Of a stretch of 64,000 bases of DNA, positions 1 through 64,000 are shown piece by piece; the stretch's first letter is position 1; every line of letters begins with the position of its first letter. Source of the DNA: Henckelia pumila (lineage: Eukaryota; Streptophyta; Magnoliopsida; Lamiales; Gesneriaceae); the NCBI RefSeq assembly GCF_033568475.1, contig NC_133122.1, positions 188,224,949 through 188,288,948 on the forward strand, read 5' to 3'. The translations under genes and the position numbers were made by a program. The notes below the pieces were generated by a model that saw only the letters and a program-made list of their open reading frames with translations, did no database searches and was not told the DNA's origin.

Positions 1-2291
1 CGAGAATATCGAATAAAATCAACCGATTATTCATTTCAAATCCATTCATCTCAATATGTTGTCTTACCTAATATCGTGTTTCAGCATTTGCAATCGAATT
101 TCAATCGTTTGATCTCATCTCAATGTTGCGTTAATCTTTCCAAACTAATCTAACATATCTTGGATTGCAACAATTCTGACTGTTTGAGTATCTCTCTCGA
201 AACTCAAACATAGAAATCAAAGATCTTTATTCAATTGATCAAGTATTCATCTCGGTTTCTCTTTCTATTTCCCAATTCTTAGTAAATCATGCCATCAACC
301 TCAACTCGTGTTGATACTTGGAAACAAAATTTCTATTTGTTACGAGCCAAAGATATCAAAATATGCTGAATGTATACATCAAATGATCAATAACTCTTGA
401 CATTCAAAATCAAGAAACTCATTCCAGTCGAGGTCATCCAAAGATCAAATATTAGGAATGACAAATCTGCTAAGTGAAAACAACTCACTTGCATCTCAAC
501 TCAAAATGAGTGAATCAAATCAGACTCTAACAAATAATAAGAGCCAATCAAGATCGATCGAGGACGAATACAAAACCTCAGAATCGATATCAGGAAATTC
601 AAGAATCATGATTTTATGATGTAATAACTTCAGCAAAATCAAATAAAAGGCTCAATTGTAACTGAATTCTTACTTATACTCAACTGATATAAGTTGATCA
701 CCTATTTTCCTAATTGATCATAATCACTTCAATTCTGATCGACTCAATTTACGGTCATACATTTCATAACCACTTCGGTACTAAGATAATTCTTCTCTAA
801 TCACTCTTCTACTCGTTTCAAAAGTTGCTTCAATTCCAGTGGGGATATTTTATACGAGAATTAATCATAACCTCGTATCAAATACCCAATTCAATACAGA
901 ACTTCGTTCATAATGCAAAAAGAGTAGAATATATATATCATTTGTACACCTCTGTACATTCTAACCATTGACATATCTGTCAATTCTAGGTTAGTTCTCT
1001 ACTAGTCTAGTTTATCAACTAGAATTCTTCTGACACTCTTTTGCATTAACTGTGATATATCTAGTACCGAATAATAGCAATCTTTGTTTTGCACAGAATA
1101 ATAAATTGTCAACTGGTACTTACTTATTGCATTAAAATCCATAATTTCTTCTAACTTAATAACCCGAGTCTAAGCTATCAAATTCAATCTTATTTTCCTC
1201 AAATCTGTATTTCATCATTTCTGACTAATCCTGCAAAGGTTTCCCATCTACTCGAAGACAGAAATTTAGCAAATACAATACTTAAAGGCTCATCAGATAC
1301 ATCTTATAGCATCACAAATCATCATTCTATTATGCAATGTAATCAATAATCATCGATACATAAGCAGGTTAATTTAAATTGAATAATTACCTGCAATCTC
1401 ATTATCTGATACAACTTGAGCCCAAATCTTCTGTACTTGCTCATTGCCTAGGAAATTATTCTCAATTCACATTTCCTCTTGATTTGCTTCCGTTCTGCTC
1501 ACATTTCTAATCATAGTAACCCTCAAACTACATCAATTCTTTGTTGTTGTGTGATCACTAACTTTTTCGTCATAACTGTTCTGCTATTAAATCTGTTTCT
1601 GAGGTGATGATCATAGTTTTCTCAACTACAGAGTTCAGCAAATTCAGCTATTATATCTTCACTATCAATTAAAGAAAGAACTTTCCGATAATAAATCTGT
1701 TTACATACCTGTAAAACAATTTCAATCTCTCGGTTCATCAAAAATCTATTCTTCATAACCACCAACTTTTTTCTAAGGCATGAAGTTGATATCAAATCCA
1801 TTTGGTTTTATGTTCATCTAAGTATTCTAACCTCAAACAATGGATCCAGCTTTTCAAATCAACCTCCTCTCGTATTAGCATATTATGTGCCTCTCTGTGT
1901 TGGTGATTAATAGCTCAACTCCAGAGCTACTCAACTCATTCCCTCCTCCATATTGTCATCATATCTATCAATTCAACAACTTACCTCTACATTGTTCTGT
2001 TCTGTCTGAGATACTCATTCTGCCTGCAAAATCTATTTGACTCAAAACAGAAGCAATATATATAGAGCAGAGATTATAAAATACGATTCAGTATATCAGT
2101 CATATTATCTCATGCTTGCAAAGAATTCAAATAATCAAATGAATTCAATTAGTCAAGTAAGCACATAAGCGGTTCACATGCAATTCATCAGAGCATGTAA
2201 AGCATTAATCATGCAATACTACAAATGCATGTGACTCAATCTACCCCGCTCGACTCTATCTTAGTCCAGAACTTTATGCTCTGATACCACC
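1..2291 (-). mobile_element. Element C internal region: long non-coding leader of a minus-strand LTR retrotransposon
   Basis: Read on the minus strand this stretch follows directly after a tRNA-Met primer site (2278-2289), so it is the 5' internal part of an LTR element that continues off the left edge. No reading frame above about 60 codons is visible in it. It may be an unusually long untranslated leader, a badly decayed gag, or the body of a non-autonomous large retrotransposon derivative. The sequence is AT-rich and shows no internal repeat that I can see. The match to an LTR element rests on the primer site and the adjoining LTR, not on coding similarity. Confidence 0.55.
2278..2289 (-). 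other. Primer binding site of element C (tRNA-Met type)
   Basis: The minus strand reads TGGTATCAGAGC, the complement of the 3' end of initiator tRNA-Met, which many plant Ty3/gypsy and copia elements use to prime reverse transcription. Two bases separate it from the LTR end at 2292, the usual spacing. It fixes the orientation of element C as minus. Confidence 0.8.
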
Positions 2292-2393
2292 TGTTGTGGG
2301 GGCTTGGGTCACTAATCTCATTTTTAGGGCAATAATAATTTTAACATAATTAAAACAAATGCAAATCAAGAAGACCAGATTTTTTTTTTGGTC

Positions 2394-2502
2394 AGGATCG
2401 ATCCTACGAACTCCCAGGATCGATCCTGGAACTTTTATCAAGTTTTTGTCCAGAATCGATTTTGTGCCAGGATCGATCCTACCAACTCATAGGATCGATC
2501 CT
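2394..2502. repeat. Array of 12-bp palindromes in LTR C
   Basis: The perfect palindrome AGGATCGATCCT occurs at 2394-2405, 2416-2427, 2469-2480 and 2491-2502, with a decayed fifth copy at 2452-2463. Spacing is 22 bases within each outer pair. The array lies about 100-210 bases from the LTR end that abuts the primer site. Its function is unknown; regular spaced palindromes in an LTR suggest protein binding or RNA structure. Confidence 0.85.
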
Positions 2503-3148
2503 GTCATGCCTGGTTCAAAAAAACAACATTTCAGAATGCTTCTGGTGCTATCAAAACTCATTTCAAACACTCCAAAGCAAGTATATAAACATGGATATAC
2601 ATTTGTAAACAAGCATACATGAGCCCATCTCATCAATTAAAACATGAAAGAACTATTCAATACAAAATCAAGTAATATCGGTTATAACATGTTTGACAAC
2701 CTCTAAAGACAACAACTTTATCTAAACCCAAGTCACCACATGCTACATCTCTTTCTCAAGCCACCCAAGTTCTCCCTGGCTAGCTTCTGCCCCACCTGTT
2801 TTCATGCACACATACAAAACAGGACAACAGCCAGATAACATCCGGTGAGAATATAATTCCCAGTATAATTGACATATAAAGTGTTAAATAAATCATATCA
2901 ACTCTAATCATAATCGACTCAACCATAGAGTAAATAATGCATATATCAATTTGAAACATATCAATCAAAACTTCAAATCGTACTTCAAATCAAAAGATTT
3001 ATATAGCGCTCTATCAAGAATTGATTCATATAATATCTTGGCCATCAAAATTCGTATCCGATCTTGACATGGATATCCATATATCGTAGTCCCATCAGAC
3101 TCGAAAATAAGTTTCATCAAACCTTGGCATTAGAATCAATTCAAACAT

Positions 3149-4944
3149 TGCTACAACTTAAATTGTAATTCACCCAAGTGTAGGTTGTCTGCAAGTAATA
3201 TACTCGTGAGTACGAGATCGATCCACGGAGAGGATGTTGTAAGTTTAATTTTAGCAATAATATATTATAGATGAAAATATTATTATAAAACTTCAAATAC
3301 ACAAATTATAAAATTGTCAAGGTTTTAAAGGTTCATTGTTGGTTTAATTAAGATTGCTAAATAAAAATAAATAAAAGAAACTAAAATAAAAATAAACATA
3401 AAAGAACAATGAAATATTTAAACAAGTATATCATATAATATAGTTCCCACTATATTAATATCAGATTAACCGATATTTAATACATGGTACCCATAATATA
3501 TATATAGATGAATAAATATAAACATAAAAAGAACAATTAAATATTTAAACAAGTATATCATATAATATAGTTCCCACTATATTAATATCCACCGATATTT
3601 AATACATGGTACCCATAATATATATATAAATGCATAAATATAAATTGACATAAAAGTAAATGTTAGATCAAATCACAATATTTTATTTAGAACAACCGGC
3701 AGAGCCACGCTATCGTCTAAATAAAATATATGACTTTATGTTAGATGCGATAAAGTAAATGTTAGTTGCGGAAAAGTAAAAGTTAGATGCGAGAAAGTAA
3801 ATGTTAGTTGCGGAAAAGTAAATGTTAGTTGCGATAAAGTAAAAGTTAGATGCGATAAATTAAATGTTAGTTCAAATCACAATATATTATTTAGAACAAC
3901 CGACAGTGTCACGCTATCGTCTAAATAATATATATGACTTTATTATAAATAGATACATATATTTATAGTATATAATTATTGTAGTAATTATTGTATCATA
4001 TTTGACAACAAATCAAGGTAACCACATTCAAGGTACCAAGCATTTGATGTAAATAGATAACAACAAATCATCCAAAATTATACCTACAAATAAAGATCAA
4101 TTAGTAAAAATAAAAATAGAAAAGAAAAGAATATACAAAATATAGACAATCTTACTTGACCAACAATGAAACCTTTTCACCTTGACATAAAAAGATTTAG
4201 CTTTTCATGAACATGAAACTCAAGAATAAAGATAAAAGAAATTTCATACTTGAACTTGAGAAACTTGCACACTCAAACTTTTATTCTCACACACACAATA
4301 TTTATTTTACAAATGAAGAATTCTCTACACTCTTGCACACTACAAAGCTTATACAACACATCTATTTATAGGCCAAATGAGAGGAAGAGTCCAAGGCTCA
4401 TTAAATGTGAAATAGTAAAGTTGGTGGGTGCTTGTCTCCTTGAATGTCAATACCATGACCCAACTTTAATTGGCATGTTTGATGCCTTAGACCACCGATT
4501 CAGCCTTTCTTTTCAACATAGAACACGTAGGATATTTTGTGTAGATGTGTTTGGACAACTCATTCACCCCTTTTGGATAAAATATGAAATACTTATGATA
4601 TTTTTACTCCAAGCTGGTCATAGTAAAAGTAAATCTATCTCCATTTTGATGTTTTATTATTTTGATCATCTTAATGAAGTTTTTGGAATTTCTTGTCTTC
4701 TACAAAGTTGAAGATGCCTCTTTTGTGATTCTACAGGTTTTGAGATTACTCCATTATGACCACTGTAGCTTGAGTAATTTTATTTTTACCAAACCTGCGC
4801 AAACCGTAAAATACAACATTTTAGTAAAACATTTAAATATAAACACATAACACTAAAATAATACAACTTCATAATTTTAATTAAACTTAAATTTTAAAAC
4901 ACACTTTTTAACATATAAATAATTACAAATTTTAAGTTTCATCA
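3149..4944 (-). repeat. 3' LTR of element E
   Basis: On plus it runs TGCTACAACTT...AAGTTTCATCA; on its own strand TGATGAAAC...GTAGCA, with the standard TG/CA ends. It matches 13293-15086 throughout the stretches compared. Plus-strand frames in it (for example 4250-4711) recur identically in the other LTR and are judged chance openings in a non-coding repeat. Confidence 0.93.
3480..3945. repeat. Tandem and duplicated sub-repeats inside LTR E
   Basis: From about 3740 to 3870 a short unit near 20 bases, built on TAAATGTTAGTTGCG and its variants, repeats about seven times. This array is bracketed by two copies of a roughly 70-base block containing CACGCTATCGTCTAAATA (about 3667-3735 and 3873-3942). 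A block with CATGGTACCCATAATATATA occurs near 3483 and again near 3604. The same arrangement recurs at about 13625-14090 in the other LTR. Such arrays are common in promoter regions of LTRs, but their role here is not shown. Confidence 0.85.
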
Positions 4945-4956
4945 CACCCCCAAACC
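4945..4956 (-). other. Polypurine tract of element E
   Basis: The minus strand reads GGTTTGGGGGTG directly before the 3' LTR start. A purine-rich run at this place primes plus-strand DNA synthesis in LTR elements. Confidence 0.75.
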
Positions 4957-6396
4957 GGCTAATTACTAGTCCCTTAGTAATAAAATATCATAAAATATCA
5001 TAAAATATCATAAAATCACAAGTTAGATTTTTATTCCTTAATATATATATTCAAATTTGCAAACTTTAAAATTTTAAAAACACACTTGTGAGGAGATCAT
5101 ATGTTTATTTATAAATCTCATTATCAACTAATATATTAATATATAATTGGATGGGGTATACATATATATTACACACAATATCAAAATATTAAATATATAT
5201 AATTTTTTTATATAAATATTTTCTAAAAACTTTGAGAATAATATAATTAAAATGATAATAGAAATCATTTCATAACATGTATAATATCAGGAATCTTAAT
5301 GTAAAAGTCTCAACTCCATATTCTCTCGGGTTAAAGTATTTCATATATAGCTGTTTTTCACTCGTGGAGTTGGAAGAAAATTATACACTCTTTGAAAATG
5401 GCTAGTAAAGCAGACAATCAAATAACCTAATATTGAAAATAAGATAGGATGATTTACAAAGAATAAACCCATTTTTTTTTTTTTTTGTTTTTTTTGTTTT
5501 TTTTGTTTTTTTTTTTTTTGCTTGGCTGCAAAATTGTTTTTACATAATCAAATACCTCCAATAAACTTTGAAAATGTAACATTTTTTTTTCAAAGTTTAT
5601 TTATTTTTTTATTTTTTATGAGGTAAATCTATTACATTAATAATTATAGTAGAGATATTAATACTCTACATCTTTACAATCAAACTTCAAACAACTTTGC
5701 AGCCAATTTTCATTTTTTTTTCTTTTTTTTTTTTCAAAATGGGTTTAATCTAGTAATCAACCATTTCTTAATAATCAATAAAAGCTTATAAGTTGTTTTC
5801 TCAATTCTTACCCCTCACTCACAAAATTTATGTGAGTAACTATTGCACTTTTACAAATTAATTCCCTCAATTATACATGTTATTATTTATTCAATCAATA
5901 TCACTTTAATTATATACTCATAAAAGTTTTAAAAAATATGTATTTGAAAACACACAATTATATATTATTTATAACTTATATCCCATCAATTATATATTTT
6001 TTATTAAATTGATAAAAAGAATAATAAATAAACATCTATACAAAAAGACTTCATTTTCTTAGTAGTTTGCAATTTAAATATATACGAAATATTAAAATCT
6101 AATCTATTGTGATAAAATGATAAATAAAAACTAATGCGTGTCAGGAGTTTTTGACTCCTTACTCTGCCATTGAAAAAGAAAAATAAATATTATTATAGAA
6201 ATATATATATATATTTTTTAAATTTTAAATTTTTTTTTTTTTTTTTTTTTTAGAGATAAACCCTCCCCCAAACCTGAATATGACATTGTTTTTAATTTTT
6301 TTTTTTAAGAAAAATAAAGAGTACATGATGAAAGAGATATCACCTGGAATTATTGAAGATGAGGAACAAACACAAACCATTTCATGACATGTTGAA
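4957..6396 (-). repeat. Non-coding 3' region of element E holding a large imperfect inverted repeat
   Basis: No gene is visible in this 1.4 kb stretch. Two arms, about 5020-5480 and 5735-6130, are imperfect reverse complements. Matching landmarks include the 10-mer AACCCATTTT (5460s) against its reverse complement near 5745, GGCTGCAAAATTG near 5523 against a close reverse complement near 5691, CATAACATGTATAAT near 5272 against its partner near 5870, and ATATAATTGGATGGGGTATA near 5142 against a similar block near 5980. The loop side is rich in T runs. As RNA this could fold into a hairpin several hundred bases long. I estimated similarity by eye only and give no percentage. Confidence 0.7.
6261..6274 (-). 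other. Second polypurine-like tract in element E
   Basis: The minus strand reads GGTTTGGGGGAGGG, sharing GGTTTGGGGG with the terminal tract at 4945-4956. It lies 120 bases past the LOG stop codon, between the coding genes and the inverted repeat. It could be a second priming site, or the remnant of a former 3' terminus from before the inverted repeat was gained. Both readings are inference. Confidence 0.5.
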
Positions 6397-7035
6397 TCAA
6401 TGATCCAGTTTTCTTTTCTTACTGGTTGGTTGAGACCAATTGATCTTTGTTATAGCTGAATCAGGTTGATGAACAAAAGCTTGGAGATCATCAATTAATT
6501 GGTCTTCATTCGAAGCAGAGATGAGCATCCTTCGTGAATTTTCTGAAATAAAATTTTGTTCCACGGCTACATCGAGAAAAGTCAACAAACCATCATAATA
6601 GTTATTGATATTCAACAAGCCAACAGGTTTATTATGGATATTAAGTTGTGCCCAAGAAACAACATGAAAAATTTCTTCTAGAGTACCAAAACCACCAGGT
6701 AAGGCAATAAAAGCATCAGAATTTTCTATCATTTTAGTTATTCTCTCGTACATTGATGAAACTTTCAACTCTTCCCCAACCGTAACACCTGTAATATTTC
6801 CTTCAGCTAAAGCTGTAGGAATAATACCCAAAACCTGACTACCTCCAAGATGAGCTGCTGTTGAAATAGATCCCATTAACCCAATATTGCCTCCTCCGTA
6901 AACCAAGTGAATTTTTCTCTCTGCTAAATTTTTTCCAAGATTAATTGCTGCATCAACAAATATTTCATTCTTTCCAGTATTAGAACCACAAAAGACACAA
7001 ATATTTTTCAATTTTTGTGAAGAAGATCCTGTCAT
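6397..7035 (-). CDS. LOG: LOG-family cytokinin riboside 5'-monophosphate phosphoribohydrolase carried inside element E
   Basis: The 212-residue product belongs to the LOG (lysine decarboxylase-like) family, which releases active cytokinin bases from their riboside monophosphates in the cytosol and nucleus. Visible motifs are the Rossmann start CVFCGS (residues 13-18), the glycine motif GGGNIGLMG (47-55), an arginine at 98 and PGGFGTLEE (113-121), whose final glutamate and the arginine are the catalytic pair of the family. The tail KINWS...KKRKLDH is like plant LOG proteins and looks nuclear-localising. Plant LOG genes normally have several introns; this copy has none, so it was probably captured through an mRNA. 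It lies on the same strand as gag-pol, 190 bases after the zinc-finger gene. Start chosen as the first ATG of the frame, a few residues ahead of the conserved domain. The frame is complete with no missing motif. Confidence 0.9.
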   Translation of the reverse strand: MTGSSSQKLKNICVFCGSNTGKNEIFVDAAINLGKNLAERKIHLVYGGGNIGLMGSISTAAHLGGSQVLGIIPTALAEGNITGVTVGEELKVSSMYERITKMIENSDAFIALPGGFGTLEEIFHVVSWAQLNIHNKPVGLLNINNYYDGLLTFLDVAVEQNFISENSRRMLISASNEDQLIDDLQAFVHQPDSAITKINWSQPTSKKRKLDH

Positions 7036-7225
7036 GTTTTTTTCTTTTCTTTTAAAAAATATAGAGAGAGTTGAGTGATTTTATAAGGAAAACAAGGAAT
7101 AAGACAGAAATAGGAATACAGATGTGAACAAAATGATAAAAATAGTAAAAAAAAATAATATATAATAATAACATGCATGCGTATAAACAGTGATGTGATT
7201 GTGGCTCACAGTGTTCCTTCAATAT

Positions 7226-7777
7226 TTATGAGTCGAGGGTTGGCTTACCATCCAATTTTCTTATAAATTGGCAAATAGGGTCTTTTTTAGTCAGATTCCC
7301 AAGACCATTACCATGACGCTGCGCTTGGAATAGTTTCCATAAACGGAGAAGTTGACCTTTTACATCTCCACTAGAATGCGTCTCAAGAGTCAATGAGATA
7401 TCATCCAATGACTCTTTACTCAGCCCATTCTTAATGAAATCAATTTTATCTTCTCTATTTGTGGAAACATATCCCAAAGATCTGCATTGTCTATTACAAG
7501 TCCATCTGGCACAATTATGACAAACATCTAACCTTTTAGCCCTTCTTTTCTTCGCATAGGTACTTTTTCCTAGTCCAGACATATTTCGAACAAGTAAGAA
7601 TTTTGGAACTTCACCACCTAATCGAACCTTGGCTTCAATTATAAGACGAATATCTTCCGGGATTCCTTTTTGCATAAGCATTCTCAATCTTTCACATCTG
7701 CCTTCATAAATCATTCTCAGAACTTTTTTAGAAATAGATGGAAAATATTTACCAAGTTTTTTGATAGCTTCATCCAT
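7226..7777 (-). CDS. Basic zinc-finger protein resembling carlavirus cysteine-rich nucleic-acid-binding proteins, carried inside element E
   Basis: A 183-residue frame between gag-pol (ends 7924) and the LOG gene. Seen directly: a hydrophobic N-terminal helix-like part, then GKSTYAKKRRAKR (residues 70-82), a strongly basic nuclear-signal-like run, followed at once by four cysteines C86, C89, C94 and C98 and then a segment ending DFIKNG (113-118). From memory, the order basic YA-x-RRRA run, cysteine cluster, short linker, DFI-x-x-G is the hallmark of the small cysteine-rich proteins of carlaviruses and relatives (Betaflexiviridae). Those bind nucleic acid and several suppress RNA silencing. 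The C-terminal 65 residues are longer than usual for that family and are not recognised. Suppressor activity is inference. An alternative is an unrelated retroelement nucleic-acid-binding protein that converged on the same pattern. Confidence 0.55.
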   Translation of the reverse strand: MDEAIKKLGKYFPSISKKVLRMIYEGRCERLRMLMQKGIPEDIRLIIEAKVRLGGEVPKFLLVRNMSGLGKSTYAKKRRAKRLDVCHNCARWTCNRQCRSLGYVSTNREDKIDFIKNGLSKESLDDISLTLETHSSGDVKGQLLRLWKLFQAQRHGNGLGNLTKKDPICQFIRKLDGKPTLDS

Positions 7778-7923
7778 AATATATATTTATATATATATAT
7801 ATTCAATTATTTTGGGAAATTGAAATAAAACCGACTGAAAGTAGTCACGGAGTACCGTTATCCACCACTTAACCGGGAAGTGAACTCAATTCTGCAAAAA
7901 TAAAATAAAAATATAAGTAACAA

Positions 7924-10900
7924 TTAAGTTGGATCATATAAAGGCATAAACTCTTCATTAAGAACTTCATTTTCTATAAACGGTTTAAGTCTTTGCCCAT
8001 TAACTTTAAATACATTATTATTTTTAGGATTTTCAACATCAACAGCACCATTAGGATAGACAAATTTAACAATAAATGGTCCAGACCATCGCGATCTAAG
8101 TTTTCCTGGAAACAAATGCAAGCGAGAATTATAAAGTAAAACTTTTTGTCCGATTTCAAAAGATTTTCTCATAATATTTTTATCATGAAATGCTTTTGTT
8201 TTATCTTTATAAATCTTTGCATTTTCATATGCATCATTTCTTAATTCTTCTAGTTCATTTAATTGCAATTTTCTTGATTTAGATGCATCATCTAAATTAG
8301 TATTAAACGCTTTAATTGCCCAATAAGCTTTATGTTCAATTTCAACAGGTAAATGACAATGCTTTCCAAAAACTAATCTGTATGGTGACATCCCCATTGA
8401 TGTTTTAAATGCAGTTCTATATGCCCATAATGCATCACTTAATCTTAAAGACCAATCTTTTCGATTTGGATTGACTGTTTTTTCCAAAATTTGTTTTATT
8501 TCTTTATTTGCAAGTTCAACCTGACCATTTGTTTGAGGGTGATATGGAGTAGAAACTTTATGTGTAATACCATATTTTCTTAACAACGAAGAAAATGATT
8601 TATTTATAAAATGACTTCCCCCATCACTTATTATAGCTCTAGGTATTCCAAATCGACTAAAAATATTTTCTTTCAAAAATTTTATCACAACTTTATGATC
8701 ATTAGTTCTACATGCAATTGCTTCAATCCATTTTGAAACATAATCGACAGCTACTAAAATATAAGTGAATCCAAAAGATAATGGAAATGGACCCATAAAA
8801 TCTATTCCCCAACTGTCAAATATTTCAATAATCATGATTGGATTTAAAGGCATCATGTTTCGTTTTGAAATTGAACCCATTTTCTGACAATTTTCACAAG
8901 ATTTGCAAAATGAATGTGTATCTTTGAATAAAGAAGGCCAATAAAATCCACATTGAAATATTTTTGCAGCTGTTTTCTTTGACGAAAAATGACCTCCACA
9001 TGCCTCAGAATGACAAAATTTAATGACACTACTTACCTCATTGTCGGGTATGCAACGTCGAAAAATTTGATCAGGACAATACTTAAACAAATAAGGATCA
9101 TCCCAATAAAATTTTTTGACCTCTTTCAAGAATTTATTTTTATCTTGTGAACTCCAATGAGAAGGAATTTTATTTGTCACAAGAAAATTTACAATATTAG
9201 CAAACCAAGGCATAGTAGTAGCATAAAATAGTTGATCATCCGGAAAATTTTCATTTATTGGTATTTCATTTTGAGATGATTTAGAAATTATTCTTGATAA
9301 ATGATCGGCTACTACATTTTCTTTTCCTTTTTTATCTTTTATTACAAGATCAAATTCTTGTAACAACAAAATCCATCTTATTAATCTCGGCTTAGCATCT
9401 TGTTTATTTGATAAATATTTTATGGCAGAATGATCAGTGTAAACAATAGTAGTAGAACCAATTAAATAGGATCGAAATTTATCTAATGCAAACACTACTG
9501 AAAGTAATTCTTTTTCAGTTGTTGAATAATTGATTTGAGCACTATTTAAGGTTCTACTTGCATAATAGATCACATAAGGTTTACCTTCTTTTCTTTGTTC
9601 TAACACGGCTCCTACAGCATAATCACTTGCATCACACATTAATTCAAATGGTAAAGACCAATCAGGAGGTTGTAAAATAGGTGATGTAGTTAAAAGATTA
9701 ATTATTTTTTTAAAAGCAGTTTCACATTCTTGAGTCCATTCAAATTGTGCATCTTTTGTTAAAAGATTTGAAATTGGTTTCGATATTATGCTAAAATTTT
9801 TTATAAATCTTCTATAAAATCCCGCATGACCCAAAAATGATCGAATTTCTTTGATCGTGTTTGGTGATGGTAGATTAGCAATAACATCAACCTTAGCTTT
9901 ATCAACTTCAATTCCTTTTTCAGATATGACATGCCCTAACACAATTCCGGATTTAACCATGTAGTGACATTTTTCCCAATTTAAAACAAGATTTTTTTCT
10001 TCACATCTTTTTAAAACTTCTTCCAAATTTTTAAGACAGTTTTCAAATGAGTTTCCAAAAACAGTTATATCATCCATAAAAACTTCCACAAATTCTTCAA
10101 TCATGTCACTAAAAATACTTAGCATGCATCTTTGAAAAGTAGCCGGGGCATTACATAAACCAAATGGCATTCTTTTAAAAGCAAAAGTTCCGAACGGACA
10201 AGTGAAAGTAGTTTTTTCTTGATCTTCTAATGATATTGGTATTTGATAATACCCCGAATACCCATCAAGAAAACAATAATAAGGATTACCTGCCACTTTC
10301 TCTAAAATTTGATCTAAAAATGGTAACGGAAAGTGATCTTTTCTAGTTGCATCATTTAATTTTCTATAATCAATGCACATACGCCAACTAGATGGAATCC
10401 TAGCTTGTAATAATTCTCCCTTTTCATTTTTTATAACAGTGATGCCTGATTTTTTTGGTACTACTTGTGTTGGACTTACCCATTTACTATCCGAGATTGG
10501 ATAAATAATTCCGGCATCTAATAGTTTTAAAACTTCATTTTTAACAACTTCTTTCATGTGTGGATTTAATCTTCTTTGTGGTTGTTGATATGTTTTAGCA
10601 TTTTCTTCCAAGTGAATTCTATGTGTGCAGATTAAAGGATTTATACCTTTTATATCTTGCAAAGTCCATCCAATTGCATTTTTGTGTTTTTTAAGTAGTG
10701 TTATTACATCTTCTTCTTGTTTTGGTAAGAGGGTAGAAGATATTACAATAGGATATGTTTGATTTTCACCAAGAAAAGCATATTTTAGTTCTATTGGCAA
10801 GGGTTTTAATTCAAGTTTTGGATGATCATTTTCTTTTACTTCTTCAAGTTCATTAATTTCTTCAAATAACTTTGATTTAAAAACATTTTTTGAATCAAAA

Positions 10901-13212
10901 CTTTCCACTAAACAAACTTCAGATTGTTGATTTAAGTTTTCTTGGTGTATATTTTCTTCCACAATTGTTTCTATTGCATTATCATCTTCATCTTCATTAA
11001 TACTTGGTTGTTTACATAAATTGAACACATTAAGTTCTAAAGTCATATTTCCAAAAGACAATTTCATTATTCCATTTCGACAATTAATTAGAGCATTTGA
11101 AGTTGCTAGAAATGGACGTCCCAATATTACTGGAATTTCGTTATGTACTTCTATTGGTTGTGTATCCAAGACAATAAAATCCACAGGATATATGAATTTA
11201 TCGACTTGAACTAACACATCTTCTACGATACCTCTAGGTATTTTGATTGACCTATCGGCTAGTAAAAGAGTAACAGATGTAGGTTTTAAATCTCCCAACT
11301 TAAGCTTTTCATAAACTGAATAAGGAATTAAATTCACACTTGCTCCCAAATCTAACAAAGCTTTTTTAATTTTATTTTTTCCAATAATACATGAAATTGT
11401 TGGACAACCGGGATCTTTATATTTCAAGGTAGAATTATTTTGAATAATAGAGCTTACTTGCTCCGTTAAGAATGCTTTCTTCTTTACATGCAATTGTCTT
11501 TTCACAGTACATAAATCTTTTAAAAACTTTGCATAAGAAGGCACTTGTTTAATAGCATCTAATAATGGAATATTTATTTTTACTTGTTTAAAAACTTCAT
11601 AAATATCAGAATCATTTTTTTGTTTTTTATTATTTACTAATGCATGAGGAAAAGGAACATGTTTATTTATTTTATCATCAATTTTCTTATTTTTAGGACT
11701 CAAAGCATCATCTTTCTCAAAAGTATCAGGATTTGAATCCTTACTCTTTGAGTTTAATTGATCTTTGTTTTCATCACTATATGGATCATTAACTATTTTA
11801 CCACTTCTAAGAGTAATAACAGATTTTACTTGATCAAATTTTTCTTGATTTTGATTTTTAGGATTAGGTTGTGGTTGAGATGGAAATTTTCCTTTTTCAT
11901 GAATATTAAGTGCAGATGCAAATTTTGCAAGAGTTTCTTTCAAATCATTCATAGATTGAATGTTTTGAATATTGATAGACTCTTGCTTTTGAATGTATGC
12001 ATGAATTTCATCTTCAAAATTTTTTCTTGGAGGTGGAATATAAGGAGCATAACCTTGATGACTTTGGTTATTTTGAAAAGGTTGTTGTGAAGGTTGTGCA
12101 TTATTATCGTTCCTCCAACTAAAATTGGGATGATTTCTCCAACCAGGATTGTATGTTTGTGAAAAAGGATCTAACGTTGGTTTTTTAAAATTGTTAACAT
12201 AATTGGCTTGTTCATGGAGACATTCTTTAAATGAAGGCAAAGTAGGACAATTTTTTGTAAGATGATCATGTGTGTCACATATATGACAAACAATTTCTTG
12301 AACACTTTTTAATTGATCACTCTTTTTCATTTCTAATGACTCGATTTTTCTTGCTAAAGATGCAAGTTTAGCTTGAACATCTACATCATCTTTAAGATGA
12401 TAAATACCACCCCCATTTGTTGAATTATTGGTTTTACTTGGTGGTTCAATTGAGCCTATATTATCCCAATTTTGAGCATTTTCTGCTAATGACTCCAAAT
12501 ATTCCATAGCTTCATTTGGGTTTTTATCTTCAAAAGTTCCATTACACATGAATTCTATCATTTGCCTATCTTTAGGTATTAAACCTTCATAAAAGTGAGA
12601 AACTATTCTCCATATTTCAAAACCATGATGTGGACATGTATTAAGTAACTCTTTATATCTATCCCAACATTGATAAAATGTTTCCCCTTGTTTTTGAGAA
12701 AAAGTTGTAATTTGTCTTTTAAAAGAGTTTGTTCTATGGGAAGGAAAAAACTTTTTTAGAAATTGTTGTTGCATTTCTTCCCATGATCTTATTGAACTTG
12801 ATCTCAAATTTTGCAACCATGTTTTAGCTTTATCTTTTAAGGAAAAAGGGAAAAGCTTTAATCGAACAGTATCCATGCTACAATTTTGATCATTATAAGT
12901 GTTGCAAACCTCCTCAAATTCTCTTAAATGCAAATATGGATTTTCAGAATCTAAGCCATGAAAATTTGGTAAAAGTTGAATGACTTGTGGCTTAAAATTG
13001 AAATTAGATGCATCAGAAGGAAAAACTAAACAAGATGGTGTACTAGTTCTTATTGGATTCATATGGTGCCTAAGTGTTCTTGGTTGTTCATGTTCTTGAT
13101 GATTATTATTATTATTATTATCATCTTGATTATTAGAATTATCGTCCATGTTTAAAATATTTTCAGTTACTCGAACAAGTCTACCACTTTGTTTACGACT
13201 CCAAACAATCAT
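7924..13212 (-). CDS. Gag-pol polyprotein of element E (Athila lineage)
   Basis: One open frame of 1762 codons. In order (residue positions rough): an asparagine-rich N-terminus, a retrotransposon gag domain (about 80-250), a CCHC-like knuckle [14 protein letters not shown] (about 310-325), an aspartic protease with DLGAS (about 640), reverse transcriptase with FMDD (about 1050), RNase H with CDASDYAVG (about 1190), an integrase HHCC zinc domain (about 1400-1440) and an integrase core with GIDFMGP, SDGG and NGQVE (about 1460-1570). The gag type and protease motif are those of Athila. The first ATG sits about 60 bases after the primer site; a second ATG at 13148, opening MDDNSNN, is an equally good start. 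The frame looks whole, consistent with the young LTRs. Confidence 0.93.
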
Positions 13213-13269
13213 ACAATTAAAAACAACATACTATTTACATAATAACAAAATTAAACTTAATTTATACCT

Positions 13270-13286
13270 CCCCGGCAACGGCGCCA
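13270..13286 (-). other. Primer binding site of element E (tRNA-Asp type)
   Basis: The minus strand reads TGGCGCCGTTGCCGGGG, complementary to the 3' end of plant tRNA-Asp, the primer typical of Athila elements. It lies six bases inside the 5' LTR. Confidence 0.88.
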
Positions 13287-13292
13287 AAAACT

Positions 13293-15086
13293 TGCTACAA
13301 CTTAAATTGTAATTCACCCAAGTGTAGGTTGTCTGCAAGTAATATACTCGTGAGTACGAGATCGATCCACGGAGAGGATGTTGTAAGTTTAATTTTAGCA
13401 ATAATATATTATAGATGAAAATATTATTATAAAACTTCAAATACACAAATTATAAAATTGTCAAGGTTTTAAAGGTTCATTGTTGGTTTAATTAAGATTG
13501 CTAAATAAAAATAAATAAAAGAAACTAAAATAAAAATAAACATAAAAGAACAATGAAATATTTAAACAAGTATATCATATAATATAGTTCCCACTATATT
13601 AATATCAGATTAACCGATATTTAATACATGGTACCCATAATATATATATAGATGAATAAATATAAACATAAAAAGAACAATTAAATATTTAAACAAGTAT
13701 ATCATATAATATAGTTCCCACTATATTAATATCCACCGATATTTAATACATGGTACCCATAATATATATAAATGCATAAATATAAATTGACATAAAAGTA
13801 AATGTTAGATCAAATCACAATATTTTATTTAGAACAACCGGCAGAGCCACGCTATCGTCTAAATAAAATATATGACTTTATGTTAGATGCGATAAAGTAA
13901 ATGTTAGTTGCGGAAAAGTAAAAGTTAGATGCGAGAAAGTAAATGTTAGTTGCGGAAAAGTAAATGTTAGTTGCGATAAAGTAAAAGTTAGATGCGATAA
14001 ATTAAATGTTAGTTCAAATCACAATATATTATTTAGAACAACCGACAGTGTCACGCTATCGTCTAAATAATATATATGACTTTATTATAAATAGATACAT
14101 ATATTTATAGTATATAATTATTGTAGTAATTATTGTATCATATTTGACAACAAATCAAGGTAACCACATTCAAGGTACCAAGCATTTGATGTAAATAGAT
14201 AACAACAAATCATCCAAAATTATACCTACAAATAAAGATCAATTAGTAAAAATAAAAATAGAAAAGAAAAGAATATACAAAATATAGACAATCTTACTTG
14301 ACCAACAATGAAACCTTTTCACCTTGACATAAAAAGATTTAGCTTTTCATGAACATGAAACTCAAGAATAAAGATAAAAGAAATTTCATACTTGAACTTG
14401 AGAAACTTGCACACTCAAACTTTTATTCTCACACACACAATATTTATTTTACAAATGAAGAATTCTCTACACTCTTGCACACTACAAAGCTTATACAACA
14501 CATCTATTTATAGGCCAAATGAGAGGAAGAGTCCAAGGCTCATTAAATGTGAAATAGTAAAGTTGGTGGGTGCTTGTCTCCTTGAATGTCAATACCATGA
14601 CCCAACTTTAATTGGCATGTTTGATGCCTTAGACCACCGATTCAGCCTTTCTTTTCAACATAGAACACGTAGGATATTTTGTGTAGATGTGTTTGGACAA
14701 CTCATTCACCCCTTTTGGATAAAATATGAAATACTTATGATATTTTTACTCCAAGCTGGTCATAGTAAAAGTAAATCTATCTCCATTTTGATGTTTTATT
14801 ATTTTGATCATCTTAATGAAGTTTTTGGAATTTCTTGTCTTCTACAAAGTTGAAGATGCCTCTTTTGTGATTCTACAGGTTTTGAGATTACTCCATTATG
14901 ACCACTGTAGCTTGAGTAATTTTATTTTTACCAAACCTGCGCAAACCGTAAAATACAACATTTTAGTAAAACATTTAAATATAAACACATAACACTAAAA
15001 TAATACAACTTCATAATTTTAATTAAACTTAAATTTTAAAACACACTTTTTAACATATAAATAATTACAAATTTTAAGTTTCATCA
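13293..15086 (-). repeat. 5' LTR of element E
   Basis: This matches the 3' LTR at 3149-4944, with one fewer TA unit near 13765. It carries the promoter for the element on the minus strand; I could not fix a TATA box with certainty in the AT-rich sequence. Confidence 0.93.
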
Positions 15087-16843
15087 AACATCATATCATA
15101 TCAAAATCGAAATCAAAGATCCACTACCTGCGATGGATCGACAATAACATCATCAAGTTCTAACTCAAGAACAAATAATAGTCAAGTATATGATTTAGCG
15201 GGACAACTCAAGAAGCATCATTCTTGAGTTTCAAATCCCTGACTCTCGATATCGTCTTATACCTGTCAATCTCGATTCTTGAGGTGCTCCAAATCTGGAC
15301 ACTACCATAAGAATAAATATCAAAATTCCGCTCAAGACTCAACTAAATCTTCAAGGCACAATTAGTTGCAATATTGATCCCGATTCGAAGTCTAGAATCC
15401 CGAGCTCGATATCCTTTCATTCAAATATGAATTCATATCAATATAGCTAAGAAACATCAACAAGGATTCATATCGTTTTCAACTCAATCATAAAACTCGA
15501 AATTGAATCCATTCTTGAACCGGTACTCAAAACTCTATTATAACAATCCTTCAATATTCTTAAATTCAAATCCACTATATATCAGCAGATCTAACATCAT
15601 ATAGTCAACATAATCAAATGTTCAGAAGTCTAACATATGCTGAACATTCACAACAATCTTACTCGACATAATCTACTAATTGTTCAAATCGTAATTCAAC
15701 TTCAACATTCAAATCAATCCATTCGAACTCGAACTTGCCGCTTCGGATTCAATATCATTCATTTCAAATCTGAAATGAAATGATATAATATCAAATATCA
15801 TCTTCATTCTCATTTCAATCTCATCAAAGTGTAAACAATCTCAAATCTTGATCAATCAATCAAAATTCAAACCACCAGCGTAATGATTCGAAACCGGTAA
15901 TTCCAAAGACCTCACATCATTATTTCTAGCATCTAAAACCTATATCATCATCAATTCATCATCAACAATTCAAAATTAAGCAGCAAGAAATTTCAGAATT
16001 CTCGAAAATCTTGCAAAAATTATAAACATTTCCAAACGACGATCTTTTCTCAATTCGACTTAAATATGCTATCGTCGTATATACTAGAACACGTTTATAC
16101 AATCAAAACTGAATTCGAGCAATATCATAAAAATATAAACATCGTAGAACTTTGTAATACTTACGTCAAAACGTAGCACTCGAAGCCGTGATCGCAAATA
16201 TACGATCAATTTTGAATTCTACCGGGCGGATCGATTTTAATCGGCTTTGGAATTAACCAAAAATGGTTTGGAAGCTTTCTTCCTCTTCCTCTCTCGATCC
16301 TTCTGCTGGGAATTGGAGAAGATACATATAATTCCCACATATACACATTTATGCCCACTTGCCAAAGAAATTTGCACTTCGGTCCCTGAAACTTCTTCCA
16401 AACTTCAATTCAGTCCTTGGAAATTCTTTTAATTCAATTTCAATCCAAAATAATTTAAGAATATTATAATTTATATCTAAACTCTACAAATTCTCAAATT
16501 AAATATTCGCGGATTAGAATAAGTAAACTGCACTTTAGCCCTCGGAACTGCGATATTTGCAAATCAGTCCCTGTGCGAGTTTATCTTCAAAGTAAATCCT
16601 TTAATTCTCGGAACTTGGAATTTAATTTTTAAATTCCATAAATATTTAATTCCATTATCTTCATATTTTAATTTAAGAATACCGGAATTTAAATATCAAA
16701 ATCCTTAAATTCTCAAATTAAATATTTTCGGCTTGGAAATTAAATTTCTAATTTCCATAACTTCCTCAAATACTATTTTCCCAAAATACAGAATTTAAAT
16801 CTAAAATTCCATAATTAATAACTTAATATTTCAGAGCCTTACA

Positions 16844-16955
16844 GGATCGGAGGCTCCGAACAGTAACGGAGGATCCGAAGTCAGGAATGGAGGATCCGAA
16901 CCAGTTCGGAGGATCAGAAGTCGAGTTCGGAGGCTCCAAATTGTGGCTATAAATA
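16844..16955 (+). promoter_or_regulatory. Palindrome array and TATA box of LTR C'
   Basis: About five copies of GGAGG-x-TCCGAA-like dyads precede TATAAATA (16948-16955), followed by a CT-rich leader. The layout matches the promoters of LTR D and LTR F. The TATA call is firm; the role of the dyads is inference. Confidence 0.65.
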
Positions 16956-18042
16956 GGGGAGCTGAAATTCATTTTCACTCGCACCTGTCCTCTCTTCTCT
17001 CTCCATTCCTAGGCCTTCTAACTCAGATCTAGGGAGATCTAGGCGTCCTATGGGAAATCTGAAAGTGGCATAGCGATCCAGGCGTCATAGCGGAGCTGTG
17101 GCCTAGTTTTGAGGCAAGAGACAACAATGTGCTAACGAAGGACGCAAGTATAGCTTTGGCTTCCTAAAAATATTTATGAGTATGCAATAGTTTAGTTAAG
17201 GCTTTTAGAGTTTCATTAATTATGCATGGGTATTTGCATTGTAGTTGCAGTAGACTGGACCAGTAGGCATGGGATCTAGACCAGCGGTGCTAGGAATTTC
17301 CTGCAATTTTTAGAGGTACGTAAGTACTAACTGAGATAGACGGCATGATATATTTTCATGTATGTTTCATGATTATGTGCTATATGTTTTATCATGTTTT
17401 ATCATGTTTTACCGCCTTAGCACATGCACGATTTTACGTATGACTGCATCCCGAGAGATGTAAGTCATTGACAGTCTCCATAGGGAACAGTGATCTCATG
17501 TTGGACTCGAGTCAGGTATGACAGTTTCCATATGGGACTTGTATCCTATTTTGGATTTGGGTCAGGATGGGTTTGGCTCAGCCCTGATATAGAATATACG
17601 AGTACCCCGCGGAGTCGCTCTCTAGTCAGTACTGCATATTCCTGGCGCCTTGAGCAAGTGTTTTACCTGGGATTTTAAATCATCTTTGTGCGCATATTTG
17701 TACTTATATCATTGTTTATGTATTGAGCGTAGTCTCTCACGTCCCTGTGTTTGGGTATTGTGGTGTACCTTGTGACGGGACAGGTTTGAGGCTGGACGGT
17801 CCAGGCGGCTCTCAGCAGGATTGAGGATCCGAGAGCGTGAGGTTTTAGAGGGTAGAGATTTGTTTACCCTGAACCTTTGATTTGATTGTATAATGGTATT
17901 TATACACTTATGTTATCGTCGGTTGTATTCTGCCGATTGGATTTGTTGTATTTTAAATTATCCGCTCCTTATGCTTTAACTATTATTGCATGCGCTTTAT
18001 TATAACTTTGATTAGATAGTGGATCCGGGTTGGGTCACTACA
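16844..18042 (+). mobile_element. LTR C' (plus strand), 3' portion, of a Tekay-like element
   Basis: A plus-strand LTR fragment ending GGGTTGGGTCACTACA at 18042, the same end type as the LTRs of element D. A TATAAATA box lies at 16948-16955, preceded by an array of TCGGAGG/CTCCGAA-type inverted motifs (16844-16940). No primer site follows 18042, where the integrase of element A resumes, so this is a 3' LTR or a solo LTR. Its 5' part lies beyond element C, off the left edge. It interrupts A and is interrupted by C. Confidence 0.6.
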
Positions 18043-20541
18043 TTAGCCATTTTCTTATAAGGGCAAGTTTAATCATATGGAATAAAATGGGCTGATTTCG
18101 ACAGTCTATCAACAATCACCCAAATAGCATCACAACCATGAACAGATCGAGGTAGGTGTGTCATGAAATACATAGCAATGTGCTCCTAATTCCACTGCGG
18201 CACTTCCAGACAATGTAACATACCACCAGGTCTCATCCTCTCAGCTTTAACCTGTTGGAAAGTCAAACATCTTGCTACAAAGTCTGAAATTTCCTTTTTC
18301 ATACCTTCCCACCAAAACTGGGATCGCAAGGCATGATACATCTTCCTATTTCCTTGGTGAACACTGTGTCGACTACAATGTGCTTCTCGGAAGATAGCTT
18401 CTTTCAAGTCTATCAAATTTGGAACCACAAGTCTTATTTTAAAACGCAAACTTCCATCTGAAGTGACATCAAACTTATCTGAATGTCCCGTTTGAGACAA
18501 TTCTTTCAACTTCTGAATATAAGGATCAGTCCTTTGCGCTGTTTTGATGTCAGAAACTAACCGTGGTTCAACTTGAATAGACGAAACAATGAAGTAGTTG
18601 CCACTAGGTTGGTAAGTCCAACCTGAAGTCCCCAAGTTCTCATGGACTTTAGAGATTTTAAGAGATGTTAACATCGCATTCTGAACTTTTCGGCTAAGAG
18701 CATCAGCAACTAGATTCATCTTACCGGGTTGATAATGAATATCACAATCAAAGTCCTTAAGCAATTCCATCCAGCTCTCATTTTCAGATCAGATTGTGTG
18801 AAAATATACTTAAAACTTTTGTGATTAGAATATATCCCAAACTGTTCTCCGTACAGATAATGACGCCATATTTTCAATGCAATTACAATGACACCCAAGT
18901 ATATATCATGAATTGGATATAAAGTTTCATGAGGCTTCAAATGACGTGATGCATAAGAAATAACTCGCCCATGTTGCATGAAAACACATCCAAGTCCATT
19001 TAGAGAAGCATCTGTACAAACGACAAACCCACTTGAGCCCAAACGTAAAGCTAAAACAGGGGTTGTGGTTAACTTTTCTTTCAATGTCTGAAAACTAGTT
19101 TCACACTCTCTAGTCCAAACAAAACGTCTATCTTTTTGTGTCAGTTGTGCCATAGGCTTCGCTATTTTAGAAAATTCTTCGATAAATCACCTGTAATATC
19201 CAGCCAATCCCAAGAAACTACAAATCTCTGAAACATTCTTGGGTGTTGTCCAATTAAGGACAACATCGATTTTATTGGGATCAACAGACACTCCCTGAGC
19301 TGATATTACATGTCCCTAAAATACAACTCTGTCTAACCAGAACTCACACTTTGAAAACTTGGCATACAACTGTGCAGTTCTGAGAGTTTGAAGAACTAAC
19401 CTCAAATGATCTCGATGCTCGTTCAATGATTTTGAATAGATCAGAATGTCATCAATGAAAACGATAACAAATCTGTCTATAAACTCTCGAAATATATGGT
19501 TCATCAAATCCATAAAAACCGCTGGAGCATTCGTTAACCAAAATGGCATGAAGAGGAATTCATAGTGACCATATCGTGTCCGAAACGCTGTCTTTGGAAT
19601 ATCTTCTTCACGAACTCGAAGCTGATGGTAACCATAACGAAGATCAATTTTTGAGTACACAGACGTGCCTTGCAACTGATCAAACAAATCGTCAATGCGT
19701 GGCAATGGGTATTTATTCTTCACTGTGATTTGATTTAACTGACGGTAATCAATACACATCCTCATCGATCCATCTTTCTTTTTCACAAATAGTATAGGAG
19801 CTCCCCATGGCGACTGATATAACCTTTCTCCAGGAGATCCTGCAACTGTTCTTTTAATTCTTTCAATTTTGTTGGAGCTAATCGATAAGGTGCTTTGGAA
19901 ACTGGATTTTCTCCTGGCATCAAATCAATACTAAAATCTATTTCCCTTTGAGGCGGAAAGCCTGGAATCTCTTCGGGAAATACGTCAGGAAATTCCTCAA
20001 CCACTGGAATATCAGTAACTTTCAATCTCTTATCTTGAGTAGCATCTACTGCATAGGTCAAATACCCTTCACTCCCAGCAGACAATAACCCAAAAATCTG
20101 CATGGTTGACACTAAAGGGATACGGGAGTGAGAATCATCACCATAAAAATTCCATTTACCACCAACATACGGTCGGAATCTTACTACTCCATGAAAACAA
20201 TCAACAGTAGCTCGGTAGTTGGTCAAAGTATCCATTCCGATAATACAATAAAAATCAGACATAGACAACTTTATCAAGTTTGTTATCGTAATACTTTCAT
20301 CAAAACGAATTACACAGTTTATCACTATCTCACGCGATCTCAAACACACACCGGCAGGGATAGACACAGACACTGGATCAATCAACAAGGTAGTAGCAAT
20401 CTCATGCTCAACAATAAATGCAGCAGATAGAAATGAATGAGATGCTCTTGTGTCTATCAATATACGAGCAGGATGATCAAGGATCAAACATATACCTGCT
20501 ATAACCCCTACAGGTGCATCCTGAGCCTGGTCGTGAGTCAA
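18043..20541 (-). pseudogene. Pol region of element A (protease to integrase), broken
   Basis: In minus-strand order one can recognise an aspartic protease, reverse transcriptase with FIDDILIYS, an RNase H-like part with CTDASLNGLG, the integrase HHCC zinc domain near 18190-18400, and the first part of the integrase core down to 18043. The sequence is clearly Ty3/gypsy pol. Several breaks are present, so no product is expected. Confidence 0.85.
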
Positions 20542-20699
20542 CGCATGAACTCTAGCCTGCTGAGGCCCTGGAAAATGCTGTTGAGAAGGACCTCTCAGTT
20601 GGGAGAAACTGGGTTGTGGTGCAAATTGAGGAGTGAAAGGTCTAGGAGCTGGAGCTCGAGGAAACTGGCTAGTCTAAGAAGACTGATGATGTTGTCCTC

Positions 20700-21177
20700 C
20701 CCCACTAGGAAAAACCTTTGCATAATGTTCTGGTTGGCCACAAGTACGACAAACTCCCTGAACTCCTATGCACTGATCGGATGGATGCCTTCCTCCACAC
20801 CTATTGCAAGACTCTCTACGACCCCATGAAGATCCCCCACCATGAGAACTACCAGAACTAGAGGAACTGCTAAATGACTTTTCCTGAATTGCTTTCTGTA
20901 AGGCTTAAATCTTTGCGGCCTAGGTTGCTGAAATGACTGTTGGGGTGCAACAGATGAGTTTGCTAAAAATTGTGCAGTTTCAGTGGGTGCTTGCATTGTA
21001 TACTGTGGTCGACCCCTTCTTAACCCTGCTTCATGCCTTATGGCTTTGTCAACCGCATCAGCATAATCGACTGGGTTGCAAGCCAAGACCAAGGAGTACA
21101 GATTCTGATTCAATCCTTCCATAAACTTTTCGAGTTTAGCTCCATCTTTGGCAGCAATGTGCGGCACATAAGTAAAC
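20700..21177 (-). pseudogene. C-terminal gag of element A with CCHC knuckle
   Basis: The stretch after the insertion of element B contains the end of the gag domain (FMEGLNQNLYSLV) and, near 20720-20760, a zinc knuckle of the form CRTCGQPEHYA. The opposite side of the same gag lies at 35728-36500. Broken. Confidence 0.75.
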
Positions 21178-22147
21178 TGATGTGAATTCTTAATGTATGG
21201 AAGGCAAACACGACTATATTAAAATCGTATCCTCAATCCAATAACAAAAGAAATCAAGAAATTGCACAATCTTTAAAACAAGTAAAGGTTTTGGATTATT
21301 CACCTTTAGTTTACTTGAAACTAGCAACAAACAATCACGAATAAAAATAATTGATCACAACGGGACCTTCAGAAAACCTGTTTCTGACAACCCACGAGGA
21401 TAATCAATCGACAAATGCCACAAAGTATGAACTTTGATAAGTTTGATTTTTGAACAAAGCACAAAGCTTCAATAAAAATTCTAGAGAGAATTTTATGTAT
21501 AAAAATCTGAAATCTTAAATTGTATTCAATAATGAATGTTTGTTGTATTTATAATACAACTACAAAAAATAATAAAAGATATCGCAAAATATATCTAAAG
21601 ATATAATAATATCTCCTAAAAGTTTTCTAGTAGGAATAAAAGACTCAAAATATGAAAATAATGCCAAAAAATATCAAAAAGTCTCGCACACACACAAAAC
21701 GCTGAACCGTGTGAGAGAGTGCAGGCGCGGGCGCGGGCGCACATAAGACTCTGTCTGGAAATCTTGAAAACACTCAGAACAGGCGCGGGCACGCGGCAGA
21801 CAGGCGCGGGCGCGTACAAGGTTCTGTCTGGAAATCTTCATAATTGCAAGGACGCGCGGGCGCGCGTGAAACAAGGCGCGGGCGCGCATGCGTCTCGGAC
21901 TAGGTGACTTATTTTTGAGTTCTCTTTGACATTTTCTCCACTTTCTTGACGTCTTTGGACTTCAATAATATTGTAACATCCCTCAAAGTGATCTTCAAGA
22001 ATTCCAATGCCATCTTGACAATTCATCTTCAACGATTGAAGCGCATCTTTGAATCTCTTAGCTCGACCTCTTGTAATTGGTCCTCTTAGCATCTCCAACG
22101 GATCCTTAACCACGTGATCAACATGCGAGCTATCCATGATCGCATCA
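21178..22147 (-). repeat. 3' LTR of element B
   Basis: 970 bp, paired with 34800-35722. It holds a GC-rich array of GCGCGGGCGCG-like units at 21720-21895 that is shorter in the partner LTR. The last coding frame of the element runs into this LTR. Confidence 0.88.
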
Positions 22148-23013
22148 TCCTCCCCTTCTTGAAAAGGATTTGACCTCAAATCTCGTTCATCAGCTACATC
22201 AAACAACTACAAGTCAGAAACATTAAAAGTAGTACTTACATTATAATCACCTGGAAAGTCTAATTTGTAGGCGTTGTCATTGATCCGCTCCAATATTTGA
22301 AAAGGTCCATCGCCTCTAGGGAACAACTTAGAAAGCCGCTTCTCCGAAAAACATTCCTTCCTCAAATGCAACCACACCCAATCACCTGGTTCAAATACAA
22401 CCTTTTTTTTTACCTTTATTTTCTTGCTTTGTGTATTGCAAGTTCTTTTTTTCAATATTCGCCTTAACCTTTGCATGAAAATTTCACACAAACTCCGCCT
22501 TTTTCTTACCATCCATGTTAACCCTTTCACTCATAGGCAAAGACATTAAATCCAACGGGGTTAAAGGATTAAAACCATACACAATTTCAAATGGTGAAAA
22601 ATTTGTAGTAGAATGCACACTACGATTATATGCAAACTCAAAAAATGGTAAACATTCATCCCAAATCTTAAATTTCTTTTTAATTATAGTACGCAATAAA
22701 GTTCCTAACGTCCTATTAACAACCTCAGTTTGACCATCCGTTTGGGGATGACATGTAGTCGAAAACAGTAATTTAGTACCAAGTTTGCACCATAATGTTT
22801 TCCAAAAGTAGCTCAAGAACCGAGTATCTCTATCAGACACGATTCCTAGACATGTCATGCAATCTTACAATCTCATTAAAGAATAGATCCGCAACATGAG
22901 AAGCATCATCAGATTTATGACAAGCAATAAAATGAGCCATTTTTGAAAATCTATCAACCACCACAAACACTGAATCCCTCCCCTTCTTAGACCTTGGTAG
23001 TCCTAAAACAAAA
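21838..23013 (-). pseudogene. Integrase core and C-terminus of element B, extending into its 3' LTR
   Basis: The integrase core (SDRDTRF, then [13 protein letters not shown]) lies between 22484 and 23013. It is followed by a C-terminal region with FEPGDWVWLHLRKE and GDGPFQILERINDNAY. The final frame (21838-22206) crosses the LTR boundary at 22147. CRM elements are known for a C-terminal part partly encoded by the 3' LTR. The integrase is separated by element D from its zinc domain at 30594-30809. Broken. Confidence 0.7.
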
Positions 23014-24505
23014 TGTAGTGACCCTGCATGGAATAACCTACTAACTGGCAACTAATAGCATGCATTAAACTTAATACATCAAAAGACTTAACAGAGTAAA
23101 ATGTGCGGAAACATAATCCATAAATTACATATCAGCTTAGTAAAATATATCCAGGCTTAATACTGTAGTGATACAACCATATCGAAAAACTTAAAAGTAA
23201 ATATTATACAGCTATATCGAATCCTGCTATATAATAAACTCCTCAAGGCTCCTGCTCCCTAGTCCTGCCTTGAACTACCAGCTCCGTCCATCCTGCGACC
23301 TACCTCGTGGAATAGGGTGTCCAAGATAACAACTAGGACGTGAGCGCTAACGCCCAGTACATAAACATGAGTAAACATATGTATAAAGTGCATGCAACAT
23401 GATGGCTGGTAAAGGGTCATCTGAAAAGTCATGCTCAATACCGGCGCCACATGAGTGCTGCCACCGCACGGATCAACCTCTGGGTGCAACCACACTCGTC
23501 AAGTACATCAGAGTAGTCAGACATAAATGTCCTCGCCATCGCGGTACTCTCAGTGACAGATATCGAGTATAGAGATGAGCAGCTCTATAATCAGATATAT
23601 CAAGGTATAGGCTCAACGTGTATATGCACATAACATATGAATATAGAAAGCGGTAAATCATATATCATGCCATATAATAATGTCAAATAAATGCAACATA
23701 TAAACATGTATACTCGCTGGCAATCTCAGTCAATGTGTACGTACCTCTAGGCTAGTTCAAGTATAGTAGATCCTAGGTTCCAAGCCTATATTCAAAAGTT
23801 CACCGTATCACTACATAAGTTCTATAAGCCTTAACTAAGCTAATAAGTACTCCCAAAACTTAAATAGATTCCCGGACCATACCTTCGTCCGTAGATAGCC
23901 CTTTGAAGTTGCTAGCCCCGGATGACTATAACCACTCCTTGGGTATTCCAGAACCTCTATTATAACCGATAGGGCCCTCAAGTGTATAACTCGTACTATA
24001 TAACTGAAGAATAAAACTCGAGAATTCTTATTCAAATTATGACTCCGAAGAGCCCTATTTATAGACAAAAATCCGTCGGAGTTCGGGCCCTCCGAACTGG
24101 AGTTCGGATCGTTCGATCCAACTCACTGCCTGCATGCGAGACACGTCGAGTTCGGACCGTCCGATCACCACTTCGGGTCGTCCGAAGTGTCCTAAATTTG
24201 ACACTTGTCAAAAACCATGGCTGAGTAATCCTGCCTACTTGGCACAGGTGAAGTTCGGGACGTCCGATCCTACTTTGGATCGTCCTAACTTGCCTTACCT
24301 CTGAAGTCAACAAGCTCACCTTCGGACCCCTCGGTGTGCTGAGTTCGGGCCGTCCAAAGTCCTCTTTGGACTGTCCGAACTGGCTCAGAAAATGAAAATC
24401 CAATTCTTGATTCTGAAGTCCGATTAATCCCCGAAATTGATTAATTACCAACTCTTAATCATGTTTAACATATTATTATCTTAAAATGGAATCTGGGTTA
24501 CTACA
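23014..24505 (-). repeat. 3' LTR of element D
   Basis: Paired with 29106-30598. On the minus strand a TATAAATA box at 24064-24057 follows an array of TTCGGACxGTCCGAA-type dyads spanning 24390-24070. Confidence 0.9.
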
Positions 24506-24520
24506 TTCTCCCCACCTTTA
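24506..24520 (-). other. Polypurine tract of element D
   Basis: The minus strand reads TAAAGGTGGGGAGAA directly before the 3' LTR, the standard plus-strand priming site. Confidence 0.8.
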
Positions 24521-24544
24521 GATATTTCATCCGCGAAATAAAAT

Positions 24545-27428
24545 CTAAAGACAAATCAACATAACAATATGAAACATCAAACCATGTTTTATGAAAACAA
24601 CTGTAATTACATCTTTACATGGTAATAAAAAATACACAGCAAATAACTCAGGATATTCTGCTCGCATATGGCTCTCGGTTTCCCAAGTTGCTTCTTCAAC
24701 GCCTCGGCGCTGCCACTGTACCATCACAAGTGGTATAGTCTTGTTCCGAAGAACTTTATCCTTCCTGTCTAGGATACAGAGTGATCGTTCAACATACGAC
24801 AGATCTGGCTTTATACTAGAAAGAGATGGCGGTAACGCCAAACGATAAGCAACATCTCCAATCTTCTCCAGTATCTGAAAAGACCCAATAAAACAAGGTG
24901 ACAACTTGCCTTTCACACCAAATCTCATCACCTTTCTGAAAGGTGATACTCGTAGGAACACATATTCACAAGGCTCAAACTGCAATGGTCTGCGATGAAT
25001 ATTAGCATAACTGGCTTGTCTATCTTGAGCAGCTTTGATCCTCTGCTTGATCAAATCTACCTTATCTATAATCTGCTGCACCAACTCAGGACCCTCGACT
25101 TGTCGTTCTCTTCATCCCAGAATAACGGAGTACGACACCGTCGACCATACAATGCCTCGAAAGGTGCCATATCAATACTACGATGATAACTGTTATTGTA
25201 GGCAAATTCAATCAAAGGTAACTGATCTTGCCAAGACAAACCAAAATCCATGATAGAAGAACGTAGCATATCCTTCAGCGTACGAATTATCCGCTCTGAC
25301 TGCCCATCAGTCTCCGGATGATATGCAGTGCTCAAACTCAGAGTGGTACCCAAAGCCTGCTGAAAGCTATCCCAAAAACGTGAGGTAAATCGCGGGTCTC
25401 TATCACTAACTATACTCACTGAAATCCCATGTAATCGCACTATCTCCTGGACATATAAGCGTGTCATGCAATCATAAGAATACTCCCGGTTGTAAGGAAT
25501 AAAGTGTGCTGATTTCGTCAAACGGTCAACAATGACCCAGATAGCATCACACTGACGTGAAGTCATAGACAAGTGGGTGACAAAATCCATAGTCACGTGC
25601 TCCCACTTCCATTCGGGAATCTCAAGATTTTGCAGTAATCCACCTGGTCGTCAGTGTTCAGCCTTGACCTGTTGACAAACCAAACATCTCGAAACAAATT
25701 GATACACACTCCTATTCATCCCTTTCCACCAGAATCTGGTTCGCAAGTCCTTATACATTTTCATGCTTCCAGGATGAACAGACAATCGACTCCTGTGAGC
25801 TTGAGATAGAATATCATTCCTGAGCTCCGTAACATCAGGTACAACCACTCGATTCGATAAGCACAATAAACCATCTGCCTGAAAATGGAATCCAGATGTA
25901 TTACCCCCATTGGCTAGACGTGCCAAACGCTGAGTCTTAACATCAGATATCTGAGCATCTCTGATCCGAGAATACAATGCTGGCTCAGATAATATAGTAT
26001 ACAAAAAAATTCCATTTCTTCCTTTCTTGTGCTTGATTGTAAAACTCAATGAACATCACTCCTGAACCATATGAGATATTTCACTAGTCTAAAGTGCAGA
26101 AAGTCTCACCTGCCGACTCAAGACATCAGCAGTAAGATTAGCGGAACCTGGTTGATATTTGATTTCACAATCATAATCCTTCAAAAGATCCATCCAACGT
26201 CTCTGTCGCATATTCAACTCCGCCTGAGTGAATAAAAACTTCAAACTTTTGTGATCCGTAAATATCTCAAATTTCTCGCCAAAAAGATAATTCCTCCAGA
26301 TCTTGAGTGCAAATACAATGGCGGCTAACTCGAGATCATGCACTGGATAATTATTCTCATGCGTCTTCAACTGTCGAGAAGCATACGCAATAACATGTCC
26401 ATGCTGTATAAGAACGCATCCTAACCCCTGACCAAAGGCATCAGTATTGACAACATAACCTCCTGATCCAGAAGGTAGAGCTAGCACAGGTGCAGTAGTA
26501 AGATGTCTACGCAGCTCGTGAAATGACTCCTCACAATCCGAGGACCATATGAAGGCAACATCTTTTCATGTAAGCTGTGTCAAAGGCATGGCCAACTGTG
26601 AAAAATTCTCGATGAACCGATGGTAATAACCCGCTAGACCCAAGAAACTACGAATCTCAGCAACCGTCGTCGGACGAGACCAGTTCAGCACTGCCTCTAT
26701 CTTACTTGGATCAACAGATATTCCTTCACTAGAAATTACATGATCGAGAAACACTACCCGATCAAGCTAGAATTCACACTTGCTCAATTTGGCATACAGT
26801 TGCTTATCTCGTAACGTCTGTAAAACAATTCAGATGCTGTGCATACTCATCCTTGTCATGAGAATAGACAAGAATATCATCAATGAAGACGATGACAAAT
26901 CTATCCAGATATTCTCGAAATACCTGATTCATCAGATTCATAAAGACTGTCGGTGCATTCGTCAAACCGAATGACATCACCAGAAATTCATAAAGCCCGT
27001 ATCTGGTCCTGAAAGCAGTCGTAGAAATATCTGAGTCTCGTACCCGCATCTGGTGGTATCTAGATCTCAGATCTATCTTCGAGTAAACAGAAGTACCCTA
27101 TAATTGATCGAATAGATCATCAATCCACGGCAAAGGATACTTATTCTTGATGGTGACACGATTCAACTGCCTGTAGTCAATACATAATCGCATCGATCCA
27201 TCCTTCTTCTTGACAAATAAAACAGGTGCCCCACGGAGAAATACTCGGACGAATATATCCCTTATCAAGCAGATCATGCAACTGCTGTTTCAATTCCCTC
27301 ATCTCTGACGGTGCCAGACGATAAGGGGCTCGGGATATAGGCATAGTTCCTGGTACTAGATCAATACCAAATTCAACCTTTCGAACCGGAGAAAAACCAG
27401 GAATCTCATCAGGGAATACATCAGGAAA
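24545..27428 (-). pseudogene. Pol region of element D: RT, RNase H, integrase and chromodomain, broken
   Basis: In order on the minus strand: reverse transcriptase (about 27300-26560, with FIDDILVYS), RNase H (about 26490-26090, with [12 protein letters not shown] and TDHKSLKF), the integrase HHCC zinc domain (about 25850-25650), the integrase core (25596-25066, with DFVTHL, SDRDPRF and HPETDGQSER), and a C-terminal chromodomain (PLVMVQWQRRG...ATWETE, about 24800-24640). Chromodomains direct chromovirus integration to marked chromatin. This order defines a chromovirus. Broken. Confidence 0.85.
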
Positions 27429-28995
27429 CTAGCTGACAATAGGTAACTGGTCGATACCCGGACTACTCGTGGACATATCAACTGCATAGATGAGGTAGCC
27501 CTCCCCACCTGAATCTAAGACATGACATGCCTTCAAAGCCGAAACAAGTGGCATCGGAGGTCGCGCACCCTCTCCATAAAAGTACCAGCTATCACCCTCA
27601 TCCGGATGAAATTGTACCAGACGCTGATAACAATTCACGGTAGCGTGATACAAAGTCAGCATATCTATTCCCAAAATACAATCAAAATATGTCATCGCTA
27701 ATATCATCAAATTAATCGATAACACATGACCCTCAAACTCTAGAAGGCAACCCATCACTAGATGCTTAGTCACTACCTCCTGCTCCAGCGGAGTAGATAC
27801 AAATAAATCCATATCTAATGATACATAAGTTAATCTATGTCTCTTAACAAAACAGCTAGAAATAAAGGAATGCGATGCTCCAGTATCAATTAAAACAAGT
27901 GCAGGAATACCACATAACAAAAAGGTACCTGCCAACATGTGATCGCTTCCTTCAGTAGCTTGGTCTTGAGACAGAGCAAACATCTGCCCTTGTGAGTGTG
28001 GACAGTAACCAGAAGAACTCTGTGGTGCTGGCTGCTGACGTGGAAAAGTAGAAGCCTGAGATCCAACCTGTGATCTCGATCCACTAGCAGAACCCATACG
28101 CTGAGGACAATCTCTCCGCAGATGTCCCTGCTCACCACAAATATAACAAGCACCAGTAGCCTTCCGACATGAAGCTACAGGATGTTTCCCTCCACAGTGG
28201 CTGCAAAATTCCTCCTTCTTCTTCTTCTTCCCAAAACGGAATGTACCTCGTGAACCACAAGAACCAGACGAAGTAGTAGGAGTAGAAGAAGACATAGGTC
28301 CAGATTGCACAACAGATTGAGCTCTAGGCTCAAAAGATCCACTAGGCTGTCCTGGCATCATCAATTGTTCCCGCCTGTTGCTGGTCTCCACAAGACGGCA
28401 ACAGTTCACCAAAGTCTCATAAGATGTCGGATCATCACAGACGACAACTTGTGAGTAGATCTTGATTCAAGCCTTGCAGAAAGATATCATACTTGGACGC
28501 ATCACTGTCACTGATATGAGGACTGAAAGGTAGCAGATCAAGAAATCGTTGCTGATATTGATCAATAGTCATTGATCCTTGCCTCAGAGTAAGCAACTCC
28601 ATCGATCGTGCCTGGCGAACAGCTGGAGGAAAATACAGTTTCTGAAACTTCTGACAGAAATCTCCCCAAGTCACATGTCCTCTCTCAGTACGTGCCTGAG
28701 CAGCCTTGGCATCCCACCAAAAATGTGCTCGATCCTCTAGAACGAATTCTAGAAATTCCAATTTCTGCTCCTCAGTGCAATCGAAAGCTCGAAAAGCACT
28801 CTCGAGTTTGGACATCCAACTTCTTTCTTGTTCAGGATTCTCGCCTCCCAACAAGGGTTTTGGTCCTACTTGCATGAACTTATTAATAGTGTAGCGACGT
28901 TTACCCTCATTAGGACGATACTGATCATCACGATGGCGATGATGACGATGATGACCACCTCCCTGGACAACACTACCGTGACTCTCGTCAGCCAT
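27429..28995 (-). pseudogene. Gag and protease of element D, broken
   Basis: The gag begins MADESHGS at 28995 and includes the retrotransposon gag domain (about 28880-28450) and a CCHC knuckle CYICGEQGHLRRDC near 28150-28110. An aspartic protease with LIDTGASHSFI lies near 27890. Type: Tekay. Broken. Confidence 0.85.
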
Positions 28996-29087
28996 ATCCT
29001 GAAAAGAATTGCACATTAAAATCCCAAATGTGCAAAAATTACTCAAGACTAAACTAAATCCCAAGTACTAATTTCCAAAATCTATGC

Positions 29088-29101
29088 ATGCTCTGATACC
29101 A
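29088..29101 (-). other. Primer binding site of element D (tRNA-Met type)
   Basis: The minus strand reads TGGTATCAGAGCAT, four bases inside the 5' LTR. Confidence 0.88.
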
Positions 29102-29105
29102 AAAA

Positions 29106-30598
29106 TGTAGTGACCCTGCATGGAATCACCTACTAACTGGCAACTAATAGCATGCATTAAACTTAATACAACAAAATACTTAACATAGTAAAACGTGCGA
29201 AAACATAATCCATAAATTACATATCAGCTTAGTAAAATATATCCAGGCTTAATACTATAGTGATACAACCATATCGAAAAACTTAAAAGTAAATATTATA
29301 CAGCTATATCGAAACCTGCTGTATAATAAACTCCTCAAGGCTCCTGCTCCCTAGTCCTGCCTTGAACTACCAGCTTCGTCCATCCTGCGACCTACCCCGT
29401 GGAATAGGGTGTCCAAGATAACAACTAGGACGTGAGCGCTAACGCCCAGTACATAAACATGAGTAAACATATGTATAAAGTGCATGCAACATGATGACTG
29501 GTAAAGGGTCATCTGAAAAGTCATGCTCAATACCCGCACCACATGAGTGCTGCCACCGCACAGATCAACCTCTGGGTGCAACCACACTCGTCAAGTACAC
29601 CAGAGTAGTCAGACATAAATGTCCCCACCGTCGCGGTACTCTCAGTGATAGACTATCGAGTATAGAGCTGAGCGGCTCTATAATCAGGTATATCAAGGTA
29701 TAGGCTCAACGTGTATATGCACATGACATATGAATATAGAAAGCGATAAATCATATATCATGCCATATAATAATGCCAAATAAATGCAACATATAAACAT
29801 GTATACTCGCTGGCAATCTCAGTCAATGTGTACGTACCTCTAGGCTAGTTCAAGTATAGTAGATCCTAGGTTCCAAGTCTATATTCAAAAGTTCACCGTA
29901 TCACTACATAAGTTCTATAAGCCTTAACTAAGCTAATAAGTACTCCCAAAACTTAAATAGATTCTCGGACCATACCTTCGTCCGTAGATAGCCCTTTGAA
30001 GTCGCTAGTTCCGGATGACTATAACCACTCCTTGGTTATTCCAGAACCTCTATTATAACCGATAGGGTCCTCAAGTGTATAACTCACACTATATAACTGA
30101 AGAAGAAAACTCGGAAATTCGTATTCAAATTATGACTCCGAAGAGCCTTATTTATAGCCAAAAATCCGTCGGAGTTTGGGCCCTCCGAACTGGGGTTCGG
30201 ATCATCCGATCCAACTCACTGCTTGCATGCAAGACACGTCGAGTTCGGACCATCCGATCACCACTTCGGGTCGTCCGAAGTGTCCTAAATTCGACACTTG
30301 TCAAAAACCATGGCTGAGTAATCCTGCCTACTTGGAACAGGTGAAGTTCGGGACGTACGATCCTACTTCGGATCGTCCGAACTTGCCTTACCTTCGAAGT
30401 CAACAAGCTCAACTTCGGAGCCCCCGGTGTGCTGAGTTCGGGCCGTCCGAAGTCCTCTTCGGACCGTCCAAACTGGCTCAGAAAATGAAAATCCAATTCT
30501 TGATTCTGAAGTCCGATTAAGCCCCGGAATTGATTAATTATCAACCCTTAATCATGTTTAACATATTATTATCTTAAAATGGAATCTGGGTTACTACA
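29106..30598 (-). repeat. 5' LTR of element D
   Basis: The minus-strand promoter has a TATAAATA box near 30156-30149, with the TTCGGACxGTCCGAA-type array upstream (30480-30180). Paired with 23014-24505. Confidence 0.9.
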
Positions 30599-32302
30599 CA
30601 AAATCCATAGAAATATATACCCACGGTTCACTAGGAATAGGAAGTGGAGTATACAATCCATGTGGTTGTATCTTAGACTTAGCTTTCCTACAAGTCACAC
30701 ACCTCTCACAAATATTTTCAACATCATGCTTCATATGTGGCCAATAAAAATGTTCATGCAAAGTATCATAAGTTTTAGTCACACCAAAATGTCCCATTAA
30801 ACCACCCACATGTGATTCCCTAACAAGTAACTCACGAATTGACTATTTAGGCACACACAATTTATCTTTTTTAAACAAATATCCATCATGCACGAAAAAT
30901 TTATCTTTTGGACCATGCAAACATGACGCATAAATCTTACCAAAATCAAGATCACTAGCATACAACTCCTTCACATACTCAAATCCCAAAAACTTAGAAT
31001 CTAGAGTAGATAGAAGCACATACCTTCGTGATAGAGCATCCGCTACCACGTTTTCCTTCCCTTGCTTGTACTTGATAATGTAGGGAAAAGTCTCTACAAA
31101 CGCCACCCACTTTGTATGTCTCTTGTTCAACTTTTGTTGTCCTTTGAGATACTTCAAAGACTCGTGATCCGTATAAATCACAAATTCTTTTGGCCTCAAA
31201 TAATGCTGCCACGTCTCAAGCACACGAACCAAGGCATAGAATTCCTTGTCATAGTAGGATAATTCAACGCTGCTCCACTTAGCTTCTCACTGAAGTATGC
31301 AATTGGCCGTCCACCTTGCATCAAAACACCGCCAATTCCTACACCTGACGCATCACATTCAATTTCAAAAATATTAGAAAAATCAGGTAATACAAGTAAA
31401 TGAGAATTAATTAATTTTTTCTTAATAATATCAAAGGACTTCTCTTGCTCCTTGCCCCAATGAAATGGAACGTTCTTCTTGATCACCGCAGTCATAGGAG
31501 CCGCCAAAGTGCTGAAATCCTTCACAAATCTCCTATAGAAACTTGCAAGACCATAAAAACTCTGAACTTGACCAATATAAGTAGGCGTTGGCCAATCTCG
31601 AATTGCACTTACCTTGTCCTCATCAACTTTGACACCTTGAGCACTCACAACAAAACCAAGAAACACAAGTTCTTTTGTACAAAACACACACTTTTTCAAG
31701 TTAGCATACAAGTGTTCAACTTTTAGTGTGATTAGCACAATTCTCAAGTATTCGACATGCTCATTCAAATTTTTTTTATACACCAAGATATCATCAAAGT
31801 ATGCCACAACAAATTTTCCAATATAGGCACGCAAAACATGATTCATCAACCTCATAAAAGTGTTAGGTGCATTAGTTAACCCAAATGGCATAACCAACCA
31901 CTCATACAACCCATACTTAATTTTGAAAGCAGTTTTCCACTCATTACCTTCCCTCATTCTAATTTGATGATATCCACTTTTAAGATCAATTTTACTAAAA
32001 ATGCTAGAACCATGCAATCCATCTAACATATCATCTATCCTAGGAATAGGATGCCTATACTTGATGGTAATGTTATTAATGTCTCTACAATCCACACTTA
32101 TTCTCCATGAACCGTCTTTCTTAGGAACTAACAAAATAGGTACAGCAAAATGAGACATAGACTCACGCACAAATACCTTATCAAGAAGTTCACTTACCTG
32201 CCTTTTTAGCTCTTTTGTTTCCTCCGGGTTACTCCTATAAGCTGGACGATTCGGCAATGCACTTACGGGCACAAGATCAATTTGATGTTCAATTCCCCTC
32301 AA
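30594..32302 (-). pseudogene. Reverse transcriptase, RNase H and integrase zinc domain of element B, broken
   Basis: Reverse transcriptase of CRM type is clear at about 32302-31500 ([30 protein letters not shown]). RNase H follows ([19 protein letters not shown]), then the integrase HHCC zinc domain at 30809-30594, which ends where element D enters. Part of a broken element. Confidence 0.82.
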
Positions 32303-32314
32303 AGGAGGTAATCC

Positions 32315-34202
32315 TTAAGGTAGATCCTCTGGAAATAATTCTTCAAATTCCTGCAAGAGAGAAATGACACTGCTCGGAAGATTTTCGGCTATATCACTTG
32401 TGTTAAGGAGAATCTCCTTATAGAAAATCAACACAAGTGGAGTACGTACATGTAAAATCTCTCGCAACTCACTCTTTTGAGCCATATATATTTTTTTATC
32501 GGCATCTTTCCTCTCAATTTTTTTCTCATCTTTTTTTCTTTCATTCTTTTTTTCTAAGGTCATCTCACTTTTTTGTTCACTCTTTTTTTCGGCCTCTTCT
32601 TTCTTTTTCTTTTTCAAATGATCCTCCAATACTTGCTTTGGAGTCATAGAAAACAATACAACAGACTCTTTCTTCATAGTAAAAGAATAACGATTTTTAA
32701 ACCCATCATGTGTCACCTTCCTATCAAATTGTCACGGCCTTCCCAACAAGATATGACAAGCTTGCATAGGAACAACGTCACACAACACTTCATCCTCATA
32801 CTTACCAATGGAAAAAGGTACCACAACTTGCCTAGTCACTCTCACCTCCGAACTATCATTAAACCACTGCAATCTATATGGTTGAGAATGCTTTAAAGTA
32901 GGAAAACTCAACTTTTCAACAAGCTCACTACTTGCCACATTAGTACAACTCCCCCCATCAATAATGACACTACACACTTTGTTTTTCACAAAGCATCTAG
33001 TATGAAACAAATTTTCTCTTTGATTTTCTTCCTCCTCCTTTTGTTGCACATTCAACACTCTCCTAGTCACCAACAACTCTTCAACCACTGCATCATATCC
33101 CTCATCATCGGGATCCTTCAACGCAGGCATACCATCATAATTCTCCTCCTCACTCTCAGACTCAAACTCACCACAAGCATTCATAATCATAATTTTTTTT
33201 ATTTGGACACTAACTAGAAATATGACCAACACCTTGACATCTAAAGCATTTGATATCTCTAGAACGATTAATAGGAGTTTCAGATTTATCTTGCACTCCT
33301 TGCTTTGGTGTTTCTTGCTTGATGTCGATTTTTGGTTTTGACACCGGCTTGACATTCTCTCGTTTTCCAACGTTTGGACGCCAAGGAGTAAAAGAACCTC
33401 CAACAGTAGAGTTTCGACCCATGCCTCTTCTTTTGAGTTGTTGTTCTACTTTCATGGCAATTTGCACCATATCCTCAAGATCCATGCAATGTTTAAGCTC
33501 CACTTGGTCTTGAATCTCCCTATTCAAACCACATAAGAAGCGAGCCATAGTTGCTTCAGGATCCTCTTCAATATTATCCCGGATCATAGTAACCTCCAAC
33601 TCCTTGAAATAATCCTCTACACTCTTTGGACCTTGCTTCAAATTCTGTAGTCGCCTAAACATGTCACGATAGTAGTAATTCGGCACAAATATTTTCCGCA
33701 AAACTTGCTTCATCTCATCCCATTTCTCAATAGGACGCTCTCGATTCCTCCTCCTAGAAATAACGAATTGATCCTACCAAATAAGAGCATAATTCACAAA
33801 CTCAACAACCGCCAATTTTATATTTTTCGAGTCACTGTAGTTGTGACAATCAAACACCGACTCCATTCTCATCTCCCACTCCAAATAAGCTTCCGGATCA
33901 GATTTCCCATGGAATGAAGAAATCTTCATCTTAATCCCACTAATATTTCCATCCTCTCGACCCCCTTCAATGTATCTTCCTCTCACCGCTCCCCTTCTAT
34001 TTCTACCCCAATTTTCACCCAAACTTTCTTCACCCTCACCACCATCATCCTCTTCTTAAAATATTTAATTTTTACTTTTACTATCACCCCCACTAACTTC
34101 GAGCTTATCCAATTTCTCATGTATTGGCCCCAACGCCGCCATCATCATCTTGGTCAATTCATCCATTTGACCTTGAGAAAAATTTTGGCTAGAAGAACTC
34201 AT
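32315..34202 (-). pseudogene. Gag and protease of element B, broken
   Basis: The gag begins MSSSSQNFS at 34202 and runs to a CCHC-like knuckle (IKCFRCQGVGHIS) near 33240-33210. The protease region has VIIDGGSCTNVAS near 32950. A lysine/glutamate-rich linker (32690-32480) separates protease from reverse transcriptase. Broken. Confidence 0.78.
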
Positions 34203-34799
34203 TGTACTTGCAGAAAACGTTAGTAATAAAATTCCTCACTCAAAATCTCACAAGTCACTCCAAAGTAATTCACTTAATCACTCACTTTTTTTTCACTCAA
34301 AATTTGTGTAAAAGGCTTTTTGCTTTGTGTAAGAGTGAATCAAACTTTCAAGTTCATAACTTGTAAACACTTGAAGATTGACTCTCGAAGATTGACAAAA
34401 ACAAGAAGAAGAAAGTTATGGAATTGAATTTTTGACTTGCACCCAAGGATGTACAAGAACAAAGTAATTGACCACAAGTTATCTTGCTTCTTCAATATAA
34501 TTTTTTTTTTGAGGCTTTTTCGGTCCTTCACTATTTGTTTTTCTTTTTGACCGATTTTTCACTATATATATTTTTTTTTGACTTTTTCGATTTTTCGATT
34601 TTTTTTTGACTTTTTTCGAGATAACTTGTAGCACAAGACACGAAAACTTGGGCGACAAGATTGACACAGAAACGACTTAGAACTTTGAAATAGAATAGAC
34701 TCAGATGAAGAACGAAAGATGAAGAATGAAGAACACGAAGAACATATAGAGATGAAGATAGATACTTACTTGATTCAAAACCTTGGCTTTGATACCAAA
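34203..34799 (-). other. Leader of element B with variant tRNA-Met primer site at 34785-34797
   Basis: Between gag and the 5' LTR lies about 600 bases with no gene and long T runs on plus (34501-34620). The primer site on minus reads TGGTATCAAAGCC, one base off the usual TGGTATCAGAGC. Confidence 0.7.
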
Positions 34800-35722
34800 T
34801 TATGTGAATTCTTAATGTATGGAAGGCAAAAACGACTATATTAAAATCGTATCCTCAATTCAATAACAAAAGAAATCAAGAAATTGCCCAATCTTGAAAA
34901 CAAGTAAAGGTTTTGGATTATTCACCTCTAGTTTACTTGAAACTAGCAACAAACAATCACGAAGAAAAACAATTGATCACAACTGGACCTTCAGAAAACC
35001 TGTTTCTGACAACCCACAAGGATAATCAATCGACAAACGCCACAAAGTATGAACTTTGATAAGTTTGATTTTTGAACAAAGCACAAAGCTTCAATAAAAA
35101 TTCTAGAGAGAATTTTATGTATAAAAATCTGAAATCTTAAATTGTATTCAATAATGAATGTTTGTTGTATTTATAATACAACTACAAAAAATAATAAAAA
35201 ATATCGCAAAATATATCTAAAGATATAATAATATCTCCTAAAAGTTTTCTAGTAGGAATAAAAGACTCAAAATAGGAAAATAATGCCAAAAAATATCAAA
35301 AAGTCACGCACACACACAAAACGCCGAACTGTGTGAGAGAGAGTGCAGGCACGGGCGCGCATAAGACTATGTCTGGAAATCTTGAAAACACTCGGGACAG
35401 GCACGGGCGCATACAAGGTTCTGTCTGGAAATCTTCATAATTGCAAGGACGCGCGGGCGCGCATGCGTCTCGGACTAAGTCACTTATTTTTGTGTTCTCT
35501 TTGACATTTTTTCCACTTTCTTGACGTCTTTGGACTTCAATAATATTGTAACATCCCTCAAAGTGATCTTCAAGTATTCCAATGTCATCTTGACAATTCA
35601 TCATCAACGGTTGAAGCGCATCTTTGAATCTCTTAGCTCGACCTCTCGTAATTGGTCCTTTTGGCATCTCCAACGGATCCTTAACCACGTGATCAACATG
35701 CGAGCTATCCATGATCGCATCA
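34800..35722 (-). repeat. 5' LTR of element B
   Basis: 923 bp, matching 21178-22147 apart from scattered changes and a shorter GC-rich unit array (35345-35465). Confidence 0.87.
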
Positions 35723-35727
35723 TAAAC

Positions 35728-36500
35728 AATTAAGACAACTTTTTGGCATACTCTGTAGCACTCAAATCACCTTGAACCAGATTGAAAAACTCAGATGTTT
35801 TCTCAGCCACAAAAGATGGTGGAGCATATTCTTGTCGGAACTTAGCACAAAAGACATCCCAAGTAACAGGTTTACCAGCCTCAACCAGAGCTGTTCGCAT
35901 ATCCTCCCACCAACGTTCAGCAGTATCTTTCAATTGCAGCACTACCATTGTTACCCTTCGTTCAGAATTATAGTGCACCAACCCGAACAGGTTGTTCATG
36001 GCTCTCAACCAAGATTCAGCTTTTTCACTGCCTTCATCTCCACTAAAGGTAGGTGGATTCAATCTTTGAAATCTAGCGACCACCAACTCCATTTCATCCA
36101 CTTGATATGTCAACTGGTCCACTTCAGCATCAATATCGTTTCTTGCATCTCTTGCAGGACGACCACGTCTCCCACGCATAACTCCATCAAGACCAACCTC
36201 AGAATTATAGTGCACCAACCCGAACAGGTTGTTCATGGCTCTCAACCAAGATTCAGCTTTTTCACTGCCTTCATCTCCACTAAAGGTAGGTGGATTCAAT
36301 CTTTGAAATCTAGCGACCACCAACTCCATTTCATCCACTTGATATGTCAACTGGTCTACTTCAGCATCAATATCGTTTCTTGCATCTCTTGCAGGACGAC
36401 CACGTATCCCACGCATAACTCCATCAAGACCAACCTCATTCTGACCGCCAGATTCTTGGACAACATTCTTTCCTTTTTCACCTCGAAGTCTAGGGGACAT
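35728..36500 (-). pseudogene. N-terminal gag of element A with a tandem in-frame duplication
   Basis: The frame begins MSPRLRGEKGK at 36500. A block of 79 codons (EVGLDGVMRG...FGLVHYNS) occurs twice in a row, at 36435-36199 and 36198-35962. It is followed by the rest of the gag domain (LKDTAERWW, FRQEYAPPSF) up to the insertion of element B. The element as a whole is broken. Confidence 0.85.
35962..36435 (-). repeat. 237-bp tandem duplication within gag of element A
   Basis: The two 237-bp units (35962-36198 and 36199-36435) are nearly identical, with two base differences noticed. The length is 79 codons, so the frame is kept. The near identity suggests the duplication is much younger than the element, or that it was copied with the element from a recent parent. 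Confidence 0.9.
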
Positions 36501-36732
36501 CTAAAGAAAGCCAAGGTCAAATCTTTAGGCAAAAATATAGCATAAGATGATAACGTAATTCTAGGCAAACGAGCTTAACTAAAAGTCAAAGCCTAGTTAA
36601 CTACTAGCTCTAAATAAAATCATATAAATAACACATAACAGGTAAGAGCATGTAGTCAAACAAATATGTAATCATCTTCATTCGTTCCTAGACTCAAGTG
36701 TCCTGGACTCTAATTAGAGCATATCCCAGTTT

Positions 36733-36746
36733 ATGCTCTGATACCA
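36733..36746 (-). other. Primer binding site of element A (tRNA-Met type)
   Basis: The minus strand reads TGGTATCAGAGCAT, two bases inside the LTR start at 36749. Confidence 0.88.
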
Positions 36747-36748
36747 AA

Positions 36749-38701
36749 TGTGAGGGCCCGATCCTGATTAGTATTTAATGATCGTGCAATCAGGATTAAT
36801 TAAGGTAAAAAGCAAAAACGAGTTAAAATTTTGCTTCCGGACCTACCAAAAATTCGGCATGACCTCCCCGTAAATCGAACTTACCAGGAAAATCAAAAAC
36901 TTAGACAACAATACAATACTCGAAAATAGTGTCCAATTCAACAACACAGAAACCTACAACCGCACTGGCCAGGACTAAACACATGCAAGCCGGCAAGGCT
37001 AAACAAATCAACAAGAAAATCCCAAACATCGTAAAAATATCAATACAGATACACGTGGCATCTTCCTGGCAAATAAAAGACTCCAATAATAATATATAAT
37101 AACTGGGAACTCACGACAACTCAATACCCTCCCTGGGCTCCACTGGCAGATGCACCACCAGAGGTAATAGAACCACCTGTATTACCTGTCATGGCAATGA
37201 CAACAAAACCACAGCAGTGCCGAGGGACAGGGGTCAAACCCCAGTACGGAGATCAAATAAATTACAACAAAATAAATGATATGTAAAATAACTAATGCAA
37301 TGCATGTGTGAGGTACCGAAGAACATCGGGTATCAAATCTGGATCCAAAGAGAAATAGCTAATATGTGGCCACCTGTGCTAGGGGGACAGTTCAAACACT
37401 GCGTGGCCCTGCATCAATACGCATCAAGGGGGACAGTCTGCAGAACTGCGCGGCCCTTACGATAGCATCAGAGGTGAGAGTCAAAACGCCCACGACTCTG
37501 ATGTCTAAACAACTCATCAAAGAGTGGATAACAATATCAGAAATAAGAGGACAATGGCTCAATATAAATGCAATGCATCATTCATCGCAATCATCATATA
37601 AAACATATAAACAAGCCACTACCTCAAATTGCAATTAGACATTTTACATATCCTCATAAAGGTTGTAAGATAGTGATCAATCCGTACCTTAATTGCCAAA
37701 TAATTACCAGAGTAATTCTTACAAACTTGGTGCAAATCCTAATTACTCCAAACCTGAGGCAATTACCATTTCCATCAATCCTAACATATATTTCAACTTC
37801 CAAATAATTTAAATATTCAATCCTAGGGTCGAAAATTCTCAAATCTCAATTCTGAATTTTTTCGAAAATACTAATAATTCCAGAATTAATATATACTAAT
37901 TCTAAGGCATTCCAAGACCCAAACATTCAATAATTCATCACTATAATTAGAAAATCCCTAAAATATATAATCTGAATTTTTGAAATAAATTCCAAAAAAA
38001 TGGAAAATTCGATCGATACCTCCAATCAGCTCAAATATAGCACCTACAACCAACAAATAATCATATATCAATTATTTGGATTCAAATTCAACCAAAAATT
38101 CCCAAATTCAAACCCTAGCTCGAAATATACCTCAAGACTTCGAATTAAAGGTCTAAACAACCGGAATAATACTCCTCCTAGCTCCGGCGACGAACGGCGA
38201 CGGCGAAGGGCAGCAAACGGGCGCGGATGGTCGGAGTCGGGTTTCGGCCAACGCGAGAAAATCTTACAAAATTGGTACTAAAAGAAAGCTCTCGCCGCGA
38301 GGATTTCGAAACTACTTTCGGATTTAAAATTGGGCGAACGACGGAGGAGTTATCGCCAAAACAAGAAACGAAAATGGAAGAAAAGAAATGGGAGAAGAAG
38401 AAAGAACGATGCAGACGCGTGAAGGAGAGAAAGGAAATAAGAGATATTATGTATCTTGCATGCATATATGTGTGTATATATTTAATTGGGTTCAAAACTT
38501 GACCCGATCAATTTAATTCTAACTCATGTGTGCCATAAAAATTAAATATGTATTTTAATACCGTCTATACACCGATATTTTATAATACATATTTTTAACA
38601 CACAAATTAATTATCTGGCTTAATTATTTTAATTCACCACTTTAAAATAATTATTAAAAAATCTAGCCAAATAATAGGATAATTAGCATCGGGTCCTTAC
38701 A
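36749..38701 (-). repeat. 5' LTR of element A
   Basis: 1953 bp. On plus TGTGAGGGCCCGATC...GCATCGGGTCCTTACA; the ends are inverted copies of each other with TG/CA termini. The outer side abuts a host-like exon at 38702. The partner LTR is not in the window. Confidence 0.8.
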
Positions 38702-38781
38702 AAGACCAATCCATTGAGGATTGAATTGCGAAAAAAGTTAGGTGATGGGGAATTGAGATCATCAATGTTCCATGTATTCAT
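38702..38781 (-). pseudogene. First-exon remnant of an unidentified host gene cut by element A
   Basis: On the minus strand a TATATATA box (38881-38874) is followed about 93 bases later by an ATG at 38781 that opens 26 codons (MNTWNIDDLNSPSPNFFRNS...), running straight into the LTR of element A at 38701. Promoter spacing, the short leader and the unbroken frame suggest a real gene start. The rest would lie beyond the nested elements, off the left edge. I do not recognise the protein. It could also be a chance frame beside a promoter-like AT run. Confidence 0.35.
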
Positions 38782-38873
38782 TTTCGGATGGAATGAAATC
38801 AAAGATAAAGAGAGCAATTTTTTGTAGAATGAAAGTAGAATAAGTTGTGAATTTTTGAAGGAATAATGAAGAG

Positions 38874-38881
38874 TATATATA
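38874..38881 (-). promoter_or_regulatory. TATA box of the interrupted gene
   Basis: TATATATA on minus, upstream of a short CT-rich leader and the ATG at 38781. Confidence 0.4.
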
Positions 38882-38889
38882 GAAGATTG

Positions 38890-39136
38890 AAGAATATGGT
38901 CGTTGAAGTTTATTTTTGATTTTTTTAAATTTATATTTTAAAAAATAAATAATTTTTTTAAAAAAAATTTAAGGATGAGATGATCTTGGCCATTGATTTA
39001 CAACGACCAAATCACCTCATTCACTCCTTGATTTGTTTTTTAAAAAAAATTTATTATTAATCTTTTAAATAATTTAAAAGTGCCAGATTAATCTAGGTCG
39101 TTGGACCATTGGATCTAATTCCATTTAAAAAACAAA

Positions 39137-39177
<41 letters not shown>

Positions 39178-39736
39178 ATAATAATAAGGTTGCAGGCTGG
39201 GCTCACCGCACGGACCCCGCCTGCAACATCGCACGAGGAGTCTTCCTCGTGCGATTTCCTTGCCCCTTGAAGGGGCGAGAAAATCAATTAGACGAGGAAG
39301 TGGGACGTTGTGCTTTCTCTCTCCTTGTACAAGCCCTTAAATCATTTTTTTTTTTTCATACGATGAAGCGGTGAGAAAGAAGCATACTCAAGAAGAAACT
39401 GTATTTTTAAGTCAATACTCTTTCGAGATTTGAATCGATATTCTCATGCTACAAAAACTTGTGTGAGACGGATTTCCAACCCGACACATGAAAAGAAAAA
39501 AAAAATTATATCAAAAATATTACTTTTAACTGCGAACATGGATCGGGTAGACACGTATGTGAAACTCTCTCAAATGAGATCTACTAGTTTTTTTAAAAAA
39601 AAAAAAAAAAAACTTGTTATAAATGAGAAAATTTTGTATTTGATTTTTTATTTTACAAATTCAAATTATAAATTAATTTAAGGCAAAATGTCAGTTTTTG
39701 TCCTATATGTGTTGTCTGTGATATTTTTAGTTGTTA
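38890..39736. other. Intergenic stretch with TA microsatellite and three adjacent hairpins
   Basis: No gene is seen. It holds a (TA)n run at about 39142-39171 and three back-to-back GC-rich hairpins at 39189-39276, listed separately. The remainder is AT-rich with poly-A and poly-T tracts. The upstream half probably belongs to the promoter of the cut gene. Confidence 0.6.
39189..39276. repeat. Three consecutive perfect hairpins
   Basis: Hairpin 1: GTTGCAGGC (39189-39197) pairs with GCCTGCAAC (39219-39227). Hairpin 2: ATCGCACGAGGA (39228-39239) pairs with TCCTCGTGCGAT (39244-39255) around a four-base loop. Hairpin 3: GCCCCTT (39262-39268) pairs with AAGGGGC (39270-39276). Stems are perfect and almost contiguous in otherwise AT-rich sequence. 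No coding frame explains them. Confidence 0.8.
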
Positions 39737-40110
39737 TGAATCGTTTGGTTCGAGGATATGATAAATAATATTTAGATAAATAATATAATGTAATAGAAAA
39801 TGATAGTTAATTTAGTATTTGATTTGATTGATAGATTATAGTTTATTGGATTTGATTGATTGAATTTTATATTAAAAATATAAATTACCATTTTGTCATT
39901 TTGAGAATAAATAAAATATGAATAATATTATTTATAAGGGTAATATAGTAATTTAAATTCAATGATTTGATTGATGTAAGATAAATGATTAATGATTTGA
40001 TTGATGTAAAATAAATAATTAATAGATGTATAAATAATATGACGAGAAGAACGCGAGATTGGATATGATAAATTGTACAAGTACTAATTGTACTTGTACC
40101 AAACGGTACC
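39737..40110. mobile_element. Tourist-like (PIF/Harbinger) MITE
   Basis: A 374-bp element between TTA duplications (39734-39736 and 40111-40113). The inverted ends share CGTTTGGT (left TGAATCGTTTGGT, right GGTACCGTTTGGT on the opposite strand). No coding capacity; an internal direct repeat of GATTTGATTGATGTAA occurs near 39965-40010. Length, TTA target and ends fit a Tourist MITE. The family call is moderate because the terminal bases are not fully matched. Confidence 0.6.
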
Positions 40111-41289
40111 TTAATGTTTTCATGAATCAATTATAGTCTCTTAATTTATTTATTTTTTTTCAATTTTAGTCTTTCTCATCAAAATGATATATAACTAAAT
40201 GACTTATAATATTGTTCAGATTTATAATTACGTTATCAAACAAACTTACATATCTCGAATTTTTTTTAACCACATGTTTACAAAAATTTAACAATTTTTC
40301 AGATTAATAATTAAGATATCAAACACACTTGCAAATCTCAGAAATTTTTTTGAACCACGTGTTTACTAAAATTTAACAATAATATTGATCAACTGACCAA
40401 ATTTATAAAAAGAACATATAATTATAAGATTATAAAATACATAAAAAGACTAAAATTGACAGTTTAATTTTATTTTGAAAAGATTAATTATATTCTCTCA
40501 AAAAACAAAACAAGATTAATTAATTATATATATAAGTTGCTATAGAAAATAATTCGTGCAGAAGGATAATAATTAAATGAGAGCGACGGTCTAATGGATG
40601 GGACTTGGGAGTAGAGTTGAATTTGGATCCTTCACCTGTTGAGCGTAACTAAAGTCGCCATCTTATTTATTACGGTTTTTCCCAGTTTGTTCAATCTGAG
40701 ATATGCGCTGTTTGTTATTGCAGCACACACAAACACACGCAGGTAAGCGACAACAGCAGCCATGGGCTTCTCTCACAATTTCATCGCGGAATTAATTCAC
40801 TCTCCATCACCCACACTACCTTTTTCTTTTTCTCCTCTAAATTTAAAGAAGTAAAAGCCTATAGGCAGTGTTGTTTACTTGTTTGTAGCACCTAAAGGTT
40901 TCTCCATTGCCCATAAGCCACTGTTGAGGCAGCATATACTGTAGGGGTGTGGATGAAAATGGGAGATTTGCTTTCATTTAAAGTGAAATGAGACAGAACG
41001 ATTTACGAGTGCACATGATCCTCTGCTGTGTTAAGAAATCGGAATGGACAAGGGTGAAAAATATGCAAGAAACACCATTGACTCCAACTTGAGGTTTTCA
41101 GGACCTCCTTTGGGAATTCTTGCTTCCATTTTAAAAAAGTTTCCATCTTGGTAGTCATAACTCCTAAATCAGAGCTTGTGAAGGTATGGAGTTTCCATGG
41201 CTTTCTTGGCTCTTTAAGCTTTGTATATGATTTGTGAAACTTAGTGTTGTTTGTAAAAATGTTACATTGTGTTTGAATGATTTTCAGAG
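40111..41289 (+). promoter_or_regulatory. Upstream region and 5' UTR of the DUF547 gene
   Basis: 40111-40600 is AT-rich with no gene. From about 40650 the base composition shifts to that of a transcribed leader. Likely splice donors lie at 40742 (CAG|GTAAGC) and 41183 (AAG|GTATGG), and an acceptor at 41287 just before the start codon. So the 5' UTR is probably split by one or two introns, common in this family. The exact transcription start is not determined. Confidence 0.5.
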
Positions 41290-44200
41290 ATGAGTTTGGA
41301 AAGGTTTGGTGGTGGTAAATGGCCGGAGCTGGTCCGACACAAGCGCTCCAAGAGGTAATGTTGTTGTTTGGGCAGTTTTTATGACAATGTTAAGGCTAAT
41401 AATTTTCTTTGAGAATTAGAGGACTTTGAAGGTATTGTATTATTTCCTATGCCAATATGCATTTGACTGTGAGCCAATATGCCATTTCTCAGTTTTCATC
41501 TTATTTGGCTTACATTGGAGAAGTTAATCGAGAAATGAGCAGAGGGGGATGCTTGTTATTTGTTTCAAACCTAGATTAAATTGTGTGTTATTTTTGTAAT
41601 TTATTAATGATTATGTTCCATTTATTTGTTAAAGCTCTCTTACTTCTGTGCCAATTGCAGCTCCCCGAATTGCAAAGAACCGGAGCAAGATATGCAGGAT
41701 CAGTCTACTGAAGCAGTTGATGGGGAAAAATCGGTATGATTACTTTATCATAGACTTGTGATGTTGTGATTCGAGTCAGCAGTTGTCATCGGTCAACAAA
41801 ATTTTTTAGATCCCTGACATCAATCAACCTTATGCTTGTTGTATGTTAAAGGCAATTGTTCTGCTGCTGCTTGTAGTCCCATTTCTTTTCTTTCTTCCAT
41901 CATTTGCTGTTTTTCTGTAATTATTTTTCTTTGGATTCAATTAACATAATATGTAGACTTTGATTAAGATGCGGTTTCTTTTTGCGGCTACCAGAATTTG
42001 GGATGCTCCAATGACTGTACTTACAGGAAGAAGGGACAAACGCCAAGTGCTGATGATATCCAATATTCTTTGAAGCAAGAGGTATGGGATAATATTGGTT
42101 TTCTAAGCTTTGTAAAATTCAAGCCCAAGTGTTGAACCTTGATCATAATACATATTACCACCCCAGATATTGCAACTTGAAAAGAGATTACATGATCAAA
42201 TTACTGTCCGTGGAGCTCTCGAAAAGGCTCTAGGTTATAGGACTTCCTCCAATGATATTTCCAACGAAACCACGGTTCCTAAGGTACCACTCTATAGCCC
42301 TTACATTTTGAACTTCATCGAGAATTTTTATCCTTGTTATCTTCTTAGTCTTCTGCTCCAAAAACTTTATATAAAGCCTCCTTTTTATTTTTTTAGTTCT
42401 ATAGCTTGCTTAATTTCTTTCATGAACACCCCAACAGTAGTTGGTTTTGATGAAAATTATTCAAATTAATTCCAGCCAGCCACAGAACTCATCAGAGATA
42501 TTGCTATATTGGAGCTTGAAGTTGGGCATCTGGAACAGTATCTTCTTTCACTGTACAGGAAAGCATTTGATCAAAAAATACCTTCCTTGTCCCCATCCAA
42601 GAAACACCAAGATTTGAAACCACCGCTATCACCACCAAGAAGAAGGCGCCTAGATTTTTCGAGATCGGATATCTCGTCAGCAAGAGTGAAGTTTTCGCCT
42701 CAAACTGAAATTCCAACAGTATCTAATACAAGGAAGGAAATCTATGGTCCAACAGAAGAGACGTTCAATGATTCGAGTGTACTACGTTCTCATTCTTCTG
42801 TGTACCAATACTCATCTCTGGAAAACCAAAACTCACCTCCAGCAGAAGCCTTTGGGAAAGCTTTGCGGGCATGTCGTTCTCAACCATTATCCATGATAGA
42901 GGTATTTCACTTTTGTCCTTCATTTTCCATAGTTTAAACTTGTCATGTTTAAGTAAGTTGAATTTCTTTGTTTTCTTACAGTACGCGCAGAATACTTCTT
43001 CACAGGTCATCAGTCTTGCAGAACATCTTGGAACCCGTATCTCAGATCATCTCATAGAGACACCGAACAAGCTTTCAGAACAGATGGTCAAGTGCATGTC
43101 CATTATATTTTGCAAACTTGCTGATACTCCATTGATGAATCATGGCCTATCATCTCCCACTTCGTCTTTGTCATCAATGAGTGCATTTTCTCCGAAAGAT
43201 CAATGCGACTTGTGGAGTCCAGGATTGAGAAATGATTCTTCCTTTGATGTTCGGCTGGATAATCCTTTCCATGTGGAAGGACTAAAAGATTTTAGTGGAC
43301 CTTACAGCACAATGGTTGAAGTAAATTGTTTACATAGTGATAGCCAGAAATTGGGTGATACTGAATGTTTGTTGCAAAATTTTCGGTGAGCATACTTCCA
43401 ATATGCTGATATGTTAATCTATTTTTCATCATCTAAGTTGTTGCTATCCCATATCGAATTTGTGAAAGATTATGGAATGGTTAATAAGTTAGGAGGTTGT
43501 CCCACCTACTAACCAGTCTTCAAGATTTAGCCGATTAGGTTCTCTTCTTGGGTAGATGCATAACATAAACTGAACAATGAATGCTAAATTTTTACATTTT
43601 GCAGGAGTCTTATTTCTCGATTGGAAAATATCGATCCTCGAAAGTTGGCTCATGAGGAGAAGTTGGCATTTTGGATCAACGTACACAATGCTTTGGTGAT
43701 GCATGTAAACACCCAAATAACTAAAATTCATGACAATATGACTCATGATCATGAGTTTGACTGTACAGTTTTCATGTGAACAGGCATTTTTGGCTTATGG
43801 TATCCCCCAAAACAATACTAAGAGGATGTTACTACTCTTAAAGGTGATAAGAAATAATTCGTTTTTTGAAAGAAGACTGAGTCAGGTTGTAAATTAAAAT
43901 TTAACACTCTTGTTGCCTAGGCTGCCTATAATGTTGGAGGTCAAATTGTGAGTGCGGATGTCATCCAAAATACTATCCTGTCTTGCCGAATGTCTCGTCC
44001 AGGACAGGTATGGATATATGCTCAGTATGTTAATTTTTCTAGAGTTTTATTTTACTCAACTTGTAAATAGACCGATCAATTATCTCCTAGACTGCAAAAA
44101 CATTAATTCATTAGCCAAAAACAATGAGAAATATGGCTAAATTTTGCACTTGATGAATGTTTTTGTCTTCAGTTTCACATTATTAATAAGAAGGCATATT

Positions 44201-44834
44201 TATGTTTCCGTCATTAGTTCTTGTCTTTTTTGACAAGTCAACCAAGAAGCACTTATCAAATTAGATTTGTATCCAGTGGCTCAGGTTGCTACTTTCTTCG
44301 AGAACAAAATTTAAACCCGGTGATGCACGGCAAAAATATGCAATCGAACGTCCTGAGCCTCTTCTGCATTTCGCACTTTCATCTGGGAGCCATTCTGATC
44401 CTGCTGTAATAATCCGTAGCCTTCTTGTTTTGTTTCTATATAAGCTTTGTTCTTTATTCTTCTGGTCAAATCACTTCTTTCTCTACTTGTTTGATCTTTA
44501 ATAAAAAGGGTTCGCTTTCTTTTGTCCTCAGGTTCGTATTTACACGCCCAAGAGGGTATTTCAAGAGCTGGAAGCAGCCAAGGAAGAGTACATTCGAGCG
44601 ACTTTTGGTGTCCGAAAGGATAAGAAAATCGTTTTGCCCAAGATTGTTCACTCCTTTTCAAGGGATTCAGGTCTCTGTGCTGCTGGTATAATGGAGATGA
44701 TACAGCATTCTTTGCCCGAGTCATTGAGGAAAAGCGTCAAGAAACGGCAACTGAAAAATTCTCTGGAGAACATCAAATGGGCTCCTCATGACTTTGCTTT
44801 CAGATATCTTATTTCAAAAGAGCTAGTGAAGTGA
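41290..44834 (+). CDS. DUF547 protein with N-terminal MIP1 leucine zipper, 11 coding exons
   Basis: Coding exons by splice signals and frame: 41290-41354, 41661-41733, 41995-42081, 42167-42283, 42476-42901, 42982-43385, 43605-43704, 43784-43843, 43921-44007, 44277-44405, 44532-44834. All introns are GT-AG, and the joined frame gives 616 residues ending LISKELVK. Residues about 74-145 form a coiled coil (ILQLEKRLHDQ, then AILELEVGHLEQYL), the ternary-complex-factor MIP1 zipper that mediates protein pairing. The middle (about 150-250) is serine/proline-rich and probably disordered. Residues about 390-530 are the DUF547 domain (KLAFWINVHNAL, then AAYNVGGQIVSA). The family is plant-wide; its biochemical role is not settled. 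All motifs are present and the gene looks intact. It converges with the CASPL5 gene. Confidence 0.9.
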
Positions 44835-45524
44835 ATGTTAGCCTTGGTTTAGTGTCTTGTTCCGTAAAATCCTTTCTTGGTTATAATTTCTTGTTCCATA
44901 GTGCTGATTCTGTAATATGCGTAGAAAGAAATTATCTTTTTGCTTCTCAGCATTGTATCTAAGTTCAGATATCACGGGAACTTATTTTTGTACATCCTAT
45001 CTTGGTACAGCCTTTTCGATGACTAAAAGTCGCGATGGAGTGCGCCTAATTTATGATCTAAATATGTTAACATGACAATATTTGCAAAACTGTGAAGCAT
45101 GGGCACTAAATTCTGTTGTTCTTATTCTTATTCTTATAATTATTAGCATGTGGTGAATGTATGTACATCAGCTGTATGTGTATATGTACCTTGAGAGATG
45201 GAAATTGATTTTTAGGACTTCAAAGGCCCATACTTCCATACAATTTTATTTTCATGTACGGCTATTTTCCAATCAACACATTTCATTTTCTGTGGTTGGA
45301 AAAGATTGAAAAGCCCGTATAGAAGAAAACATAAAAAAAATAAAGCTAAAAATTTGCACCTTTTATTACAGACTTCACGGAGGCAGCTAGCTCCATCTTT
45401 GAACTGTACAGTTGCAACACTAAAATGAATCGTTTCAAAGATACAAATAAAAAAATGATATAGCAATCTCCAACTAAATTTTACATGTGGACATCCCACG
45501 TCTTGTACAAGAATTACAAACTAG
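44835..45524. other. Shared 3' flank of two convergent genes
   Basis: 690 bases between the DUF547 stop and the CASPL5 stop hold the two 3' UTRs. No frame of note is visible. A possible poly(A) region for the upstream gene lies before about 45000. Overlap of the two transcripts is possible but not shown. Confidence 0.5.
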
Positions 45525-46959
45525 CTATAAGGTAGCTGGAAGTAGCCAAAGATTGAATAGGGATGATGCCAATATCAGAAACCACGACAAGAAGGCCATG
45601 GCAGCAGAAAGTTGATATCTGGTGCATATCTTTTGGCTGCAGAACGATCCTCCAAAAGCAAACAGGATAGTCGTCACACTAGCCGTTGAACAAGATGCAG
45701 CCAACGCCAAAAACGACAGGACCTACGATAACAATAAGGCTTCTATAAGAATATTTTGGAAGTGATGCATAATGATGAAATTATTGAATGTGTATGATTG
45801 ATTTTGTACCCAATCCCCTATAACAACAATTGAAAGTATCCCTGGTTGACGGGCTGCGTGTTTTATGAAAAGAGAAAAGATATCCACCACTGCTAATGTC
45901 AAACTCCACGGAATCACTAGAGCCATGATGGTAACCAGGAAACTGTGAGCAGAAACAGTAAGGGCATGTTACATTATAATCAAGAAGAAAATATCAATTT
46001 AAGCAGAAGAAACAACAGTATTGATACTCAGTCAAGCATGCTAACTTGTCGCCCCAAATCGATCCAAGAAGAGTTTTGTCAAATCAACTTTGTAATGCAT
46101 AGATATCAAACATTTATCAAGCTTTAGCTAATGCATATATTAAAAATCCCACCCTGTTCAAGCACAAGATAGCGACACAATGTTATCTTCGGGTACTTGG
46201 CAATCAAAATGTCTAGCGTATTAAATTTTTCTTAGCTTGTGGACTTAAGCATTGATCAATGAGCGGAAAGGGAATGCTAACATAACATTGATCTCGAACC
46301 ACATTTACGACGATCAAAACATGCTGTCTTCAGACAATAACAGATGCTCGATCCAACAAGATTGGTTATGAATTGAAACAAAAAAATCTTAGTGATACTC
46401 GTGGTGGATAAAGATGATCTCATTCTTTCAAATCTTCATCATGAATATGAAAAAGGTTCTAACCCAGTCAAAGAAGTGGTCTGAAACCACAAGAAAAGCT
46501 ACATTTCCCATCCTTGAGGAGAGGGTGCACACATCTTTCATTCATAGTTTAGCCATACAAATGTTTTAATCTCAAATCCTAACTTGGAAATTATCAAATT
46601 TATCGCTAGATTGACACCTAAATTTCTCCAGTTTTATCTTTGACCGCCTAACTTCCACCAATTGTAACCGACACTAATCATCAACAAAATCGTTAAAGCA
46701 GCATCACAACCCAACCACGTGATCACAAATCATATTCATAATCCAACTGAGAACTCTTCCTCAATACTACCAATCAAGAACAAAGAACACATTAACAAAA
46801 GAAACAAAACAATGTGAAAAGTTTTTACCAGAAAGCAGTGTAACTGTAAAACTCGACATCAAAACACATAAAGAGCAATGAAGCAACGGCAAAAATGGCC
46901 TGTCCCAATCTCAAAGCCAGGCTCGCACTTGTCCCCGAAGCCCCAGGCAACAAATCCAT
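45525..46959 (-). CDS. CASP-like membrane protein, subfamily 5 (CASPL5), three coding exons
   Basis: Coding exons on minus: 46959-46829, 45942-45810, 45722-45525; GT-AG introns of 886 and 87 bases. The joined frame is 153 residues, the usual CASPL5 length. It has four predicted membrane helices (about 14-35, 41-65, 80-105, 127-150) and the subfamily signatures LALRLGQ, FYSYTAF, VVIGDWV and RYQLSAAMAFLSWF. CASP-like proteins are small plasma-membrane proteins of the MARVEL type; CASPs proper organise Casparian strip domains, while the role of subfamily 5 is less clear. Start chosen at MDLLPG because it matches the family start. An upstream in-frame extension to 47073 crosses a likely 5' UTR splice acceptor near 46990 and is rejected. 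Confidence 0.85.
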
Positions 46960-47260
46960 ATCATCTGTACATAAATCCCTCTGATTCCTGCAGACACAGT
47001 ATCTGTATGCCTGTAAATTAAAGGTGATCACAGCACATTTAATTTTAATCCTCTGCTGAAGCCCATTCATCAAAACATATTAAGTGGGAAACACAAGTGA
47101 ATTCTTCTTGAAGGCTTTCCATTGAAAATTTGAAGCAATCGTTTGTCTTATGGTTCGTGAAGAGTTTGTCGGAAAGGGAAAAACGAGCGGTGGAGATTGG
47201 TTTAGCATTAGCAAGGAAATGAAATGAAATGAGATGGTGGCAACAACACCTTTGCTATGT
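46960..47260 (-). promoter_or_regulatory. 5' UTR and promoter-proximal region of the CASPL5 gene
   Basis: An acceptor-like CTGCAG lies near 46990, so a 5' UTR intron is likely. CT/GA-rich leader-like sequence extends to about 47250. No TATA box was chosen with confidence. Confidence 0.4.
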
Positions 47261-47966
47261 CCTTTTCTCTTTAATTAATTTATTCATCAATTCCATCATA
47301 ATCATATTCGTGTACATTACTATTGAATCAAATAAAATATACATGTACATTAATAAATACATATTACATAGAGTTCAAATACATAGTTTTGATATTATGG
47401 ACTACTAGGTAAGGACACTTCAAATATTGACGTAATAACCCAGATCTTTAATTAATGACATAGTCAAGAATTATTGAATATTAGTAACCAAATTTAAATC
47501 TTATGATTAACTTGGATTCAAGATTTGATTAGAAGTAGAAAAAATGTATATGGATGAACTTACAGAGGAAATGTAAATTTATATATACATACAAATTAAG
47601 ATACAACCAAATACAATATACTTATATTACAAAGTTCAATCTAGAAAGGTACATATATTTTGCTAAAATACATTTTACAATTATCTTATATGTACTTTTT
47701 ACAATTAAACATGTCTTATAATAATAAAAAAACTCCTCTTATTTATTCAGCCATATACACGTTGATTTTAATGCATATTATTAAAATCAACTTCTTCAAT
47801 ACCAGCGGCATAATCTTGCAAATGCGACAACTTTATTTTTATATTAAGTACTCTTATGAAGATAAAGGTCCACTCTGGATTAGAGTTAAATCTTCTAATC
47901 ATTTTTCAATATCTTTTTGAAGTAAGTAGTTGTACTGACATTAGATACAGTCAATACAGTTGTATT
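47261..47966. other. AT-rich intergenic stretch
   Basis: No gene, repeat or conserved site could be supported here. Confidence 0.5.
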
Positions 47967-48231
47967 CAGAGACAGTGGGGCAGCCGCCCCCCCTCGATTT
48001 TTAAGCTGAACAAGTGGGTAGGGGTAGAGAGAGTCGGTGGTGGGGGCAGCAGAGGGCGAGTGGGCCCAAATTTTTTTAGTTATTTTTTATTTTAAAATTA
48101 AAATATTATTTTTTAAATAAAGATTAAAAAAGTTAAAACAAATAAAAATTAACTAAAAACGTGAGAAGACAAACAGATCAAAAAGAAGAAAACAAGTGGG
48201 AAGCTATGTATTCAAAACTTTCTCCAAATCC

Positions 48232-48276
<45 letters not shown>

Positions 48277-48441
48277 ATCAAATTGTACATTGAACTTTTT
48301 ATTTTTTTATGTAAGTTATTTATTTTTCGTTTGACGATTTTTTATTGCGTTGAAATAATGTTGTCTTATAATTATTTTTTTCTCGAAATATATGTGTTTG
48401 TTCATCTCGCTCTCTATTTGATTTTTCTAGCTCCATCCCTA
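47967..48441. mobile_element. hAT-type non-autonomous element with long poly-A run
   Basis: 475 bp between 8-bp flanks GTTGTATT (47959-47966) and GTTGTGTT (48442-48449), seven of eight bases equal. The left end is CAGAGACAGTGGGGCAG; the right end on the opposite strand is TAGGGATGGAGCTAG, the general form of plant hAT ends. It has a GGGGCAGCCGCCCC palindrome near its left end and about 30 A residues at 48240-48270. No transposase. It lies beside the RPA1-like relic. Confidence 0.5.
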
Positions 48442-49130
48442 GTTGTGTTGCATTTTACACATCTCATGGTAGGTTGATGAGTCAACCATGATTTTTTCAA
48501 AATAGTGAGATGTCGACGATGATTCAGCGGGTGAAAGACATGATATTATTGTATTTCGTATAAATGTTGTCCCTCTTGCTTCATTTATTGTTGTCCGGAT
48601 TTGGAAAAGGAATGGTGAATCTTTGAATTTTTTGTTGAGGTCGTCACTGTTGAAATGTGTTTTCCTGTGATAGATGATAAGAATATATTTTAACAAATAT
48701 GAGAAGTAAGGTTGGTGCTAATTGAAAATGGTTTTCATTGAATATATTCCTCTTTGTCTGTTTCAATGATGTTTTCACTTGATATTCCTAATAATATTTT
48801 CGCTTTTTTATGTTCTATGTAAGCAATTAACTTTCCAGTTCCATCGAATAATTCTGACGGAAAACGTAACCTATATAAATGTAGTAAGTTATAATGTAAT
48901 ATTGCTAGAAATTTGTACTGTGCTCTGTGTACCAATTTTAAAATATGGTACAATATGCAAATAACATCATCTTATCATTTAAGGAACACTGAGCACTAAA
49001 ATCAATTTCAAACTTAAAAATGGGTAAGATGTACTTATTCCTTGCACCAAAAGAAGCAATTGAACATTGATGTGGATTCATTCCAATGAATTTTATAAGA
49101 AGACCGTTTCCTTCCATTTTGAAATTCACT
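48442..49130 (-). pseudogene. RPA1-like (replication protein A large subunit) C-terminal relic
   Basis: On minus, the segment FPSELFDGTGKLIAYIE...GISSENIIETDKEE (about 48870-48740) matches the pattern of the C-terminal OB fold of RPA1-like proteins. It is followed by LNKKFKDSPFLFQIR (about 48645-48600), which matches the next conserved part of that fold. An intron-like gap with a TCACAG acceptor near 48672 separates them, but the donor is not consensus, so the copy looks degenerate. RPA1-like genes occur in plants as host genes and within Helitrons; no Helitron ends were found. Upstream, 49129-48938 may be a further decayed exon. Confidence 0.42.
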
Positions 49131-50589
49131 ACAAGTTAATCAAATACATTGAGCTTATTGATACTAAGACTAACAAAACATATTTATTCAGATACGTCAT
49201 AGAAATAAGATAGTGCTAAGTTCAAAAAGCAACAGCAGGAGATTAGAAAATCTAACAGAGTATGCAAAATTCCATCAATCATAGCATTGGGTGAGGGCGA
49301 TCTCGAGTTCAATATTTTGAATGATCCAGCTACAAATTAATGCATTGGAATCTTACAGATGTATCAGGGGAAAAAGTGGATATAAGTCACATACTTAAAA
49401 ATTAGATGGACTATATAATTTTATAGAAATAGATATTTACTTGGAAACAAATTACTGAGTTAATAAATAATCACAAAGAAATGCATGCTCCGAGTTCCAA
49501 AAAGAAGCCAAACGTCGCGAAACTGTTGGAACGGTGGTCGGATAACTGATTAACGACAAAAAAAAAAACGATGGGCAGGCAAAGGCGATACCAAGTAGAC
49601 GAGAACACAGAACAGTCGAAAAAGCGAAGAAGCGTAGACCTCTGAATTATTAATGATAGAAAACACAAAGAAAAGCAAGAGAGGGAGAAGTGGTGCTCAC
49701 CGATTGTCTCCACCATTCAGCCTTCAACACCTTTCATCCTCCATACTAAACAATGACGCGTGTATTTTGTGTTACCGGCAACCGGGCAAAAATAGGCCCA
49801 ATTTGAACTATTCTCGCATTAATAATAGTATAGATCTTCTTGAATAACTACATGACATCGATTGATCTGACTTGTTTATACATTTGGATCTATGATTTTA
49901 TTTTGTAAATCATGTACTAACGTAACAAACATATAACTTTGTTGGGTTAATTTGATGTATCTCTCGAAATTTTATCTCTACTATATATAATGGAACATAT
50001 AATAATACGTTGAATAGTCACAAAGAAATAATGCATATAAACCTAGAATTTCCATTTTTCATTTTTGCTGGTGAGTTTTTTTTTCAATTTTTTTTAAACA
50101 ATATTTTTGTCTATAAACTAATATAATATTTTCGAAAAAAAGTGACTATTGGCATGATTCCTATAATGAGCGGTTGGGGGATTCAGTTGAAGTGCCTTTG
50201 CTTTAGATATGTATATTTTCAACTGCAAAATGATGCCTTCAGTGTGCCTTACGTTCTCTTGGAAGACAGGCACACCGCACACGTCTAAGGTCTACTACTT
50301 TCATTGACTTTGCAAAAAGATACGACCACCATTAATTGTTTTTAAATTATTAAATTATAAAACATAATATACACTAACTTTGCCCTAATTATATAGATTT
50401 TATTTTATTTTTTCAAATATATATAGTTGTATTTTTTTTTTTCATTTTACTGATACATTCTCATTAATTAAGTTTTGGAAAACTTACAATCATTTTTTAA
50501 ATGAATTAAATTAACATAAGAATTTTGTATGTGTAGAAACATAATACACATATGCGAGTGATGGGAAGTGCAGTGCCATCATCAACAAC
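49131..50589. other. Intergenic stretch without recognised content
   Basis: AT-rich sequence with short frames only. A minus-strand frame at 49716-49471 has no recognisable domain. Nothing else could be supported. Confidence 0.5.
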
Positions 50590-52711
50590 AACACCATCAA
50601 AGCCAACATACGAGGTGTGCAAAGAGAGATTGAAGAGATTCAGAAATCACATGATGAGTGGCGCCAGATTCTAGAATATAGTCAAATGGAGCGGACAAAG
50701 TGGCGTAGACAGCGGCCGATGAAGCAGGTGGTCCAGAGGCAGCACGGGGTTGTCTATCGAGGTGCGCAGTATTTTGGGTCGCGCTGAGTAGAGTGACTTT
50801 GGCGGCTGGCAAAGCTGGCAGCGTCCCAGATATGGGCAAGAGGGACGCTGGCCCTGTGCCTCGTGGTACGGCTGGAACAGTGGCCAGGAGGACCACGAGT
50901 CGTCGTGGCGAGCAGGAGCTGGCGGATTTTCGATGACAGATGCAGGCGGCGGCCGGCGATTGTTGGAAGCAGATCGGTGGGTGGAATGGGCGGTGTTCGG
51001 AAGAGTTAATTGAGAACCCCTTCGAGTAACGAGATGAGCCTCATGATTGAAGAGCTTTTCATGGAGTTCCTTAAACGAGATTGTAGTGTCCTGGGCTTAG
51101 ATGACATACACAAGTTCCTTGTAATCATAAAGTCCATGAAAAACTTTGATACTAAGATCTTCAATGTCAAGCGGAGCATTTATGATTGTAAGTTCATCAG
51201 TCTTGGATTTGATAAAATGCATAAACTCAGTGATAGATTGAGAGCCTTTCACTGGATTGTGAAGTTGTGTTTTGAGTGGGAGATGCGACCGCGGGAGGGC
51301 TTGTCATAAGTGAGAACAACAATGTTCCATGCATCGCTAGATGTACGAGCCGTGACAATAAACGGAATCAGAGATGGAGAAAGAGATTCAATAATGATAT
51401 TCAGAATAAGTTGATCCCAGTGTATTAAGGCGAGAAAGGTAGGATTAGCAACTTGAGCAACGACGACAGTATGGAGCTGATCTGGACATGGATGAGAGCC
51501 ATCAATAAACCAAGCAGATCATGACCGGTGAGAAGGGTCATGAACTGTAGACACAAAGAGAGATAATTGGATGAAGTTGGCTTCAAGGGCGCATGAGCAG
51601 CAACATTGAAGGAGATCAAAGTGGTGGGGAGTCACAGCCATAGAAGTAGCCGAATAAAATTTTTTGTGGAGGGGAGGTGGCGGCGACGGGTATTAGGTCT
51701 AGGGTTAGTGGCGTAGGCCTTGAGCTCTAGATACTAGGGATGGGATCGGGTCGGGACCCGTTCCATAAGGGGATACCCGATTCCCGTCCCGATAGGAATT
51801 GAAATTTTTTTTTCTCCTGATCCCGCACCCAAAAAATATCGGGACCCAAATGTTCGGGATCCCGTCGGTTCGGGAGAGGGTAATCCCGAACAATATTTTT
51901 TTAAAAAAAATTTCTATGAAAATATATTTTTTAAAAAAATTATGAAGAAACTCAAACAATTTCTTAGTACATTACAAATCAATTAAATTTTTATATATAA
52001 TAATTAAAAAACTAAAACATCTTCTTAGTACATTACAAATAAACTAAAACAACAACTTGATTAATACAATAAAAACATATAATTATTCATAATAATAAAA
52101 AAATAAAAATTTATAACTCAATGTTAATATTAAAAATTTAAAAATATAAATATAAATATAAAAAAATAATTATATGGTAGATAAATATAAAACGTTAATA
52201 TTAAAACAGAAAATTATAAAAAAATTATTTTTTAATTAAAAATTATTATTAAAAAAATATTATTTATATATTCGTGTCGGAAATCCCGTCGGATAGAGTT
52301 TTCTATCCCGATCCTGATCCCAAAATTGATCGGATCGGAAAAAATATCGACCACTCGGGTCGAAAAAAGTTCGGGACGAAAAAAATTCGGGATGGGAACG
52401 GGTTGGGAATCGGGAAGGGTCGGGATTTTTCTGAAATTTGTCAGCCCTACTAGATACCATGTAGAAACCAATGGAGAGAATATATTTTTATATATTTTTG
52501 AAATAATAATACAATATATATTTATATATAACGTGAAAAGATCAAGATAAAAGGGTAATACATATATAAAATATACAAGAAATATGCAAAATATATTTAA
52601 AGATATATTTCAATAATATGTAATTTTACTTTTATTATATATATTTTTAATTTATGTGAAAAATAAGTAAAATTATATACTTGAGACATGGAATATTATC
52701 AATCTACTACA
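50590..52711 (-). mobile_element. Ty1/copia relic (5' LTR, primer site, gag, protease start), broken
   Basis: On minus: a probable LTR at 52711-52460, a PBS-like TGGTATCTAGAGC at its edge, copia gag sequence from about 51650 to 51000 (SNYLSLCLQFMTLLTGHDL, KSKTDELTIINAPLDIED), then the end of gag and the protease motif ESGATHHV near 50650. The rest of pol is absent. It is old and broken, with several breaks, and carries a hAT insertion at 51735-52449 exactly in the primer site. LTR limits are provisional. Confidence 0.6.
51735..52449. mobile_element. hAT-type non-autonomous element inserted in the copia primer site
   Basis: 715 bp flanked by a perfect 8-bp duplication CTAGATAC (51727-51734 and 52450-52457). 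The ends are TAGGGATGGGATCGGG on the left and, on the opposite strand, TAGGGCTGACAAATTTC on the right. Subterminal GGGTCGGGACCCG and TCCCGACCC blocks form a long imperfect inverted repeat. No transposase frame. The 8-bp duplication and end form are diagnostic of hAT. Confidence 0.82.
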
Positions 52712-53267
52712 TACATGTTGTCTATAGATTTTTAAAAAAAGAATATTTAAATAAAAAAATTTGAGTAGGAAAATTTAAATGTAATTCTAGTGAATCTATT
52801 ATAAAACATTTGACAATTGATTAAATGTATGATGATTTGTATTGTTTTTTTAATAACGTTTGATTCTATAGTTACTCTGCTGCACTCATTTATCACAACA
52901 TATATGTTCTACTTATTCAGTAATATCAAATAAATAAATTGAATATTCTTAAATCGATCTTATTCAGCCCTTTAGTTGCATTTTAATTTTAATTAATATG
53001 AATAAATAAATAAAAATTAAATTTTTTTCAGTTTAAAAACTAAATAATCATATATATATATATATATGTATAGATATAAATCAAAAAATAAAGTTTTCAG
53101 ATATTATACATGAGAAGCATTTTTAAAAAAATAAGTGAAACTTCAAAGAGGATCCGACTGGTCTTTAGAGATTTTGAACGATTTAACCTTGGTCCAAAAT
53201 GATTTCCAATGGAACTAATCCAGTTCTACAAACACTGCAAAACGGGGGACAAAATGTTTAGGAAAAA
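52712..53267. other. Intergenic stretch without recognised content
   Basis: AT-rich, with a (TA)n run near 53050. No gene or repeat could be supported. Confidence 0.5.
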
Positions 53268-53341
53268 TGGCCCATGCAGGTCTCGAACCTGAAACCTTCG
53301 CGTTATTAGCACAACACTCTAACCAACTGAGCTAATGGGCC
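53268..53341 (-). tRNA. tRNA-Ile (anticodon AAT)
   Basis: 74 bases folding as a cloverleaf: acceptor GGCCCAT/ATGGGCC, D-arm AGCTCAGTTGGTTAGAG, anticodon loop in GTGCTAATAACGC with anticodon AAT, and T-arm CAGGTTCGAGACCTG. No intron, and no encoded CCA, as expected of a nuclear gene. A T run (TTTTTCC) follows on the minus strand and can serve as the polymerase III stop. Box A and box B are canonical. Confidence 0.95.
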
Positions 53342-54879
53342 ATCTCGTCTAAATATTGAAACGTAATTTACTCGAATTAAGTTTTTTTTCGGTGGATCCC
53401 AAGTCTTTATCAAAGAACGGGTTTTATAAAAAATTGTTTTTGAAGAAAAAAGGTCTGTTCCAATGAGAATAATTTTATGAACCCACATCTCCTCTTTGAA
53501 TATTATGATTTATTCCTCAAAAAAATTACGACTTATGGGGGCTATTCGGCTAAGTAACACAAACAAAATTTGATTTATTTCATCCAACCTTAACCACTTT
53601 GCACTGTGCCAAAAAAAAAAATCACCTCTTTTCCTTTTTCGATTTCCAAATATACTAATATTAATTTTTTTTTAAGGATTGATTGCTTCTATTTAAAAAG
53701 GATTTCATTTTATGGATTGAGTCCATCTGTCTATTTGTATATGGGAAGATGTTGAAAAACAAACATACAAGACATGTAACATGTTAATAAAATTTTTGTT
53801 TTCTTCAGAAGATTTTGAGCAACTGGAAACAACAGCCAAGCGTATACAAAGACAAAACTCTGTTGTTCAACACTTGATCAATTGAAAAATCTGAATGATG
53901 TTAATTACTGGGAGCACTCAGAATGAGTAGGAGGTTAAAACTCAATCAACCAAAATTCAGATCTCTTCGTTTCCTCATCATGCCCCCATTATTTAATTAA
54001 TTATAATTATAATAATAAATCAAAAATAAATAAAGATTTAATTATAATTATAAATCAAAGAAAGAAAGAACAATGACAGAAGCAAAATCGAAGTGAATGA
54101 ATATAGGGTGATGTGAGATTCCTTTCAGACAAATGCCTCGATTCGTCGTCACTTTTTTAACGAATGGATTTCGATCGGACTCGTCATCGTAATTTGTTCA
54201 TCACCAAGAACCACTCATTAATCACCCAACCTTTTTCCTACCAATGCAATCGAGAATCCCAAAAAAAAAAACAAAAAAAACAAATACAAAGAGGAAAAAC
54301 AAATCGACGGCGCTAATAAGAATGAGGGAAAGATTCAGAAACCCTAATCGCAATACATCAGGAGGCCAAGTGCTCTTATTTTTATAGTGAAATTGTAAAC
54401 AGTCGGGGGGAATGGTCCGTTAGGGTTTTGCATTGCGGCAGAATAGATGAAATGACCAAAACATTCATGGGCTTCGTTGGGTTTTGGACCAAATCAATTA
54501 ATTTCATTTAGGACCTGCCTCGACAGACTGGCCCAACAACGTCATTGGAATCGTATTGTAAACACTAGCCATAACTTAAATCTTAATTACCATTTTATAC
54601 AATTTATCTACGGGTAACTATGTAAACGGAAAGAGGAAAATTCGCCGGCTATCGTAGGATTTTCTATGCAAGCCAAAGTTGAAAGGAGGGATGGGCTTTA
54701 AGCGAATTTTTTTAATTCTATCGGGCTCTTCTAGCTAACAACTCTGGCGCTCATCCGGCACCCAATGTATTTAGTTGCTCCAGTTCTCAAAGGCCAGTAC
54801 TTAAATATGGGAATGTAAATTATGCAGGGTTAGGCAGCAACCCTTCGTACATTTGGAGATTATTAGTGGGGAGCAAGGA
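53342..54879. other. Intergenic stretch without recognised content
   Basis: No gene could be supported. Around 54240-54440 the sequence resembles a transcribed leader (GAAACCCTAATCGC), but no coding frame follows on either strand in the window. Confidence 0.45.
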
Positions 54880-55743
54880 TGTAGTAGTCCGACTATTAAT
54901 CCAACTAATCCACTTTCTAAAACATGATTAAAGAATTCTCAAACGAATTAAATGAGTGGAAAATCGGATTCAGGACGTTCGGAATGATCTAGGAGCAATT
55001 TCTAGTGCTAAAGAGTTCGGACGATCCGAACTAGGTAGCCTAGGAGATCGGACATCCGAACCCTTCGGAAGCTACGTTCAAGATCGGAAGCTCCGAGGAG
55101 ATCGGAAGCTCCGAGGAGATCGGACGATCCGAAGCTAGGATCGGACGATCAGATCTCATTTGTATAAGATAAAATAAAATCGAGATTTGATTGGACAACT
55201 GCAGGAGTTCGGACGATCCGATCAGTTCGGAGACTCCGATTGAATTCGGAAGCATATGGAGTTCGGAATCCAAACTTAGGATTGAAACATTCGAACTCTG
55301 TCGGTAACCAGCTGTCAGTGTAAGGGACACGTGTTCGGAGGGGAATCGTTGGGACGATCGGACGATCCGAACTTGAGGATCGGATCATCCGATCTTCGCC
55401 TATAAATAGAGGCGCGAGAGCCTCATTTCCCACCGCACCAAACACTTTCCCTTTCCTCTTCTAGCTCGATTCTTAGTCCTTTTAAGCGTTCTTCTCAATA
55501 GCCAAGGGGCGACGGGACGCTACTGGAGTAGAAGTAGAGCAGTGTCCAAGTGTTGGGACTTTCGCCATCAGTGGACTAACGTCGGATGCAGGTATAACAC
55601 TAAACTCAGAATAGTTTAAGTGAGTAGGTATTAGTCTAGTTAAGACTTTTAGAGGATAAATAGTGATGCGGTGAAGTATGATTATAGGTTTGGTTAGTGG
55701 ACTTGGACTACTAGAATTTGACTACTAAGAGGTACTGACGTAC
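54880..55743 (+). mobile_element. LTR F (Tekay-like, plus strand), 5' portion cut by LTR G
   Basis: It starts TGTAGTAGTCCGAC and shares AAACATGATTAA with the same position in LTR D, so it is related to D. A dense array of TCGGACGATCCGAA-type dyads (55010-55395) precedes a TATAAATA box at 55401-55408 and a CT-rich leader. It is interrupted at 55744 by LTR G; the remainder is off-window. Confidence 0.6.
55010..55408 (+). promoter_or_regulatory. Palindrome array and TATA box of LTR F
   Basis: At least ten dyads of the form TTCGGAxxxTCCGAA, several perfect (for example TTCGGACGATCCGAA at about 55016), lie upstream of TATAAATA. Their purpose is unknown. Confidence 0.7.
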
Positions 55744-58700
55744 TGTAATACCCAAAAAATCCATATATCAACTCACGAGAGATAAATGAATTTTAAGTCA
55801 TTTTATTTTATTTATTTATGATTTAAAAGTTATTTTTAATTAAATGTTTTTATGTGATGTTTTAATGATTTAAAAGTTGTGTTTAAAAAATTTAGTGTTA
55901 AGTATATTACATGAGATTTTATGTTTCAAAGTTAAGTTTTTAGGTGTTAAAAATAAATGTTTAACTGTTGTGTAAAATAATTTAATGTTATATAAATTGT
56001 TTGATGTTTAATGGTTACAAGTTATTTTTAATGTTTTTCAGGTATGAGTTTAAACCCGGTGACGAAGGAATAGAGACTAGGTTATGAACGAGGTTTAAGG
56101 ATTTTAAATAGGTAAGTGGTCATTATGCAGCTTTTGATTTAAAAAGTGATGTATGTTATTTAAGTTTTAAGTTAAAAGCGTTTTTGGTGCAAATTATTTA
56201 AATTTGAGAAAGGTTTAAGAAAAATTTAAATCAAGTATGTTTTATGAATATTTTTATTTTAATAGTGGTGCATGATATTCAATTTTTGAGATATAGAGAT
56301 ATTTTAAAAGCTATATTTTTAAGTTTTATGGGCCGATGTCCGACTCATGAGCTTGTATTTTAAAGATTTGAGAGTCCAACTTAACCAGTCAAACTTAGCG
56401 TCAAAATTATTCGTCTTTCCTCTCCCCATTCACGTTGCAGCCGCCATCATCCCCTCTCCCTAGGGTTAAATTTTCTCTCGAAAGTTTTCAATGATTTTTG
56501 CGTCTCTCGATCATGAGAAGGCTAGGATCGTGTTTTCGGAGTCCGGATTTCCATACCAAGCAAGTGAAATGCAAGTTTTAAATGCTTTTGAAACCACCAA
56601 TCAAGAGTATATGTATTTTGATACGAAAATATGTGTGTTGATGTGTAAGTTATGTATATTACATTGATTTTATGAGTTTTTTATGAACACGATGTAGAAC
56701 TGTGAAATACAAATCGTTCTTGACGTTTGGTTAAAGATTTGAGAAATATGTTAAAAATTTTTAAGAAAAATATGTTTGAATATGAGTATTTTTGGATATA
56801 TATATTTTTAGTTAAAGCTTTTGAAGGTTTGATGTTTTAATCAAATCCTTTCAAGTTTTGAAGATTTGTCATGTGGGGAATCAAGGTTTCAACGAGTGTA
56901 TGTTTTGTCTAAAGATTTTTTTGAGATTAGATGGAAAAGTTATGTGAAGCTGAGAATTTGGTGTGTGTATTTTGAATGAAAAGTTTATATGTAAATCTTT
57001 TAAAGATGGGTGTTTTTGGATTAATATTTTTCGATATTTTGAAGTTTTTCATGTGTTTGATCATGATTTTCAATGGGTGAGTGAGTAGGTTTGAAAAGAG
57101 ATCGAAAAGGACCGAAAAATCTGAAGAAAAATCGAGGTTTTCACCTTACGCCGCTGCCTGTGTGTGTAGGCAGCAGTTGGGCTTAGGGGCGCCCGGGCTG
57201 GGCGCACCCATGCCCTGTGCCTTTAGGCGCCCGCGCTCGAGCGGGAATTTCTTCCGCTCGAGCGCAAATAGTTTTGCTCGGAAAAGTTTGGTACATGTTT
57301 TTGAGGTCTTAAATTCATGTTTATGATATTTTAAGGTGTTTTAAGTATTTTTAAGATGTCATATGAAAAAGTTTTGAGTTTTAAGGTCAAGAACGGAAAG
57401 AACGATTAACGTAAATCAGTTAAAATGTAATGCATTATATGCTAGTATGTTATCACAAAAGTTATGTTCATTATGAAAGCTTGAAATTTTATAAATGTAA
57501 AGATGATGTTTGACCGACGATTTCGGTTGGAAAAAATTCTAGCAAGTGAACTAGGTCAAGTTATAATATAGTTGGACAGAGTCCAAGTCGATCCCACAGA
57601 GACTAATGTTTAAATACTAAAATATAGACTATTTAAATTAATCTAGGCTAATTAAAATAAGGGATTTATACGAATTATTAAACTAATGAAAATAAACTAA
57701 ATTATTCTAAAGCAGAAGTTTTAATTAACTTAAAACGCAGAGTAAATTTAAGACGAATTCAAATTTTAGAAAAATGACCAGGAACACACAACGGTACCAG
57801 ACATCGATGATTGCCATGTATTGGATGTAATCAACCAAGAATCATTCATATTCACGACGAAATTTCCTAGAATAATTATTAATCTATTTCTAGAATTAAT
57901 AATCCTATTTTCATTTAATAGTCCAATTATTTCTAATTGAATTTAATTAAACAAAAATGCATTCACGAGTTATGGAATTCCAGCTTTTGCCTAAAATTGC
58001 ACACTGAAACCGAATACTATTTCTAGTCGGTTTAACCATGTGTTGATTAATATTTCTGAAGCTAATTTCAATCTCTTCTTTTTCAAGTCCAGATCGAACA
58101 ACAGACATGCAATTAATTGGCCAGATTAAAAGCAAAAATTATGCACAAACATGAATCAATAAATATTTCATAAATAAAAAATCAATCAATCTATTCCATC
58201 AACAAAAATCAAAAGTCTGGCCCTATTGTGGCCCCAGTCAAAGGACGACTACTCCATAGTAATAAAATCAAACAAAAGTTTCATGTTTGAATTCATAACA
58301 AATAAAAATAGACAAAGAAGAATTAAGAAAATCTCAGCGATGGTGCCGAATCTTGCTTGCGTTCTTCGTTTCTGCTCTCCCAAGCTCTCAGCCGTCAAAT
58401 TCCGAAAATCTGGCCAAAGTCCAAGCGTCAAAAGTCCTTTTCAAATTAGGGATTGATTCCCTTTTATATTTTTCTCTAAAAACCTTTTTTTTTGTCCAAA
58501 ATAATGTCCAATATTGCCCAAAATAATCAGAGTCTCGAAATTTCCAAATTCTGGCAATATATTTTTTTTCCAAATATGCGAACCACACAGACCCCGGATA
58601 CCCTTCGGATGCACCTCCGGATATTAAATTTTCTTGTGAACAGTAACTACCCAGACCCCGGATAAGGGTCCGTGTACCCGTCCGGATGTACTCTGTCCCG

Positions 58701-59388
58701 AATTTCTTCATCAACATGTGCACGGAAGTGGTTCCAGACGGGGCACGGGGTCTAGACATTTTTCTGGGCGAACTTCTCTTCTTTATACCCAATATGCACG
58801 GACCCCCTTCCAGAACATGCACGGGGTCCGGATATTTTTCTGTCTCGAATCCTTCTTGGCTTCTAAGGATTTTTTTCGTGTTTTTCAACCAAGTTTCGAC
58901 GTGACATCGCATTGTTTGACTTTTTCTTAAATATTAAAGTCTTCTCAACTTTTAGTCAAACCTACAAACATATAAAAGTATGACGATTTAGGCGCAAAAT
59001 TCGGAATAAAAATGCCAGATAAGTACAAATACGACAAAATAATGTGTCAAATAAGCTATAAGATTCGTGCTTATCAGTGTTCTCATTTTTATGTACTTAG
59101 CACACATGATTTTCAAGCATGAAAGGATTTTTAAGAGCATGATATGTTGAGTTTCAAATTATTTTCAAATTTCATGATGACATGATAAATTTTTAAAGTT
59201 ATGTCCAAGGTTCTTGATGATTTTAAGAAGTTTCGTAATGGAAGTTTATGAAGTTTAAGATGTTTATGAAGAGAATCATAAAGATTATAACGATGATGTT
59301 AATGATGAGAAAGTATGACGAAGTTTATGATGTTATGATGATGCATGAAAAATATTTTGATGTTCTATGTGCTTTTTATTAGCATATG
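55744..59388 (+). mobile_element. LTR G (plus strand), 5' portion, holding solo LTR H and cut by element I
   Basis: It starts TGTAATACCC, the usual start of a plant Ty3/gypsy LTR, runs to 57510, resumes at 59077 after solo LTR H, and stops at 59389 where LTR I begins. It contains a GC-rich block at 57182-57270 with two CGCTCGAGCG palindromes. No frame above 81 codons. The 3' side is not in the window, so the family is undecided. Confidence 0.5.
57511..59076 (-). mobile_element. Solo LTR H (Athila/Tat-like)
   Basis: 1566 bp; on its own strand it starts TGATAAGCACGAATC and ends CGAAATCGTCGGTCA. The block TCGATCCCACAGAGACTA near the far end resembles the terminal box of Athila/Tat LTRs, as also seen in LTR E. 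Flanks ATGTT and GTGTT (57506-57510, 59077-59081) match at four of five bases. A TATAAAAG box lies on minus at 58468-58461, downstream of an array of GGGTCCGTGCA-like motifs (58830-58580). No internal domain remains, so it is a product of LTR recombination. Confidence 0.6.
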
Positions 59389-62300
59389 TGTAACGCCCCA
59401 AAAATTTATTACCGATTTAATTGACAATTTAAAATAATTATTGAGTTGGAAAAAAAATAATTATTTATGCCATATAATTGAATTGGAGAAATTAATCAGT
59501 TTGGGTGATTGGTCAAAGCCTAAGATTGACTCAATTTATTTATTGGGAATTAACTGTCTAGTTGCAGGTCGAAGTTTACTATTCCAGATAATTGTAAAAA
59601 TGTGTTAAGTTACATATTGGAGTAAAATAACACAAGAGCATTAAAATGGATCAAACCGGATCATTTTAGGACCAAATTTTATAATATTAAGTGATACACT
59701 CTCTCACACACACAAAACACCCAAAACACACACTAAAACCCTAACCCCCAATTCGTCCCTACCATCGCCGGCCGTCCGATCGCCCCCATTTCCATCGATT
59801 GGCCCCGCCATTTTGTAGCTCTCGTCGAGGCGGTCACAACCATACCAAGAATCGTGAGTTTTGGTGTCCGATTTGGTGATCACAAAGTCGAGAAAGGGGC
59901 GACACTATTCATCATCTTCTTCGCATGTAATAGTCGGATTTTAGCTCTATTGAGCTTGTTTTTGGATTGCTAAACGGTATTAGAATGTGTGTAGATCATT
60001 TCCCAAGCTTATTCTAGCTTCTTTCGTGGAAAAATCGGGTAGATCAAAGCTTCGAACGTCGTCGCCGCCACCACTGTTTTTCGCCATTTCCGGCTGCCAC
60101 GGTGGTCCATTCCAGCCGTGTCCTAGTCTGTTAGAATTGTCTCGTTGAGCTCTACAACCGTGCCAAATTTCGTGAATTTTGGAGTTGATTTGCAGATCGC
60201 CGCCGCGCCGCCGTCTTCCCCAATTTTCCGGCGAGTTTTGACATGTTAACCATTTTTGATCGATTCGACGTGATGGATCCAAATATCTAAGTTTTGATTC
60301 AAGATTCGAAATCGTTAAGCGGTGAGAGCGCAATAAAGTTCGATAATTTTTGGTCAAAGTTTGACCAGAGTTGACCAGGGTTGACTTTTGACCGTTATGT
60401 GATTTTTCGCAGATTGGAAGCTAGTTGAGATTAATTAAAGGCAGAAATTAGCAGTTTAGGAATTTGAGCTTCCAGAATTGAATAATTATGAGATTTTCGA
60501 GTCCCGATACGCGCAACCGCAACCGTATTAGTTTTTCGTACGTTTTAAACGCAAAGGCATGTTATACCCTTAGTTTCTCACACCGTTTAGATCAGTATAT
60601 TCACTGTTTTGATGATTAAATTGTGTTGTTTCATTTGTATGTGGATATGATAGCTCAAATTTTAACTCATGCATTATTCACGTTTTTATGTTTTGTGGAT
60701 GATTTTTCTACCATGGCTAGGTCTTAGTTGTTGTTCAATGGTTGATGGTTGGATTAGGTCCCTTTGAGTGTTGGTTTAAGATGTCTTGAACTAGTGTCCG
60801 CTAGGTGAACAGTTGGATGGTTGTAAGGGTGGTCTATCTAGCAGAAAGCTCGGGCAGGGCTCGGGCGAGTGGGTTGTCCGGGTCGGGTAAAGTGTATTAG
60901 GGTCATATGTTATGGTTTGGTTCTAGATTATTTTATTTTGGGCCAGATAATTTATTTAAGAGTCTAAGTGTTTAGTTTATTCATTGTGTCAATTTTGTTA
61001 TTGGGTCTAAGATGTTCATTGGGCTTAATTTAGTTATTGAGTCTAAAATGTTTATTGGGTTTAATTTATTTATTGGGCTTAGTTGTTTATTTGGGATAAA
61101 ATGTTATTTGGGCTTGAATGAATTGATTTAGTTATTAAGCCAAGCTTATTAGGCTTAAGATAATTATTGGAGGTTTAATTTAATAATAGAGCTAAATATG
61201 TTAATGAGACCTAAGTTTTTTAATTATTTGGTTGGGCTAAGTTCTAAGTTGGACTAAGTACTATTATGTCAATCTAAGTCTGATTGAGTAATTTTAAGGT
61301 GATTGAGATAGTATAAGTATTTTTGGGCCAGTATAAATGTTAATGAACCAGTCTAAGTTTATGGGCTTTAGTTAAGGGGCAGCAACTCGAACTAGACAGT
61401 GGCAAACAAAATAGTCCGTAAATATATATTTAATAGATGTATATGTATATTTTCATATAAGTATGATTTTTATTTTGAAAAATGAATTAAATATATATTT
61501 ACGGGCAAAATTTTAAGAAAATGATATTTCTAAGTTCATGATTCATGCATGTATTTTATGATGAGATAACGGGCATGTAAAAAAAATATTTTTGGGAAGT
61601 TGAAGTGATTTGCGACAAACACGGGATTGGAGGTTGGGATACCGGGCTCGATGACCTTTCCACTTACGATTATGAGCTTATGGATCCCCAAAGGTTGGGT
61701 GAAGTGGCATAGGGCGTTAGGGGTACACCCCACAGGCCGCCACCACGTACGATGGATTTATATTGATCAATCGAATTAGGTTACACTTCACTGATATGAC
61801 CCACAGAAAAATAATTTTTATGTTTATGACATGCCAATGCTTATATTATGTATTATATTACGTGTTATGTTATGATATAGATTACGACGCATTTTTATGC
61901 ATACGATTTTACGATCATGCATGCATTAGAATCCTCAGGTTATTTTTATATACGTTATGTGCTTGCATGTGGTTTTATTTCTTAGTACTCGTTATTTAAG
62001 GTAGATCATGCTGGGCCTTTAGGCTCACTAGATCTAAATGGTGTGCAGGTGATTTTTATGTTATTCAAGAGGTTGTGGTCCCGACTGATGGTGTGGACCT
62101 CTGTGCATCCGTGGCGAGCTAGCACACCCGTGACCTTCGCCGCTCATGTTTCAGTTGATTTAGTTTATGATGAGATATTTTATGTATTGAGCTATTTTTC
62201 GCACATGTTTACTATTTTTCATTAGTTTGGATACTTTTGAGATTATAGTCATTTGCATGAATTTTTAACCTGTTCGAGTTTTTAAACTTTTAACATGCAA

Positions 62301-62410
62301 TCTATTTTTATTATGCATTAAATTTTATGAAAATCTATTTTAAGTATAGATGCATATATGTATGGGCATATATTTTAAAAAAAAAATTCCTTCGAGTTTG
62401 ATTTTTTTCA
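59389..62410 (+). repeat. 5' LTR of element I
   Basis: 3022 bp, starting TGTAACGCCCC and ending TTTTTTTCA two bases before the primer site. The long LTR and leader composition fit the Tekay lineage. It interrupts LTR G. Confidence 0.75.
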
Positions 62411-62412
62411 TT

Positions 62413-62424
62413 TGGTATCAGAGC
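62413..62424 (+). other. Primer binding site of element I (tRNA-Met type)
   Basis: TGGTATCAGAGC directly after the LTR end, fixing the plus orientation of element I. Confidence 0.88.
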
Positions 62425-62628
62425 AAGGTCCTTGGAGGGTTGGCTAGCCTGCTACGTGGAGCTCAGAAGTCGCACTGCCAGTCTGTGAGTTTTTAAATGC
62501 TTTTAATTATGTTTTAAGAATGGGACCCATGAGTTAGATTTTTCACTGAAATTTATGTTATAAAGCTTTTAAATTAAAATACATAACTATGCAATATGGT
62601 TGCGTGAGGGATTATTGGGAATTGCAGT

Positions 62629-62725
62629 ATGTCTTCGAGTCGCGTAGTTTACGATTCGTTTAATCAGGATCCACCTTCTCCTCTACCTTCACCTACAGTT
62701 CTACCACTCGCAGCTTTTGAGAGGG
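62629..62725 (+). pseudogene. Gag start of element I, cut by LTR J
   Basis: An ATG about 200 bases after the primer site opens 32 codons (MSSSRVVYDSFNQDPPSP...) typical in position for a gag start. LTR J begins at 62726. The rest of the element lies beyond the window. Confidence 0.5.
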
Positions 62726-64000
62726 TGATAAGTGTATTTTATACACTTAATTTATATATGATTTAATTGTTAAATATTTGTTTCGAGCAGATTTATGTGG
62801 GTATTTTGTTGTTTTTGTGCTTGCAGAGAATTAAAGAGATTTTATGGAAAAGAAGAAGAAGATAAGAATTTAGAAGAGAAAATAAAATAGAAAGGAATTA
62901 AAAGAAAAAGAAGAAAGAAAAGAAGAAGGGAAAAGAAACGAACAGACAAGAATTGAAAGAGTTAGTGGGTTTTTGCTTATTGGGCCTTAAATGATTAGCG
63001 CTTCTTTAAGCGCTAATGGGGAAGAAAGCAAGCGCTATCGCGCTTCAGAGGAGAAGGTTGAGAAACCTCGACAGAGAGTTATGCGCGCCCGCGTGAGTCC
63101 TGGAGAGGGCGCTCGTCGCCAATTCTGAAGTTGGAAATTTAATCGGGAAGGAAACTTCTATATATGTTGGGCTTTATTCTTGGGCTTTTGTGTGAACATA
63201 TAAAAAGGAATTTTTCTCAGACTTGGGAAAAAGAGGAGAGAGCCGCCACAACAATTACACAGGAATCAGAGATTTGATCGTGACTTTTATATTATTCTGG
63301 AGCTTCATCGTGAAGAACGAAGACGGAGTTTGATCGACCGGACACGGCGTCGAAGACGGATTTGATTTCTTACTTTTATTTTATTCTGAATATGTTTGAA
63401 TTTATGAATTATTGTTTTATTCAGAATTTTATTATGAACTAAATTTTTAGAGTCTAGAGGTCGGATGGAACCTGGTGTAGACACTTTCATGAATTCTTGA
63501 TTTTATTGAATTGAGTTTCTTCTAGATTAATTATTTTTTTTCTAGAATTGATTGTCTTTTCAATTATCTGATCAATAATTGATTTGTAATATTTATTTGA
63601 AATCTGGCACTCGGGAGAGGAGATTTTGAATATGACAAATAGAAAATACACTGTTAATTATTTATATCGCTCGAGAGAGTGTATAATTTTAACAGAGCTT
63701 TTAAAGAGAACATAGTTTTGAATTGATCACTGCAAGTAGATTCTTAATAGGGATATTGGAATTGAATTGTAGTTGATATATTTTATTCGGAACTCGGGAG
63801 AGGGAATAATACACGTAAGTGTTCTTGGCTATTAATTCTTCGAAATTCATGAAGATTAATTAATTAGGATTGATTGTTGTTGACACCAGGTGAAATCTAT
63901 ACCTCTAGACCATTTTTCTCTGATTGATTTTAATCTAAAAGTTGTGTGTGTGCTATCGAAACTTCATTGATTATTTATTTTTATTGAAAAATTCTTGATT
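62726..64000 (+). mobile_element. LTR J, incomplete at the window edge
   Basis: It starts TGATAAGTGTATTTTATACAC, close in form to the start of solo LTR H. It contains a TATAAAAA box at 63200-63207 followed by a GA/CA-rich leader, and a GCGCGCCCGCG block at 63083-63115. Orientation is plus, judging by the TATA box. The end is outside the window. Confidence 0.55.

Follow-up and report, generated by a model that had tools for sequence, protein, structure and literature searches.

A LOG-derived gene with an altered pocket and a virus-type NABP gene between pol and the 3' LTR of an Athila-type retrotransposon

Introduction

A LOG-family extra domain reportedly features in a 2011 abstract by Steinbauerova in which two Athila-like elements are named. 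In Citrus and Populus, a YgdH (LOG-family) domain has been described in consensus sequences of LTR retrotransposons, and these Ty3/gypsy elements resemble the one analysed here in carrying a LOG-family extra domain; the passages of the report that concern them give the domain only, with no NABP (nucleic-acid-binding protein) partner, pocket change, tail or clade (PMC9289625). Ty3/gypsy elements of orchids with an m6A demethylase domain are a further case of an enzyme domain acquired by gypsy elements, although the enzyme and the plant group are different (PMC9289625).

Since the gypsy LOG domain has been published, we reject LOG capture as new in itself (PMC9289625). The original prediction knew of no other such pairing of the two genes; a search of the main text of open-access journal papers found no published NABP partner of a retrotransposon LOG, and a term look-up in the accessible text of PMC11728184, PMC11963269 and PMC6317226 returned neither LOG nor NABP. 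The apparent novelty lies in the fate of the LOG, now a protein with a changed pocket and a tail, in a group of its own.

Results

A whole element of Athila type

The window (the whole 64,000-nt stretch of Henckelia pumila DNA analysed here) contains a minus-strand LTR retrotransposon at 3149..15086, borders that the original prediction had given exactly. Its 5' LTR (13293..15086, minus strand) and 3' LTR (3149..4944, minus strand) align with 99.78% identity over 1805 columns, with one mismatch and three gap positions. Both LTRs have TG...CA termini, and both flanks carry the 5-bp target duplication ATGTT (element strand; 15087..15091 on the 5' side, 3144..3148 on the 3' side), whose edges were read by eye. 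An 18-nt primer-binding site (13269..13286, minus strand), which we take to be of the tRNA-Asp type, starts 6 nt beyond the 5' LTR, and a purine-rich candidate polypurine tract, picked out by eye, adjoins the 3' LTR (4945..4956, minus strand). In Diaspora and Calypso, the primer site lies 5 bp past the LTR (PMC1142308).

The gag-pol gene is a single open frame of 1762 aa (7924..13212, minus strand) in which the gag, RT, RNase H and integrase matches exceed the Pfam cut-offs and the protease match falls slightly under its own (22.5 vs 24.3 bits). Neither an aRH domain nor a chromodomain was found among its Pfam matches up to E 0.1, which fits Athila, an extra aRH domain being described as a mark of the Tat lineage (PMC6317226). 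None of the three large ORFs gave a Pfam match to the Athila ORF-1 domain PF03078, which is reported in 16% of Athila elements (PMC6317226) and is not required for membership. Judged by primer site and domain content, the element is of Athila type. The LTR identity, the duplication and the open gag-pol frame bear out the prediction of a whole element with practically identical LTRs, and the element is apparently young, recently inserted and complete.

A virus-type NABP gene downstream of pol

Pol is followed, ahead of the 3' LTR, by two sense ORFs of 183 and 212 aa, where two extra intact genes had been predicted. The first (7226..7777, minus strand; 183 aa) encodes a basic cluster and a Cys4 motif and matches Viral_NABP (1.1e-5) and Carla_C4 (3.1e-5), each above Pfam's cut-offs, in agreement with its description as a carlavirus-CRP-like zinc-finger protein. 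The profile match recurs in 40 of 43 relatives, and neither it nor the LOG match described below is due to chance. The cysteine spacing, C-x2-C-x4-C-x3-C in 108 of 121 cases, differs from the carlavirus pattern, given for potato virus H as C-X2-C-X9-C-X4-C (PMC3689765). The structure model of the protein is weak (pLDDT 70, pTM 0.33), and a fold search with it gave no significant match (best viral E 0.063; one PDB match, E 9.2). Among the 42 matches listed for this weak model, 26 are flexivirus proteins by name, the taxa behind those names being presumed. A search of PDB sequences with the NABP profile reached a best E of only 0.27.

The sole match in the genome_contigs collection is a plant stretch within a bacterial MAG (L069), in which NABP is also located after pol. 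The dN/dS between the two plants' NABP genes is 0.34 (NG86), 0.10 (YN00) or 0.20 (ML), and NABP is under purifying selection between them. No LOG was found in L069 within the 983 nt downstream of NABP; a LOG search of the whole record also came back empty, a negative that by the search tool's own warning carries no weight. Comparison of the non-coding DNA after NABP in L069 with the window gave nothing clear (local scores 41 and 46; highest shuffled scores 37 and 47, respectively).

The NABP ORF is placed downstream of a splice-acceptor-like site, a T-rich tract ending in GCAG (7892..7912, minus strand) that has a similar counterpart in L069, and of a conserved non-coding island (7802..7879, minus strand) in which 68 of 78 alignment columns are identical to L069. 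Indels of 1 and 2 nt, together with an early stop in the window, all read by eye, argue against reading the island as a coding exon. The island includes a candidate hairpin of 7 bp (7802..7824, minus strand) whose 9-nt loop is unchanged in L069; since the folding energy of the island is no better than that of shuffled sequences (z -0.56 and -0.43), its support consists of one compensated pair, judged by eye. Rfam, searched up to E 1, returned a single match, snoR120 (E 0.47; 26 bits vs a gathering score of 55), which we took as chance.

A LOG-derived gene with a changed pocket and tail

The second ORF (6397..7035, minus strand; 212 aa) matches Lysine_decarbox (PF03641, the Pfam name for the LOG family) at 5.3e-39, and its closest relative of solved structure is At2g37210 (4.5e-64). 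Its structure model (pLDDT 88) has the LOG fold (TM 0.78/0.95 vs 2a33). The catalytic Arg and Glu and the PGGxGTxxE motif are present. The published prenyl pocket of AtLOG3, OsLOG and CpLOG comprises Met, His, Lys, Glu and Trp; the window copy keeps Met and Trp and has Y96, I99 and H124. Its basic tail, KKRKLDH, is the basic part alone of a tail that in many relatives continues into LxLxL.

We compared 121 retro-type LOGs with 120 host LOGs (LOG1/3-like proteins plus At5g11950); outside the element's own genome the label retro-type is an inferred one, because those proteins came without DNA. Catalytic residues are widely retained in the retro-type set, with R98 in 115 and E121 in 118 of 121 (both in 112) and PGGxGTxxE in 110; in the element's own genome, R98 is found in 56 and E121 in 55 of 59 copies. 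Pocket residue K99, in contrast, is present in 7/121 retro-type vs 120/120 host LOGs, and E124 in the same 7/121 vs 120/120, so that 114 retro-type proteins lack both; the pocket His varies (54/121). An EAR-like LxLxL stands at the exact C-terminus of 98/121 retro-type proteins vs 0/120 host proteins, usually preceded by a basic cluster; a basic cluster lies within the last 20 residues of 107/121 vs 1/120. In a tree of a subset, 33 retro-type rows form one clade (100/98) and 25 host rows another (99/95), in an analysis for which the tree tool warned that long branches meet. These data suggest that a number of plant proteins annotated as LOG are of the retrotransposon type with an altered pocket.

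NABP and LOG each have relatives in several dicots, and relatives at about 55-70% protein identity retain length, motifs and catalytic residues. Elsewhere, the two genes are linked by matching contig size above 1.5 kb in only two cases (0.22 expected); two further NABP/LOG matches, at 905 b, are too small to contain both genes. No relatives were found in the viral_contigs collection (queries P0002, P0001, A1 and a 20-mer), among phages (tblastn) or among plasmids (blastn).

The pair is a stable cargo

Other copies carrying both genes had been called for as a check, and a LOG match adjoins NABP in 59 of 60 sampled same-genome copies, spanning at least 211 of the 212 residues in 51 of the 59; a one-off passenger is thereby rejected. 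Among the best 150 copies scored for each gene, lists that favour good copies, 126 NABP and 138 LOG sequences are free of internal stops. For alleles found in at least 5 copies (8 in LOG, 10 in NABP), the N/S-like ratio is 0.17 for LOG, 0.27 for NABP and 0.25 for the pol part, vs 0.96, 0.77 and 1.32 for singletons (p = 0.026 for LOG, 0.0003 for pol and 0.007 for LOG and NABP pooled). On purifying selection across copies, a check that the original prediction had called for, common alleles show fewer amino-acid changes than singletons, with a weak result for NABP taken alone (p = 0.11). Alleles in 2-4 copies have ratios of 0.63 and 0.54, with 1.27 for pol, and counting alleles in at least 2 copies leaves all three genes short of significance (p = 0.065, 0.12 and 0.074).

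Discussion

We propose, with a probability of roughly 0.58, that an old Athila-type lineage carries, in the interval from pol to the 3' LTR, an accessory module of two genes that is selected for the element's own spread. NABP would probably be translated from spliced RNA and, by analogy with flexivirus cysteine-rich proteins, may act on nucleic acid in the nucleus, where it could dampen silencing or re-tune transcription in the element's favour. For the predicted dampening of silencing, the evidence is homology to flexivirus NABPs, several of which are silencing suppressors. The LOG-derived protein may be a nucleotide phosphoribohydrolase that works in the nucleus on an altered range of substrates; in much of the lineage, the window copy excepted, an LxLxL tail might in addition bind the co-repressor TOPLESS. 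A fuller scenario is tentative: a host hormone enzyme would have become a nuclear effector, its catalytic core kept and its base pocket reshaped to take a different nucleotide (possibly one with a part in silencing or immunity), with a terminal NLS-plus-EAR tail recruiting TOPLESS, in the manner of pathogen effectors, in most of the lineage, and would be paired within one element with a virus-type silencing suppressor.

Under the original prediction, NABP would hold down host silencing and LOG would increase active cytokinin in dividing cells, allowing new copies to reach the germ line. The retained LOG fold and catalytic residues, and the apparent homology of NABP to silencing suppressors, speak for this model, and the assignment to the LOG family holds; "cytokinin-activating" is a family label here. 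The cytokinin reading is weakened because the catalytic residues are kept but the pocket Lys and Glu are not, the pocket His is variable and the basic tail is foreign to all but one host LOG. With pocket and tail changed, the protein may be something other than a standard hormone activator, and plain cytokinin activation is doubtful; the model as a whole strikes us as rather unlikely. The pocket change need not end cytokinin use, since LOGs with identical critical residues are reported to differ in activity (PMC11593424).

It is improbable that the LOG-derived protein is mainly a nuclear adaptor or decoy in which enzyme activity has little weight: the terminal LxLxL of most retro-type proteins and the effector HaRxL21, which binds TOPLESS via a C-terminal EAR motif (PMC7446885), favour such a role, but an adaptor has no need of the R98 and E121 that nearly all of these proteins retain together, and the window copy lacks LxLxL, yet each of the two residues persists in nearly all of its own genome's copies. 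That the genes are useless passengers of a single transduction, amplified by chance, agrees with the many near-identical copies, the neutral-looking singleton changes and the missing LOG near NABP in L069, but is very improbable given the conserved distant relatives, an NABP dN/dS below 0.35 between two plants and the contrast between common and singleton alleles.

If the module reading is true, a plant transposon uses pathogen-type tools from within the genome (a silencing-suppressor-like protein, a hormone-enzyme derivative and an EAR tail), and the LOG-derived gene offers a testable case of an enzyme whose substrate shifted once a mobile element had captured it.

The element shares its primer-site type and a sense ORF after pol with Calypso, Athila4 and Bagy-2 (PMC1142308, PMC7264820); those elements have env-like ORFs, whereas the one described here has NABP and LOG instead, with no Athila ORF-1 domain found. 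Its NABP resembles the flexivirus cysteine-rich/nucleic-acid-binding proteins (PF05515, PF01623) in its Pfam scores and in the order of basic cluster and Cys4 motif, but is retrotransposon-borne and has another cysteine spacing. Likewise, the LOG-derived protein has the fold, PGGxGTxxE motif and catalytic Arg and Glu of plant LOG phosphoribohydrolases (LOG1/3/8 type), but differs from them in the loss of the pocket Lys and Glu, in its basic and often LxLxL-ending tail, and in being encoded by one exon within a retrotransposon.

A young LTR retrotransposon with two accessory genes

The LTR retrotransposon occupies 3149-15086 on the minus strand (11,938 bp), coordinates that the original prediction had placed exactly to the base. 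A single substitution and three gap positions separate its ~1.8 kb LTRs over 1805 alignment columns, its ends are TG/CA, and a 5-bp duplication flanks both sides. A single LTR substitution presumably corresponds, at usual plant rates, to some tens of thousands of years. An 18-nt primer site, of a type that we take to be tRNA-Asp, lies 6 bases beyond the 5' LTR, and each LTR contains a 63-nt repeat with 127-bp spacing (3400-3589 and 13544-13733). Gag-pol is a single open frame of 1762 aa with Pfam matches to gag, RT, RNase H and integrase and a protease match slightly under the cut-off; neither a second RNase H nor a chromodomain is among its Pfam matches. Because this domain content agrees with criteria described in PMC6317226, the element would fit Athila rather than Tat or the chromoviruses.

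Two extra genes lie in sense orientation between pol and the 3' LTR, NABP (183 aa) first and the LONELY GUY homologue LOG (212 aa, one exon) second. NABP exceeds the Pfam cut-offs for both Viral_NABP and Carla_C4. The prediction of a whole, young element carrying LOG and CRP-like genes was right, as the LTRs, target site duplication and Pfam matches agree.

Elsewhere in the window, region 21175-35723 consists of LTR elements nested in one another, whose gypsy-type domains lie in short frames; repeat pairs spaced by ~13.6 kb (21175-22148 and 34797-35723) surround others spaced by ~6.1 kb (23010-29953). A 237-bp tandem duplication at 35962-36435 lies within a gag-like frame, and the opposite strand likewise has a long open frame.

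The gene pair recurs and shows signs of selection

The 885-Mb assembly holding the window (133 contigs) gave 506 NABP and 464 LOG initial candidates. For each gene the top 150 were scored (identity of at least 95%), and 60 copies, picked by NABP, were fetched from the 150 NABP candidates. A LOG match adjoins NABP in 59 of these 60, contradicting the idea of a one-off passenger that the prediction had allowed for, and spans at least 211 of 212 residues in 51. The N/S-like ratios for LOG, NABP and part of pol were 0.17, 0.27 and 0.25 for alleles in at least five copies, 0.63, 0.54 and 1.27 for those in two to four, and 0.96, 0.77 and 1.32 for singletons. Compared with singletons, alleles in at least five copies gave p values of 0.026, 0.11 and 0.0003, respectively (0.007 for LOG and NABP pooled), and those in at least two copies gave 0.065, 0.12 and 0.074. 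The selection signal among these alleles is real, though based on few alleles.

NABP has 226 database relatives, 120 of them listed, and hosts among the listed matches include Populus, Xanthoceras, Acer, Orobanche and Rhamnella. For LOG, the 120 relatives listed include 26 clusters from Reevesia, 8 from Diplodiscus and a single Pterospermum cluster of 327 sequences, counts that fit transposon-borne genes. One Xanthoceras protein (P0124) has two PGGxGTxxE motifs. Because the relatives elsewhere are known as proteins without DNA, we infer rather than observe that they reside in elements. Contigs of 4511 b and 2128 b share length and source between the NABP and LOG lists (0.22 expected by chance, counting contigs above 1.5 kb); the two other matches, at 905 b, could not accommodate both genes. 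In L069, a plant-derived stretch of ~3.3 kb (DAIEQH010000041.1, 3330 b), NABP follows pol, and LOG is absent from the final 983 nt. This record is binned as Candidatus Nomurabacteria yet is plant retrotransposon DNA, a contamination of a public MAG. Between the window and L069, dN/dS for NABP was 0.34, 0.10 and 0.20 by three methods, which points to purifying selection between plants.

Expression of the accessory genes

Between pol and NABP, both the window and L069 have a T-rich tract ending in GCAG, followed by a conserved non-coding island (7802-7879) with 68 of 78 columns identical (87%); identity at third codon positions is 57% over the portion of pol that was compared. The island's local alignment score was 103, against at most 30 across 300 shuffles, and an exact 20-mer from it occurs in 57 of 60 copies in the same genome. 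At its 3' end lies a hairpin of 7 bp, in which the 9-nt loop is unchanged and one pair is compensated; the total folding energy of the island is not unusual. One end of the island resembles portions of the primer-site complement, perhaps by chance. NABP is likely made from spliced RNA; splicing is mentioned for the env-like gene of Bagy2 (PMC7264820). A search for an acceptor-like site upstream of LOG found none, so LOG may be expressed from NABP's RNA or from its own start.

An altered LOG and its viral-type partner

Seven residues, the catalytic Arg and Glu plus the prenyl-pocket Met, His, Lys, Glu and Trp, are described as identical in AtLOG3, OsLOG and CpLOG (PMC4979012). All seven are kept in each of the 120 host LOGs listed in a search with At2g37210, the protein on which the LOG model (pLDDT 88, good apart from a disordered tail) superposes. 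Among 121 retro-type LOGs (the window's and 120 listed relatives), the catalytic Arg is kept in 115 and Glu in 118, and the pocket Met in 109, His in 54, Lys in 7, Glu in 7 and Trp in 120. The pocket Lys and Glu are coupled (both kept in 7, neither in 114), Lys being replaced by Met, Ile or Leu; in 110 of the 114, Gln or His stands in place of Glu. His, Lys and Glu are kept in five solved LOG chains, of which two are Arabidopsis proteins, two the Pseudomonas enzyme and one YvdD. A plain cytokinin model for LOG seems unlikely, and the reading we favor is of a nuclear enzyme with a shifted substrate whose partner is a nucleic-acid-binding protein of viral type. The altered pocket does not prove a changed substrate, since LOGs with equal critical residues are reported to differ in activity (PMC11593424).

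An exact C-terminal LxLxL, the published EAR consensus (PMC6283911, PMC9956375), ends 98 of 121 retro-type and 0 of 120 listed host LOGs, and a basic cluster lies within the last 20 residues of 107 and 1, respectively. The effector HaRxL21 binds TOPLESS via a C-terminal EAR motif (PMC7446885). In 25 rows picked for LxLxL, the six preceding residues have a mean conservation of 0.67 versus 0.39 for the linker. The window's LOG and its nearest relatives are without LxLxL; SKKRKLDH occurs in 58 of 59 aligned copies from the same genome. In a tree of 37 of the 121 retro-type rows and a narrow sample of 25 host rows, for which the tool flagged long branches, 33 retro-type rows form one clade (100/98), host rows separate (99/95), and four rows with a host-type pocket and basic tail adjoin the retro-type clade (98/90), a topology that would fit a single capture followed by the tail and then the pocket change. 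P0188, P0212, P0213 and P0221, relatives adjoining that clade with a host-type pocket and a KKRRLA-type basic tail, are possible intermediates.

Both viral families are matched by 40 of 43 NABP relatives (E ≤0.01), and 107 and 108 of 121 sequences (the window's and 120 listed) contain a K[K/R]RRA cluster and a C-x2-C-x4-C-x3-C motif, respectively. The NABP model is of modest quality (pLDDT 70, pTM 0.33) and gave no significant fold match. Of 42 viral matches listed (best E 0.063, none significant), 26 bear the names of silencing suppressors or nucleic-acid-binding proteins from flexiviruses; the single PDB match had an E of 9.2. Viral proteins of this kind can suppress silencing, and one carlavirus protein is also described as a transcription factor causing hyperplasia (PMC12172455). 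The joint role that the prediction gave to the two genes is an inference.

Comparison with known elements

The description of LOG-domain elements in Citrus and Populus reportedly goes back to a 2011 source. The pairing had been predicted to be new, which holds in part: LTR elements of those genera have already been described in print as carrying a LOG domain (PMC9289625), and in the open literature searched neither the NABP partner nor the pocket change nor the tail turned up. The Cys motif of NABP is spaced more tightly than that of a carlavirus protein (PMC3689765). In primer type, the element resembles Diaspora and Calypso, in which the site is described as lying 5 bases beyond the LTR rather than 6 (PMC1142308).
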